The notes beneath the pieces are model-generated. The model worked only from the letters and a program-made list of their open reading frames with translations, was not told the origin of the DNA and did no database searches. From contig OX579640.1 in assembly GCA_951230915.1 (NCBI GenBank), forward strand, positions 19,860,981 to 19,924,980: a stretch of DNA of 64,000 nt, written 5' to 3'. Source of the DNA: Antitrichia curtipendula (lineage: Eukaryota; Streptophyta; Bryopsida; Hypnales; Leucodontaceae). The position numbers and the translations under genes were made by a program. Below, in pieces: positions 1 through 64,000 of the stretch (position 1 is the first letter of the stretch; each line of letters starts with the position of its first letter).

Positions 1-699
1 TATAGTTCTTGTAAGGAGAAGGTCCGTTTGTCATCGATGAACGTTGGAAATGCAGGTGAAGGCGCCGTGGGGGGAGCGCTGGGCGCGGCAACGGCTGATT
101 TTTTTGAATTTGAATTTGGTCCACTGCAACCTATCAAGGGAGGGACGGTTTTGGATCCTCTTCTATGCCATTTTCTTAATGCAGGAGGTCAATTTCTTTG
201 TTTTAGTGGCACAGGTTTTAAATGGAAGCAATCGATTTTGGTACACTGACTGCGCGTGATTAGTGATTTGTCAGATTCTGTACAGAGGGCGCTTCTAAAT
301 TCAAGTGCTCCATTTTTGTTATAAAGGGAACACATTCAAGTTTGCATTGCTCCATTTCTAATGTATTAAAGGTCATGCATTGGACATTGGCATGAGCATC
401 CAAGGCTTCTCATGCATCATTTTCTGCTCTGACTCTCTCTGTTCACAGTAGTATTTAAATTCATATCTGATGCAGTCTAGGGGCCAATATAGGGACCTAC
501 GTTGCTGACACTTACAAAATGCATAAGTAATTAATTATAGATCAGAAAATTATTCTAAAAATTGCCTTGGAAGTGTTCTTCATTTCCATTTGTCAGAAAA
601 ATATTTTTATCACATTTCCTTCACCAAATTCTTGTACAGACCTGCTTTTGCCCTTATATGATCCATTTCTGAGCCTGTTACCTTAATGATGAGAAAAAT
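1..699. other. No recognisable gene
   Basis: The first 250 bases are richer in G+C than what follows and carry two overlapping open frames of about 70 codons (28-259). Neither has a motif, membrane segment or similarity I recognise. The rest is AT-rich and non-coding in appearance. It may be the 3' end of something that lies to the left of the window. Confidence 0.3.
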
Positions 700-1315
700 A
701 TGTCCAGTTTTGTTTTCAGGGCAATCAAAGCATCTTCTTGAAAAAATAACATATAAAATTTATTTTGAATGCAACTTTTATAATATTTCAAATTTTTTTG
801 TTAAACATGGTTAAGTTTGCTTGCAGAAATAATTTCACTGTTGGGAATATTGAGTTTTAATTTCATCTCAGAGCTATTCATGGTTTAGTTTTTCCTTCAA
901 TCTTGAACTTATTTTACTTCGCATTTTTTTAATGACCTAAAATTAAGTATTTTCTTATAGAATTTTTTTTTTTAGATTTTCAACTCAATTCTTCAACATA
1001 AAAAATAAAAAAATAAAAATTAGTAGTGCAAAAATTTTAAGTTAAGAAGATTCAAAGTCAAAAGAACTTAAGAACCTAGTTGAGCAAGGTGTAAAAAAAC
1101 TTGTTTTCTTCAATTTAAATGCAAATATCTTGCAATCTATATCGTCAAAGTTTTTGAAATTTCTTCCACACATTCTTATACTAGTCTACTGCAAGATCCT
1201 ACAGTTAAATATGCAAAAAAAAAAAAACTAAATTTTTTTTGCTCTTTACAATAGAAATGGCAATTTTGACTAGTTTTTGATGGAAAAAAAGGCCTTGAAA
1301 CTTCATTTGTTAACC
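700..1315 (+). repeat. Degenerate member of the TTAA element family
   Basis: This stretch follows the internal order of the complete family-3 elements at 57299-58225 and 60595-61512: a GGGCAATCAAAGCATCTTC block, a block around a C-T-C-A-A-C-T-C-A-A-T run, a block beginning CTTGCAATCTAT, and a final GAAATGG...GGCCTTG block ending in GTTAACC. The left third of the element and a clear terminal repeat are not visible, so it is a truncated relic. It has no coding capacity. Confidence 0.6.
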
Positions 1316-1567
1316 GGAAGGTTGTCTTTTTAGCATTCAAATATTACATTGGATGAATGAGAAGTTGTTTGGACGAAAGAGTGCCTTCAAACCCTCCGTT
1401 CATTGTCTAGAATATGAGACGTCAGGGTTAACTTTTGTTGTACATTGGGAAAAAGCCACCCATTGCTGCAGTACTGTGTCAAATTGTCAATGGGTTAACA
1501 ATATAGTATTAAAAAGAGTATTGTTGCAGTATTGAAACAATATACTTTTAATAAATTACAAGGCTCC

Positions 1568-1674
1568 CATTGCTTCAATATTGTTGCATTATTATTTGCA
1601 GTAATGCAACAGTATACTTTCAATATTATACTGTGAACCTATTGCAACAATATTGCAACAATATTGAAGCAATG
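1568..1674. repeat. Small inverted repeat with perfect 21-bp arms
   Basis: Bases 1568-1588 are the exact reverse complement of 1654-1674 (arm begins CATTGCTTCAATATTG). The loop and both flanks (1453-1560) carry further ATATTGTTGCA variants in both directions. The layout is that of a small fold-back MITE. No target duplication is obvious. Confidence 0.55.
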
Positions 1675-1793
1675 AGGGGTACTTTCCCGATGTACTGTAC
1701 AAGTACTCGGATGTAGAATGTACTGGATGATTTTCATCCTCTCTAACAAAACACCAAGTCTATCCCACAAGTCTCTCAGAGTATCAGACATTG

Positions 1794-3425
1794 TCACCGA
1801 GTAACCTCATCGTGCAATAATGATCTTGAGCATGAACTCCGGCATGAACTTCTCCATGAACTTGATGGCCGCTTGTTCCTCATCTTCCGTACCTTCGTGT
1901 CATCTACGGCCTCATGGAAGAAGAAGGCGAACGAGAACGGCAGCGAGGCGAACGCAGCCAGAATGGTGGCCACCATGGCCTGGACGAACGCCCACCTCGG
2001 CAAAAGAATAAAATCGATCCCATGAACCTTCATGCTCTCAGGTGGCCCTCCGAACTGCCTCAGTTCACTGATGTCCTTCCGATGTTGCGCCACTTCAACC
2101 GACGTCAAACAATGGCCAAAGGTCAACGCTATTATCAAAACAGACACCACCAAAATCGCATTCGCCGCCGTCAAGTAGTAAGCGTACTTCTTGTGTATTT
2201 TCTCGAAGTCCCGCTGCACGCCAGGGTGGTCCCTCACCACTGCCTGAATGGTTTCGTTTCGCGTCTCCAGGGCTTCGTGCATGGCGACCACGGCTTGCTT
2301 GGGATGCCACTTCACAATAAGCTCGACTAGAGTTTCATGCTTTCCTGACACTGCAAATTGCAAGAGATTCGCTAGATAGTCGTCCTCCTTGCCCTCAGAT
2401 TTCTTCACGGTTTCATACAAAAGCTGCAGTAAGAAGTCGGCTATTTCCTTATTAGGGGTCTTAGATAGAAGCTCCATGTAGAGGTCGAAAGTTAAGGTAG
2501 ATCTGGTGGGCTTTGGGAGACGATGGATGCAAAGTTCGAGGATTTTCTTGCACCCACTTCGCACTGCGTGATGCATAACCCAAATCCGTCCTGGTCTTTA
2601 ATTTTGACGACGACATCGACGACATGACTGTCGTCAACGAGATCCAGAACCAGCATTTTTTTCAAGACTCCCTGGTGACCGTTTTTCGCTGCTAAGTGGA
2701 TTGCGAGGTTGCCGTGGTGGTTTTGCTTCGCAGCAAGTTCATGCTTGTTACCCAGACTCTCGGCCTCCAAAAGAGTATCCACGACGTTTTCAAGACCCCA
2801 AGTTGCTGCTGCGTAATGGAGTCCCGTATTGCCGAACTGGTCTTGCTTTCTGAGAAACTGGGGGAAGCTTCTGACTGCCAATCTCGCCGATTTGATGATC
2901 ATGCGCGCAATTTGATCACTGGCCTTGGTCGAGCTAGCGTCGCAAGTAACGTGGAGACAGGTTTGCTTGCTGTAATTCACGGCTCCTACGTTGACTCGTG
3001 GATCATCCAGGAGGATGTCTACACAGGGTACTGATGAAGCTCTCGCGGCGGAGTGCAGAGGAGTGTCTCCTTTGCTATTCCCCACGTTTAGATCCACATC
3101 AGCCCGTTCTAGAATCAGTAACACTGAGTCCTTGCAGTTCTCCTCGTTGTCTTCGTCGTGCATTGATATTGTCAAGTGCAGGAGGGTGTTCCCTTCTTCA
3201 CCACCGAATTCAGGCAGGTTCATTTGGATTTTGGGCTGCTCCAGCAACACCCGCATGACGACGAGAGGGTCCTTGTTGAACTCCATGGCGCGCGACGGAG
3301 ATGTGTCCATGCGTTCGGAGCCGCTCCCTGGGTGTGCGTGTCAAGTGGTCTTGAACTTGGGAGGCCGAGCAACAGTGGGCATAAGCCTCCAGGGTTGCAT
3401 TCGGAGGTAGTAGTATTGACGCCAT
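1794..3425 (-). pseudogene. Ankyrin-repeat PGG-type membrane protein, copy A, frameshifted
   Basis: The minus strand encodes an ankyrin-repeat protein of the plant ANK-TM (PGG) type, usually a membrane protein of stress or defence signalling. The N-terminus (MASILL..., from 3425), the ankyrin region (3310-2492) and the C-terminal part (2576-1794) lie in different frames. Comparison with copy B shows why: two bases are missing in a GCGC run near 3292, and one base is missing near 2575, where B reads GGGCTACTGCAT and A reads GGGTTATGCAT. Ankyrin signatures such as NTLLHL, DTPLHSAARA, GNTGLHYAA and GNLAIHLAAKNGH are intact. The first membrane helix (NAILVVSVLIIALTFGHC) and a GGPP motif follow. 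The second exon with the other helices, present in copy B, is missing. The frame runs past the splice donor into non-homologous codons and ends at a TGA. This is almost certainly a pseudogene. Confidence 0.88.
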
Positions 3426-3550
3426 TGATCAACTCGGGGGTGGAAAGGAAACCCATGCATTACATGCATCTGAAATATCAGATCTGCACTCTGCAGTATG
3501 CCTATCCTAGAAATTTTTTAGCCTCAGAGTACCAGTTACAGGACGTACTT

Positions 3551-3692
3551 CACAAGGGGCTCATACTGAGTTCCCGGTGTCGAAATTCCCTGTGAGTTTC
3601 ACTTTCCCCGATGTCCCAAGTGTACGACACACTGGAGAAAGTGGAACTCACTTGGAATTTTGACACCGGGATCGCATTGTGAGACTCCTCTG
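3551..3692. mobile_element. Fold-back MITE, CACAGGGGTCTCA family, copy 1
   Basis: Nearly the whole 140 bp folds on itself. Outer arms read CACAAGGGGCTCATA...and TGTGAGACTCCTCTG, and inner arms carry the TCCCGGTGTCGAAATTCC / GGAATTTTGACACCGGGA pair. Copies are at 53435-53587 and 55611-55750. This copy sits at the same place in the duplicated segment as 53435-53587, so it was there before the duplication. Confidence 0.75.
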
Positions 3693-6661
3693 CTTCTTAA
3701 GTCCACTCGAACTTGATAATTTTCATCTCTCGGCATCACTGAAATTTAATTATCAAATGAACGATTCTGAAGTTGCTTACCTTTCAAAAGTCGAAACTCC
3801 AAATTTCATTGAAGCTTCCACTTCTAGAAATCGATCGATCAGCTTGAATTTACACTCACGGACAATCACATCGATGCATCGATGCTGGCACCCGTCTACG
3901 AATATCGGCCCGAGTTGCTCGCTTGAGTCCCACCATTGTCGAAATGCATGTGCGCCTGCAAAACCATTAATTGGTGCCATCTGTAATTTTGCAGCGGTGT
4001 ATATACACTGCAGTACTGGTAACCTAAAACCACCACCTACTGAAATCAAAGAGCTGCAGACCTGCAGTGCGAATATAATTACGTTCCAATATAGAGTTAG
4101 ACCTGATACAGCATTATACATATGTATATACATGCATATGCTATGCTACAACGAATCCCATTGCATTGCATACGCAAATATCGTTTGCAGGTTGAGGAAG
4201 TATGCTAAAATCGTTCCCTCAACTTGCAAAGCTTCATAATTGAATGAGAAGCTGAGCTGCTGAGGCGGAGTCATTCGGGTTTTGTAAGAACAAACGGTTG
4301 AAAAATAACGCTGATGAAATCATGAAACTATGCACTTAATAGAATAGAAGTTGTGTACATCGAGGTCGTATGAACAAGTCCTGGTTCAGGATAGTTTCAA
4401 AGTACTCAAGTGTCGTTGTAAAAGTCTACATTGAAGTCCCGATTGAAGTGCACACGTCTACATTGAGAGGACAGCGGATAGCATGTTCGGGTTGACTTCC
4501 AAGCTGTACTCCTACCAATACGTGCTCTCATGCAAGACTTTTTGCTGAACCTTGTAGCTAGTCGGCACTGAAACATTAGTTACCTTTCACCGAAAGCTGC
4601 GGTGAGAGCTGAAAAGTTGGCCCAAAGGAAGTTTGAGGGGGGTAGTTTTCAAGGCAACCTTGAAAACTTCTTGAACCTTTGTGGAATTTGTTGACACTTG
4701 AAGGTCTGTACTCTGTACGTGAAGGACTGTGCGAGAAGCGCTGGATGAGTTTACTAAGAGACTGGGTCTCGAAGTCCCCATCTGTCCATGCATCCGTACA
4801 GACTGCGCACAGACATATATACAGTTCTTCCAGTCTGAGAAAACCCGTTCTAGGGTAGCTTTACTGCGAAAAAGAACAGTTCTGAGCAGACATAAATACA
4901 GTTCTTCCAGTCTCCAATGGTATAGTTGGTTGTAGTGTCACCGTCATGTACAGTAGCACCTCTCTAAAGCCTCCCTCTATAAACAAATAAACCTCTGAAA
5001 AATAATATTGTCAGGCGGTCCTAAACTTGTCCCCATTACAAAGGTTGTAATTATGATTAAAAATGACCCTCTATAAACAACTAAACCTCACTAATGTAAT
5101 CTTGTCAGATGGTCTTAAATCTATTGGTTTTGAGAGGTTCTTCTGTATAGGGTTGGGAATACAGTGAAGATATTAAACCATTGAATAACGGACTAACGTG
5201 AGTCTGGAAAAGAAAGATTGAAAACAAAACTCCAAACAACAATATCGATCAGAAAGTTTAAAGAACTACGAGAGGATGACTGGTGAGAATTTGAATACCC
5301 AAAGCAGTGCTGGAAACTTGTTTAGATAATAGAATTAATCTCATTGGCAAATGGCAACCAGCCAGAAAATTTTATTTACTAAATTAGATCAACGAATACA
5401 AAAGGGTTACATATACTATCCTAGACCCAAATTCTTAATTTCAATAAGATCGTCCTATTGCAAGAAATCATGTGGAGATTTCTAGAAAACTATTAGGATC
5501 TGACAAAGAGAATATTTGAGATATGATAATGGTGGAAGAATGAATGAAATAGTTAGGAGCAACGTATTTTGGAGGGCAATTCGATTGCTCTGCCGTATTG
5601 ACACATATTGGCCTGGTCCCTCTAATGTTTGGCCAGTGCAAATGTGCAATGAGGGCATGAGGCTCACTAAGTTATTCCAAAATAGAAACTCTAGTTAGGA
5701 GAGTATGGACTTATAGGAACCAAAAATATCCCGACTGCATGCAATAAAGAGGAAGAAAATTATTCTCCTCAAATATTTTGTGAATTAGTGAATGTTTTAA
5801 TGAAACATATTTTCCATGATGAAGTAGAATTCGGATTTCCTTCAGAGCATAACAAGAAAACCATCAATTCCTTCAAAGTGGCGCGATTCCATGTGCCAGA
5901 TATTGCGATGTTCATTCAAACAAACCAGGTTAGTTAGGTTTGTTTGTACGTATTTGCTAGTACTAGTGCTTGTCCTTGCTAATCACAGAAGGTAGCAAGT
6001 ACTGATAACACTTGGAGGTTCATCACTTAAATATTAATCATGTTGAAATCTTTACAAGTATTGCGCAACTGCGGATTATAATATTTAGTGAACTGGATCA
6101 GTGACAAAAATGTTTGTACATTCACGTGTTAATACCCTGATCCTCTGTTTTTGTTCTCTACGAACATAATTTTGGTTCTGTGAAACTTTAGCATGGGATT
6201 GCACTCATCTCTGCAGGTGAAAGTGTGCACGATGGCATTCGTGGTAGGATTGGGAAGACCTAATGGAGGTGCTGGAATTCGGCCACTACGAACGGATGAG
6301 GAAAGGCGGAGATTTCGATTTCGTTTGAAATCAGGAAATTACCCTCCACGAAGCCCTCCTGAGTGGCTCCAGGAACCCGGACCTGGACCTCGAAAGAGCT
6401 GCTGTTGTTGCGAGGCACTTCACGAAGACCGTCAGTACTGCGAATCTCTACTCTGCTTGAAGGAGCTTGGTAATTAGGATCGATGTTCCTGATTTCTGTA
6501 AACAGATGCATCATCTGTTAGCAAGTCACAAGCGACATTCAAGGACTATGAGAAGTAGTGCCCTGCCTGATCGACAACATGCAGCCGCTTCAAATGTGGA
6601 GAGAATTCTCACGTTCGAGTTCTTCTTAATTTAATTGTGATTTTGTGAGTTTGACACTAAT
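3693..6661. other. Intergenic part of duplicated segment; no supported gene
   Basis: This stretch is mostly the non-coding remainder of segmental copy A. It holds the empty target sites at 4336 (TTAA), 5036 (TTAC), 5335 (TTAA) and 5494 (TA), and the site near 4695 where copy B has a fold-back MITE. At 6193-6514 both strands are open for about 90 codons. The minus frame (6514-6260, EIRNIDPNYQ..., rich in Ser, Glu and Pro) reads more like protein than the plus frame, but I do not recognise it and call no gene. Confidence 0.5.
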
Positions 6662-6935
6662 GGGCAATTTCGTTAAAATGGCGGTTTTCCGTTAGTTTGG
6701 CACTTTTCACAGTTCAGACTGTGCACTCTGAAATGGTCTGAAATGTATATTATTGTAGATTTCTGAAATTTATGTCGGTCTTAGATGTTTGAAATCTGTA
6801 TTTATCCTAGATTTTTGACATCCATAAGTATCCTAGATTTCTTAATGCCATACCTGTCCTAGTTGTCACTTTTATGGTTCATAATGGGCACTCTGAAAAT
6901 GGCACATGGAATACTGCCATTTTAACGAAATTACC
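6662..6935. mobile_element. MITE with GGCAATTTCGTTAAAATGG ends, copy 1
   Basis: The left end GGGCAATTTCGTTAAAATGG is answered at 6912-6935 by its reverse complement (CTGCCATTTTAACGAAATTACC). Between them are degenerate internal repeats of the type TAGATTTCTGAAAT and the statement-like pair GTTCAGACTGTGCACTCTGAAA. Related copies are at 7153-7469, 50070-50318 and 59515-59623, with a one-ended fragment from 42381. No coding capacity and no convincing target duplication. The superfamily is not assigned. Confidence 0.8.
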
Positions 6936-7152
6936 TATACCAACAATTCTGAAATTGGCGAGCAATGAATTCTGCCTCTAAAAAGTCTTAGAGAGAGATA
7001 AGGTAGGAGGTTCAAATTTTCAATGGTCATTTACAATCAACCATATAGGGGGGTTAAAATCAATCGTGACAATTCTGAAACTAGCAGATGCTTTTAATAT
7101 TCAAAAAATGACAATCAACATGCATGATTTTGAAACAATGAAGACCTTAAAC

Positions 7153-7469
7153 GGCAATTTCGTTAAAATGGCGGTATTCCATATGCCATTTTCAGAGCGG
7201 CCACTTTGAACTGCGAAAGTGACATCTAAGAGGGGTGTAGATTACATAAATCTTTGTCTTATATAGATTTCAAAAATCTAGCACTAATGGACATTTCAAA
7301 TCGCGCGGTCTGAACTTTGAAAGCAACATCTATGCCTATTGTAGATTTCAGAAATCTATAAATGGCTTAGATTTCAGTAATCTAGGACAGTTGAACATTT
7401 CAGAGCGGCCGCTCTGAACTGTGAAAACTGCCAAAGTTACGGAATTTCGCCATTTTAACGAAATTGCCC
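7153..7469. mobile_element. MITE with GGCAATTTCGTTAAAATGG ends, copy 2
   Basis: Same family as 6662-6935. The ends are GGCAATTTCGTTAAAATGGC at 7153 and CGCCATTTTAACGAAATTGCC ending at 7469. The inverted ends are nearly perfect and extend about 45 bp inward through TTCAGAGCGGCC. The inside holds four or five diverged units centred on AGATTTCAGAAATCTA. It lies 218 bp from copy 1 in the same orientation. Confidence 0.82.
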
Positions 7470-7957
7470 ATCTTAGCATTGGTACTGTTTTAAGCGGAAT
7501 TTGGTATTCTCCTAGTTCACATTAGAATGAGCATAAAAACCCGATATACTTCATTACAATGAGTAGTACAGTAAATAAGAATTGTTGGCCGTCATTTTGT
7601 GACTGCCAACAAATTTGAGCATTGATTTCCAAGTTACAAAGTGTAAGGAAAAGACAAAGACGGCGCATTTTTATAAGTAATTGGGCATGCATATATGTGC
7701 CATGGCCGTCGGAATTGGAAATAAGAGCGCACAGCTTTAAACACAAAGATAAACTAGCAATAATTACATCCAAGTTATGTCCCATGACATGGCAGTTGAG
7801 CTTCAATTTTTTGACCTATTCCTAGGAGCATGTCCCATAACTTCGGTATTGTCCACTACAACTCACTTCACAGTTGCAGAACATTACAAGATTGCTTAGA
7901 CAAAGTAACACAATAGTTGATGAAAGTTTAGAAGTTGTCAATTTTTGAAAAATTGCA

Positions 7958-10356
7958 GTGAATATCATGTCTGATGACAGTGCTTCGAGTGAAGGCAGCC
8001 ATGGAGATGAAGAGAACTATAAGAGACCAAGAAGTTGGGGAAGTAGTCTTTCAGACTATGTTGAAGACAGTGATGACTCTGGAGATGTGCAGAACGCTGA
8101 ATTTTTTCAATGGGCCAACCATGAAGCTGACAGAGAAGCCATGCTGGAGATGGAAGAAATGGGCATCTTCAACGAAGAAAATGTTTTATCAACAAATAGA
8201 GCGGACAAACGATCGCAACGAAGAAGGATCCAACGCGTGGATAAGCAAGAGCGTGGAAGTGATGGTGCAAGGAGTGTCCCAGACACATCTCTACTTAAAG
8301 GCAACAACATCGATGGTCTGAAATGGAGTAGCCCAAATCGACAGACTCAGCAGCCACTACATAGCTCAGACTGCAACAAAATCGGAGTGGAGTAGTAGTC
8401 CAACAAAATTGCATGGCACGGGCAACAAATAGCTCAATAGGGCCAAATCTGCAACACCACCGCAGCACATGGAGTGCCGTCCTCCCCAACTGCTGTAGAT
8501 ACATCTTCTCGAAGGAGCCCAGACCTGCACCTCCCCAAATATGGTGGACCACATCAATCAAAAGGCAAGATGAAAATGAACGGTAATTGGACCTCCAGCC
8601 AACTTTGTTGTACTATTGCAGATGTAGACAATGGTCAAAACATTACAACAGTTGCTAGAGACAATGGAATTCCATCTTCTAGCTTAAGGGGTCATGTTTA
8701 TGGTACTACAACTCAAAGAAAGAGGGGTAGGAAAAGAGTCCTAACTGATGAAGAGGATAATGAATTGGTGGATTATCTCTTGCAGATGCAGAACCTTGGA
8801 TTTCCTTTAAATATAGGTCAGTTGAGAGAGAAAGTGGAGATACTCACTCAAACTAGAATCACATCCTTCATAGATGGAGTTCCAGGAGCAGGTTGGGTTA
8901 AATGCTTTAGAAGACGACATCCTGAATTGACTTTGAGAAAGCCACAAGCACTAGACTAGAAAAGAGTTAAAAATCTGTGTCCACAGACTGTAGTCTGTTT
9001 CTATGAAAATTTACAAAAGCTTTACAGTACTCACAAGTATGAAGCACATAAAATCTGGAACTGCAACGAATCTGGCGCCCAAGCTGGAAAAGATGGAGGT
9101 GGATATGTCATTGCAAAACGCGGTTGCATAAGCGTACATATGGTAACTCCTGACCAAAGGGAATGGCTCTCAGTGCTGTCCTGCATCAACGCCAAAGGTG
9201 AGACCCTGCCAAATTTCTACATTTTCAAGGGCAAGAAAAGGAGCAGAAACTTTTAAAAAACAACAGGGGAGGAGAGTGCTGTAATGGCGATGCAGCCAAA
9301 GGCATGGATGACACATTACTTATTTCGAGCATGGATGATACATTTCTTCAATAAGGTGACAGATTTATATGGGATATCTCCATCTAACAGGCATCTGCTT
9401 ATACTAGATGGGCATGGTTCTCATGTGACATTGGATGTCATCAAACTTGCCAGGTCAAAGGGTTTAGACATGCTATCCTTTCCTTCTCACACATCACATG
9501 CCCTTCAACCACTCAACGTCACATGCTTCAAACCATTCAAGCTCTTTTTTGGGGCATACAGAGACAATTGGAGCTTACGAAATTTGGGAAAATTACCGAT
9601 CAAGGAGGACCTTGCCCAATGGGTATCTATGGCATTGAGAAGAGCTTTGAGCATTCGGAGCATTACTAAGGGATTTAAGACAATTGGTATCTTCCCAATG
9701 AACGCAATAGCTATAGACAAGAAAATGGGACCCAGTTCAGCTTATAACACTCTCATGATGGACTACAGACATAGAGCAGCATACAAAATCAACAAGAAGG
9801 ACGACTTACAGTGGAATTGGACCACTAGGAGATGCAAAAAATTTCCGTTGAAGTTTCTATCCATCTGCCAAACTGTTAGCAGTATTATGTCGAAATCGAT
9901 GGTGACAATGTACAAGCCAATTCTGAAGAGTACAATGGTTAGTCTTCAAGTGCAAATGAAGAAGATACAACAAATACAACAGACCAAGCTTTTCGAGATT
10001 TGCTACTCCTTCTGGCTATCCAGTTACCACAAATTTCGAAGACAAGAATGGAACCCCGAGTTGATTACCACAAGTCAATTCTCCTAACTGAAGCAAAACA
10101 TGTGCAAGAGTTGGAAGATGTGGCAACCAGAAAAGAAGCAGCTGCAAAGACAAACAACGGAAGCAATTAGAAAGGACAGCTCTAAAGGAAGCCAAAGCCC
10201 AAGAGAAGATAATCAAGTTGAAAGCTAAGCAAGCCAAGGCTGATCTCACACTATCAAGAAGAAATCACAAAAAACTATGGAGCCTTCAGAGCGTGCAGGA
10301 CTTAGGTGATAAATTGTATGCAGCAATCAAAACAAACGCACCAGTGAGGGCAGATG
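7958..10356 (+). pseudogene. Tigger/pogo-type transposase, 5' part, interrupted
   Basis: A CENP-B/Tigger-like transposase gene of the Tc1/mariner-pogo group. One frame runs without an indel from the ATG at 7958 to about 9815. It is broken only by TAG at 8393, 8396, 8438 and 8957 and TAA at 9254. Order: acidic Ser-rich leader, HTH region (NITTVARDNGIPSSSLR...), CENP-B-type second HTH (GRKRVLTDEEDNELVDYL... to LRKPQALD), then the DDE domain with MAMQPKAWM, LLILDGHGSH and SHALQPLN. The first catalytic Asp is replaced (NCNESG where DE is expected) and so is the third (LQPLN for LQPLD). Both are AAC where GAC is expected. After 9815 small indels move the frame two or three times. The C-terminal coiled part (ELERTALKEAKAQ-like, QLERTALKEAKAQEKII) is open again to 10356. 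The rest of the gene is at 29972-30216. It is dead as a transposase. Confidence 0.88.
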
Positions 10357-10469
10357 CAGGGTTGTCCCCGTCACGTCCTGTCCGTCCGTCAGCATGTCCG
10401 GACGGATGTCAGGATTCAACCCCGGCGTCCGTCAGGATGAAATCTGGACGAGAACCGTTGACAGAGGAT

Positions 10470-10960
10470 AAAAACTACGGAAATGGATGGATGTTCTTCA
10501 CCGACGGGCGGCGAGCTTCCGTCGACGGGCACGGAACGGGCGTGATGGACGGGTATCTGGACGGGCGGGATGGACGGGTATCTGGACGGAAAACTGGACG
10601 ACCATGTGGACGGGCGGGTGGACGGGAGGGTGGACGGGCATCTAAACAGGCATGTGGACGGGAGGGGGGGCGGTTGTGTGGACGGGTATCTGGACGGGCG
10701 GGATAGACAGGTATGTGGATGGAAAACTGGACAGGCATATGGACGGGTAATTGGACGGGCATGTGGACGGGCGGGTGGACGGGTAACTGGACGGGTAATT
10801 GGACGGGCGGGTGGACGGGCATCTGGACGGGTAAGTGGACGGGTAATTGGACGGGCGGGTGGACGGGCATTTGGACGGGTAAGTGGACAGGTAATTGGAC
10901 GGGCGGGTGGACGGAAAAATAGACTGGACGGGTGGGATTGGATTTTTGGCTTAAATGCCC
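10470..10960 (+). repeat. GACGG array 1 (left subterminal)
   Basis: Dozens of GGACGG units occur with short spacers, for example GGACGGGCGGGTGGACGGGC and GGACGGGTAATTGGACGGGT. Spacing is commonly 8, 12 or 16 bases. The array starts about 110 bp from the CAGGG end. Repeated short motifs just inside the ends are typical of hAT elements, where transposase binds subterminal sites (AAACGG in maize Ac is known). Long open frames across the array (Trp-Thr-Gly, Gly-Arg, Pro-Val-His runs) are by-products of the repeat. Confidence 0.9.
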
Positions 10961-13124
10961 GAAGCACCCAAATCTGGTGTTGGCAAAACTTTGAAGTTAA
11001 ATAAAACCTAACCAAGTTGCTATTTTTAATAGTATCCAAGTTTCTATTTTTAGTAAGTTCTTCTTGAAGTCTAGTTATAGCATCAATAGTCTATTCTTAA
11101 AAATAAATGATAGTGATTTTTCGTTTCAAGACTTTGTGCAAGGGTACCCATTGCAATCTTGACTTCTTGTAGCATTGAGAGCTTTTGGAAATGTGCCTCG
11201 AAAATACAAGATCTTGGAGAAAAAATCACATTCAAATTTTTTTTTTAATTTAAAAAAAAATATGGAGTATATTTTTAAAAGCCATAAATTGTTTGGGGTT
11301 ATACATGTTCGGCAATTTAACCTCATATTTTTGTGGTCTAAATTTTTTTTAATTTTACTTGTGAAAACTGAAAAGAGGATTGGAAGACTTCACATCATTT
11401 TTGTAGTTTTAACACCCTCATGTTCAAACATTATAATCTTTTACTCTATAAGTGATATTGTTGTATTTTAGCAACCTATGAACCCCTAATATGTCTTGTT
11501 TGAATTTATATGGTTAAAATTTTTTTTTTATTGATACGCCTAGTCACCTAATCAAAATGTTAACATTTTGTTCAATTTAGAGCAAATTTGTAGAAGCTCA
11601 AAACATGCCTTGGGCATCTAGGATTCTAGGGATTACAGTTTGTTATTGAATTTCGAATTAGAGAAGTTGCTAAATTGATTTTACACTGACTATATGGCAA
11701 GAAATTCAAAAATATAAATCCATGTAGCCATGTAGGCCCTATGCTAATTATTGCCAAAAAAAAATCCAAGTTGGCATTTCTCCATGTTCACCTTGAAATG
11801 AAATGAAAAAAAAAAAATTAGAAGCTATTCAATTTAAGACTTTCAAGTATAGGATCGCCATTCATAAAGTCATTTATTTCAATTGATTTTCAAATAAATT
11901 TCATGTAGTGTGACCTTATCAAGTTAGCAATTGCAAGATATTAAACTTTGATCATTTGATTTCCATAATGCCATTTGAGAAAAAATGGAAAATGTTCAAT
12001 ACTTTAATTTGTAAACTTTGGATTTAAAAATAAACATGAGGGAGTAGTCAATCAATAGTCCAACTAAAAAAACATTAAAACTAATAGAACAAAAGTTACA
12101 AAACGTGAATTATTTTTTGATTTAATTCTAAAGACTTAAAGGAGATTTCATCATATATGAAGCAATCAAATAATTTGTTACTTATTTCTTGCTTTGGTAA
12201 AGAATTTCCATTGTTTTTATTTCTTAGCCCCTAAAGTAACGTACTCTCATTGTCCTTTCTGCCAGGGACAAAATGGATTTTCGATAGGCTCCTATGATCT
12301 CATTTTTTACTGAAACTTTTGAAAACTTTTTCATAAGAATGATAACATGGAATGATAGATAAACTTATGAGTTTATTCATAATACAATTTCTATTCCAAT
12401 CGGTGCCTAGGAGCAAAGGGTATGCCACAATAACCTCAAACAGGGGAGATCGGGACACCGGGCGGTCCAAGACTCCGGGTAGACAAAAAAATCCACAAAA
12501 AAATGAAATACAAATTTGTATATTTTTTTTCCAGTTGGATTATATTTTCTTTTAAATGGGAGGCTTTCATTCATCCCATTTGGATTAGGAATGGAAAATT
12601 TATGGGTTTTTTGTGGAGCGGGCAATCCTAGCAACTTCTTAAAATAAATTTGTTTCTTTCACTTCGAATGCTAATAACTTTCAATCCATACGGTCAAACA
12701 TCACAAATTTTTTATCACGTCATCTAAGACAAGTGTAGAACAAGATCCTTTGGTTCGATTCAAAAAATAAATTGGAAAATTTAATTCATAGGTGAACATA
12801 GCAAAAGTGGTGGTTTAGGGTGGTTTGGGCCAAAAAATGGACTTCAGACTTTAGGGCTTCACCAAAAATAAAATAGAACACTCTTTTACCTACCATCTAA
12901 GCATACAAGCTTCTTCTATACTATTACAAAAAGGTCCAATAGATTACAAAAATTGACAAAGGCGAAGCAACAATACACGAGGTGGAAAGAAAACAATAAA
13001 TGTACATATTTTATAAATCCGTTGAAGTACATGGTAAACTAATAAAGGCTTTACATAATTACATACATTCGCTTTGTACAACTTCCAGTATTTTATTCTA
13101 TACATCTATCTAGTTATACACAAT
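10961..13124. other. AT-rich non-coding interval with a TTAA-family relic
   Basis: No gene is seen. Poly-A and poly-T runs are frequent. From about 12235 to 12870 the order of blocks (CATTGTCCTTTC...GGGACAAAATGGATTTTCG, CCAATCGGTGCCTAGGAGCAAA, CTTTCAATCCATACGGTCAAA, ACAAGATCCTTTGG) matches family-3 TTAA elements, so an old copy lies here. It has gained a short GC-rich stretch (12440-12480). Confidence 0.6.
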
Positions 13125-15419
13125 CTAGTCTACATCTTCGATTACAACGCCGCGTGCTATGCTATTTCTCAAAAATCGTTGCAATTCTTCTTGCGATTCG
13201 AAAGTCCTCAGAAGCTGAAGTGCTTCTATATTGTATCTATCATGTAAGTGGGAAAAAATGTCATTCACGAGGGCTGGCTCATGGAAGGTATTGTCTTCAG
13301 TGTACGCCATTTCTTCCTCATAGCTCAATTCCCCCTCAAATCCGACTGGCTGGCCTTGAGAGTTAAACATGATGCGTTATGGATGTGGTGCGCGTATAAA
13401 AATTAAGCGTTCTGGGTCCCAATGTCCACCGGCAATCTGACCAAAATATAGTTGACGCCCTGGATTACTATCTCCAAACACCCTCCTGATCATCTCTGTC
13501 ACTTGGTTGTCACACGTCCATGGTATGTCAGCCACCGTTCCTGCCGGGAGGTGTCGGTTGTGGTAGCCCCACTTCCAAAGCCATGTCATGTCGGACCCCC
13601 AATGTACTCTATTACCAGGGCCCGGTAAATTTTCTTCATTGTACTCGTAATGTTGAGGCATGTGGTCTTCAAGGCCAAACGTTTTGTACAGTCGTGCATG
13701 AAATGGAGCCCTGCATTGCGCACATCTCTTTCTGGTGACCATGTGTGGAATAAGACACACGGGGTGGTATAAATGGCCACATGTACCAAGATTCCATCCA
13801 CCCTCGGGGCCAAACGGTTGTTGGCACATTATACATGTTGTTCCATCTTTTACAAAATCTGGAACGGAAGGCCACACTAGTGGCGTAATGCCATCGTTGT
13901 TGGGTGGCCCGTACCGTTGGCAATCGATATTATATTGGAATTCCAAGTCTGGACGGGCATTCCAATCGATGCTTGAATTCTCCCTATACGTTGGCAAATC
14001 ATCGGTGAACATTTCTGCCACCCAAGGCCACGAGGTCAAGCCAAAATAACGTTGACCGCCATCATTGAATTCTGCAGCCACTCTCCTCACTTCACGTTGC
14101 ATTTGCTCAGCCTCTTTTAGCGCTAAGATGCATGTCAACTTCATGTTGCACATTTGAAGCAGCCTCTGCTCCGTCTGAGGATTTTGAACCAACTGCATAT
14201 TTTCAGCACTCAATGCGGTCATGGTCTGCTCCAAGGTTGTTCGAGCTGCAGTAACCACCGCCACCTCTGCCTCGGCGTTGTTGGCACGAAGTTCCAAAGC
14301 ACGCATGGCGTTTGTTAATTCTTCCATGTTTGTGCGAGTACTTCCAAGCTCTGCTTCAACTCGCTCAGCACGTGCACGCATAATATCCAATGTGGTACTT
14401 TCTGCACTTGGAAAAGTGGATCGTGATCGCAGCACAAACTCAGATGTATTGCTCGGGCCTGGTGTGTCTTCGTCTGCACCGTATGTAGCACGTTCCACTA
14501 CAAGATCGAGTGGTGGAACTGAGTCTGTGCTGACCCGCCTTTCACGCTCTACGAGCTCGGCTTCACGTGCGATGAGGCGCACATTTTCATCTTGAACGGC
14601 CCGCATCCTTGCATGATGAACTTCCAACACTGCAGCATGTTGTCGTCGTGTTTCTTCTTTTTCTGCTTGCAGTGTTTGTACTAATTGGCGCAAGCGAATT
14701 ACTTCTTCACCGTCAGCTTGCACTCCACCAATCACAGCTTGTTGGTTTACATCTGGACCGCTGCCCTGACCAACTTCTACCTCCATCAACTCCGTCCCTG
14801 GATGCTCCGCCAGTGGAACCACGTCCATTTGCACATTTTGGACATCATCCAATGGCACGGCAAGATTTGGTACATTGTCCAACGGCACAGCAGGATTTGG
14901 TGCAATGTGGCGAGTTCGATTTGGAAATGTATTATTCCGCGATTTGCCCAAAAAGCTGCTCCAGTCCACATCCTTGCCAAGAAAAACCTCCGCATATGCC
15001 ATTTGGCATAATGAGAGTGTCCTGTCTTTCTTGGATCTTGCCCCCCAAAGTGCCAATGATACTTCAATCATCCTCTTTTTGAAGTGCGGATGTTGGCACT
15101 GGTCAATATTTACCACGCCAGATTTCACGTGCACCTCGTACCGGTCGTGTGGCTAATGGCAGTTGATGTGGGCCCAATCTATATATTGACGACATATCAC
15201 TCTTGTCCATGGGCCATCTGCCTCCAACCACCCAGGCTTTGCCATAACCTCTTCGGCATTAAGTGTGCCCCAATCCAAGGTTGCTCTGTTTCCTCTCTTC
15301 CTTCTACCTGGGGGTTCACGTGCAGGTACCAAACCTCCTGGGGGGTCACCTCCAAGTCCCAAACCTCCTCGGGGGTCACCTCCAGGTCCCGAACCTCCTG
15401 CTACATCCTCTACGTCCAT
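13125..15419 (-). pseudogene. RING-finger coiled-coil protein with in-frame stops
   Basis: A single minus-strand frame of 765 codons starts at ATG 15419 and ends with TAG at 13125. It is interrupted only by TAG at 15153 and TAA at 13377, with no frameshift. N-terminal part: GPGG/GGDP repeats, basic GRRKRGNR, then TLDWGTL...WLEADGPWTRVICRQYIDWAHIN. Middle: a long coiled coil of about 200 residues (VIRLRQLVQTLQAEKEETRR...). C-terminal part: a RING-type finger CIMC...CGHLYHPVC...CAQC with H in the fourth-fifth positions, then a Trp-rich tail. RING proteins of this form act as E3 ubiquitin ligases. The partner is unknown. Both internal stops could derive from CAG or CAA by one C-to-T change. Several similar plant reading frames are transposon-borne, which is my inference here from the location. 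Confidence 0.7.
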
Positions 15420-16527
15420 TCTTGATACCTGTCGTGCCGGTAGTTAGCGCGTAAGTATCTTTAGCACAAAAATGTGGTAAGATGACACGAGTTATCGTCC
15501 CAGGGAATTCTAGTATGTTGCTGCAAGTTTTGGGTATCTGGATCACTTCCAAAAACACCCCAAGCAATCCGTACACTCTATTACTATCTTCCGGAAACTA
15601 GTATTTTCCGGATTCCAATCCGGATCCGCCCTATTCTGGATTTTGGTTCCAACTCTCTCAAGTAACTGGTTTTAGATACCCCTGTTTCACCCTCAGGGGG
15701 TCCACTATTGATCTTTCCGAGGGGCAGGGACTCGCCACTCTTGGTTCACACTCTCTATCCGTAACAAACAAAACAAACACCCAAGAATTATATGGTAATA
15801 GCAAAGGGAGAATCCGTACCCTCACAATCTTCCAGATGACGTATCCGAAAAGTAGGTCACACAAGGCCCGGTTAGATCCACCTTACTACAACGACAGATC
15901 CAAACTTTCCGGATTTGTAGTGTTGACTTCTTAACTTTCGAGTGCTCCGGAGGTTGGCAGACCTTCCGATGGCTGGGATAATTCCTCAGGCGGTTGCTTA
16001 TCTCCGCACGGAATCCTCCCTGGACTTTCGGACTCGCACCCTCACCCGTAACAGGCTTCCACCGGATCACCGTTCCAGCAATTTAAAGGCACCATGCACA
16101 GCTCCTCATTCACACATCTAAAGCTCTTCCGTCACAGCATATGTATCCGTCAACCCAAGAATCCGGACTCCCTTTCACACACTCTCACTCACAAACCAGT
16201 GTACGACTCAATCATCAACGCGATACGCAAAGAGATGATCAAATTGATCTCTGGTAAGCTTCGATTAAATGACAAGAAAGAGAATGACAAGCCAACAAGC
16301 CGGCCTGCCCTTAAAAACAAACAAAAAGCGGCCAAAAGGCCCACACAAAACCCGACCAACGGCCAACTACAAATTCGGCTAACGGTCCTAATAACCGTTC
16401 CGGCTAAAACGGAAATCCGTTTGACAGCCTAAAAGTCCGGAACTAGGGGCCTACAGTCCGGGTTACCCGTTTCCGGAAATAACTAATAAGTCAAAATCCT
16501 AACTAAAAAGACAGCCACCCGCACTAG
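15420..16527. other. CCGG-rich non-coding interval
   Basis: No supported gene. The interval is marked by repeated TTCCGG and CCGGA motifs (for example TTCCGGAAACTAGT, TTCCGGATTCCAATCCGGAT) that continue through the reading frame to the right and stop near 18690. This composition sets 15590-18690 apart from its AT-rich surroundings and suggests one inserted unit. Confidence 0.55.
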
Positions 16528-18459
16528 TCATTTGCGGGGCTTCTTTGTCGATGGTCCGGCCCTGAGATTTGCTGGAGTGGACTTTCGGGCAGTTACCTTT
16601 GGTGGAGTCCTCTTCGTTGCCGACCGAGTCCGGATCTGAGGCGGATCAGAATGCGTCCCATCCGATTGGGAGTGAGACTCCGCAGATTCCTCTTCTGTCT
16701 CATCGATCTCCAGCGGCTCCTCGATCCTCGTGTGTCGCTGCCGTGTCGTCTTTGTCTCCGTCAAATTAATGACGGTGTTGCCTGGATTCGCTGGTGGCGG
16801 AGTGTTCTACATATGCATAAACCTGTCCGGATCGGTCCGGGCAGGATTCCGGACACTTGCTGCTGCTATGGCCTCAGCTTCCGTCTCCGTCAGCTGGAGA
16901 GGCGGAAACAGGTTTACCGCCGCCTGTCTTCCGGCTGTCCCCTCCTGGACGGTGGTCTGCGTGCCCGCTTCCTTCGGCGTTTTAACCTCCGGATAAGTGA
17001 CTACGTGAGTCGGGATTTCCGGATTTCTCTTTCCCGTTGAAGTTCCGGCCCCATGAGTTTCTTGGAACTCTCCTCCCGGAAGATCAGCGAACATTGCTTG
17101 GTCAAGTAGGTTCGGGTCGAGGCTTCCAATCAGCTGTCGCATCTCCTTCAGCACTCCCTCCATCCGGGCCTCGAAGTCCGTCAGGATGAGTACGACCTTC
17201 GTTCCGGTAATGTGGCCTTGGGCCACCATCTGTGAGTTCCAGAGTTGGGCCCTCGAGATGGTGCTGGCCGGAAGGTCGATCAGTTCTCCCAGCTTCCGTA
17301 CTAGAGCCATCGCTTCCGTGGACTTCCGGTTCGCGATGTGCATCTCCCGTTCCGACCACTGGTACTAGCTCCGGAACTGATCTTGTTCCTCCTGAAGACT
17401 CCGGATCTGATCGTACAAAACCTTGACGTCTTCCGGATTCGGTCTTCGTGCGATGGCGGCCAAGATCTCCCTCTCGTCCTTCACTCCTAACGTATGGCAA
17501 ACGTCTTGGAGTACTGCTGCCATCCGGTCGTTCACCGTCCTCGTCGTTCGCAGCCAATGTATGGCGTTCTCGACTGGATCCAACTCCTTGTGCGGGCTTT
17601 CCGGCTGGACGAAACCTTCTGCCACTTGTTTTCCTCGCGCTGCCCGGTCGGTGGACTTCCGCCTGCTGGTTCCGGCCTTCTCCGGAGTGGTCTGTGTTTC
17701 CTCCGGAACGTCCTCCTCCTCGGATTCCGGCTCCTCCGGCTGCGATTCCGGTCTCAGCCCGTACTTGAGGAGATTCTCCCCTTTCTTGTACATAAGCTGC
17801 TCCGGCTCGCTCAGGGTTTCCATCCAGTGGTACAAGTGGAACAAGTACGGGCTAATGTGACTGGACTTCCGTCCTGCAATCCCATTCGCTAACTTATCCA
17901 CAATCGTGTGAATAAGTCCGCCCCAATTTACGGGTCTTGGGGGCGGGTTAACCCTGTTTCCTAAAGCCCCGAAAATGGTGTTGGCCACCGTGGTGGTCAC
18001 CCGGTTAGGCTTTTCCAGATATAGGATGGGAATCAGGAACTCTAAGAGTTGCTGATCCCGGGCGTACACGCAATCCGTCGCTGCAAACCCCTCTTTTGGG
18101 TCGGCGGAGTTCCGGAATCTTTCTACCGCAAACTTCTCTGTCCGGCCGGCCCATCCATGCCCCCGGTTCAGTGCAAAGTACGTTCCGGCCCAGAGCTCTT
18201 GTGTCCAAGCTCTCGGGCGGCCCCTCACCGTCAACTCATACTGATTGGGAACTCCATAAAGGAGTTCCTCAATCATTCCTTCACTCTTCAAGTTCCATGG
18301 GCGGTGTAAGAATCCGACACAGCCCATGGTCTCTAAATCCTCCTGCAACTCTCTATGGCGATCCGTATCAAACGGAATCGCCGGGCTGACAGTCCGTGCG
18401 GTCACCGCCAGTCTACGGGTTTGAGTTTCCGTCATCATGTCGGTCCTCCGGAGTTGCAC
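16528..18459 (-). pseudogene. Retroelement ORF1-like protein, two in-frame TAG stops
   Basis: One uninterrupted minus-strand frame of 644 codons runs from ATG at 18459 (or the ATG at 18438) to TGA at 16528. TAG codons stand at 17365 and 16807. The first 240 residues form a folded-looking domain (PWNLKSEGMIEELLYG, ELWAGTYFALNRGHGW, LIPILYLEKPNRVTT, NWGGLIHTIVDKL), reminiscent in layout of the plant retrotransposon ORF1/plant mobile-protein type that ends in a helical Leu-Pro-Tyr segment. That resemblance is loose. It is followed by an acidic Glu/Pro stretch, a basic stretch, helical segments (REILAAIARRPNPEDVKVLYDQIRS), and a basic tail ending KKPRK. A TATA box lies about 115 bases upstream. 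It may encode a structural or nucleic-acid-binding protein of a non-autonomous element. Function is unknown. Confidence 0.6.
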
Positions 18460-18570
18460 CGACCTTACTTCCGCTTCCTACCTCGATCCTATCTCACCAC
18501 TCTTTCTCTCACTAAACGTACTCGCGAAAATGCCGCAAAGAAAAAAGACCGAATGAGAATGGCGGCGGGG

Positions 18571-18578
18571 TTTATATA
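18571..18578 (-). promoter_or_regulatory. TATA box for the 18459 reading frame
   Basis: On the minus strand this reads TATATAAA in a GC-rich setting (GCTATATAAACCCCGCC), 112 bases before the ATG at 18459. Position and sequence fit a plant RNA polymerase II promoter. Confidence 0.5.
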
Positions 18579-18719
18579 GCGGCGCGAAACCCTAAGTTCC
18601 CGAACCGGTGGAGTTCCCGTAAGTTCCCTAGCCGGAACCCCTACGATCCGGAACTTCCGACTATCCGGCTACTGGTTCCGGAACACTGTTTTAACCTAAT
18701 TAGAGTTTTAACTTTCCTA

Positions 18720-18977
18720 CGAAAGAGATCTTTTCTAATGTAGGTTTCTAGCGTCTAAACTTCTACACCTATGCAAAAATTTCAAAGTTCTTCTCCTATA
18801 TATCTCTATTTTATGTATTAAGTTTAGTTTCTGGACGTTCCGTAACGTTACAATACCTGTAAAATGACACATACGATACTGTATGCGAATACAATGACAA
18901 TTTGCTTTGCCTTACGTTGCGTGAAGGCAACTAAAATGTGGCAAAACAATGTCAAATGTATAACACTTCCCCTCAAA
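18720..18977 (-). mobile_element. LTR start with polypurine tract, minus orientation (remnant)
   Basis: On the minus strand a purine run TTTGAGGGGAAG (18977-18966) is followed directly by TGTTATACATT (from 18965). That is the usual junction of polypurine tract and 3' LTR in plant Ty1/copia elements, whose ends carry a similar CCCCTCAA block when read on the other strand. I find no second LTR copy in the window and no pol frame in 18978-19230, so this is a truncated remnant. The far end of the LTR is not defined; 18720 is a guess. Confidence 0.4.
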
Positions 18978-19239
18978 TTGTAGAGCGAAGCTTTCTCAAG
19001 CTCGGACAATGCAACTCAAAAGAGGAAGCACGTAAACTGTCCAAAAAAGTTTACTTATACCCCCCAATTACCGACCCGATTAGGCAGGGTAATTAACATA
19101 ACATCAGCCCGTCCCCCCCCCCCCGAATCTAGACTGTCCAGGGCGTGGGACAGTCCTAGAATGGATGGCCGATACGTCTACAGAGGTCCGACACAGGGTT
19201 GGGACGCCGTTGACAGGTTCGGGAAATAATTACACCGTC

Positions 19240-19655
19240 GCCCGAGACTTGGACGGATGGATTTTCCGTCTTCTCGACGGTCTGCCCGTCCCCTCGACGG
19301 ATTGCCCGTCCCCTCGACGGAATACCTGTCTCCTAGACAGCATACCCGTCTCCTGGACGGCATATCCGTCTCCTGAACGGCATACCCGTCTCCTGAACGG
19401 TATACCCGTCTCGTGGACGGCATACTCGTCTCCTCGACGGAATACCCGTCTCGTGGACGGCAAACCCGTCTCTTGGATGGAAAGGCCGTCCAAAAGGACG
19501 AGGTGCCCGTCTCTTCGACGGCCTGTCGCTGGTCGGGAACGGCCCGCCCATCCTCTCGACGGCCTATTTGTGGTCTGGGACGGCCTGTCCCTGGTCGGGA
19601 ACGGCCCGCCCATCCTCTCGACGGCCTGCCAAACGTCCTGGACGGCCCTTTAAAA
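19240..19655. repeat. GACGG array 2
   Basis: About 20 GACGG/CCGTC units alternate at roughly 20-base intervals, for example CCCGTCTCCTGGACGGCATA and CCCGTCTCGTGGACGGCATA. Unlike array 1 each unit pairs a CCGTC with a GACGG, so it is made of small palindromes. Just to the left, 19127-19156 has a CAGGGCGTGGGACAGTCC segment with a C10+ run that could be another hAT-type end, but I found no partner. Confidence 0.8.
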
Positions 19656-22139
19656 ATTTTATTTTTATTTTTTTGAAAATTGATTTTTTATTTTTAGTAA
19701 AAAGCAGTTTTTTTATTTCTTCATGTCATGTCCATGTTAGAAAGTCTTGTAGCCATCTTAGAAAATGTTATGACTGTTTTAGGTGGGAAGATGACCATCA
19801 TGGAAACAATTTTCTGCTGATTTGGGGTAGTCTACAAACTCTTTTGGGCTTACTGGACAGTACACTTCAAAAATTAAAAAAAAAATCACAATTAATCCAA
19901 AAAATAAAATTCCAGTTGCGTTCTTCATTTCTCACATGTGTCTTTGTATGGAAAAAATTTGATTATTTTTGCTAAAGGCAATACAACAAATCAGTCATTC
20001 TGCTTGTCATAGGCAGGTTTATCTTATATCACAAGGATAATGACATTAGAATCCATCATAGCATAAACTTAATTTCCATTTCATGATTTATTTAGAATGT
20101 ACTAAATGTAGTAGACATTAAAAACACATTCAAAGTACAAATCGCAATAATGAAATTTCATTTTTAGGGTCGTGTTGGGGGATTTTACATAAAATAGGAA
20201 CTAGAGAAAATGAACTTTTGCTTGATAGTTAGACTCAAACTCAGAAAATATCAATTTGGGGGATAAATTTCAGATTTAGACTAAGGAGCAACAACTTCCC
20301 AAGATACACTAAAGTAGCATTTTTTTTTTTTTTTTTTTTCCTAAACTCTAAATTACGCGGAGGCAAATATCCGAAAGACTACAAAATCATTTGGATACAC
20401 TTTGTAACTCAACATGGAAGGTCCCCGAAAAATGAATTGAACGCTTCCACAATCTTTCCATCTCATTGAAGTGATTGAATTGCCATCACATTGGCACTAA
20501 ATGATGTCGTTGGGCGTTCAGAGGTTGAAGTTTATTGTAAATATCTTGCAATCTACAATTCTATATAGGCAAAGTTTGTGAAATTTCTTCCGGTCAATTG
20601 AACACTACTCTAGTACTCTAGTATGAGATCTTACATACTACAAGTAGATGTGCACCTTAAAGGCCTAAAGTCCTAAACACATTCATTTTTTTTTTTACAT
20701 TCATTACTATAGAAATGGCAATTTATTTCAGATATAGGATGCAAAAGAGGCCTTGGGACTTTAGTCAGTTTAGTGGTTAACATACAGTACTACATAAGCA
20801 ATTAATAAACAATCCATATGAAAAACTATAATAATTCACCGCTAGTTGCTTTATAATTTAGAAGCCATAAAAAAAATATAGAGACCACAAAAATGTCAAG
20901 TTCATGTACTCAATGTTGCATTTCAATTTTATTACACCAATCTACTCTTATTTGCTATAGTTACATAAACTTGAACATCAAATACTCTTAAAATTGCAAC
21001 AGTGAAGAGGGTTTAGAGTTTAGGGTTTGGGATTTAGGGTATTGTCCTATAGGATTTACTTCAAAACCTAGCATGGACCGAAAACCACGAAAAATGTTCT
21101 TCCTTTTTTTAGTTGGCATTATAAGTGCAAAACTTGATCGAGATGTAGTCTTTGAAGTTTGAATTGGAAAAAAATAGATTAATGATTTAAAATCAAAGTT
21201 TTATAAAACATATTGAAGACACCAAAAAACGGCATAACAATATCTTTAGAAGGTAAAACATTCTTAAGTTTAGATGTATAGGGCTACATTCTTTTTCTGT
21301 AATGTATAAATGGAAAGCCAAAACAATGTTTTACATTAATCAATGATATGCATATGACATATGTTGTTTAGGAGGTCTTTCACTTATTTCATAATTAACC
21401 ATTTCAGAGTTTTAATCTTACTACCTTTAACTAGAGCATTTAGAGGGTGGTTTTTGTCTTGGTCTTTGTATATTTGATCCGGGCTTAGTAAGTTATTGAA
21501 TGTTTGTACGTTTGAGACTTTGAGTTTAGTATATTAATGTAGACAAGGTTTAAAATTCAACAAAATACTAAATTGTCAGGTGCACTTACATGCAGGGAAG
21601 GATAAAATCAAAATACAATAATTCCAAAGGTGAAATTGTTCAAGTTATAATTGATAAAACTCATTTGAGTTCAAATTTGAGCCCTATAGAATATAAATTA
21701 TTTTAAGGGATTGCGAGATTCTGGGATTTTTGTAAAAAAAACATTGCCCAATGCCAACAATTTTCGTGAAAATGGGTGCAATTAGAATGAATCAAATATT
21801 AACATGAACATCCAAATAGAACATTCTAGGACTGACATTAAGAAGTTTTCAATTTGACCTTCTATGGTTTTTCTATGTTTTTTCCATTATTTACGTGCAA
21901 CAAAATATAATTCCATTCTAAATGAGCATTAAACCTTGTTTTTTGAGCATTTGAATGTCATCTCTGGTATTTATTTGTCGTCTAATTGAAACAAGTGTGA
22001 ACATTAAGTTAGCACTCTTAAACTACCCGCCACCGTAGTCTAATGCCCGATTGAGAGGGAGGACACCTGTCTTGACAAGTCCGAGAGTGCCAAACCACAT
22101 AAATGAAAAATTCTCCGAACAAGGACTAGAAATGAATTA
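19656..22139. other. AT-rich non-coding interval between arrays 2 and 3
   Basis: No gene. It contains a T22 run (about 20318-20339), a degenerate telomere-like stretch (GGGTTTAGAGTTTAGGG, 21009-21040), and a TTAA-family relic from about 20530 to 20783 (CTTGCAATCTAC..., AGATCTTACATAC, GGCCTTGGGACTTTAG...GGTTAA). Confidence 0.6.
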
Positions 22140-22742
22140 CACTCGGCCAGCACTGTTTTGAATGGCCCGCTTGACGACCTTCCCGCCCTCTCGACGGCCT
22201 TCCCGTCCTCTTGACGGCCTTCCCGTCTCTCGAAAGTCTTCCCGTCTTCTTGACGGCCAATTCGCGGGCTGGACGGCTTGGCCCCTTGGACGGCTTGGCC
22301 CCCTGGACGGCCAGTCTGCGGGTTGGACGGCCTTCCCGTCCTCTCGACGGCCAGTCCGCGAGCTGGATGGCCTTCCCGTCCTCAGGCCTAAAACCGCAGG
22401 CTGGACGGTCTCCCCCCGTGGACGGCCTTCCCGTCCTCTCGACGGCCAGTCCGCGGGCTGGACGGTCTCCACCCCTGGACGGCCTTTTCGTCCTCTCAAC
22501 GGCCAGTCCGCGGGCTGGACGGCTTGGCCCCTAGACGGTCTCCCCCCCTGGACGCCCTTCCCGTCCTCTCGACGGCCAGTCCGCGGGCTGGACGCTCCCC
22601 CCCTGGACGGCCTTCCCGTCCTCTCAACGGCCAGTCCGCGGGGTGGACGGCTTGGCCCTCTGGACGGCCTTCCCGTCCTCTGGACGCCTTGGACGGCCCT
22701 GGACGCTCTGTCCGTCCTCTCGACAGCCTGTCCGTCGACGTG
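22140..22742. repeat. GACGG array 3
   Basis: A dense array of GACGGCC/GGACGG units in the pattern CCCGTCCTCTCGACGGCC and CAGTCCGCGGGCTGGACGG. The longer unit (about 63-75 bp, containing CCGCGGGCTGGACGG) recurs at least six times. The core is the same as in arrays 1, 2 and 4 with a different higher-order unit. Open frames across it are artefacts. Confidence 0.85.
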
Positions 22743-22749
22743 AATGATT

Positions 22750-22946
22750 GGGGTGGATTGACCCCCTCGCTCGGCCTTACCAGGGGTGCATGTAAAAAAA
22801 AGCCCTCTATTTTCGGCCGATCCAGGGTTATTATTTTATGTGATTGAACTAATTAGAGGTCTTTATGAATTCAGAATTTGCAAAAAAGGAATGGTGCGGA
22901 AAACAGGGTCGGCCCGGAGGGCCAAGCGAGGGGGTCAGTTCACCCC
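22750..22946. mobile_element. Hairpin element, arms GGGGTGGATTGACCCCCTCG
   Basis: GGGTGGATTGACCCCCTCGC then TCGGCC at 22750-22776 is mirrored by GGCCAAGCGAGGGGGTCAGT then TCACCCC at 22920-22946. The arms are about 27 bp with few mismatches and the inside is AT-rich. It sits between array 3 and the kinase-like gene promoter. Confidence 0.6.
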
Positions 22947-22962
22947 GGCCACGTGAAATGGG

Positions 22963-22970
22963 TATATAAG
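22963..22970 (+). promoter_or_regulatory. TATA box for the kinase-like gene
   Basis: TATATAAG in the context GGGTATATAAGACTG, about 200 bases before the ATG at 23171. It suits a plant core promoter, leaving a leader of about 170 bases. Confidence 0.5.
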
Positions 22971-23170
22971 ACTGTTTTTAGGGTACTTTCGCCACAGTCT
23001 TTCCTGCTCTGACGGTGCTCTCTTGTCTTGGATTGGTTGTAGTCCTTGCTTGCAAGCGCGGGTGCTGGGTAGAGGCTGTTTTGAGGAATAAGGGGGGCGG
23101 TTTTTTACTTTGTGGAAGACGAATTCCTAATTCCTTTGATTTTGATTATTTGTTACTTGTTACTGTCACG

Positions 23171-24806
23171 ATGGCTGGTCGCGATTTCTTGAAGAGAAAG
23201 GTTGATGATTGGTGGACAAGTGTTGGAGATGCACCGGTTATGGACCCGGATGCAGAATCACCAGAGCCCGTTTCAGAGACCGTAGCTGCAGAAGGGTATG
23301 TAGCTGCTATGGGGGGCGGAGAGTCTTCGAAGGGGAAGAAAAAACAACGAAGGAGGCACAAGGCTACAAATCCAGAGAAGTGGCCAAGCAAGGGTGCAAC
23401 GCAAAAACTGCATGAAGTGGCGTTGGAATTTTTTGATCAGTATTCGATTTTGCAGTTGAACTCAACATACGTCTCATGCGGATTACAGGGAGTGGATAAA
23501 ATTAAACAAAAGTTCCACCACATGTTCTGGACAACAATGAGCGCGGATGAGTGGCATGAAGACCGCACGAAAGAATGCTTCGATCATTGGTTGGAGTCAC
23601 AAGTGCAAACGTGTATCTTCAACCTTGCCCAAGTTGCGGAAAAAATAAAAGGCTTTGAGAAGAGTGTAGTGCCCAGACAACAAGCATTGAGTTTGTTGCA
23701 CAAGAAGGTGTATTGGTGGCATGATGCAATGCGTGGATTGCCTTTAAGCAACATCCGCTCCGTGGTTTCAACAAAGTCAGAACTTGGCCTTTGGTCAACA
23801 AGTTGCAGGAGGAGTGGTGGTGGTTCCTTTGTCTGGCCATAGCAAACAAGGGGGGCATGGGAGAGTGCGCAAAGTATGTGTTCAAAATTCAAAACATATT
23901 CCCGAGAATATGGAATTAGCTGGGAAGTCAGCCTTGCGCGTGGATGAATTGAAGAAGTCTAGGGAGAAGTTGTCCATCGAGGCATTGGTATGTCCGTGCG
24001 AGCATCCAGGGGTCATCAAATTCTTTGCTATAAATGACATGACCATGGAGTGTTATTCGCAATGGTGGAATGGCGGTACTCTCGGCGCCATGTTTACCCT
24101 TGATGAGAAGAACCGAGATCCAGATGAAATTGGGAAGTTGGCTTACCATGCAACTCCCCAATCAATGCAAGAAGCCAAACGACTCATGGCATATAGACGC
24201 AAGCGCACTGAACTTGCGTGGGCGATGATTTGCATTGTGGATGCAGTGCAACAGTGCTCTGTATTGCACAACGACATTACACCGGAGAACATTATGCTTC
24301 ATTTTCCGAATGATGATGGAAGAACCGTGTGGATTGGTCTATGTGATTGGGGAATGGGTAGCCGCATCAACGAAGAAACCCCTTCTCTTTACCAATTCAA
24401 TTGTCCAAGGAAGTTTCAGGCAACCCGAGCGCAACGTTGGTGGGTGGCTCCTGAGTTGATGTACTTGATTGGAGAGACAGGAACTTCATCATCTCCTACT
24501 CGCAGGGTTAAGCCACCGTGTGTTAGTATACACACGGACGGATACTCCATAGGGAAATTGGCTATGAAGGTATGGAAAAAAGATCGCGGAAATGTAGATA
24601 TGATTCCGGACCTTATGGCATTTGGTACGTTTCAAACCATGTTGGGTGAATTGTGCAAGGCGGAGCCACTACAACGACGCTCGGTGACTGGAGTTGTGCA
24701 ATGTCTAAGTGGTGCTCCAACGTTTTGGACACCACCCATGGATGGCTACCGCGAGGCCCGCAAAGAACAAGACCTTCAAGAAGAGCAGGCGCGCAATGAA
24801 GATTAG
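23171..24806 (+). pseudogene. Kinase-like protein with a frameshift
   Basis: The ATG at 23171 opens a 224-codon frame: basic MAGRDFLKRK, acidic linker, a GKKKQRRRHK patch, then helical sequence to about 23780. The same protein continues one frame over from about 23784 to the TAG at 24804. The second part has kinase subdomains: a Gly-rich loop (VPLSGHSKQGGHGRV), HNDITPENIML where HRDLKPEN is usual, and DWG in place of DFG, then WWVAPEL resembling the APE motif and HTDGYSIGKL for DxxS/GxG. The HRD-Asp is kept (second D of HNDI), so activity is possible but the divergence suggests a pseudokinase. The frame change has no GT-AG intron that I can see, so it is a mutation or a programmed shift. It is the only plus-strand gene within the large element. 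Confidence 0.65.
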
Positions 24807-26053
24807 ATAATAGTGTATTACCATGTAGTTGCAAAATTAGTGTTTACGTAGTACATGCGGTTATTATAGTATGGGCTTGAGGACATCCATAGCAATGTAG
24901 CACACTTTGTGGCTTCAATGCATTTTGTACTCATTTTGGTTTATATAAAGTTATAAACGTATTTTACCTAAACATTGAGTTATAAAAAATTTCTTGTCTT
25001 CCCTAACTTTATCATTTAAATTGCGTGTAAACACACATCTCATATCTTTAGTACTAAAAACTTTGAATTGTATATCACTACAAGAAATTTCAATTAGTTT
25101 TGTGCAAAATTGTAATTGTCAACATTTTTGTTGCACTTCATGCCATAAATAAGTAAAAATAGAAAAAACAATTCAAGAAATTCTTAATTTTTAGTTTTTT
25201 ACAAGAGGTACAAATATCAATAGAGATTGCTAGTCAGAAAAATTTTCAATTGTTTATTTAATTTTTCATGCCCAAAACTAGTAAACAACCACAAAGAAAA
25301 GCTTGAAGTCAAATTTGACTATCAAACCAAATTTATATTTTTATTGAAAATCAGCATAATATTTTAATATTTTTCAACATACGTAAGAATTCATTCAATG
25401 GAAAATTGATTTTATTGTGATTTTATAAAGCTAAACGTGGAAATCAAATTTTATCAATTATAATATGTATGAGAATAATCTGAAACTGGGGCCATAAATG
25501 AATGAATGAACACAAAACATAGTTTTATAATTTTAATTTTAATGAAATTTGAAAATAAGAAAACATACATGAAAAAAACACCACACTGTGTTATTTGGAT
25601 TGCAAACATAGTTTCCAATTGCAATAATTCTTTCAAATTTTGACCTCGATTCTTGAATATTCAAAAAAATAATTCAAAAACAATAGTGCTCCGAAGGCCC
25701 AATTTTCCATAAATCACACTCAGTGAAAGTTAATCTGAAATTGCAAAGCTAGCATTCAGAAAACTAGTTTTTCCAAGTTTGAATGCTAATATCTTTCAAT
25801 CTATTCGGTCAAACTTCATGAAATTTTTACCACGTGATAAAAAACATGTGAAGTATAAGATCTTACGGTTAGATGTTGTAAAAAACATTTTTTCCGTATG
25901 TTGAGGCAAATGCAAGAGAAAAGACAGTTCTATGAGAATGAAAGGAACAAAAGTCATATTTCATATTAATGCTGATTTTAATATGCAAGGTATTGAGCCG
26001 CTAAAACCATTGCATTTGAAAATATGAAGACCCTATTGTCTTTTCAAAAACAT
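24807..26053. other. Non-coding interval
   Basis: AT-rich with no gene. From about 25780 to 25990 the CTTTCAATCTATTCGGTCAAA block and the following GATCTTACGGTTAGATG block mark an old TTAA-family relic. The interval serves as the 3' flank of both converging genes. Confidence 0.55.
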
Positions 26054-29000
26054 TCAACGTCTTCCATGCCTAAGAATGCGCATAGAAGTATTTGCATTTG
26101 CTTCTTGTACTATTGGTTCACTACCACCCATTTCTTCCAGTGGACCTTGTCGAGGCACCGGCCCCTTGTAATCACTATCTCCTGGAACCTCACCATCTTC
26201 ACCTATAGTACCACCGATGGATTCACCATCATCATTGGATGTTGCACTACTACTTTCGCTGGAGGCCTCGGAATTGCGGTTTCGTTGTGGTCGAGCTATA
26301 GAAGACAACGTCCGAAGAGGTCGTTGGCCCATTGCGTCCATAATGCCATCTGTATTGGGTCCTCCTGTTTGAACTTCTCTTGAAAATGGTTGGGAAGTCG
26401 CTTCTTCCCTCCTCAGCCTTCTACGCGTTCTACTACTTACACGTTCACTAGTAGTACCTTGTGGTCGTGGACGCTTCCCTCGATTATTGGCATGTACAGG
26501 TGGCCGCAATGAAGTCGTATTTCTAGTCACACGCTGTGACACCATACCAGCCAATCATGTACCTATCGACGAAGTTGGTTCGTGTGGACGGCCGTCGGAA
26601 TTAGACGGCCTTGATGAACTTTGGATTTGTAGATTTTCCAATATTGGCATTTGCCTTTGTGCAATCAAGACTCGATTTGGAGGGGCCATATGTGCTTCTC
26701 CAGCTTGAGGGGGCCCTTCACTGCGGGTGGTCCTCATGGGCAATGACGGTGGTACTACTACGTCTTCTTCACGTCCTCTTTGAACGTCAACACCATCTCT
26801 TTCTATTGTGGCATCAACTTGTACATCCATAGGGTCTGGACTTAATGGTCTCGGTGCCACAACGTCCTCATTTGTATTGCCCCCACTTGGCCCAGCATTC
26901 CACGTTTGTGGCATTCGTGGTGGACTTCCTTGATGTCCTTCGTAGTCATTGTCGTTGTTATCCCCCTCTTCAAAGTCAAATACGGATGCATCAATTAGAG
27001 GACGCACTCCTCCCGCCCCACGAAATCTATCAAACGGTGGCTTATCGTCGTCATTGGAACTATCATCTGAATCGTCATCATTGGGATCAGAGAGAACCGA
27101 ACCACGGTCTAGACCATCAGATTCATCTGTCATGGAATCCTCTGACATCATGTTTTCAGTATACCACCTTGTCGGATTTGCTGCAGCCCTTTCTCTAAGA
27201 GTCTTGGAATTGGTATAAATGTAAACCAATTCCTCAGCACGCTCTGATGTCAATCTATTGCGTGATTTGTTGTGGACAAACGAATACATGCTCCAATTGC
27301 GTTCACAGGATGATGCAGAACACACTTGCGCGAGGATCTTTCTGGCAATCGGTGCAAGTGTACGAGCACCGGCTCCGAGAAGGTCCCACCATTCGTGAGG
27401 TTGCAAGTTCAAGGCGTTTACATCAGGAAGTCCACCGAAAATGCCTCGCCGATCTCTAAATGCTTGGTACTCAAACAAAGCTGAAGCAAATGCTTGATCT
27501 CCAACAGCCAATTTGCACAAAACTCTCAGTATGGCTTCTCTTGCCTCATTATCATCCATTAGCATGACTTCGTCTAGTAAAAAGGGATTCAATAGAGCCC
27601 CAGCATAATGCAAATCTGTCCTGAGCATGTCCCAGCGCTTGTAGAAATCATCGGTGGCGGAAATTGCATATCTCCGCTCTAATGAAAATGGTGGATCCTC
27701 CAAAGATAAAACATGCTTTTCCACCTTTTTCATTACAAGCCATGTCTTGTCTAAGCACGGGTGCTTGCCATCAAACTCTCGAAGAGCAATCAATACGGGC
27801 TCCACTATGTGCACAAAGTTCAAACATTTCCTCCAAAATTCATCCGTTCGCACATATCGTCGCACATCGTTAGCTTTTCTTTTCTTTTGATTGGATGCCA
27901 ATCTCCGCGTATACTCATTCCACTGCGGATCGTGGACTGTCGATTCTATCGCTTCCCTCACCTCCACCAAACGTTCGATCATGAGGAACATGGTAGCAAA
28001 GCGTGTTTGAACGGGCTTTTTCAAAACGTAATTAGGAGAATGTCGTCGAAAGATTGCAAGTGGCATGTGATGCGATCGAATGTATTTCACAATTGACTTG
28101 GCTTTCTTGACCATACTTGTAATCCAATCTTGTTTTCCCCAATCTTCAAGTAGAAGGTCAAGTGCATGTGCTGAACACCCTTGAAAATATATGTGTGGAA
28201 ATCTACAAAGTAACAGAGCGCCAGCGGCCAACATGTTTGCTGCATTGTCTGTACAAACTTGTACCACGTTTTGTGCCCCTACCTCGTCAATGTAATCACC
28301 CATGCAATTAGCCACGTAAGTAGCATCTTTGCATTCGCCTGTTGTGTCTATCGATCCAAGAAAAACCTCTCCACTTGTACATGCCAACATGACATTCATC
28401 AATGGTCGATGTGTAACGTTGTCCCATCCATCAGAGCATATTGTAACGCCATATTTGTGGATTGGTGCCCTCGTCTTCTCTGCTACAATTGCTGCCACTT
28501 TGTCTTTTGTAGATTTTATGAGCTTTGTACGAAGTGCATGGTACGCTGGAGGTTTGTAGCCAACTCTTGATTCCGATGTTGATTTCACTGCATCCAGAAA
28601 AGCAAGATGCCTCACTACATTGAATGGTATATTGGCTTCGTAGAAAAACTTAGCCCACTTCTTGTCAAGTACTTGCTTGTTTGATGCGTTCAGTCCTTCT
28701 TGTAGAGACAGTTGCCTCATCGATCGACTGTGGGTCAAACTAGGGTTGGGCGCCTCCGATGATCGTACTTGAGAGCTTTGCCCCCCAGTGTTTTCTCCTC
28801 CATCGTTTGCCAAGATTGAAGCATCATGTTGTTGCTCACCACGTACTACACTTGGTAGTATCGTTGATGGTGATGTCACTTCCACGTCGCGTCCAGTTCC
28901 ATGCGAAGTGTCCGTAGGTATATGTCCTCCACAATTAAAAAACATTACCTTCACGGCTGCATTGACTTTAGTGCACGCTCTCACTCCAAGGAGGGTGTCA

Positions 29001-29245
29001 TTTCGTCTATATCCCAAATGGAAAAGCAACCGATCCTTTCGATAGCTTAGCAAAGCTTCGCAAAACTTGCAAACAACTTTTCCATCTGGCCGTAGTATGT
29101 ACCAAGGTTCCCACTGTGATCTTGCTCCACCCATTGCTCTTATCTGTCCTCCTTTACCTGCCCCTGTACCAAAAAAAAGATTAGTATTCTGTTTGAAATG
29201 TGATGTGGAAACAATACTTGTTGCTCTCACAACAAGTGCCACCAC
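26054..29245 (-). CDS. hAT transposase (BED finger, DUF659, hAT dimer domain)
   Basis: A transposase of the plant DUF659 hAT class, which cuts and moves hAT elements by binding short sites near their ends. The main frame is 29245-26555 (896 codons). The likely start is the internal ATG of MGGARSQWEPW (about codon 38), since TTTTTTTTGGTACAG just before it looks like a splice acceptor. Order: BED-type finger (CKFC...H...C), linker, DUF659 region with the first Asp in ICSDGW and the second in VCTDNAANM, then hAT C-terminal region with SSCERNWSMY (Glu) and NRLTSERAEELVYIY. All three acidic catalytic positions are present. After the TGA at 26555 the same frame stays open for 166 more codons (to 26054), Ser/Arg/Asp-rich. 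The protein may once have been longer, with CGA changed to TGA. It lies 0.7 kb from the right end of the 19.6-kb element and is the obvious source of its mobility. Confidence 0.88.
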
Positions 29246-29371
29246 AATACACTCTTCTTGGACTTCGCTCTACCGCAATGGTTGTACTCCAACCAAGTCA
29301 TGAAAGGCAAAATAAGCAAGGGAAAGTAATCTTGAATAGGCAGAAGTCCTTAATATACACCTTGAAGCCCT

Positions 29372-29396
29372 CCCTAAAACCCTAAACCCTAAACCC
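29372..29396 (+). repeat. Interstitial plant telomere repeat
   Basis: Three and a half CCCTAAA-type units (CCCTAAAACCCTAAACCCT then AAACCC) stand between the transposase and array 4. The plant-type heptamer supports a plant origin. It is short and could also be a promoter telo-box cluster, since telo boxes (AAACCCTA) occur upstream of plant genes and this lies about 130 bp upstream of the transposase frame. Confidence 0.75.
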
Positions 29397-29429
29397 AGCT
29401 AGACGGAGTGACGGTTGATGGGGTGGACC

Positions 29430-29860
29430 CTAAACCCGCAGCCTTGCCAACGAAACCGTCCAAGGGGCGACTGTCCCGTCCTGTGATATTTCGGTCCAGG
29501 GGACGGGACGGTTTCCCGTCCAAAGGACGGAGAGGCCGTCCAAGGGACGGATTACCGTCCTGGAGACGAGAATTCCGTCCAGAGACGGGCTCTCCGTCTA
29601 GGGGACGGCTTACCGTTCAGCGACGGACTCTCCGTCCAGCGGACGGCTTATCGTCCACCGACGAACTCTCCGTCCAGAGGACAGCTTACCGTCCAGCGAC
29701 CCACTCTCCGTCCAGCGGACGGGTTACCGTCTAGGGGACGGCCTCTTCGTCCACAGATGGGCTCTCCGTCCAAGAGACGGATGTCCATTTGGCGACGGAG
29801 TCACCGTCCAGGAGACGGCCCGACGCCGTCGCAGAATGGACAGACTTCATCCGCGCTCCG
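29430..29860. repeat. GACGG array 4 (right subterminal)
   Basis: CCGTCCA/GGACGG units repeat at about 20-base intervals, such as CTCCGTCCAGCGGACGGCTT and CCGTCCAGCGACGGACTC. The array ends about 100 bp before the GACAACCCTG terminus. Together with array 1 it gives the large element matching subterminal arrays. Confidence 0.88.
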
Positions 29861-29971
29861 GATGGTCCCGTCAGTATCGGCGACGGGCTGTGACGCGTCA
29901 GGACGGACACGTCATGACATCCGGACGTGAAAAGCCCACGTCACGTCCGGATAGACAACCCTGGGATGATG

Positions 29972-30216
29972 TAGCTCTATATTGCGACTTCCTCCCTGAT
30001 GTTTGTAAGCGCAACCAAAAATTGGCAGTATAGAGACGGCGATCCAAGAAGGCAAGGAATGACGGTTCCCTCTTATCTGCATTGGAGGAGGTCCGGCCAC
30101 TGCATGGTACTGTCCCTTTCATCCATCACCTGCAGAATACAAATACCAATTTGTTCTACAGCAGCAACATGTTCCAGTCCTCCAGTGCGTTCAACCAAGC
30201 TTCTTTGTATCCATGA
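29972..30216 (+). pseudogene. Tigger/pogo transposase, 3' end of the interrupted gene
   Basis: Directly after the right 8-mer, the frame left at 10356 (…NAPVRAD) resumes as VALYCDFLPDVCKRNQKLAV, a TAG at 30031, then RRRSKKARNDGSLLSALEE and on to a TGA at 30214. A Cys/Lys-rich segment followed by an Arg-rich tail is usual at the end of large plant-type Tigger proteins. The 81-codon frame has only that one internal stop, again TAG. This restores a gene of about 880 codons when the 19.6-kb insertion is taken out. Confidence 0.7.
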
Positions 30217-30897
30217 CCACCAATATTACCTGGAATTAACAATACAGCACCTAGAGTCTATGGCGAAGTTGAAAATCAATGGTCCTCACAAGTGCAAAAA
30301 GGGCGATAATAAGGACAGTCATAGGGAAGAGAAGGAAATGGCAAAAAACAAACGAACTTGGTTGCCATTGTGTTTCAAGAGTCGGCCTTAAAGATGGTGG
30401 CAGCATGAACAATGCAACAGGGGAGCTCTGTTTGCCAAAACTGCATACTGAAAGGTATATTCTGTTAGACATGATAAGACATAGACATACATAGACATAT
30501 CAACTACTATATCATTTCGGATTGGTTTTTTTGACATTATTTTGACAAGCCTTTATCAATTTTGTTGTTTTTTGTACAAAAAATTGTCAAATTTTCCTTG
30601 AACTACAAGTATTAGACAATTTGAAAAACCTAGTTTCATGGAAGTGCAAGAGACCTTTATTTTTGATGTCCGGTTGTCTAAAATAGGTGACTACATTCAA
30701 TCCCATTTTATTTTAGAATTGTTTTACGTGATGTTTTGTTATATTGAAGAATACAATGACTATGAATTTGTTTTAAAGTGGTTTATGCCTATCTAAAGAA
30801 ATTCTACATCTAAGCAATTGAATAGACTTCAGTCATCACAAACACCCATTTAACCCATTGTTCTTGAACAGCACATTCATGGTTTCCTTGTTAACAC
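30217..30897. other. No gene seen
   Basis: AT-rich. Short open frames of about 70 codons on both strands near 30250-30490 have no recognisable motif. It may include the 3' flank of the Tigger element, whose inverted ends I could not identify. Confidence 0.4.
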
Positions 30898-31640
30898 TTA
30901 CAAAATGAAGAGTGCGGATACTAAGTCACCTGGACGTAGATAGTGAGTCCTACCCTTGATGCCTCGTGCCACTTTCTGCAATAGACTGTCATAAATTGCA
31001 GTGGAAGGCAGGCGGATCACCTTGTATTCACAGCCCTTTGCAGGAATCAATATATCTGGCAATGTACTGTACATCCTGTGCCCTTCCTTAATAAAAAGCA
31101 ACAAAAGACAGTCACTAAAAAAGCTTGTGGAACATTCAAAAATCAATATGAGATCTCTTTGAACATGTGATGTCACCCGCAAGGATTATAAAAATCACTG
31201 CACCGCCTTCTTTGGTCAAGAGCCTCCAAACTCACCATCAATAGCCTGTAGACAAAACAAACAAAACTAATGGTGGGCATGAACAATTCAGAAAAATGCC
31301 CATGTCTACATCTATGATCCTACAGTATAAAACAATGCGCCCTTTAGTGATTCAGTCGCTTTATAATTGACCGAAGGAATCCAAAAAACTATTAAACAAT
31401 GTATTTTTAAATATCAATCGATTGTTTCAAGAACTTATAGACAAAATCATAAAGACGATCTTTGCCATGATTGAAAGGGAGGTCTCCCAATAACTTAATC
31501 CCAGAGCTCATAAGAGGCTTTCCCCAGACTCGTAGAGAGACTTTGTGTGACTTCACTGTGACCATAGAAAGATCTCCCCGCCAATAAATTATGGAGAAGA
31601 TTTTCTTTATAATGTTCACTGAATGTTCCTGCAACAATTT
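30898..31640 (-). pseudogene. Two unrecognised exon-like frames
   Basis: Two minus-strand stretches read like protein. 31640-31407 gives LQEHSVNIIKKIFSIIYW...VKSHKVSLRVWGKP...KDRLYDFVYKFL and ends in TAA. 31095-30910 gives GHRMYSTLPDILIPAKGCEY...DSLLQKVARGIKG. The first is preceded by TTGCAG-like acceptor sequence. I do not recognise either. Both lie in line with the DUF538, helicase and ABCB fragments to the right and share their strand, so they are probably further captured or decayed exons. Confidence 0.35.
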
Positions 31641-31686
31641 AATTCTATTAAATGCACTGTTATCACCCAAAGCATTACACTCCAGT

Positions 31687-31962
31687 TTATTTTGCACAAG
31701 AACTTACGAAGCTGGAGATATGGAGTCCGGCCTCAACAGCATGTGAGCTCGGCTTGCATTTTGGAGGAGTCTCAAATGCTGCAAGCGCAAGTCGTTTCGT
31801 CAAGACCCCAACCTCAAAGTAGACGTAGGGCGTGGCTGGAACATCCACATAGATGCTTGTCACTGGCAACCAGACGAAGAGCTGTTTTGTCTCGATTCCA
31901 TCCAGCTTGTTGATGGAGCCGAATTTTAGCGTTCCAGTGATGTTTGGGGCGTAATATACCAG
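31687..31962 (-). pseudogene. DUF538 protein, terminal exon
   Basis: Reads LVYYAPNITGTLKFGSINKL...QLFVWLPVTSIYVD...YVYFEVGVLTKRLALAAFETPPKC and ends at TAA 31687. The spacing of ITG.L.FGS, FVWLPVT and YFEVG is typical of plant DUF538 (small secreted or endomembrane proteins such as the SVB group, whose role is in trichome and cell-wall-related growth). A TTCTTAG acceptor precedes the exon at 31963. The N-terminal exon expected upstream is not present: helicase exons are there instead. It is therefore a fragment. Confidence 0.7.
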
Positions 31963-32399
31963 CTAAGAATAGCAAGATACAATACACAGAATAACCGTTA
32001 GTAGAGATTATATATATGAATCTATCGATCTGCACTTATTTAATATCCGCAAAACTCCATAATAGAGTCCTCTAGTAGCTCTTTTCAATGAGGCAACTAG
32101 AGAGGATTAAAATGGGTTGCGTATTATATTACACAATGTTGTCTGCGTTCGTCAATTTTCACTTCTTCAAACAGTCAGAGTTGACTTATAATTAACCCAT
32201 GAAGCTCATTCCAGGTCAAGAGAACCTATCTTTGGTAGCAATGGACCCTCTAAACATTTGGTTTGCTAACAGCTAAGACGTCGAACATTTATTTCTTTGC
32301 ATTTTCATAGTGCCGCGAGAAAAGCATAAATCTGAGCTAAGAGGAACAGATGTTTTAGTGTCAAAATAAAACAAGAGTCGAATCAATAAAAATTAGACC

Positions 32400-34130
32400 A
32401 TAATATCAAAAGAAGCATTACCAGGCCGCATTGAGGCAAACTTGATACCCATCGAGTGATTTGCTATTGCCAGGAGGCGGATCACACCGTTCCACAACCA
32501 TCCTTTCAGCAACTGAAATCGCATGACCAGCACCCAACATTTCTAATGTAAGGGCGGCAACTAAGCACAATATGGTACCGAAATATGTTCTTTGACTCAA
32601 ATGATTACAATACAACCAATAAAGAAATAAAAATTGCAAATATTCAAAATACGAATCATTATTGCTGTGAAGGTGGCAGAGGTAGAGGTCACTGTCGCTG
32701 CGTCTGGTTAACTTACAACAACCTTTGTTACAAAAATCTAAGAATAATTGAAGTTGGCATGAGATAAGGAAACTTACAGCAATTCGTCATGGTTGAGTGC
32801 ACACAATGTTGTAGAAGCCACCACGTCCGGCGGATATCATTTCGTCCAATATATATTGTGGCACATGTTCAAAATACCCCTCGCATCAACTTGGCACAGG
32901 ACAGAACGGTAACATCTAAATTTGTATGCTAAGAATTAATATACCTGGGTTGTTTTACCACACCTTGTTTCACCACCGACCACAACAACTTTGTTGTCTC
33001 TCACTTTCGCGAGTAAGTCACTTTTGACATCAGCCATTGGCAAGCCCGCTCTGGATTTCAGCATATCCTGTTGAAATTACAGATACCATCAAGCAATATA
33101 TATCATGAATACCCTGACAAAAACATGGAGGTACTTAAGAAACAGATTCTATATTGTTTCTCAAAAACAATAAAAGCATCCCTCAACTCCCAACACAAGG
33201 ACCGATGGAAAGATAGAGAGACAAAGGGATTCTCAACTAAAAATAATAATTTTCAAGAAGATTAAATACTTGATATTCTTGCGACTGCAACTTCTGGTCT
33301 CTTTCTCGCAGTAGATGAATGCTTTCAGAGTCTTTCCTCAACTTACGCTCTATGCAACCAAACAAGGCGCAGGAATTGAAAGACTACATACAGAACATGT
33401 TTCCAAATATAGCATTCAAATCATAACAAATTAAAAGCCTAGGTGCGTTTAAAGAACCTGAAAAGGTGTCAAAACTAGCAATGGATTGAATATTCCTCTT
33501 ACCAAGCAAAAAAGCATGGACAAATAATTCATAATGCTTCAACTTGACTCCATTTGGTACCAGCATAAAGCTGAAGCAAAAATTACCATCATTTCTTAAT
33601 TCTTTGCGCTCTAAGTTCTCGTCCTTCTGTTGGCTCAATGTTTGCACTGGAGAGTCATCCACCTTACTGTCTACAGATGCAAAAACATCAAATGTTGGCT
33701 TTGCTAGTATTTACCAAAGACTCGACAAATGCAATCCTCTTCCCAACTTGCTCCTTCACATCTTGAGTTTTTGCATTTTGACCTTCCATAGTTCAATAAG
33801 AAGTTAATACAGAAGTAGACAAATAGAAGGCGTACAAGGAAACAATGCAGCATGGTACAATCATGACTCTGAAAAACTCAATTTGCTAAGGGCAAATGTA
33901 GGGTGTAAAAAGAACCCGAGTGGGTAACATAAGACTTTGTCTGAAAAGAGAGCAGGAAGTGAACTTTATCGACAACCTTCAGCAAGCCACTGCATGCACA
34001 TGGTACGGTAAGGCTCTGGCAAGTTGCGATACAGCGGCAGCTCAGGAAAGAGCTAGAATAGTGCCCTCATGGCGACTGCATTATGTGCTTCTTGTAATTA
34101 GAACAATTTTATGTACTGCCCTCAAGACCT
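32400..34130 (-). pseudogene. DExH7/DHX29-like RNA helicase, decayed exons
   Basis: In order along the minus strand: LQEAHNAVAMRALF, TAG, LFPELPLYRNLPEPYRTM then CMQWL (about 34107-33958); RKLRKDSESIHLLRERDQKLQ (33345-33271); DMLKSRAGLPMADVKSDLL then the Walker A motif GETRCGKTTQ before a GTATAT donor (33066-32946); VPQYILDEMISAGRGG...NIVCTQP, TGA, RIA before GTAAGT (32864-32778); AISVAERMVVERCDPPPG...GYQVCLNAAW (about 32525-32418). This succession is that of plant DExH7, the relative of animal DHX29 that helps 40S ribosomes scan structured leaders. TGA at 32787-32789 replaces the first Arg of motif Ia (TQPRR), a CGA-to-TGA change. The rest of the helicase core is absent. It is a non-functional fragment. 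Confidence 0.8.
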
Positions 34131-34373
34131 TGAATAAAAATGACAACAAGCTGGAAACTGAAGTTCATCTATGTAAAACAACTATGGAAAAATGATTACA
34201 TTAGTCATAACCGTACCACATCACCAGTGAATAACTAGAAAACATAACAAAAAGTGCACAGCCAACAACAAAACCAGCAGCAATTCCTGACCTCATTCCC
34301 GATTTCTCTGCCTTGTGTTACGACCAGCTTGTCATAACGCCTGGATGTCTTTACTTGGACGTGGGAAAGAAAT

Positions 34374-34535
34374 CTCAATATTTTGGTTGCACGGGCTATT
34401 TCAGGAGGGGTGGCCGGGTGGGTGGGGTAAAACCTGCCCCTGGATTTTTTGAAGTAGAAAGGGACTTTTTTTTTGGTTTTTTTAGGTGGGCAAGGGCCCA
34501 CCTCCTAAAATAGCTTGTGCAACCAAAATATTGAG
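34374..34535. mobile_element. Small MITE with 35-bp inverted ends
   Basis: CTCAATATTTTGGTTGCACG then GGCTATTTCAGGAGG at 34374 is answered by CCTCCTAAAATAGCTTGTGC then AACCAAAATATTGAG ending at 34535. The 162-bp unit has a loop rich in GGTGG and T-runs. It separates the helicase fragment from the ABCB fragment. Confidence 0.8.
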
Positions 34536-36419
34536 ATCCGTGGAAAAGGGGTCTACGAGAGCAGTTAAGCCCTCACGGCAGTTACGGGAGGAGGATCGGG
34601 AGGCCATCGTCTCCCAAGGTCTCTCAGTGGAGCAAGGTATGTCCCTCACGCAACATTCTGTCAACGTCAAGCATCGTTTACTGCTATCAAACATTGCTCG
34701 GATATCAGTGTGGTGTAATTGTGTAACCTTGCTTCTTGAGCGAATCTTTGGGGTGTCAGTCTATCGTAGTTTTGGCAATATTAGTCTATCGTAGTTCTGG
34801 TAATCTCGAGGTGTTCACTGGATGACAGGTGCGGGTTGATGCATGCTGCACCTACGGACCGAGTTTCAAGGAATCCGTTGGAGCTAGGAAGCATCGACAA
34901 GATTGGGTTTTGAAGTCTCAACCCTGACAGACTCCTCATGCGAGCTGCCTGACGCTCTCCAGTTACCATCCAACAGGTGATTTGTACACCCAACTAAAAC
35001 AGTTTAGAATATTAGAGCCCGATGGAGACTTGTAGGAAGAGGCATATAATGATCCTTCACACCAACTGAGATTTGGATATGAACCCCAAGATTATTCAAC
35101 AAAAGAAAGTGAGAATTTTTTTTAAATGAACACTCACCCAAATATGATGCAACTGCGGCTCCAATACCAATGTAAACAAATTTGACAGCTACCCGCGCAT
35201 TTTCTTAAAACAGTCCTAGTGTCAAAATCTCAGCTCTAAAAGCAAGATACCGCAAGACTCTTGAAGAAACGGTGCATGAATCCCAGTGCATATTGACACC
35301 GATCAGAACACTACCAGAAGTCTGCTTTCGATTGTTGGCAAATGAGAGTCATCCATTTTAGACTAGACCATCTCCTGAGCATAAAGACGATGAAATATGA
35401 AAAGGCCACGTTTTCTAAACATTGACAGCAGATAACTATTCCCTAGAAAGTTCAAACCACGGGCAAGTGAGCACAAGTCCTGGATATTTGACGTCTTTCG
35501 GCAAGTTGTATTGCAATGCCTAAGTACGAACCTACAGAAATGGGTTGACACTGCAACTGGTAGCTAATTATGAAGTGATCGAAAGTCCCACTACTCTTGT
35601 GAAAGCATGGATTTGCTATTGGTAAAACGACATTTGTTGCTCCCTATTGGTAACACGACAAGAAATGGAGTCTTTGTGTGCAATGCCAGTGGCATGGGTC
35701 CACTCACACACATTTTCAAATGTGTCGCTGACAAGTTAGACTAATGAATTCAAAAGTCGGACAATTTTGAATTTCAGACTCAAACCCCTGGCTCGTCCTT
35801 GGTCTCACATTCAAACTTCAAACAGATGTCTAGGATTTATAAAAGAAGGATCAAATATCACAACAAACATGGTAAGCACCATGATTCAGCTCTTGCGGAC
35901 TTTAGTAGGCAAATGCGGCGCGTGGTAAAGTGACCAATTTCAATAAACTTTGAGGTGAACTTTTTTGAACTTACCTTCCTCCAGGTAAAACTGTAAAAGT
36001 GCGACATGACCACGTATGTAAAGGAAGTGTCTACTGCGTAAAGGAAAGAACGAGAACAGAAGAAAAGAAAAGGTGTGCACCTTCGAGACTGTGCGAACCA
36101 GCACACTTTGATCACACTACAACAAAACCAGTGTTTTATGACTGCAAAATATGACTGCAATGAGTCATAAAATCAAAAAATATGACTAGTCGCAGAAATC
36201 ACTGTAGATGACTGCAATATGACTGACATGAGTCATTACCGACGAGTCGCTTCGGACATCAGTCATATTGGTAGTCATATTTTTTAGGGGGTATAATTAT
36301 CCATAATTAGCCGTATTTTGCCAACAAGGCGTATACTTTGACTATCTTTGAGGGCTTGACTTTTTTTTGAGTTGCCCGGGCAAACAAAAATAAATCCTAC
36401 GTGGCATGTGACTCCATAT

Positions 36420-36745
36420 AGTCATTTTTTTGGCTGACGTGGAATATGACTGTAGTCAGTCATATTTTGGCTGACGTGGAATATGACTGCGGTCAATCAT
36501 ATTTTGGCTAATGTAGCATATGACTGCGGTCAATCATATTTTAGCTAATATGGCATATGACTGCGATCAGTCATATTTTGGTTGACGTGAAATATGACAG
36601 TGGTCAGTCATATTTTGGCTAATGTGGCATATGACTGCGGTTAGTCATATTTTTTGTAGATGTAGAATATGACTCTTGTGAGTCATATTTTACTAATGTG
36701 AAATATGACTCTTATGAGTCATATTTTGGTTGATGTGGTAGTTCA
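36420..36745. repeat. Tandem array, about 37-38-bp unit
   Basis: About eight units of ATATGACTGCGGTCAATCAT followed by ATTTTGGCTAATGTGGC. Each unit contains an imperfect palindrome GACTGCGGTCA, the same TGACTGC motif found at the CACTA ends, so the array multiplies presumed transposase-binding sites. Confidence 0.85.
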
Positions 36746-37445
36746 TATGGATGTCATTGGTAGTTTATGACTAATTACAATCATATTTTGGAAAATACAA
36801 AGTCATATTTGGAAAAGACTCTATGTAGTTAAAAATGAATACATATGATTTTTGAGATATATAAGAGATAATCATATTGGAAAGGAAGAATGTAAGAAAG
36901 AAATCAACTCTCTTCATTGACATTTATTAGTCACCAATACAAAACATATATACCACAATGAATCATTTACAAAATCCAATAAGGCCTATATTTCCTACAA
37001 TAATGTGAAGATGGCTCTATTGGGTTGCAAGTAGCCTCCAATGACTTTGTTTCAACTTTTGGTGCCTGCATAAACAATTAAAGAAATGGGAGGTTAATTT
37101 TTAGTGAATGAACAACAAAGTTCAACCTTCAAAGGCTTACAACAATACAAAATATGTAGCTGAAGTTTAGGGTAGGAAAAATAAGAATGGTGATGGAGAA
37201 AATAAGAAGAAAAAATAGACAAGTACTAAGAGATAACAACAAGCAAGAGTTAAGATGCAACAAGAAACAACTAAGATACAACAAGAAACAAGAAGCAACA
37301 ACTAAGACACAACAATAAACAAGAAACAAGAAACAACAACTAAGAAACAACAAGAAACAAGAAGCAACAACTAAGAAGCAAAAAATAAGAAACAATAACA
37401 AGTATGAGCTAAGAGACAATAAAAGGCAAGGAAGAAGGACCAAAA

Positions 37446-37640
37446 GAAGTGGCGGCTAGGGTTTCAAGACCCTAAAAAGTGGCGGCTAGGGTTTCAAAAC
37501 CCTAAAAAAGTAGCGGCTAGGATTTCAAAACCCTAAAAAGTGGCGGCTAAGGTCTTAAAATCCTTAAAAAGTGGCGGCTAAGGTCTTAAAATCCTAAAAA
37601 AGTGGCGGCTAGATTTCAAAATCCTAAGAAATAGGTGAGT
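37446..37640. repeat. Tandem array, AAGTGGCGGCTAGGGTTTC unit of about 33 bp
   Basis: Six or seven diverging units of AAGTGGCGGCTAGGGTTTCA followed by AAACCCTAAAA. The unit contains both GGGTTT and AAACCC. It lies in the right half of the CACTA element next to a low-complexity AACAA/AAGAA stretch (37200-37440). Confidence 0.8.
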
Positions 37641-38276
37641 AGGATTTCAAAATCTTAAACAATGACTTGTCCATTTTTTTTTTGAATTGCCCGTATTTTT
37701 CTTGGGTTGCCCAAAACAAAAAAAATGTCACTACCATGGAAATATGGCTGACAATATGACTTAGCGTTCCCCAAACATGTTCCCTATGTTCCCTATGAAA
37801 TACTTTGGTGTTCCTAACGGTCGTATAGTATATACTTGTGAAGTAGAAGGCTCAAAAATGACTGACAGTCATATTTTGCAGTCATATTTTTCCTCAAGGT
37901 GTTGACCTTCCAGAATATGACTGCAACCAGTCGTCAGTCATCCTCAGTCATATTTTTGCAGTCATAAAATACCTGTTTTCTTGTAGTGTCACCTTCATTA
38001 TTTCCGAAAGCATCGGTCAGGTCTTTGAAAATGATTGTCATGAGCGGCATGGATACACCGTTCCCGATTGTACCAAGAGAGCCGACAATCATAAGCATGT
38101 AATCCCATCGGTCCGCAAATGAAAAAAGCTTGTAACACGATACAACAGGTACTCTCCTTCTTTGCCTTCTTCTCCTCCTTGTTCATTTTTTGTTGTGCTT
38201 TCGCATTTGCAAGATCGACGCCAGCTGCCGGAGTTCCATCTTGCGAAGCAGCAACAGCTGCAGCGGGTCTTGACAT

Positions 38277-39314
38277 ATTCGGAATCGGATGGTCTGCTAA
38301 AATTAAAATATTCTCAAGAGAGGAAACCAATTGAAAAGGGTCCCAGAACATAACATTTGTCATGCCAAAATTAAACACCACATAGGGCTCCTCTAGTTTC
38401 TTACTGTTCGGATTGAGCTCACCAATCATGAGGTTGGCAGGATACTCCGGTAGGTACATGGGTCTATGAAGAATAATAATGTCACGCAAAAACGGCAATA
38501 AACAAAAACAAATCGGCCAAAACATACCTCATGCTGAGAAACCCTAAAACGATAGAGGAGAAGCTACCTTTTGCAGTTGCTGCATCTGGGTGGAGCGCCG
38601 CCGCCTACAGTAAACTTGAAGGACGTCACAAGGGTAGGCTACGTTGAAGGCGACAGCAAGAGCGGTGTGACGAAGGAGCAGACATCGCCGACCACAAACA
38701 AGGCGACGACGCTCTAAAGGAAATTTGACAGGCACGCACGGCAAGAATTTCCAGTGCCATGGAAATGAGGTTGCGGCCACATTTTATTATAAGCGAGCAC
38801 CTTCATTGCAACGTCATTGGCACAAATTGAAGGAAGATCGTGGCAGGGAGAGCAAATCGGCGAGTGAACCAAAGGCGAGCATCGACGTTGCCACCAACAG
38901 CTAACTGTCAGTGGAAATAAACATTGTTCACAACTCTGTGGTTGCAGCACGCCAAAGATGCGCACCAGAGATGCGCGCTTTTGAAATTTTGAAGTAACTA
39001 TTTTGAACTACATGAAAGCAATATACTAACACTCCTGACACACTTTACTCTTCTGTACAGTGTCATTTTTTCACTACAGACTAAGACATAGGGTTTCTAA
39101 GGCTTTCCAGAGGGTATGCCTTTTATAACGAGTCATTGGATGTTTTTAGAATAATAAGTGCTTGCTTTTAGGACATCAGAGAACCAATCAAGACATACGT
39201 TGCATTATTTTTTGGATGCAGTTGTCATGAGCAAAGGCATGCTTGCAGTTGTCATAACTGTAGCCTAGGAACTCAAATAACGCCCTACAGCCATATCTAT
39301 TTGAAATTCCCTAT
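38277..39314. other. Upstream flank of the ABCB fragment; no gene recognised
   Basis: A minus-strand open frame continues upstream of the ABCB ATG (38525-38277, with LPEYPANLMIGELNPNSKKL), and another runs at 38780-38544, rich in Arg and Cys. I recognise neither. They may be leader sequence or exons of another captured gene. From 38966 on nothing is seen. Confidence 0.35.
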
Positions 39315-39318
39315 TTAA

Positions 39319-40254
39319 CCCCTAAAGGACCAAACACCGTTTTTTGACAACATAGCGATTTTGGGCAACTCACTATGACCGGAATTTTTCTTTTTTTTCT
39401 TTGAAATTTTCACATAAGATGTGCCCAAGGAGTAGCTTTAAGGTCCAACAATTTTCGTAACTTTTGACTACATGGTTAAAAAGTTATTGCATGATATGTC
39501 ATTTTCATTGTTCGGCGGGCAGCCGAGGCAGCAAAAAAAACTTCTTTAAAAATCACTTTTAAAAAAAACTAAAATTTGAAATTGGTTCTCTAGATTTATA
39601 TGTACGTGGGAGGCTTTGAATCATTCCATTCCGATCAATGAGTCAAAAGTTATGAGGATTCTTAGTTTGAGGGTAGTTATGGAATCTCTACTCTAAAATA
39701 AACTTTGAAGTCCTTTATTTAACTCGATTTTCAATATTTTTGAAAAAAAATAAAAACACTGGGTGTAGATTGTTTATTACAACATTACAATCGTTGGGAT
39801 TGGCATTTTTCAATTTCATAAATAAATTCTTGACAATTTAGTGCTTTGAATCATTCTCTACCTCTTCCTACTTACTATTTTTTTCCTATATGTTGTACAA
39901 TTCCAAATGATCTGAAATTTTTCAAGCATGTAGCCAACTTGCCTTGAAGAATAAATCCAAAGAGTAACCATCATTTTGGACATTTTTTCATACAAATGTG
40001 ACCTTGTGAAGGGCAGCTGCCCGTTTTTTCGCAGGGACAAAAAAAGGATTTTTGTCAATTCAAACGCTATTATCTTGCAATCCACAAGGTGGAAAATTCT
40101 GAAATTTTTTCCACATCTTCTTAAACAAGTTTACTACAAGATCCTACGGCTACAAGTGTCCAAAAATGTTTTTTTTCTAAAATTTGGCACTAGTATTAGA
40201 AATGGCAGTTCTGGAGCGTTTTTGGTGAAAACATAGTCAAAAAACTTTAGGGGT
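39319..40254. mobile_element. TTAA-target element, family 2, copy a
   Basis: TTAA (39315-39318) is followed by CCCCTAAAGGACCAAACACC. The other end is AAACTTTAGGGG followed by TTAA (40255-40258). Length 936 bp, no coding capacity. The right part holds the blocks CTTGCAATCCACAAGGT, ACAAGATCCTACGGCTA and GAAATGGCAGTTCTGGAGCG, shared with families 1 and 3. A second copy in the opposite orientation is 56046-57003. Confidence 0.88.
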
Positions 40255-40529
40255 TAATTCAGTTGCACTCAAAAAATTCTTGAAAAATTGTCATTCAAAT
40301 CCTCTCTCACTTGTGCATGTCCTGAAATTTTCACAACATCAACAGATGCACACACTTCTGTACAAAGCTCTCTTTTTGCTTAGGTGCACGATTTAAGAGC
40401 CTCCTACCTTACCTGCTACGGAACTGAATGGCATGCTTCTGGCTTCCTTGTTCAATTCACGTGCAGGAAAATGTTGTCTAGTATATTCACTTCAGGAATG
40501 GAGGTAAGCATCACTGACAATTCCTTTAA

Positions 40530-41467
40530 CCCCTAAAGGACCGAGGGGGGTATTCACGGAGACATTGTCAAAAACTGCAATTTTTTGGTATGCTATTAAA
40601 AAATGAAATTGATTTTATTTTTTTAAACTTCAACCATAAAAAACTGAAGTAGAGTGTTTGAAAAAAGTGGGGGGAAATTTTTAACCCATTTGACCACGCG
40701 GATTGAAAGATTGTAACATTTGAAATGAGAAAAAAAAAAAAATTCATTTCTGTGAAACAAGGTCAACAAACTCTTGGAGTACAATTTTTGCTCTACAAAG
40801 AAATGAGGATTTTGACCATTCATGAATAATTATATGATGTTAGGTTTACTTGTGAAAAAATTTAGGAGCAATTGAGATGTTTAGTTTATACTAAATCACC
40901 CTACAGTGCGAGGAGGTTAAGTGAATTGGCAATATACGAGTCATTTTTTTATGATTTTTCTTGTGCAATGAGGAAATTATTAATTTGAAATCCAAATGGT
41001 GAAAACTTAGAGACAAACATTTGGAATATGTGAAAAAAAATTCAAGAACTTTGACTTCATAGATTATAAGATAGTAGGACTTGAAGTTAAAATAAATTGT
41101 TTTTATTTGAAACCGCCCCAACACAGCTAAGAAAGTTTGACCCCTCTTAGAATGAGATTTGAGGACTAAAATTTGTTTTCTTTTGAACAAGTGTATGCCA
41201 TATTCTATTAGTTATATATATTCCAAATATCAAATGTTGATGAGTTTTTTTGCAAAAGATTTTCAAATTGCCTGAGCTGCCCCAAAAGTTCAGGGCAGCA
41301 TAACTTTTGATCTGGGCACCCAATTGAAAAAAAAACTAGTTTTTTACCAAAGAGGAACATGTTTACACATTGTGGCCAAATTTTATGAACATTCAACCAA
41401 AATGACTTTATAGGAAGCTACCCAAGATTTCTTGCATATGTTGAATGGACACTTGGTCCTTTAGGGG
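40530..41467. mobile_element. TTAA-target element, family 1, copy a
   Basis: TTAA (40526-40529), then CCCCTAAAGGACCGAGGGGG; the right end is ACTTGGTCCTTTAGGGG, then TTAA (41468-41471). The terminal inverted repeat CCCCTAAAGGACC is 13 bp and perfect. Length 938 bp, no coding capacity. The copy 54166-55119 is its reverse complement. Only 271 bp separate it from the family-2 copy at its left. Confidence 0.92.
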
Positions 41468-41983
41468 TTAAAAGATAGACTGGTGACTATGAAAATCATT
41501 ACTTTTAGACACCATGCAAATCATTGGCTTAAAAAATGCAAAGGCACTTATTGGAAGTCAAATTATTGTAGAAGACCTCCCTTTTTCACAATAAAATTTT
41601 GAGGATGAATAGTTGCATTTTTGTCTTATTCAAAAGGATTCTATGTCATTCATTGGATACAAAACATCAACAATGTTGTTTATGCATTAATACAATTGTC
41701 AACAACAATATTTTTTTATTTACCATTTACTTTGCAGAGGATAAAAAGAATTGAAATTGACAATTGATGTCTCTCTTGCAACAAGATCATTCATAGTTGT
41801 ACATAGCAACAGTAAACCGTAGTTTTTAAGCTTATATCTTATTTTTTATATGAATTTTTTTTATTTTTCCTTCAAAAATTTCAAATTTGTGCAAAAATAG
41901 TTACATTGTCATAGGTCAATCAATCCTTTCAAGATTAAAGGTTCAATGTTCATAGTCTTAGTAAAGGGGTGCCTAACTACAGT

Positions 41984-42264
41984 AAAAAATATATTTAGTG
42001 TTGGATTGCATTTAGTGTAATTACCAGCCTACCCCACCCAACACTAAATCTAAACTTTGGAGTAATTAGTGTAGTATTAGACTTGAATGCGCCGCCTTCG
42101 CCTTCTCTTCCCTTCTGCCTTCCCCTTCCCTGGTCTAACACTAAATGTAAACATTTTCAGATTTCAGATTTACCATAGAGTGTATTTAGTGTTAGAAATT
42201 ACATTTAATGTTATTTAGTGTCATGGTTTGTAGATAGTGTTGCTAACACTAAATATAGTTTTAA
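41984..42264. mobile_element. Palindromic MITE with ATATTTAGTGTTGG ends
   Basis: AAATATATTTAGTGTTGG at the left and CTAACACTAAATATAGTTT at the right are inverted. TTTAGTGT and ACACTAAAT recur five or more times in both directions between them. The middle holds an unrelated C-rich CCTTCTCTTCCC stretch. Related short pieces occur at 47795-47820 and 48065-48110. Confidence 0.65.
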
Positions 42265-44396
42265 TTGTAATGACAAGTATTTTTTCAGCTCCAATCTTTC
42301 AAGTTAATTAAATATTAGGCTCCAAGGTGGCAATGATAAGTTTGAGCTTATTAGACTTTTATTTTACTTATTGGTAAAATGGGCAATTTTGTTAGAATGG
42401 CAGTATTCCGCTACTTTGGCGATTTTTACAATTCAAATCATGTGGTCTGAAATGTACAATTAGTCTAGATGTTTGAATTTTATACCATTTCTTAGATGAT
42501 TGAAACCTACACCTATCCTTGAGGTAATACATACTTCTTTTATTTTGGATTTGACTAAATTCTTAAAGATAATAGCTAATTATAATGTGATAATTCATTT
42601 GGTAACGTTATGATAGAAATTTCCTTCTAAGTCATTGCAAGAAAGACCAACCGTTTTTTGTAGCATTTTGCACAATATCCATTTTTTGATTCAGGAGGAC
42701 TTTATAATTAGAAAAATAATTTTAAGAAAATGTGAAAAGTATGTTTAATGCATAAACCTTAATGAAGAAGGTGTCTAAGGAAGAAAAAACATAGAAAAAT
42801 TCTCTAAGTAGGAGATTTAGAAAAGTGCAAAATCTCATGACAATAGGTATTGTATTGTAGTTTCACATTTCAATTTATAAAAAATAGTAACGTTTATTTT
42901 AAAAATAAATAAAAATTGTTCATTTTGAAAAAGTTCATAATGATGAGATTTCTCCAAAAGATTGATCGTAGAGTTGTCTTCATTGTTTAGAAATTGCATG
43001 CAATGGGAGTGCTGTTTGCACTCATATGGAGGATAGAAAATAATATATTTTTAGATATTATCTTCTATAACAATTAGTGAATTAGTATTACTTTAATGCC
43101 TTATTCACAATTTGAATAGTGGAGTGGAGCAATGGAGCTACATGTTGTCTTCATCATCTTTCCTTTAAAGGCAACTATAACTACTTTGACAATTTAAATC
43201 TAGTATCTAGAGAGAAATTTTGAGCCAAGTAAGCTAAAATAAAAAAAATTCTATTTAACTACGGAGTTATCCATTGATATATTAGATATAGAATGGACCT
43301 TTGAGAAGCCCTCAAGCATTTAACAAGCACTTGAGGCTACAATTATGAAGGCTATGCAACCTATGACAAGTACAATTTCTATGACCCATTTATGTCTTTT
43401 TCTTGTTTGAGTTTTTCAAAACTTGTCATAAATTTTTTTTCTATTAAATTTTTCTAAATATGTACCAACTGAATTACTGAAAAATATGTAAAGCTAGTGC
43501 ACACTATGATAAACACTAGTAAGGACCATTATACAATACATAGTAACCATAGTTAAATATTAGTATAAATACTATTAAAATAAACAGGTAACTAAATTTT
43601 GTCTTCATTGTAACCAAAGTCCAATTCAACCAACTAGAATAAGAATCTTTATACTATTTAGTCAAGTAAAATAAGAGTGCATTGTGAAATATAGAAAATT
43701 ATACATATTCTCTAAGCCAATGGATGCAACTCATCTAAACTTTGCCATCATTACGTAGGTGAACATAGGTAGGAGAAATGTTTCACTATTTTTTTGAGAA
43801 GCAAATTTTAACTCCAAAGTCCCATTGTCCCTTCAAGAGACAAAATGGATTTTGGAAAGGCTCCTATGGTCTCAAACGTCATTATGATTTTTTGAAACTT
43901 TTTTTGAAGATAGGAAATCACATCATTTTTTTGAAAATATAACAATTTTAATTCCAATCAATGCCCTAGATTAATAATTATGACATCCTAAGCCCAAAAC
44001 AAGATTAGTGGAATGTACAAAAAAATCACAAAAAATCAAGAAGAAAAAATTCAAATTTTTTTCGCGTAGAAAATATTTACATCTATATAGAACAAAGTAT
44101 TCAATGTCACGTCATGTTGAACATTAGAAATGTCCATCAAATTGTCAAGATTTAACCGCAACTTCTATTAGTATACTGTAAAAAAATTAATTTAGTAGTT
44201 TATTTTTTTGGATGGCCCATGAGCCCATCCATCAAGTTGGACAAAGCGCCGAAGAAAAGATTGTTGAAGACATGATCTTGACGCATTAGGATGTATCTCA
44301 ATTAACATTGACAACACACCGACAAGCCATCATCACCCCCTCCCTATGGAACTAAAAAATATTCCAAAGATTTTTTTTTGAATTTTTTTGGGGGGA
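42265..44396. other. AT-rich non-coding interval
   Basis: No gene. It contains a one-ended piece of the GGGCAATTTTGTTAGAATGG MITE family from 42381 and a family-3 TTAA relic at about 43790-44200 (CCCATTGTCCCTTCAAGAGA..., GGATTTTGGAAAGGCTCCTA). Confidence 0.55.
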
Positions 44397-44693
44397 CTTG
44401 GAGCAAAATAAAATATTGATATAATGGAACATTGACGGAATAGAACGAAACGCTTTTATAATTTCAATTGGAACTAAAAAAACTCTCTAATAACTTTTTG
44501 TTTGGTTGCACAAGGTCTACAATGACTCTTCAAATATTTTTAACCTTTAAAAAAATTCTAAATGAAACTGTAGACCTTGTATGATTGAACAAGAAGTTAT
44601 TAGAAAATTGTTTAAGTTCCAATTGGAATTATAAAAGCACTTCGTTATGTTCTATCAACATTTGTTATATCGACATTTCATTTTGCTCCAAGG
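44397..44693. mobile_element. Fold-back MITE with about 125-bp arms
   Basis: The left arm from CTTGGAGCAAAATAAAATAT to AAGGTCTACA is answered by a right arm ending ACATTTCATTTTGCTCCAAG. Shared inner blocks are CTTTTATAATT(T/C)CAATTGG, CTAATAACTT(T/C)TTGTT and CAAGGTCTACA. Arms differ at perhaps one base in eight and the loop is short. The whole transcript would fold into a long hairpin suited to small-RNA production. Confidence 0.85.
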
Positions 44694-44799
44694 CAAATCC
44701 TAGGTATTTCAAAAAAGGCCTTTGGAATTGTTAAGATTATATCATTATCTTAATACGCTCTCATTCTCATATCTCGAGAATGCATCTGGTTAAGATCAA

Positions 44800-45087
44800 T
44801 TGACAAATTCATTTGAACAAACTGTGGATTATTTTATGATAATTCTCCAACTGTTTTATACGAAGGCAATAGTGCTTGCGTTACTCAAATGCAAGCAGGT
44901 TTTTATTAAAGGTGATTGCACAAAGTATATTGATCCAAAATATTTCACCTATACTAATGATTTGATTACAAACAAAATACTTGAAATTAAGAAAATTTCA
45001 TCAGCAGATAATCTTGCTGATCTTTTTACCAAGGCTCTTCCATCATCTACTCATTGTCAACTTGTCCATGACATTGGAATGCGGTGA
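44800..45087 (+). pseudogene. Copia pol, RNase H end
   Basis: Reads FIKGDCTKYIDPKYFTYTND then LITNKILEIKKISSADNLAD then LFTKALPSSTHCQLVHDIGMR and a TGA. The order H/YID-K-(Y/F)F..., (V/I)...I.S.DNLADLFTK.LP, L...GM(R) is the well-known C-terminus of plant copia RNase H, which removes the RNA strand during reverse transcription. The reverse transcriptase and integrase are missing, so it cannot act. Confidence 0.88.
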
Positions 45088-46049
45088 CTTAGTATTCTGG
45101 AATAAGAAATTCAATAGATTTTCATTATGAAATTTATTGATCCTTTTGATATCCTTCTATAGATTTTTCCCACTGGATTTTACTATGAGAATGGATTGAT
45201 AAAGATGTTGTACTCTTTTTCCTTCATTTGTGGTTTTATCCTTGAATATAACCAAGATTTTCCCAGATAAGGTTTTAATGATGCAATAATCGTAAATTTT
45301 TAAGATTACGAAAAAATTTGGATAGAAAAAGGTGGGGTCGTGGTGAGAACCACAATTGGGGGTTCAATGCTAGAGCTTGTTAACCATCTTGGGGGGTCTT
45401 ACATCTTGTCACATCACAACTCAGGGGTGGGATAGTGGGTCGACTGTTATTCCTGCCTCACTAGCATGCCAAGCCCCGAGTTTTCCGAACCAGTCAACGA
45501 GGCCAACAAGGATCAAACTGCGAACTAGTCGGTTGACCACCAACGTATGAAACCAGCCAACCAAGTTCACGACTTGGCGACTGTGTTCGGCATTCTATTG
45601 ATTTTATTGCCTTCATTGAGACATCGACTAACCAATATTAATTTTATTATTTTATCCTTATTATATTGAGCAAAGAAGAGTGTTAAGATTATATTATTAT
45701 CTTAATACACTCTCATTTTAGTTGGATAATCAACTAGTGATTAGATAGAAATCCTTTTGACAAATGGGAGAAAAATACCATTCATCTTCTCCTTCCTTTG
45801 TTTATGTATGTATACCTTCTTCCTAATGATTATGATTCATTCTTGTATACTTGAGTTGTGGACTACTTTTCGTGTTTGGTTTAGTTCTAGTTTCTTAACA
45901 GGAATACCCCCTAGTCGCATATGGAGGGTGGTAGTGTTAAAATACCAAGTTCCTTGTGAGACTAGGAATGATGGCCCGCCAATCTTCCTATGGTTTTAAC
46001 TGATGTTGATGGACATAGCTCTAAATATTTATTGTGTGTTTCTCTAAAG

Positions 46050-46330
46050 ATGCTTGAAAGAAACTTGAAGGAAGAGTTGAAGCAGCAACAAAGGAAGAAA
46101 AAACAACGTGACAACAAATTCCAATAGGAAGAGTTGAAGCAGCAACAAAAGAAGAAAGATAAACACTAGAAAGAATTCCAATAGATGAAGTGGCAACAAA
46201 GGAAGAAAAAAAAAACTAGAAAAATTTCGACAAGAGAAGTGGCAATGAAGGAAGATAAAGAAACACCAAAAAGAGTTCCAACAAGAAGAATTGAAGCAAC
46301 AACAGAGGAAGAAAAAGAAATGTGAACAAA
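46050..46330 (+). pseudogene. Lys/Gln-rich repeat-coding stretch broken by TAG
   Basis: One frame from ATG 46050 reads MLERNLKEELKQQQRKKKQR then DNKFQ, TAG, EELKQQQKKKDKH, TAG, KEFQ, TAG, MKWQQRKKKK. Tandem units of about 60 bp (GAAGAGTTGAAGCAGCAACA) encode a probable coiled coil. All three stops are TAG in Gln/Lys-rich context. It lies within the presumed 3' LTR of the copia remnant. It may be a captured gene piece or a simple repeat that happens to be open. Confidence 0.4.
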
Positions 46331-46590
46331 GAAAAAAAAGGAACTCAAAATCAAGGCTATAACCATTATATATCGTGGAAGGACATTTGTGTCATTACGG
46401 AAGAGTGGAAAACTCCCTATGTGGCTACGTCATATTGAAGAAAAATCACATCATCAAGCCAAAAGACCATTACATAATCCAGATTTTCTATTATTTGTAT
46501 GTAGACCAACAATATATAAGTGTTAGCAATTAGTCCTAGCAGTTAGGTCCTATGTACCTAGTCTCAATACAATCAATAACCAAGGTTTTT

Positions 46591-48660
46591 AGTATGATGT
46601 TTCAATGTCATGATGTCCGTCAAAACGTTAAGATTCAACCCCCAAAAAAATTAGGAAACAATTATCATCATTTTATAGTTGTAGTTGATTCCTAGTCATT
46701 TCCTAGTCATTCTTTGCAACAATAGATAGACAAGGTGGATTCCGTAGAGTGTAGACTTGTCCACATTGACAACTACAATGAATATTGGATGGAGAATTTC
46801 ATTCTAGATTTGAACTCCGTTATGCCTCTTGTGATCCTACACTTCATTCTATAACAACTTTGTAACTAAAACAATGTATTAATGATGTAAAACAATGATG
46901 TAAGAATTTGGTGCAAACAAAGAAGGCTAGTGCACTAGTGCAGTCAAAGAACAATTGCATAGAATATTTAGTCGCTTGTTAGACAGTTTTTGCAAACACA
47001 TTTTTCTTCTAGTATTGGGGCAATCCAAGCATCTCCTGGAAAAAATAACTTACATGATTCATTTTTTAATGCAATTTCTACAATTTTTCAAAAATAAATT
47101 GTAACATAGGGTTCAATGTGCTTGCTAGAAAAATCTAACCGTTGAAATTATTATGTTTCAATTCCATCTTAGAGCTATAAACAATTTATTCTTTTGTTCA
47201 ATCTTGAACCTACTTCTATTTAACAATTTTTTAAAGAATGAACTCAAGCATGTGTTTTTTTGAATTTATTTTTCTAGACTCTCAACTCAATTCTTCACTA
47301 CAAATTTTCTTTAATTCAACATTAGTAGTGCAAAATTTGTAAGTTAAGAAGATTCAATCTAAGAAACTAGGTGCAAAAAAGTTGGTTCTCTTCACTTTAA
47401 ATGCAAAATATTTTGCAATCCATCTAGTCAAAGTTTCTAAAATTTCTTCCAACATTTTTAGAAGAATTTAGCATAAGATCTTATAGTTAGATATGCAAAA
47501 AAATACTTTTTTAAGTTGTTTTTTCACTTTGCAATAGAAATGATAGTTTTAAGTAGAATTTGATGAAAAAGGCCCTAGAAATTTAGAGGTGGGTTCTTTA
47601 AAGGTTTCTTTAAGGGTCTATTTATTTCCTAGTGTATTTCAATTATGTCTTGCATTTTTACTTGAATTACGGTTTGTTTTTGAACTATAGATCCATAGTT
47701 TGTTGAATTTGCTCTAAAGCTTTTAGGCAATTTGGAACAACAATAAATTGTCTGATTTGTCTCATCTCTGAGATTCTAACTAGATTCTTCATTCTATTTA
47801 GTGTTGCTTTTCAAATAGAGTTACTCCTGCAAATATAAGACTACACTAACTAGAGCTTTTGTCATCAACTATTGTAGATTGTACTTAAATTCACCTTAGG
47901 ATTGCAAAACCATACATTCCAAACATCAATTATTATAAAGACCACATGATTCATTTGTATACACATAATTGTAACACTATTTTAGAATATAAAAGAAAAA
48001 CTCAATCACTTAATAGTGTAGATTCTTTAAATCATAGGAGCAATACTAAATCAAATTATCTCATGTAGTATAATGATATGTATTTAGTGTGAACCACACT
48101 AAATATAATGAAGAGTGTAGCTGCCCATTTTTCCCATCCCTTGTTGAAAACACAAACCTACTTAATCCCTCACTACCCAAGGGGACCAAGAATGTCCTCA
48201 CATAGTTTCAAGCCCAATTCAAAGTATTGTAACTTTTGCATTCAATGTATAAAATTCAAAATAACTTTTTGGAAAATTTGCGTTCTCTCTTCTAATTTGT
48301 TTGATAAAATTTTCAAATCAATCCAAGATCATGTACAAATATTTTGTAAGCCAATTATCCAGCCAATTAAAGTTTAGAGTTTCAATTTGAATTCACCAAA
48401 CTGCATTTGATGGTTGCAACTTAAGGAGGATATATCTGCTTCATCCAATGTTTATTTTCAATGAAATTTGATGGTTTGTATTGCCCTTTAAGTCTACTTA
48501 TTTTGTCAAAAAATATATGTCAATCCAAATTATTTTGAATGTTTAGTCCAAACAATTCAAAGTTCAAAATCCCAACATTTTTGGATTACAATGAACTCAA
48601 GCAGCTTGTTTCTTCTTCACAAAGTATTTGTCTCTAATAAATGTTCTTAGGAAAGTTGCA
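46591..48660. other. AT-rich non-coding interval with a TTAA-family relic
   Basis: From about 46990 to 47620 the blocks GGGGCAATCCAAGCATCTCC, CTCTCAACTCAATTCTTCA, TTGCAATCCATCTAGTCAAA and GAAATGATAGTTTTAAG follow family-3 order. The ends are lost. Nothing else is recognised. Confidence 0.55.
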
Positions 48661-48665
48661 TGTAT

Positions 48666-49774
48666 CAAGGCCGTTGTCACCATCATGTCTAGACGGACAT
48701 GACATCGACAAAATTTCAGAATCCAACCACAACGTCCGTCATGATGGAATGTTTTTATAGTTTGGATGGAATATCATGATTTTTTTTTAAAATGATGACA
48801 TAAATTAAATTGATATGTTAAATAGTAGTGATACATTTAATTTTCCATCCATAACTATAAAAAAATAGTAATAAAAAAGTCCAATTTTTTTAAAATGTAG
48901 GATTTAGACTTAAGCTTAAGGTTGTCAAGATTTTGATAGAATCATGACATGTCATGGGGTGAATGCAAGAAAGACTAGTACTATTTTTTGTCACACTTGA
49001 CGAGTCGGACTTGTTATCAGCTATAACTTTTGAAGAATGAATCCAATTAACTTGAAATTTTTCTTGGAGATGTCTAATTTGATCTTGTTTAGATCCCTTA
49101 TTTTTCAAAAAAATTTAAAAATCATTTTATATTTAAATTTCAATTTAGCTAATTTGTCACACTTTGCAGTTTAGGGGTTTTTAGTACTGGGGAGTATCCA
49201 AACTTAATGATCTAGATCTGAAATTTCTATGGTCTATTTCCATAGTAGGAATTCATGTTTCTACCAAAGGAAATTTAAAAATATTTTATTTTATGCCCTC
49301 CACATACGTGCAAACAGGGCTCCCTTGCGCGCGCAGTTCTGAACATTCAAAATTGTTTCAAGATCATTTTTTTGGTGAAATGTCTTTCCTATAAAGTCCT
49401 TCCAAATGGGCAATTTTTAGTTTCCTTAAAAATTGATTTTCCTATTTTTACAAATTAAAATGTGAAAGTACCTATTTTCACGAGATTTTGCACTTTTCCA
49501 GTTCTCCTACTTAGAGAATTTTTCTATGATTTTCCTTCCTAGGGTAACTTCTTCTTAAAGGTGTATACATTGAACATATTTTTCAGATTTTTTAAAAATT
49601 GTTTTTCTAATTATATAGTACTCCCAAAAAAACATGAGTACTGCGGAAAACGCTACGCAAAGTGGATGGTCTTTCTTGCATTCACCCCATGACGCATCAT
49701 GATGTGATGTGATGTGACATTACAGAATAAAACCTCTAAGAGTCTAAGGCACGTCATGATAGACAATTTTAATG
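48666..49774. mobile_element. Non-autonomous relative of the 19.6-kb hAT element (decayed)
   Basis: The left 85 bp align with the left end of the large element: CAAGGCCGTTGTCACCATCA against CAGGGTTGTCCCCGTCACG, then TCAGAATCCAACCACAACGT then CCGTCATGATGGAAT against TCAGGATTCAACCCCGGCGT then CCGTCAGGATGAAAT. The right end (ACGTCATGATAGACAATTTT) resembles the right end ACGTCCGGATAGACAACC. Most differences are CG changed to TG or CA. The inside, about 1.1 kb, has no frame and no GACGG array. A deletion derivative or MITE is the simplest reading. Confidence 0.55.
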
Positions 49775-50069
49775 CGTACTAATCTAGTTTGTGTGTTTAA
49801 AATTTTGTATCAATCCAAGAAGTTAGGAATTATTGAGAAGCATTTTAGTAGAAGGAGGTTCAACCTTAGATGTGTTTTTTGCAACTTTTTTTGCTATATT
49901 TTAACATTTCAAACTTCAAAGTCATTTTTCAGACACAATGAGTCAATTTAATGATATTCTTTTTCACCAATGTGTTTGTATGTTGGTTTTGAAATACCTT
50001 ACAATTTAAAGTCAATTCTCATTTGAGTAGGTTTAGAAATCAAATGTCAACTCCAAATGTATTGCTACT

Positions 50070-50318
50070 AATAATTTTGTTAAAATGGCAAAACCTCTTA
50101 ACTTTGGTAGTTTTTAGAGTTTAGACCAAGCAATTTGAAATATATAATAGCCCTAGATGTCTGAAATCTATATCAATCATAGATGTCACTTTCACAATTT
50201 AGAGTTTAAACCGTGTAGTTTGAAATCTGTACAATTACTAAATATCACCTTTCCAATTCAAACTAGGTACTAGTCTCAAAATGGCCCACGGAGTACCGCC
50301 ATTTTAATGAAATTCTTC
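50070..50318. mobile_element. MITE with AATTTNGTTAAAATGGC ends, copy 3
   Basis: The left end AATTTTGTTAAAATGGCAAA and the right end TACCGCCATTTTAATGAAATT pair as in the copies at 6662 and 7153. The inside has the same TAGATGTCTGAAATCTATA type repeats. More diverged than copies 1 and 2. Confidence 0.65.
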
Positions 50319-50524
50319 ATTTCTAGAAAGAAAATATGAACAATTTAGCATCCTTTATCTACACTAAAACATTATAATCTTACAATCTATTAGGCCAAAT
50401 GACTCCAAATTTGATTCACGCCATCTACAGCATGTACACTAGGTACAAGATTGTACATTTTGGACTATAACACTTCAAAAGCAATGATGTTTTTGAACCC
50501 CAAAAGGCCCTTGGCCTTTAAGGG

Positions 50525-53032
50525 TTAATGGAGCTTAACTGAATGTACAGGTATTTGGATGTAGAATGTACAGTACTGGATGATTTTCATCCTCTCTAAC
50601 AAAACACCAGGCAAGTCTATCCGAGCAGTCTCCTGTTCTCTTGCATCTTCATGGCCCCTTCCGTTCTCGTCCGTTCTATGCGTCCAGTAATGCACGAAGT
50701 TGTAGCCCAAGAACAGCGTGGCACAAAGCAAGAACACGCCCATAGCCACTTCACACGCATGGGTGCACTTGTAGTTGATGTGCGGGGCGATGAACTGCGA
50801 GCACACGAAGCTGAAGAACAGCGCCTTGAGGGACAACATCAGAAAGTACGAAGCTGACACGATCAGCACCCGGGTCCTATACAGCAACTCCTTCACCTGC
50901 AGACAGCCAGGCGAAAGACGATTAGATATTTTAATATATATACATCAAGTTTGTCAGCCACACATGTAAGAAATCGAAAAACCGCAGTGCAAATTAAATT
51001 GATGAAGTTAGTTACGCAAAGGTAAATGCATGTTTGGGTATATCAAGAAAACCAAAACTGTAGTTTTGAAAACTAAACGATCGTCATGTATTCGTTGAAT
51101 TATGCAAATGGGAAGGCCTCATCAAATTCATTTGGGTATTCGTGTTATCTATCAGGAAACCTCAAGCAGTCAAACCTAGCTACAACGGCCTTATATTAGT
51201 TTTTTGAAGACTCCGGCATGGAAGTTTTGTTACATCGGTGGCAATGCTTTGACACCTTTCAGAGTTTCAGAACGTGCGTTCTTATACATAAATGGACCTA
51301 ACTTTGAGACCTTTCTGTACAGTACATATAAATCACAAGTACTAGAGCCCGAATCGTGCCAAAAATTGTGACGTTCATCTCCAGCAAGCTCTAATAAACT
51401 ATAACTAAGACACTGAGGTATAGATCTCTGTTTCAGGCAGCTAGCGCGGCCTGAAACGGACCAATTCAAGTCATGTAGAACAAAGAAATATGAGCGTCGT
51501 AATCATGTACCTGCGTGTCATCTACGGCCTCATGGAAGAAGAAGGCGAACGAGAACGGCAGTGCGGCGAACGCAGCTAGAATGGTGGCCACCATGGCCTG
51601 GAAGAACGCCCACCTCGGCAAGAGAAAAAAATCGATCCACTTTCTTGATCCCAGGCGGCCCTCCGAACCCCTTCAGTTCACTGATGTCCTTCCGATGTTG
51701 CGCTGCTTCGACCGACGTCAAACAATGGTCAAAGGTCAACGTTATTATCAAAACCGACACCACCAGAATCGCATTCGCCGCCGTCACGTAGTAAGTGTAC
51801 TTCTTGTGCATTTTCTCGAAGTCCCGCTGCACGCCAGGGTGGTCCCTCACCACTGCCTGAATGGTTTCGTTTCGCGTCTCCAGGGCTTCGTGCATGGCGA
51901 CCACGGCTTGCTCGGGATGCCACTTCACAATAAGCTCGACTAGAGTTTCACGCTTTTTTAATACTGCAAAATGCAAGAGATACGCAAGATAGTCGTCCTC
52001 CTTGCCCTCCGAATTCTTCACGGTTTCGTAAAAACTTTGGAGTAAGAAGTCGGCTATTTCCTTATTAGGGGCCTTAGATAGAAGCTCCATGTAGAGGTCG
52101 AAAGTTGAGGTAGATCTGGTCGGCTTCGGGAGACAATGGATGCAAAGTTGGAGGATTTTCTTGCACCCACTTCGCACTGCGTGATGCAGTAGCCCAAATC
52201 CGTCCTGGTCTTTGATTTTGACGACGACGTCGTCGACATGACTGACGTCAACGAGATCCAGCATACTTTTCAGGACTCCCTGGTGACCGTTTTTCGCTGC
52301 TAAGTGGATTGCGAGGTTGCCGTGGTGGTTTTGCTTCGCAGCAAGTTCATGCTTGTTACCCAGACTCTCGGCCTCCAAAAGAGCATCCACGACGTTCTCC
52401 AGACCCCTTGCTGCTGCGTAATGGAGTCCCGTATTGCCGAACTGGTCTTGCTTTCTGAGAAACTGGGAGAAGCTTCTGACTGTCAATCTCGCCGATTTGA
52501 TGATCATGCGTGCAATTAGATCACTGGTTTTCGTCGAGCTAGCTTCGCATGCCACGTGCAAACAAGTTTGTTTGTTGTTATTCAAGATCGCTACGTAAGA
52601 TCGTGGATCAGAGAGAAGGATGTTAACACACAGTGTCGAGGAAGCTCTCGCTGCGACATGCAGCGGAGTGTCTAGTCTTCGATTCCCCACGTTGGGATCC
52701 ACATCAGCCCGTTCTAGAATCAGTAACACTGAGTCCTTACATTTCTCCTCGTTGTCTTCGTCGTGCATCGATACTGCCAAGTGCAGGAGGGTGTTCCCTT
52801 CTTCACCACCGAATTCAGCCAAGTTCACTTCGATTTCGGGCTGTTTCAGCAGCACGCCCATGACACCGAGAGGGTCCTTGTTGAACTTCATGGCGCGCGC
52901 GACGGAGATGTGTCCATGCGTTCGGCGCCGCTCCCTGGGTGTGCGTGCCAAGTGCTCTTGAACTTGGGACGTCGAGCAACAGTGAGCGTAAGCCTCCAGA
53001 GTTGCATCCGGTGATAGTAGTATTGACGCCAT
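50525..53032 (-). pseudogene. Ankyrin-repeat PGG-type membrane protein, copy B, two exons
   Basis: Exon 1 runs from ATG 53032 to 51511, intron 51510-50897 (GTACATG...CTGCAG), exon 2 50896-50525 (TAA). N-terminus MASILLSPDATLEAYAHCCS, then six to seven ankyrin repeats (NTLLHLAVS, DTPLHVAARA, QTCLHVACEA, GNTGLHYAAA, NLAIHLAAKNGH, GFGLLHHAVRSG), a helical linker, then the membrane part with NAILVVSVLIITLTFDHC and FGGPPG, the PGG-like mark of plant ANK-TM proteins. Exon 2 has two further helices (VLIVSASYFLMLSLKALFFS and VAMGVFLLCATLFLGY). Compared with copy A, five bases are missing after GGCCGCCTGG (about 51648), so the normal frame (LPRWAFFQAMVATILAAFA) is lost and the protein ends in LVRLLLP at 51530. 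The ankyrin half is intact. The gene is probably a young pseudogene, or makes a shortened one-helix protein. Confidence 0.85.
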
Positions 53033-53434
53033 CGATCAACTCGGGGGTGGCAAGGAAACTTCTGCATTACAGGCAGGGGGCATGCAAAGTATATGATGTG
53101 GTTAGTCGCATTTGAGAATCTCATTTCAAATTCTAAACAACTAGACTACTAGAGCTCCAAGACATTGAATTAAAACTGAAACTAATGGGACAATTAAGTT
53201 CTGGTTACGTTCGGTAGATTTACTCAATTTGACATTTGAAAATGAGCTCTCAATCATGATTCTATGAAACTGTGCCATTCGAGTCGCCAGTCGACACTCT
53301 GGTCAGAACAGCATCTGTTTTGGACAAGCATCTGAAATCTTTCAGATCTATACATGTATCCTTGAAATTTTTCAGTTCTGAGGCTGGTATCAGTTAAAGA
53401 AGGTACTAAAATCCACTCGAACTTGCTCTCGGAC

Positions 53435-53587
53435 CACAGGGGTCTCATATTGCGTTCCCGGTGTCAAAATTCCCGGTGAGTCCCACTTTTCTTAGTGTTT
53501 TCTCGGTTTTCCCAGTGTACGACACACCGGGAAAAGTGGGACTCACCTGGAATTTTGACACCGGGAACGCAATACGAGACCCCTGTC
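53435..53587. mobile_element. Fold-back MITE, CACAGGGGTCTCA family, copy 2
   Basis: CACAGGGGTCTCATATTGCG at the left and CGCAATACGAGACCCCTGT at the right are inverted. The inside (GTGAGTCCCACTTTTC / GAAAAGTGGGACTCAC) pairs too. It holds the position equivalent to copy 1 at 3551-3692. Confidence 0.85.
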
Positions 53588-54165
53588 GACCTCGCTGAGA
53601 TTTACCAAATGAATGAATATGAAATTACGTACCTTTCAAAAGTTAAAACTCCACATTTTATTGAAAGTTTGAAACTCCCACTTCTAGAAATCGATCGATC
53701 AGTTGGACTTCGTTTTCTTCTCTTGGTCGATCTTGATTACTTCAGACAAGCATATCGATGGATGGTTGGCACCCGTCTGCGAACATTGGCCGGGCTGCTC
53801 GCCTCAGTCCTAGCAGTGTCGAAATGTACGCGTGTGCGTGCAAAACGATTTGGTGCCATCTGCAACTGTGCAGCGGTGAATATATAATACACCTCAGAAC
53901 TCGTAACCTGAAATCAGAGTCTACTTAAATCAAAGAGCTGCATTGCATGCACTGGCAACCAAATCGTTTCCTCAACCTGACAAAGCTTCAATTCACAATT
54001 GAATGAGAAACTGAGGGGAAGTCATTCAGGTTTTGTAATTAAGAACAAGCGGATGAAAAATAACGCTGATAAATCATGTCACCGACCAGGGATTTTTTTT
54101 TCGGACTAGTGTCCCGTGACGAAATTTCGCCCCCAAAAAAGCCCTATCACCGACTATGCACTTCA

Positions 54166-55119
54166 CCCCTAAAGGATCAAGTGTCCCTTCAACGTACGCA
54201 AGAAATCTCGGGTAGGTTCCTACAAAGTCATTTTCGGTTGGATGTTCATGAAATTTGAACACAATGTGTAAGTATGTACCTCCTTTGTGAAAAATTAACT
54301 TTTTTTCCGATCAGGTGCCCGGATCAAAAGTTATGTTGCCCTAAACTTTTGGGGCAGCTTGGGCAATTTGGAAATCTTTGAAGAATCTTTTGCAAAAAAA
54401 AATCATCAAGTTTTGAAATTTGGTATGTATGTAACTAATAAAATATGGCATACAATTTTCCAAAAAAAATATAAATTTTAATTTTCCAATCACATTCTAC
54501 GAGGAGTCAAACTTTGTTAGCTATATTGGGGTAGTTTCAAGAAAAAACGTTTTCTTCTAACTTCAAACCCTATTATCTTGCAATTAGTGAAGTCAAAAAC
54601 TCAAAATTCTTGAAATTTTTGACAAATATTCCAAATGTTTGTCTCTAATTTTTCACCATTTGGATTTCAAACAAAATACTTCCTCATTGCTCAAAAAAAT
54701 GACTAGTGTATTGACAATTCACTTAACCTCCTTGCATTGCAGGGTGATTTAGAATAAGCTAGACTCTATATTTTCTTCTAAATTTTTTTGCAAGTGAACC
54801 TAATATCATATACTTATGAATGGTAAAAAGTCTCATGTTCGTGTAGAACAAAAAATATTCTCCAAATGAGACCGAAGTCTGCTGACCCTGTTTCGCAGGA
54901 TTCGTAAAAAAGGATTTTTCTCACTTCAAATGCTATAATCTTTCAATCCACGCGGTGAAGAGGGCTGAAATTTTTTCGACACTTTGTTAAAATACTTTGA
55001 TTTAGTTTTGTACGGTTGAAGTTCCAAATAAAAGTTTCGATTTTCTTTTTTGAATAACATACTAAAAAGTCGCAGTTTTGGGAATGTCTCCCTGGAAAAT
55101 CCCCCCGGTCCTTTAGGGG
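54166..55119. mobile_element. TTAA-target element, family 1, copy b
   Basis: The left end is ACTTCA then CCCCTAAAGGATCAAGTGTC form (the A of TTAA site reads TTCA at 54162-54165); the right end is CCCGGTCCTTTAGGGG then TTAA (55120-55123). It is the reverse complement of 40530-41467 over its whole length. The empty site in copy A is GCACTTAATAGAATAG at 4332-4347. Confidence 0.92.
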
Positions 55120-55610
55120 TTAATAAAATAGAACCTGCCTATATCGAGGTTGTCTTATGATTATTCCTGGTTCCAGAAATTTCTCCCCCAAAAAAGCCCT
55201 GTCACCGACTACGCACTGAATAGAATAGAAGTTGCGTACATCGAGGTTGTCTTATAATTATTCCTGGTTCCAGAATCAAAGTCCTCAAGTGTCGACTTAA
55301 AAGTGCACACGTCTGGCGGATCGGATATTCCGCACCTTCACTTCCATGCCTCGACTCCTACAACAATACGTGCTCTCATGTGTACGCAAGACTTTTAAAA
55401 CAGTTTTATTGCCATGATCCACAGTTTTTCGTTGCAGACAATTTCACATCAGATTTTTGGTGAGCCTTGTAGCTAGAAGATTCCCTTCCATCGAAAGCTG
55501 CGGTTCGAAAGCTGCGGTGACAACTGAAAAGATGGCCAAACTTAAGGAAGTTTCAAGCGGTTAGTTTTCAAGGCAATTTTAAAACACGTCATGGAGTTGT
55601 TATTCCTGCT

Positions 55611-55750
55611 CACAGGGGTCTCATGTTAAAATCTCCGACGAGTCCCACTTTTCCCGGTGTGTCGTACACTGGAGACACCGGGAAAACACCGGGAAAAGTG
55701 GGACTCACCGTAAAATTTCAACATCCGGAACTGAATGTGAGACTCCTGTG
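55611..55750. mobile_element. Fold-back MITE, CACAGGGGTCTCA family, copy 3
   Basis: CACAGGGGTCTCATGTTAAA at the left, TGTGAGACTCCTGTG at the right, with a GACTCACC/GAGTCCC inner pair and a GTGTCGTACAC loop as in the other copies. Copy A has no such element between TTGTTGACACTTG and AAGGTCTGTAC (about 4690-4707), so this one moved after the duplication or was lost from A. Confidence 0.85.
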
Positions 55751-56045
55751 CCTTTTGAAGGTCTGTACATAACATTGTTCACCTGACCTGGGATTCCCTT
55801 TTGCTTCCCCTCGAAAAAGGGAGCCCGCAGTGAAAACAGTGCCTCTCGCACCCAATTGTCCATGCATCCGCACAGACTGCGCGCAAACATATAAACAATT
55901 TCATCTTCCCGCCTCCAATGGTACAGTTGGTTGTAGTGTCATGACAACATCATGTAGAATAGAACCTCTCTAAAGCCTCCTTCTATAAACAAATAAACCT
56001 CTACAAGATAATATTGTCAGATGGTCATGGTCTTGTCTTTACTAA

Positions 56046-57003
56046 TTCCTAAATTTTTTTGACTATGTTTTCACCAAAAAATGCTCTAAAATTGTCACTT
56101 CTAATACAAGTACCAAATTTTAGAAAAAAATAATATTTTTAGATAAATGTAACCGTAGGATCTTGTATTACACTGGTTTGAAAAGATGTAGAAAAAAAAT
56201 TCAAAAAATTCCACCTTATAGATTGCTGGATATTAATATTTGAAGTGACAAAAATCATTTTTTTGCCCCTGAAAAAAAACGGGCAGGTGCACTCACAAGG
56301 TCTGATCTTTATAGAAAAAAAATTCTAAAATGGTTGTAACTCTTTGGATTCATTCTTTAAGGCAAGTTGGCTACATGCTTGAAAATTTTCAGATCAATTG
56401 GAATTGTACAACATATAGGAAAAAAATAGTAAGTAGAAAGAGGTAGAGAATGATTCAAAATACTAAATTGTTAACCATTTATTTATGGAATTGGAAAATG
56501 CCAATTCCAACAAATGTAATGTTGTAATAATCAATCAAAACCTTATTTTTTTATTTTTTTTCAAAAATATTTAAAATTGAGTAAAATAAAGGATTTCAAA
56601 GTGTATTTTAAAATAAAGATTTCATAACTACTTGTAAACTACCTACAACTAAAACTTCTTATATTTTCTATCTCATCAATAAAAATGAATTGATTCAAAG
56701 TTTTCCATGTAATTATATAGAAATCCAAAAAAACAATTTCAAATTTTTATTTTTCAAAAAAGTGATTTTTAAAGAAGTTTTTTTTGTTGCTCAGGCTGCC
56801 CACTAAGCAATGAAAACTACATATCACTCAATAACTTTTGACATTGTTGTCAAAAGTTATGAAAATTGTTGGGCCTTAAAGCTACTCCTTGGAAAAATGT
56901 TGTGTTAAAATTTTAAAGAAAAAAAATACAAATTCCATTTGTAGTAAGGTGCCCCAAATTGCTATGTTGCCCAAAAATGCACTTTCAATTGGTTCTTTAG
57001 GAA
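56046..57003. mobile_element. TTAA-target element, family 2, copy b
   Basis: Ends are CTAA then TTCCTAAATTTTTTTGAC (56042) and GGTTCTTTAGGAA then TTAA (57004-57007). It is the reverse complement of 39319-40254 with decayed ends (CCCC changed to TTCC). The empty site in copy A is CCCCATTACAAAGG at 5031-5044. Confidence 0.87.
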
Positions 57004-57298
57004 TTAATAAGGTTGTAATGACTAAAACTGATCCTCTATAAACAAATAAACCTCACTAATGTAATCTTGTCAGATGGTTTTCGATCTATTGATTTAGAGA
57101 GGTTCTTCTATATACGATTAGGAATACAGTGAAGATATTAAACCAACGAATAACAAATTAACATGAGATTGGAAAAGAAAGATTAAACACAAATTTGTGA
57201 ACAACAATATCATTAAGTTTAAAGATCTAGAAGGGTGACTAGTACGTGAGAATTAGAATACCCAAAGCAATGTTCAAAAGTTTAGATAATGCAATTAA

Positions 57299-58225
57299 CT
57301 TCTAAATTCCTATTGTCCCCTCAAAGGACAAAATGGATTTCAGGCAAATTCCTATGGTCTCAATAATTGTCATGATTTCCTGATTTTTTTTTTTATGAAG
57401 ATAGATAAGTACATTAGCTTTCTAAAAATATAATTTGAATTTCAATCGGAGTCCAGGAGCAAAAGTTATGGAACAAAAGCCCTTTTTTGTAGTTTGGTGG
57501 GCAAAGAAAACTTCAAAAAAACTCAAAGTAAAAAAGTTAATTCTTTTTTTGCATAGATTATATTTTTATGTACATGGAAAGCTTTTATATATTTCATTTG
57601 GATTTGTTATATGAAAGTTATGGACAATCTTGTTTCTTGGGCAATCAAAACATCTTCTTGAAAAAATAACTTGTAGGATTCATTTCTAAACTCAATTTCC
57701 AAAAAATTTCAAAAGAAAAAGTTTTACAAGGTTAAGATCTCTTTCTATAACAATCTAACTGTCAAGATTAGTGTATTTCAATTCCATCTTAGTGCTATTA
57801 ACAAGTTAGATTTCCCTTCAATATTGAACCTACTTTTATTTAATAAATTTTTAATGAGTGAAAACAAAGTGTGTATTTTTTTATTTATTTTTCCTAGATT
57901 CTCAGCTTGATTTTTTATCATATAAGATTAAAAATTCAAAACTAGTAGGGCAAAAATTATAAGTTATGAAGTTTCAAAGCCCCAAAATGTAGTTGAACAA
58001 GGTGCAAAAATATTTGTTTCCTTCATTTTAAACACAAATATCTTGCAATCTATATGGTCAAAGTTTGTGAAATTTCTTCTACACATTTTTATACTAGTCT
58101 AGCAGAAAACCGTAGTGCAGTTAGATATGCAAAACAAACATTAAGGCATTTATTTTGGCTCTTTGCTATAGAAATGACAATTTTGAGTAGTTTTTGATGG
58201 AAAAGAGGTCTTGGGACTTTAGGAA
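57299..58225. mobile_element. TTAA-target element, family 3, copy b
   Basis: TTAA (57295-57298), then CTTCTAAATTCCTATTGTCC; right end GGGACTTTAGGAA, then TTAA (58226-58229). It follows 60595-61512 block by block. The empty site in copy A is ATAGAATTAATCTCATTGGC at 5329-5348, and the flanks on both sides of the element match it. Confidence 0.9.
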
Positions 58226-58391
58226 TTAATATCATTGGCAACCAACCCCCAAATTTTTTTTACCAAATTAGATCAACTAATACAAAAGGATCACATATAC
58301 CAACCTAGACCCAAATTTTGAATTTCAATAAGATCATCCTTTAGGTACTCCCATTGGAATAAATCTTGTGGAGATTTTTAGAAAGCTATTA

Positions 58392-58821
58392 AGGTAGTAT
58401 ACTCTAAAATTAATGTGACTATCCTCTTGAAATGAACCCTGTAAAAAGATATCAAATGGATATGAGGTGGTCTTTGAATGGACTACTTTAATCATTAGTG
58501 GAACCAAGAAAAAAAATATTTTCTTATTGCAAGAGCCAATCATTGGCCTTGATTTCCACAAAACACTTTTGAAGTTGCAAATGGACATATTTTGGAAGAT
58601 CTACCTAGGGTCACAAATAGGTACCTACAACAAAAATCTTTGAAAACTCATAACTAATTCAAAAATACTTAAAAAAATATGAAACCACTTGTGTTACGTT
58701 TTTCATTAGATTATTTCTCTTTCCCTTTCTCTGAAAAATGATCTGAAAATATTTTTGTCCATGGAAACCTATGAAATAGGCAGACCAGCCCTTAAATTAT
58801 CGCTTTTAGAGCACACTACCT
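58392..58821. mobile_element. MITE with AGGTAGTRTRCTCTAAAA ends and TA target
   Basis: AGGTAGTATACTCTAAAA at the left and TTTTAGAGCACACTACCT at the right, 18-bp inverted ends with two differences, flanked by TA on both sides (58390-58391, 58822-58823). The empty site in copy A is ACTATTAGGATC at 5490-5501. TA targets and an AGG-type end fit the Tc1/mariner-pogo group. A related element is 59632-63133. Confidence 0.85.
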
Positions 58822-59514
58822 TAGGATGCTAGAGAATATTGGAGGCAATGGTGGAAGAATGAATGAAAGAGTGATTTGGAGGGCAATTTGATTGCTCTGA
58901 CGTACCAACACATTTTGGCCTCTCAGTCTTGGTCACTCTAATGTTTGGGCAGTGCAATGAGGTCAAGACGAGGCTTGGTATTAAAATTTTAAAAATCAAA
59001 AAATCAAAAAATTTAAAAAAATTAAATTAAACTTTAGTTGAAAGAGAATGGAGGACTTACAAGAACCAAAAATGCACATTGCTTACAATAAGAAAAGAGT
59101 CCTAAAGAGGAAGAGGATTGTCTTCCTCAAAATTTTGTAAATTAGAGAATGTTTGAAAATTGTATTTTCCATTACAAAGTAAAATTTGGATTTCTTTTGG
59201 TCCAGGAGCATATAAAAAAAATTCATCAATTCCATCAAAGGCATGGCACTATTCCATGCGCCATATATTGCATATATTGTAATGCTCATCAGAACAAACT
59301 AGGTTTAGTAGTATGTATTTATATTCCATGCCACATGCCTTGAAAAGTGGCAAAGTTGTAGAAATCAGTCAATTTTATGAAATTGACATTGGATTCAAAG
59401 AAACCAATTTAGATTTATTCAAATATTAGATGTACTTAAAACATTCATGTACAAAATTTAGCTTGTTGTAAGGGAATCAAATTGTGTCATTGGCAATATA
59501 TAACCAAATATATA

Positions 59515-59623
59515 CATAATTTCATTAAAATGGCGATATTCTTTACGCCATTTTCAAATTGTGTGGTCTAAATTACGAAAGTGTCAAAGTTTGTAGAATG
59601 GCACCATTTTAACAAAATTCCCC
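59515..59623. mobile_element. MITE with AATTTCRTTAAAATGGCG ends, short copy
   Basis: AATTTCATTAAAATGGCGAT at the left and GCACCATTTTAACAAAATTC at the right with only about 60 bp between. An internally deleted member of the family at 6662 and 7153. Confidence 0.65.
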
Positions 59624-60594
59624 ATATAATAAGGTAGGAGGCTCTGAAATCGCTCAGGCATTAAGAACCGCCCCTATAAATGGCTCTTGAATGGAACGAG
59701 GTGATCTTTAAATGGAACGCAGTGATCCTTAAATTGACCGCTATAGTGCTATGAATGAATTAGAAAAAAGGAGTCCCAGCCAATCATCAGCTTTGCTTTT
59801 TCCCATCTTGCAAGTGAGCGGTTTATGGAACACCTAGGGTCACAAATAGGCACTAAAAGAAAATGGGTACATATGTGACTGCACAAACATGATTGCGTGT
59901 CCGATGCGACTAAACAATGACTGCGGCTCTCTAATTGCACCGGATTTTCTGTCTCCATTGCTTCCAAGTCATTTGGGAGTCATGGGCATGACTGCGGGAT
60001 GAGCAATTTTAAAATGCTACGGTTTCATCCTCTAAAGTCTGTCCAAAACGCCGTCAAACATCCAATGGAAAGTCCACAATCATGCCAAAGTAACAAGGAG
60101 TCATACATTGTCACTGCGAATCACTTGTTTGTGACTACAGATTCACTTTCTAATGACTTTAGCATGACTTGATAAAGAAATTGGGCATTTCCTTAAAGAC
60201 AGGGTGCTTTATTTCTTTTACTGTGGTATGAGATTTCTCTTCCATTTAAGACATAAATTGTAAAAGTATTTTTGGAAATTCATGAATTGCTCTTGTAGTA
60301 TTTGTTTTTTGACTTGGACTTCTATATTTAGGCCTTATGTTACTTTTTATTCTTCCTTGAATTTGCATTGAGCATGGAATTTTACTTCATCTTTAGTTTA
60401 ATTAGGTCTTTTAAATGACTAAAATATAGAAGAAGAATGTACGTACCTCCAAAACCCAAAAGCGTAATTCTTATCCCTATTTTTTATTCTCTGTCACTAG
60501 GTTTTTTCACTACATCTTTTCATTTATGAACCCTACTCATTTTATTTTATTTTTAAAATTTAAAATTTTTCCTATTATTTTCCATTCAAATTAA

Positions 60595-61512
60595 CCCCTA
60601 AAGGACCATTGTTCCTTTGGAGGACAAATGGGATTTCAAGCAAGTACCTATGGGCTGAAATTTTGTCCTGATTTTTTGAAACTTTTCTTGAAGATAGAAA
60701 AGTTGATTAGCTTTCTAGAAAAATAATGTTTCTCATAATTGGTGCCCACAAACAAAAATTATGACCAAATAAGCTCAAAACAGGGGACGGGGGGCAATAA
60801 AAACAAATTTGCAAAAATTTGAATTTAAAAAAAATAAAAATTCCTCATAGATTATATTTTTGTGTATCTGGAAAGCTTTGATTCATTTCATTTGGATTGT
60901 TGTGAGAAAGTTATGAACATTGTGATTTTTCGAGCAGTTAGAGCATTTTCTTGAAAAAAATAACTTGTAGGATTCATTTTTTAATGCAATTTTTGCAATT
61001 CTTCAAAATAAAAATTTGCATGGTTGAGTATACTTGCAAGAACAATCTCACCATTGGGATTAGTGCATTTTAATTCCATCTAAAATATATTAATATTTTA
61101 GATTTTATTTTTATTTTGTACCTACTTCTACTTAACAATTTTCTTAAGAATGAAAATTCAATTTCTTTTTTTTTTTTTTTTTTCCTAGACTCTCAACTCA
61201 ATTCTCCATTATAAAAATTTAAAGCTCAAAACTCTGTAGTGCAAAATTTTTAAGTTAAAAATGTTCAAAGTAAAAAAATCTAGTTCCGGAATGTGTTGAA
61301 AATTTTGTTTTTTCCACTTTAAATGTAAATATCTTGCAATCTATGCGGTCAAAAATTTTGAAATTTTTTCCACACTTTTTTATACTTGTTGGGTGTAAGA
61401 TCCTATGGTTAGATGTCAAAGAAAAACATTTTAAATTCTTTTTTACTCTTTGCTACAGAAATGGCAGTTTTAGTGTTTCTTTGGTAGAAAAAAGGCCTCG
61501 CTCCTGTAGGGG
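60595..61512. mobile_element. TTAA-target element, family 3, copy c (nested)
   Basis: TTAA (60591-60594), CCCCTAAAGGACCATTGTTC at the left; CTCGCTCCTGTAGGGG, TTAA (61513-61516) at the right. Length 918 bp. It lies inside CACTA element 2 and is the innermost and so youngest layer of the nest. It includes a T20 run near 61168. No coding capacity. Confidence 0.9.
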
Positions 61513-62229
61513 TTAACTCTTGGAGATTTTTCATTTGATTTTTCTTCACTATTTACTAATGTTTTTTTCAAAACAAACTAAAAAAATTAAGTTAGATTGA
61601 CAATGAAAAGGCCAAAAACTAAAATTTAGATGACATTTAGCACCTCTAAGAAATAGAAAAACAATTTTTCATTCTAGTTTTTATAGAACTAGGTTGATAA
61701 ATTTTACAATGTCTATATTTCATCCATTGGTTTTTGTTCACAACATTGTTAAACTTCCAATGTGGACTTAATCAATTCCATTGTGAAGGCCATAGTCAAA
61801 AGTGAGTAATCTATGCGACTATATTTTGACTACAATTTACTCTAAGGTGATTACATAATGACTTCTGTGTCACTACTCTACTATTTTGATTGTGATTTAT
61901 TCTAACGCAACTACGTAATGACTTCTGTGTCACTACTCTACTATTGCATCAACATTTTACAAATCCCACATGGTTTGTCTTGCCTCCTACCCCCCACTTG
62001 TATAAAAGGCTTGTTATTTGAACTCATTGTATTCACATACTAATTGGCTTGAAAAGCCATTTGACACATATGCAAAATGTAGTGTATTGTGTATCATGTA
62101 TTTGTATATGATGTATGGTGTCATGTATATGATGTATGGTGTCTTGTATATGGTGTATGGTCTCTGACTCTCTGGTATATGGTGTACTGATTTTGCACAT
62201 TTCACCACAACTTGATTTTACACATTTCA

Positions 62230-62660
62230 CCACTACAATTTCAAATCTTTTAGATTTTAGAAAATAATATTCACATTTCCTAGATTTTAGAATACAATCC
62301 TAGATTTCAGAAAATAATACGCATTTCCTAGATTTCAGAATATAATCCTAGATTTCAGAAAATAATATTCATATTTCCTAGATTTTAGACTACAATCCTA
62401 GATTTCAGAAGAAAAATATTCACATTTCCTAGATTTCATAATATAATCCTAGATTTCAGAAAATAATATTCATATTTCCTAGATTTTAGAATACAATCCT
62501 AGATTTCAGAAGAAAAATATTCACATTTCCTAGATTTCAGAATATAATCCTAGATTTCAAAAAATAACATTCAAATTTCCTAGATTTTAGAATATAATCC
62601 TAGACTTTAGAAAATAATATTCACATTTCCTAGATTTCAAAATATAATCCTAGATTTCAT
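62230..62660. repeat. Tandem array of TCCTAGATTTCAGAAAATAA units
   Basis: About nine 48-50-bp units, each made of two related halves: TCCTAGATTTCAGAAAATAA with TATTCACATT, and TCCTAGATTTTAGAATACAA. They lie just inside the right end of CACTA element 2. Just before, 62090-62190, is a TATGGTGT-rich microsatellite. Confidence 0.85.
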
Positions 62661-63133
62661 TACCACTTTGGAAGTCCCTAAACCCTTCATCCATTTCTAC
62701 ATCCACTTTCTCCTGAACCATCTTTACCACTTGGATGTTTCTTGAACCTTCATCCATGTGAACATCCCCAGCTAAACTCGTTGGTGATAATAAAATAGCC
62801 AATCATTTATAAACAACTTGTCCACAATGACTGCCAGGCCCCAAAGTCATTCTGCAGTCGATACTGTCCGATATGACTGGTTTAAGTCATTTTGAAGTCA
62901 TATGTCGCAGTCACGTATGTACCCATTTTCTTGTAGTGTAGGGACCTACAATACATCTCCTTTGAAAATTCATAACTAATTCAATATTGCTCAAAAAAAT
63001 ATGAAACCACTTGTGTTAGATTCCTCGTCTATTTTTCTATCTCTGAAAAATGAATTAAAAATACAACCGACCAAGGAAGCATATGAAAAAGGCAGATCAG
63101 CCCTTAGATGGGCGATTCAAGAGCCTCTTACCT

Positions 63134-64000
63134 TAGACCAATGTAGCCAATGAATAGTGAGTCAAATATTTGACATAACCTTCTCCTTTGAACTTGATCC
63201 ATAAGACTTAGAGATCTCTCAAAAAGTGAATGCGGAAGATATATTATGAGTGTGAACCATGGCTTTAATCTTTTCAATTGCCTTATACCAAGTGGCAATG
63301 AAAGAGATAAGAGAAGGTTGTACTTTCTTTAGTGGAATAGATACTCATTGCCCATTACATGTTATTCAGCCCCTGTGGAGGGCTGCAAGTTCCCCAGGGT
63401 TCCTAAACTCTGAAATTGTCTGGAACTGTGCCGCAGCAACTGCGTGACATAGCCAAGCAACTGCCACGTCATTCAAAAATAATAATTTTTTTCAAAAAAA
63501 TAAAATAAAATTTTTTCACCTTGTTTTTCCATTTTAAGATTTTAAGATTTATTTTTTTTTCAAAATTTTTTTTTTAACAGCGGCTGTTCTTTTGCTGCTG
63601 GGAGAACAAGCCCGGGAACAGGCCCGAAACGGACCTCGAGACCCCCCCAAAATCATCTAATGTAATCTCGTTGTAATTGAATAAGCATTAGGAAAGATTT
63701 AAACTTTCAAAATGACTATCAAGAATTGATATGTAAAGCTATTTAATAAAGGCTAGAGAAGATAGCTTAAGTATATAAATAAGTACATAAATGTGTTGCT
63801 ATCTTATGTAAATTTCATCAAGTACCCATGAACTTTTCAAAATAATGAATTCCCTTTTAGTAACAAGAACTTGAATTATAAGAAGTACATAATGTCTCAT
63901 TGTCCAGTAAGAAGCATTTCATTGTACAAACATGAGGAGTCACTAGTACTTGGTTGCACCAAATTTGATCTTTTTCATGAAATGAATTCCCTCAATGTAC
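63134..64000. other. No gene seen
   Basis: AT-rich. An isolated GC-rich piece (63580-63640, GCGGCTGTTCTTTTGCTGCT then AGAACAAGCCCGGGAAC) has no coding meaning that I can see. A 62-codon open frame at 63259-63447 is unsupported. Confidence 0.4.

Follow-up and report, generated by a model that had tools for sequence, protein, structure and literature searches.

The window analysed here, a stretch of 64,000 nucleotides of contig OX579640.1 of the moss Antitrichia curtipendula, contains two segments, A (1696-5965) and B (50545-59330), a duplicated and by now diverged pair built around a PGG-type ankyrin gene. Segment B carries three inserts (E1, E2 and E3; Table 1) and segment A runs uninterrupted at the corresponding positions 4336, 5036 and 5335. 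Near the insertion sites, blastn showed A and B to be collinear, and the junctions were read by eye; a global MAFFT alignment of A versus B was dropped because it was misaligned beyond the first insertion. The preliminary description of this DNA had reported the three insertions, two empty sites that still read TTAA besides a third reading TTAC, inverted CCCCTAAAGGACC-like ends flanked by TTAA or by variants that differ from it in one base, and non-coding elements of 0.92-0.96 kb. Its coordinates and junctions proved to be exact and its readings of the empty and filled sites were recovered, the one-base variants being found on the left of E1 and of E2. The closest named relative of the ankyrin gene of the window is from Ceratodon purpureus (35% identity), which is weak evidence on the host. 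A DELLA gene from this assembly places the host among the mosses: over its full length it is 76% identical to its counterpart in Physcomitrium patens, compared to 56% for Marchantia, and database sequences without a name reach 97%.

Table 1. Complete and partial elements of the window, with the empty counterparts of the three insertion sites of segment B
Feature	Position	Strand	Description
E1	54166..55119	.	954-bp non-autonomous piggyBac-type element (probable assignment); flanks TTCA (54162-54165) / TTAA (55120-55123)
E2	56046..57003	.	958-bp element, W39 subfamily; flanks CTAA / TTAA
E3	57299..58225	.	927-bp element; flanks TTAA / TTAA
Empty E1 site, segment A	4336..4339	.	TTAA
Empty E2 site, segment A	5036..5039	.	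TTAC; within ~200-bp repeat
Empty E3 site, segment A	5335..5338	.	TTAA
Second empty E1-site counterpart	55217..55220	.	TGAA; second unit of 97-bp tandem duplication, segment B
W39	39319..40253	.	935-bp element, youngest subfamily; TTAA both sides
W40	40530..41467	.	938-bp E1 relative; TTAA both sides
W60	60595..61512	.	918-bp E3 relative; TTAA both sides
Partial E3 relative, ends unrecognised	710..1297	.	75% identity to 57630-58213 (blastn)
Partial E3 relative, ends unrecognised	47018..47571	.	75% identity to 57639-58205 (blastn)

The terminal sequences of the three inserts are CCCCTAAAGGATC/CCCCTAAAGGACC for E1, TTCCTAAAT/TTCCTAAAGAACC for E2 and CTTCTAAAT/TTCCTAAAGTCCC for E3. Together with W39, W40 and W60, they make six complete copies in the window, which measure 918-958 bp and whose longest stop-free frames reach only 63-106 codons (63, 64 and 77 codons for E1, E2 and E3, respectively). 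Exact TTAA is found twice in four of these six copies, and the two others show one changed base on one side. E2 lies in inverse orientation to W39 and is 82% identical to positions 39340-40251 (blastn).

A search in 400 Mb revealed 7,585 occurrences (3,784 + 3,801) of the exact 13-base end CCCCTAAAGGACC versus four of the reversed pattern used as a control; therefore, the frequency of this end motif is far above chance. TTAA immediately precedes the exact end in 6,648 cases (3,318 + 3,330; 88%), compared to a background of 368 TTAA starts among the 64,000 positions of the window. Among the first eight end-motif loci, which were picked without regard to TTAA, six are bordered by exact TTAA at either end, whereas two depart from it by a single base at one end. 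The terminal inverted repeats start with CCC (CCCCTAAAGGACC and CCCCTAAAGG/GTTT ends), and the 4-bp TTAA target duplication is seen at exact ends, at young copies and through the empty sites. Reference piggyBac and piggyBat elements likewise target TTAA and start with CCC. Furthermore, the elements have the features of MITEs: they are short, non-coding, present in many copies of uniform length, and have ends in common with a transposase-bearing element.

This transposase-bearing element, L039 (C1:4386900-4396800), extends over 6,982 bp from the TTAA at 284-287 to the TTAA at 7270-7273. An uninterrupted frame of 967 codons (2883-5786) lies between its CCCCTAAAGG ends and matches PF13843 (DDE_Tnp_1_7) with E 1.6e-77. 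Residues Asp 619, 708 and 825 of this frame align with Asp 268, 346 and 447 of 6x67, which we take to be the catalytic triad of the Trichoplusia ni piggyBac transposase. A Cys/His-rich tail (CRPCVVCGDPSCSFYCRAHNRTFLCLNRGCFEKFH) is visible after the transposase core and is a candidate for the C-terminal cysteine-rich domain of the superfamily. L039 resembles piggyBac of T. ni (6x67/6x68) and piggyBat (9c0f) in its PF13843 core, its three aligned aspartates, its TTAA target and its CCC start. However, the relationship is distant (E 2.9e-20 with piggyBac 6x67 and 1.1e-21 with piggyBat 9c0f in PDB), the host is a plant, the element and its frame are much longer, and the letters that follow CCC in the terminal inverted repeats differ.

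The preliminary description had attributed the inserts to piggyBac from their TTAA targets and CCC start, and had proposed as checks a search for consistent TTAA at copies throughout the genome and for a DDD piggyBac transposase with matching ends. Both searches gave the expected answer: TTAA precedes the large majority of the exact ends, and L039 carries DDE_Tnp_1_7, with its three aligned aspartates, between CCCCTAAAGG ends. Given this transposase, the TTAA duplication and the CCC start, the attribution stands, and E1, E2 and E3 are almost certainly non-autonomous MITEs that belong to the piggyBac superfamily and reside in the genome of a moss.

The likeness of the MITEs to L039 is restricted to the ends of the latter. 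MITE W39 matches its 5′ end over 49 bp (84% identity, E 4e-8) and its 3′ end over 205 bp (74% identity, E 4e-18), and the resemblance of the E1 and E3 types to L039 is limited to the brief motif at the termini plus some tens of bases in the interior. Because the interiors of the MITEs share little with L039 beyond these ends, this element counts as a relative of the source that could plausibly mobilise them, and not as a proven parent. Two other larger transposase loci, L040 and L041, were chosen like L039 for a nearby exact end, and both matching ends were found at only one of the three (L039). The 5′ end of L040 is closer still to the W39 MITE (93.6% over 47 bp), and no 3′ end was found for this locus. 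The end near L041 was rejected as the end of a transposase element since it belongs to a MITE. Among 30 transposase loci considered with their 1.5-kb flanks, nine have a downstream TTAACCC end and 21 have none; in these nine ends, TTAACCC is followed by other letters (e.g. CCCCTCAACGC, CCCTTAAACGA, CCCCTGAGCGC).

A second copy of L039 is present on C9. The comparison covered ~4.7 kb, up to 291 bp and from 2,527 bp of this copy onward: identity is 99.7% in the two terminal stretches (291 bp and 307 bp) and 99.2% in a stretch of 4,147 bp. The similarity stops exactly at TTAA on both sides, and the flanks are alike at only 33 and 39 of 100 positions. This copy has one stop in its transposase domain. 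Another end lies 46 bp beyond its right TTAA.

The copies of the family differ in age. For the W39 subfamily, 40 of 6,994 first-look candidates were scored, the window copy included; all span positions 1-935 of the query, and the 39 other full-length copies show 98-99% identity. Exact TTAA borders both ends in 19 of the 20 copies that were fetched; the exception is L064 (ATAA on the left). The 362 ungapped differences between L064 and W39 result from compensating indels (98% identity by the aligner), and this copy does not enter the argument from identity but is included in the TTAA count. L070 has the abutting end of another element. Over 935 bp, no difference was seen among three copies (L065, L067 and L068), and their flanks are alike at only 8 to 17 of 46 positions; since some copies are identical at unrelated sites, the family has moved recently. 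The best other genomic copies are less similar for E1 (88-92% identity) and E3 (79-84% identity). Judging from these identities, three waves are visible, of which the W39 subfamily is the youngest.

TTAA is also the target of the Kolobok and Sola3 superfamilies, and does not by itself single out piggyBac. The elements could also be PIF/Harbinger Tourist MITEs, whose 3-bp duplication, given as TAA/TTA in a passage of PMC10004981, could sit inside a TTAA flank. However, a PF13843 domain with the piggyBac aspartates lies between matching ends, and the same 19 of 20 young copies retain the fourth base of TTAA at either end, so that the duplication is not one of 3 bp; judged from a transposase search made with PF13843, membership of any of these other superfamilies is very unlikely. 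A different objection concerns L039 itself. The density of MITEs is high and some of them adjoin one another, as shown by the additional ends at the C9 copy and at L070, and L039 might consist of two MITEs flanking an unrelated transposase gene by chance. We consider such a coincidence even less credible, since the C9 copy (compared up to 291 bp and from 2,527 bp onward) has the same two ends with similarity stopping at TTAA on both sides, and since the MITEs resemble L039 at its ends only.

The direction of the change between A and B can be addressed with additional copies of the target sites. The target of E2 is embedded in an older repeat, ~200 bp long and present in many genomic copies (46 matches listed with a longer query). 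The E2 site is empty in all six paralogues of this repeat that were read, five of them reading TTAC and one TTAT; on this basis, the TTAC of A is ancestral and did not arise by decay of a TTAA. Most likely, the site in B had already mutated to TTAA when E2 inserted; alternatively, E2 may have taken an off-target site. The target of E1 belongs to a 97-bp tandem duplication in B, whose second unit is empty and reads GCAC-TGAA-TAGAATAG. For the E3 site, no third copy was found and the comparison is with A alone. Since the repeat paralogues (E2) and the tandem unit (E1) are empty, the sequences support an insertion of E1 and E2 into B. It is established that excision of piggyBac restores TTAA. A site left by such an excision would look like an empty site, and the sites of A could be scars of elements that were once present in A and cleanly lost. 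However, the six paralogues of the E2 target, with their TTAC or TTAT, are empty too, and so is the tandem unit of the E1 target within B itself; we regard this explanation as improbable overall, a clean loss from A being conceivable for E3, where the comparison is with A alone.

Under the preferred reading, that of piggyBac MITEs inserted into B, a full-length element of the moss genome would encode a DDD transposase recognising CCCCTAAAGG ends. A transposase of the L039 type, or of a close relative, would excise the MITEs in trans, and each excised MITE would be joined at a TTAA whose four bases are duplicated. Excision would be seamless and would pass through a TTAA hairpin intermediate, as expected from the piggyBac family name. 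E1 to E3 would have entered segment B once it had separated from A, and a renewed recent movement would have taken place in the W39 subfamily; the system may still be working. This moss may even harbour a native piggyBac system that remains mobile, with several deep transposase lineages side by side, full-length copies of more than 99% identity and some MITEs without a single difference at unrelated positions; it would then be a seamless cut-and-paste system native to a plant. We give this possibility somewhat less than an even chance.

This analysis also revealed a large number and diversity of transposases. The genome contains at least 116 piggyBac transposase domains: a search with PF13843 gave 906 candidates, and scoring of the top 116 placed every one (116/116) above the curated cut-off, 72 of them being without any stop in the matched domain. 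A tree was built from 21 stop-free moss domains (20 from the 30 loci mentioned above, plus L040) and 22 database proteins, the ten loci with domain stops being excluded. The moss sequences fall into two main groups with several lineages, in a tree where several forks lack strong support and which carries a long-branch warning. Outside its own locus, the moss domains are 36-74% identical to that of L039. The only named database matches of the L039 transposase are from a hake (33%) and a snail (30%). Ten other database transposases (P0001 to P0010), from metagenome and read-archive sources, are 44-70% identical to it in the searched region and share its clade in the PF13843 tree.

MITEs of piggyBac type are reportedly listed for Helicoverpa. 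The moss MITEs resemble those of insects and other animals in being short, non-coding and flanked by TTAA, and in having ends in common with a transposase-bearing element; they differ by their moss host and by the co-existence of three subfamilies of ~0.93 kb that are of differing age. The preliminary description had placed piggyBac outside the usual transposon set of land plants. This is roughly right, as plant annotations contain trace amounts: the relevant passage on a fern gives 1,230 copies amounting to 0.00% (PMC6890710), and that on feather grass a single 75-bp match (PMC8319324). It is not absolute, since PiggyBac is listed among plant superfamilies in an extract of PMC10794571 and among the seven MITE superfamilies of angiosperms in an extract of PMC10004981. 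For P. patens, the pertinent section of PMC5505980 discusses piggyBac only as a tool not yet tried. A literature match for Niphotrichum japonicum (PMC10619864) was rejected, the word found in the matching extract being "piggybacking". No description of native piggyBac elements in a moss was recognised in the literature searched, most subscription journals lying outside its coverage. Overall, the superfamily is known, and its moss host, its copy number, its diversity and its recency are new as far as this literature search reaches.

piggyBac is widely used as an imported tool, plants included, and the literature searched contains very little on families native to plants. With so many transposase domains from several lineages, this moss offers a natural setting for studying the tolerance or control of piggyBac by a plant host. 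The exact ends amount to at least ~3,800 elements, identical recent copies are present, and the genome is a possible source of plant-adapted pairs of transposases and ends. Furthermore, the piggyBac family dates and marks duplicated segments, as with A and B.

The target into which E2, the 958-bp piggyBac-type MITE of segment B, was inserted lies inside a repeat of about 200 bp, many further copies of which are present across the host genome. By its look, we take this repeat to resemble a Tc1/mariner or pogo-type MITE. The window also carries a hAT transposase encoded in a frame without interruption and a pogo/Tc5-like transposase encoded in two frames; the latter may be a relative of the enzyme that mobilises the repeat. 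Of the five tandem repeat arrays, the single A+T-rich one has a 50-bp unit, while units in the four G+C-rich ones measure 12 to 57 bp.

Features of the window
Feature	Position	Strand	Description
Repeat of about 200 bp (segment A)	4950-5150		Near-palindromic ends, CAGTAGNACCTCTCTAAA ... TTTNGAGAGGTTCTNCTGTA
pogo/Tc5-like transposase	8441-10087	plus	Two frames; Tc5-type HTH and DDE_1 domains
hAT transposase	26555-29269	minus	904 codons; DUF659 and hAT dimerisation domains
Tandem repeat arrays	10546-10914, 19266-19477, 22165-22690, 29506-29753, 62251-62659		

The extra ends found at two loci indicate that piggyBac-type elements insert side by side: a further CCCCTAAAG end is located 46 bp past the full-length copy of the transposase-bearing element on contig C9 (L046, C9:16501200-16501800), and a W39-type MITE copy (L070) is abutted by another such end, with a TTAA common to both. 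Three piggyBac transposase loci (L016, L028 and L035) are 98-99% alike over about 4.19 kb and have the same W60-type MITE end near one side, which points to a MITE nested in or beside an element that was later moved or duplicated. At the downstream ends of nine transposase loci from other moss piggyBac lineages (L009, L011, L012, L015, L017, L019, L020, L034 and L038), TTAACCC is followed by different letters, hinting that several end-specific piggyBac systems coexist in the moss genome.
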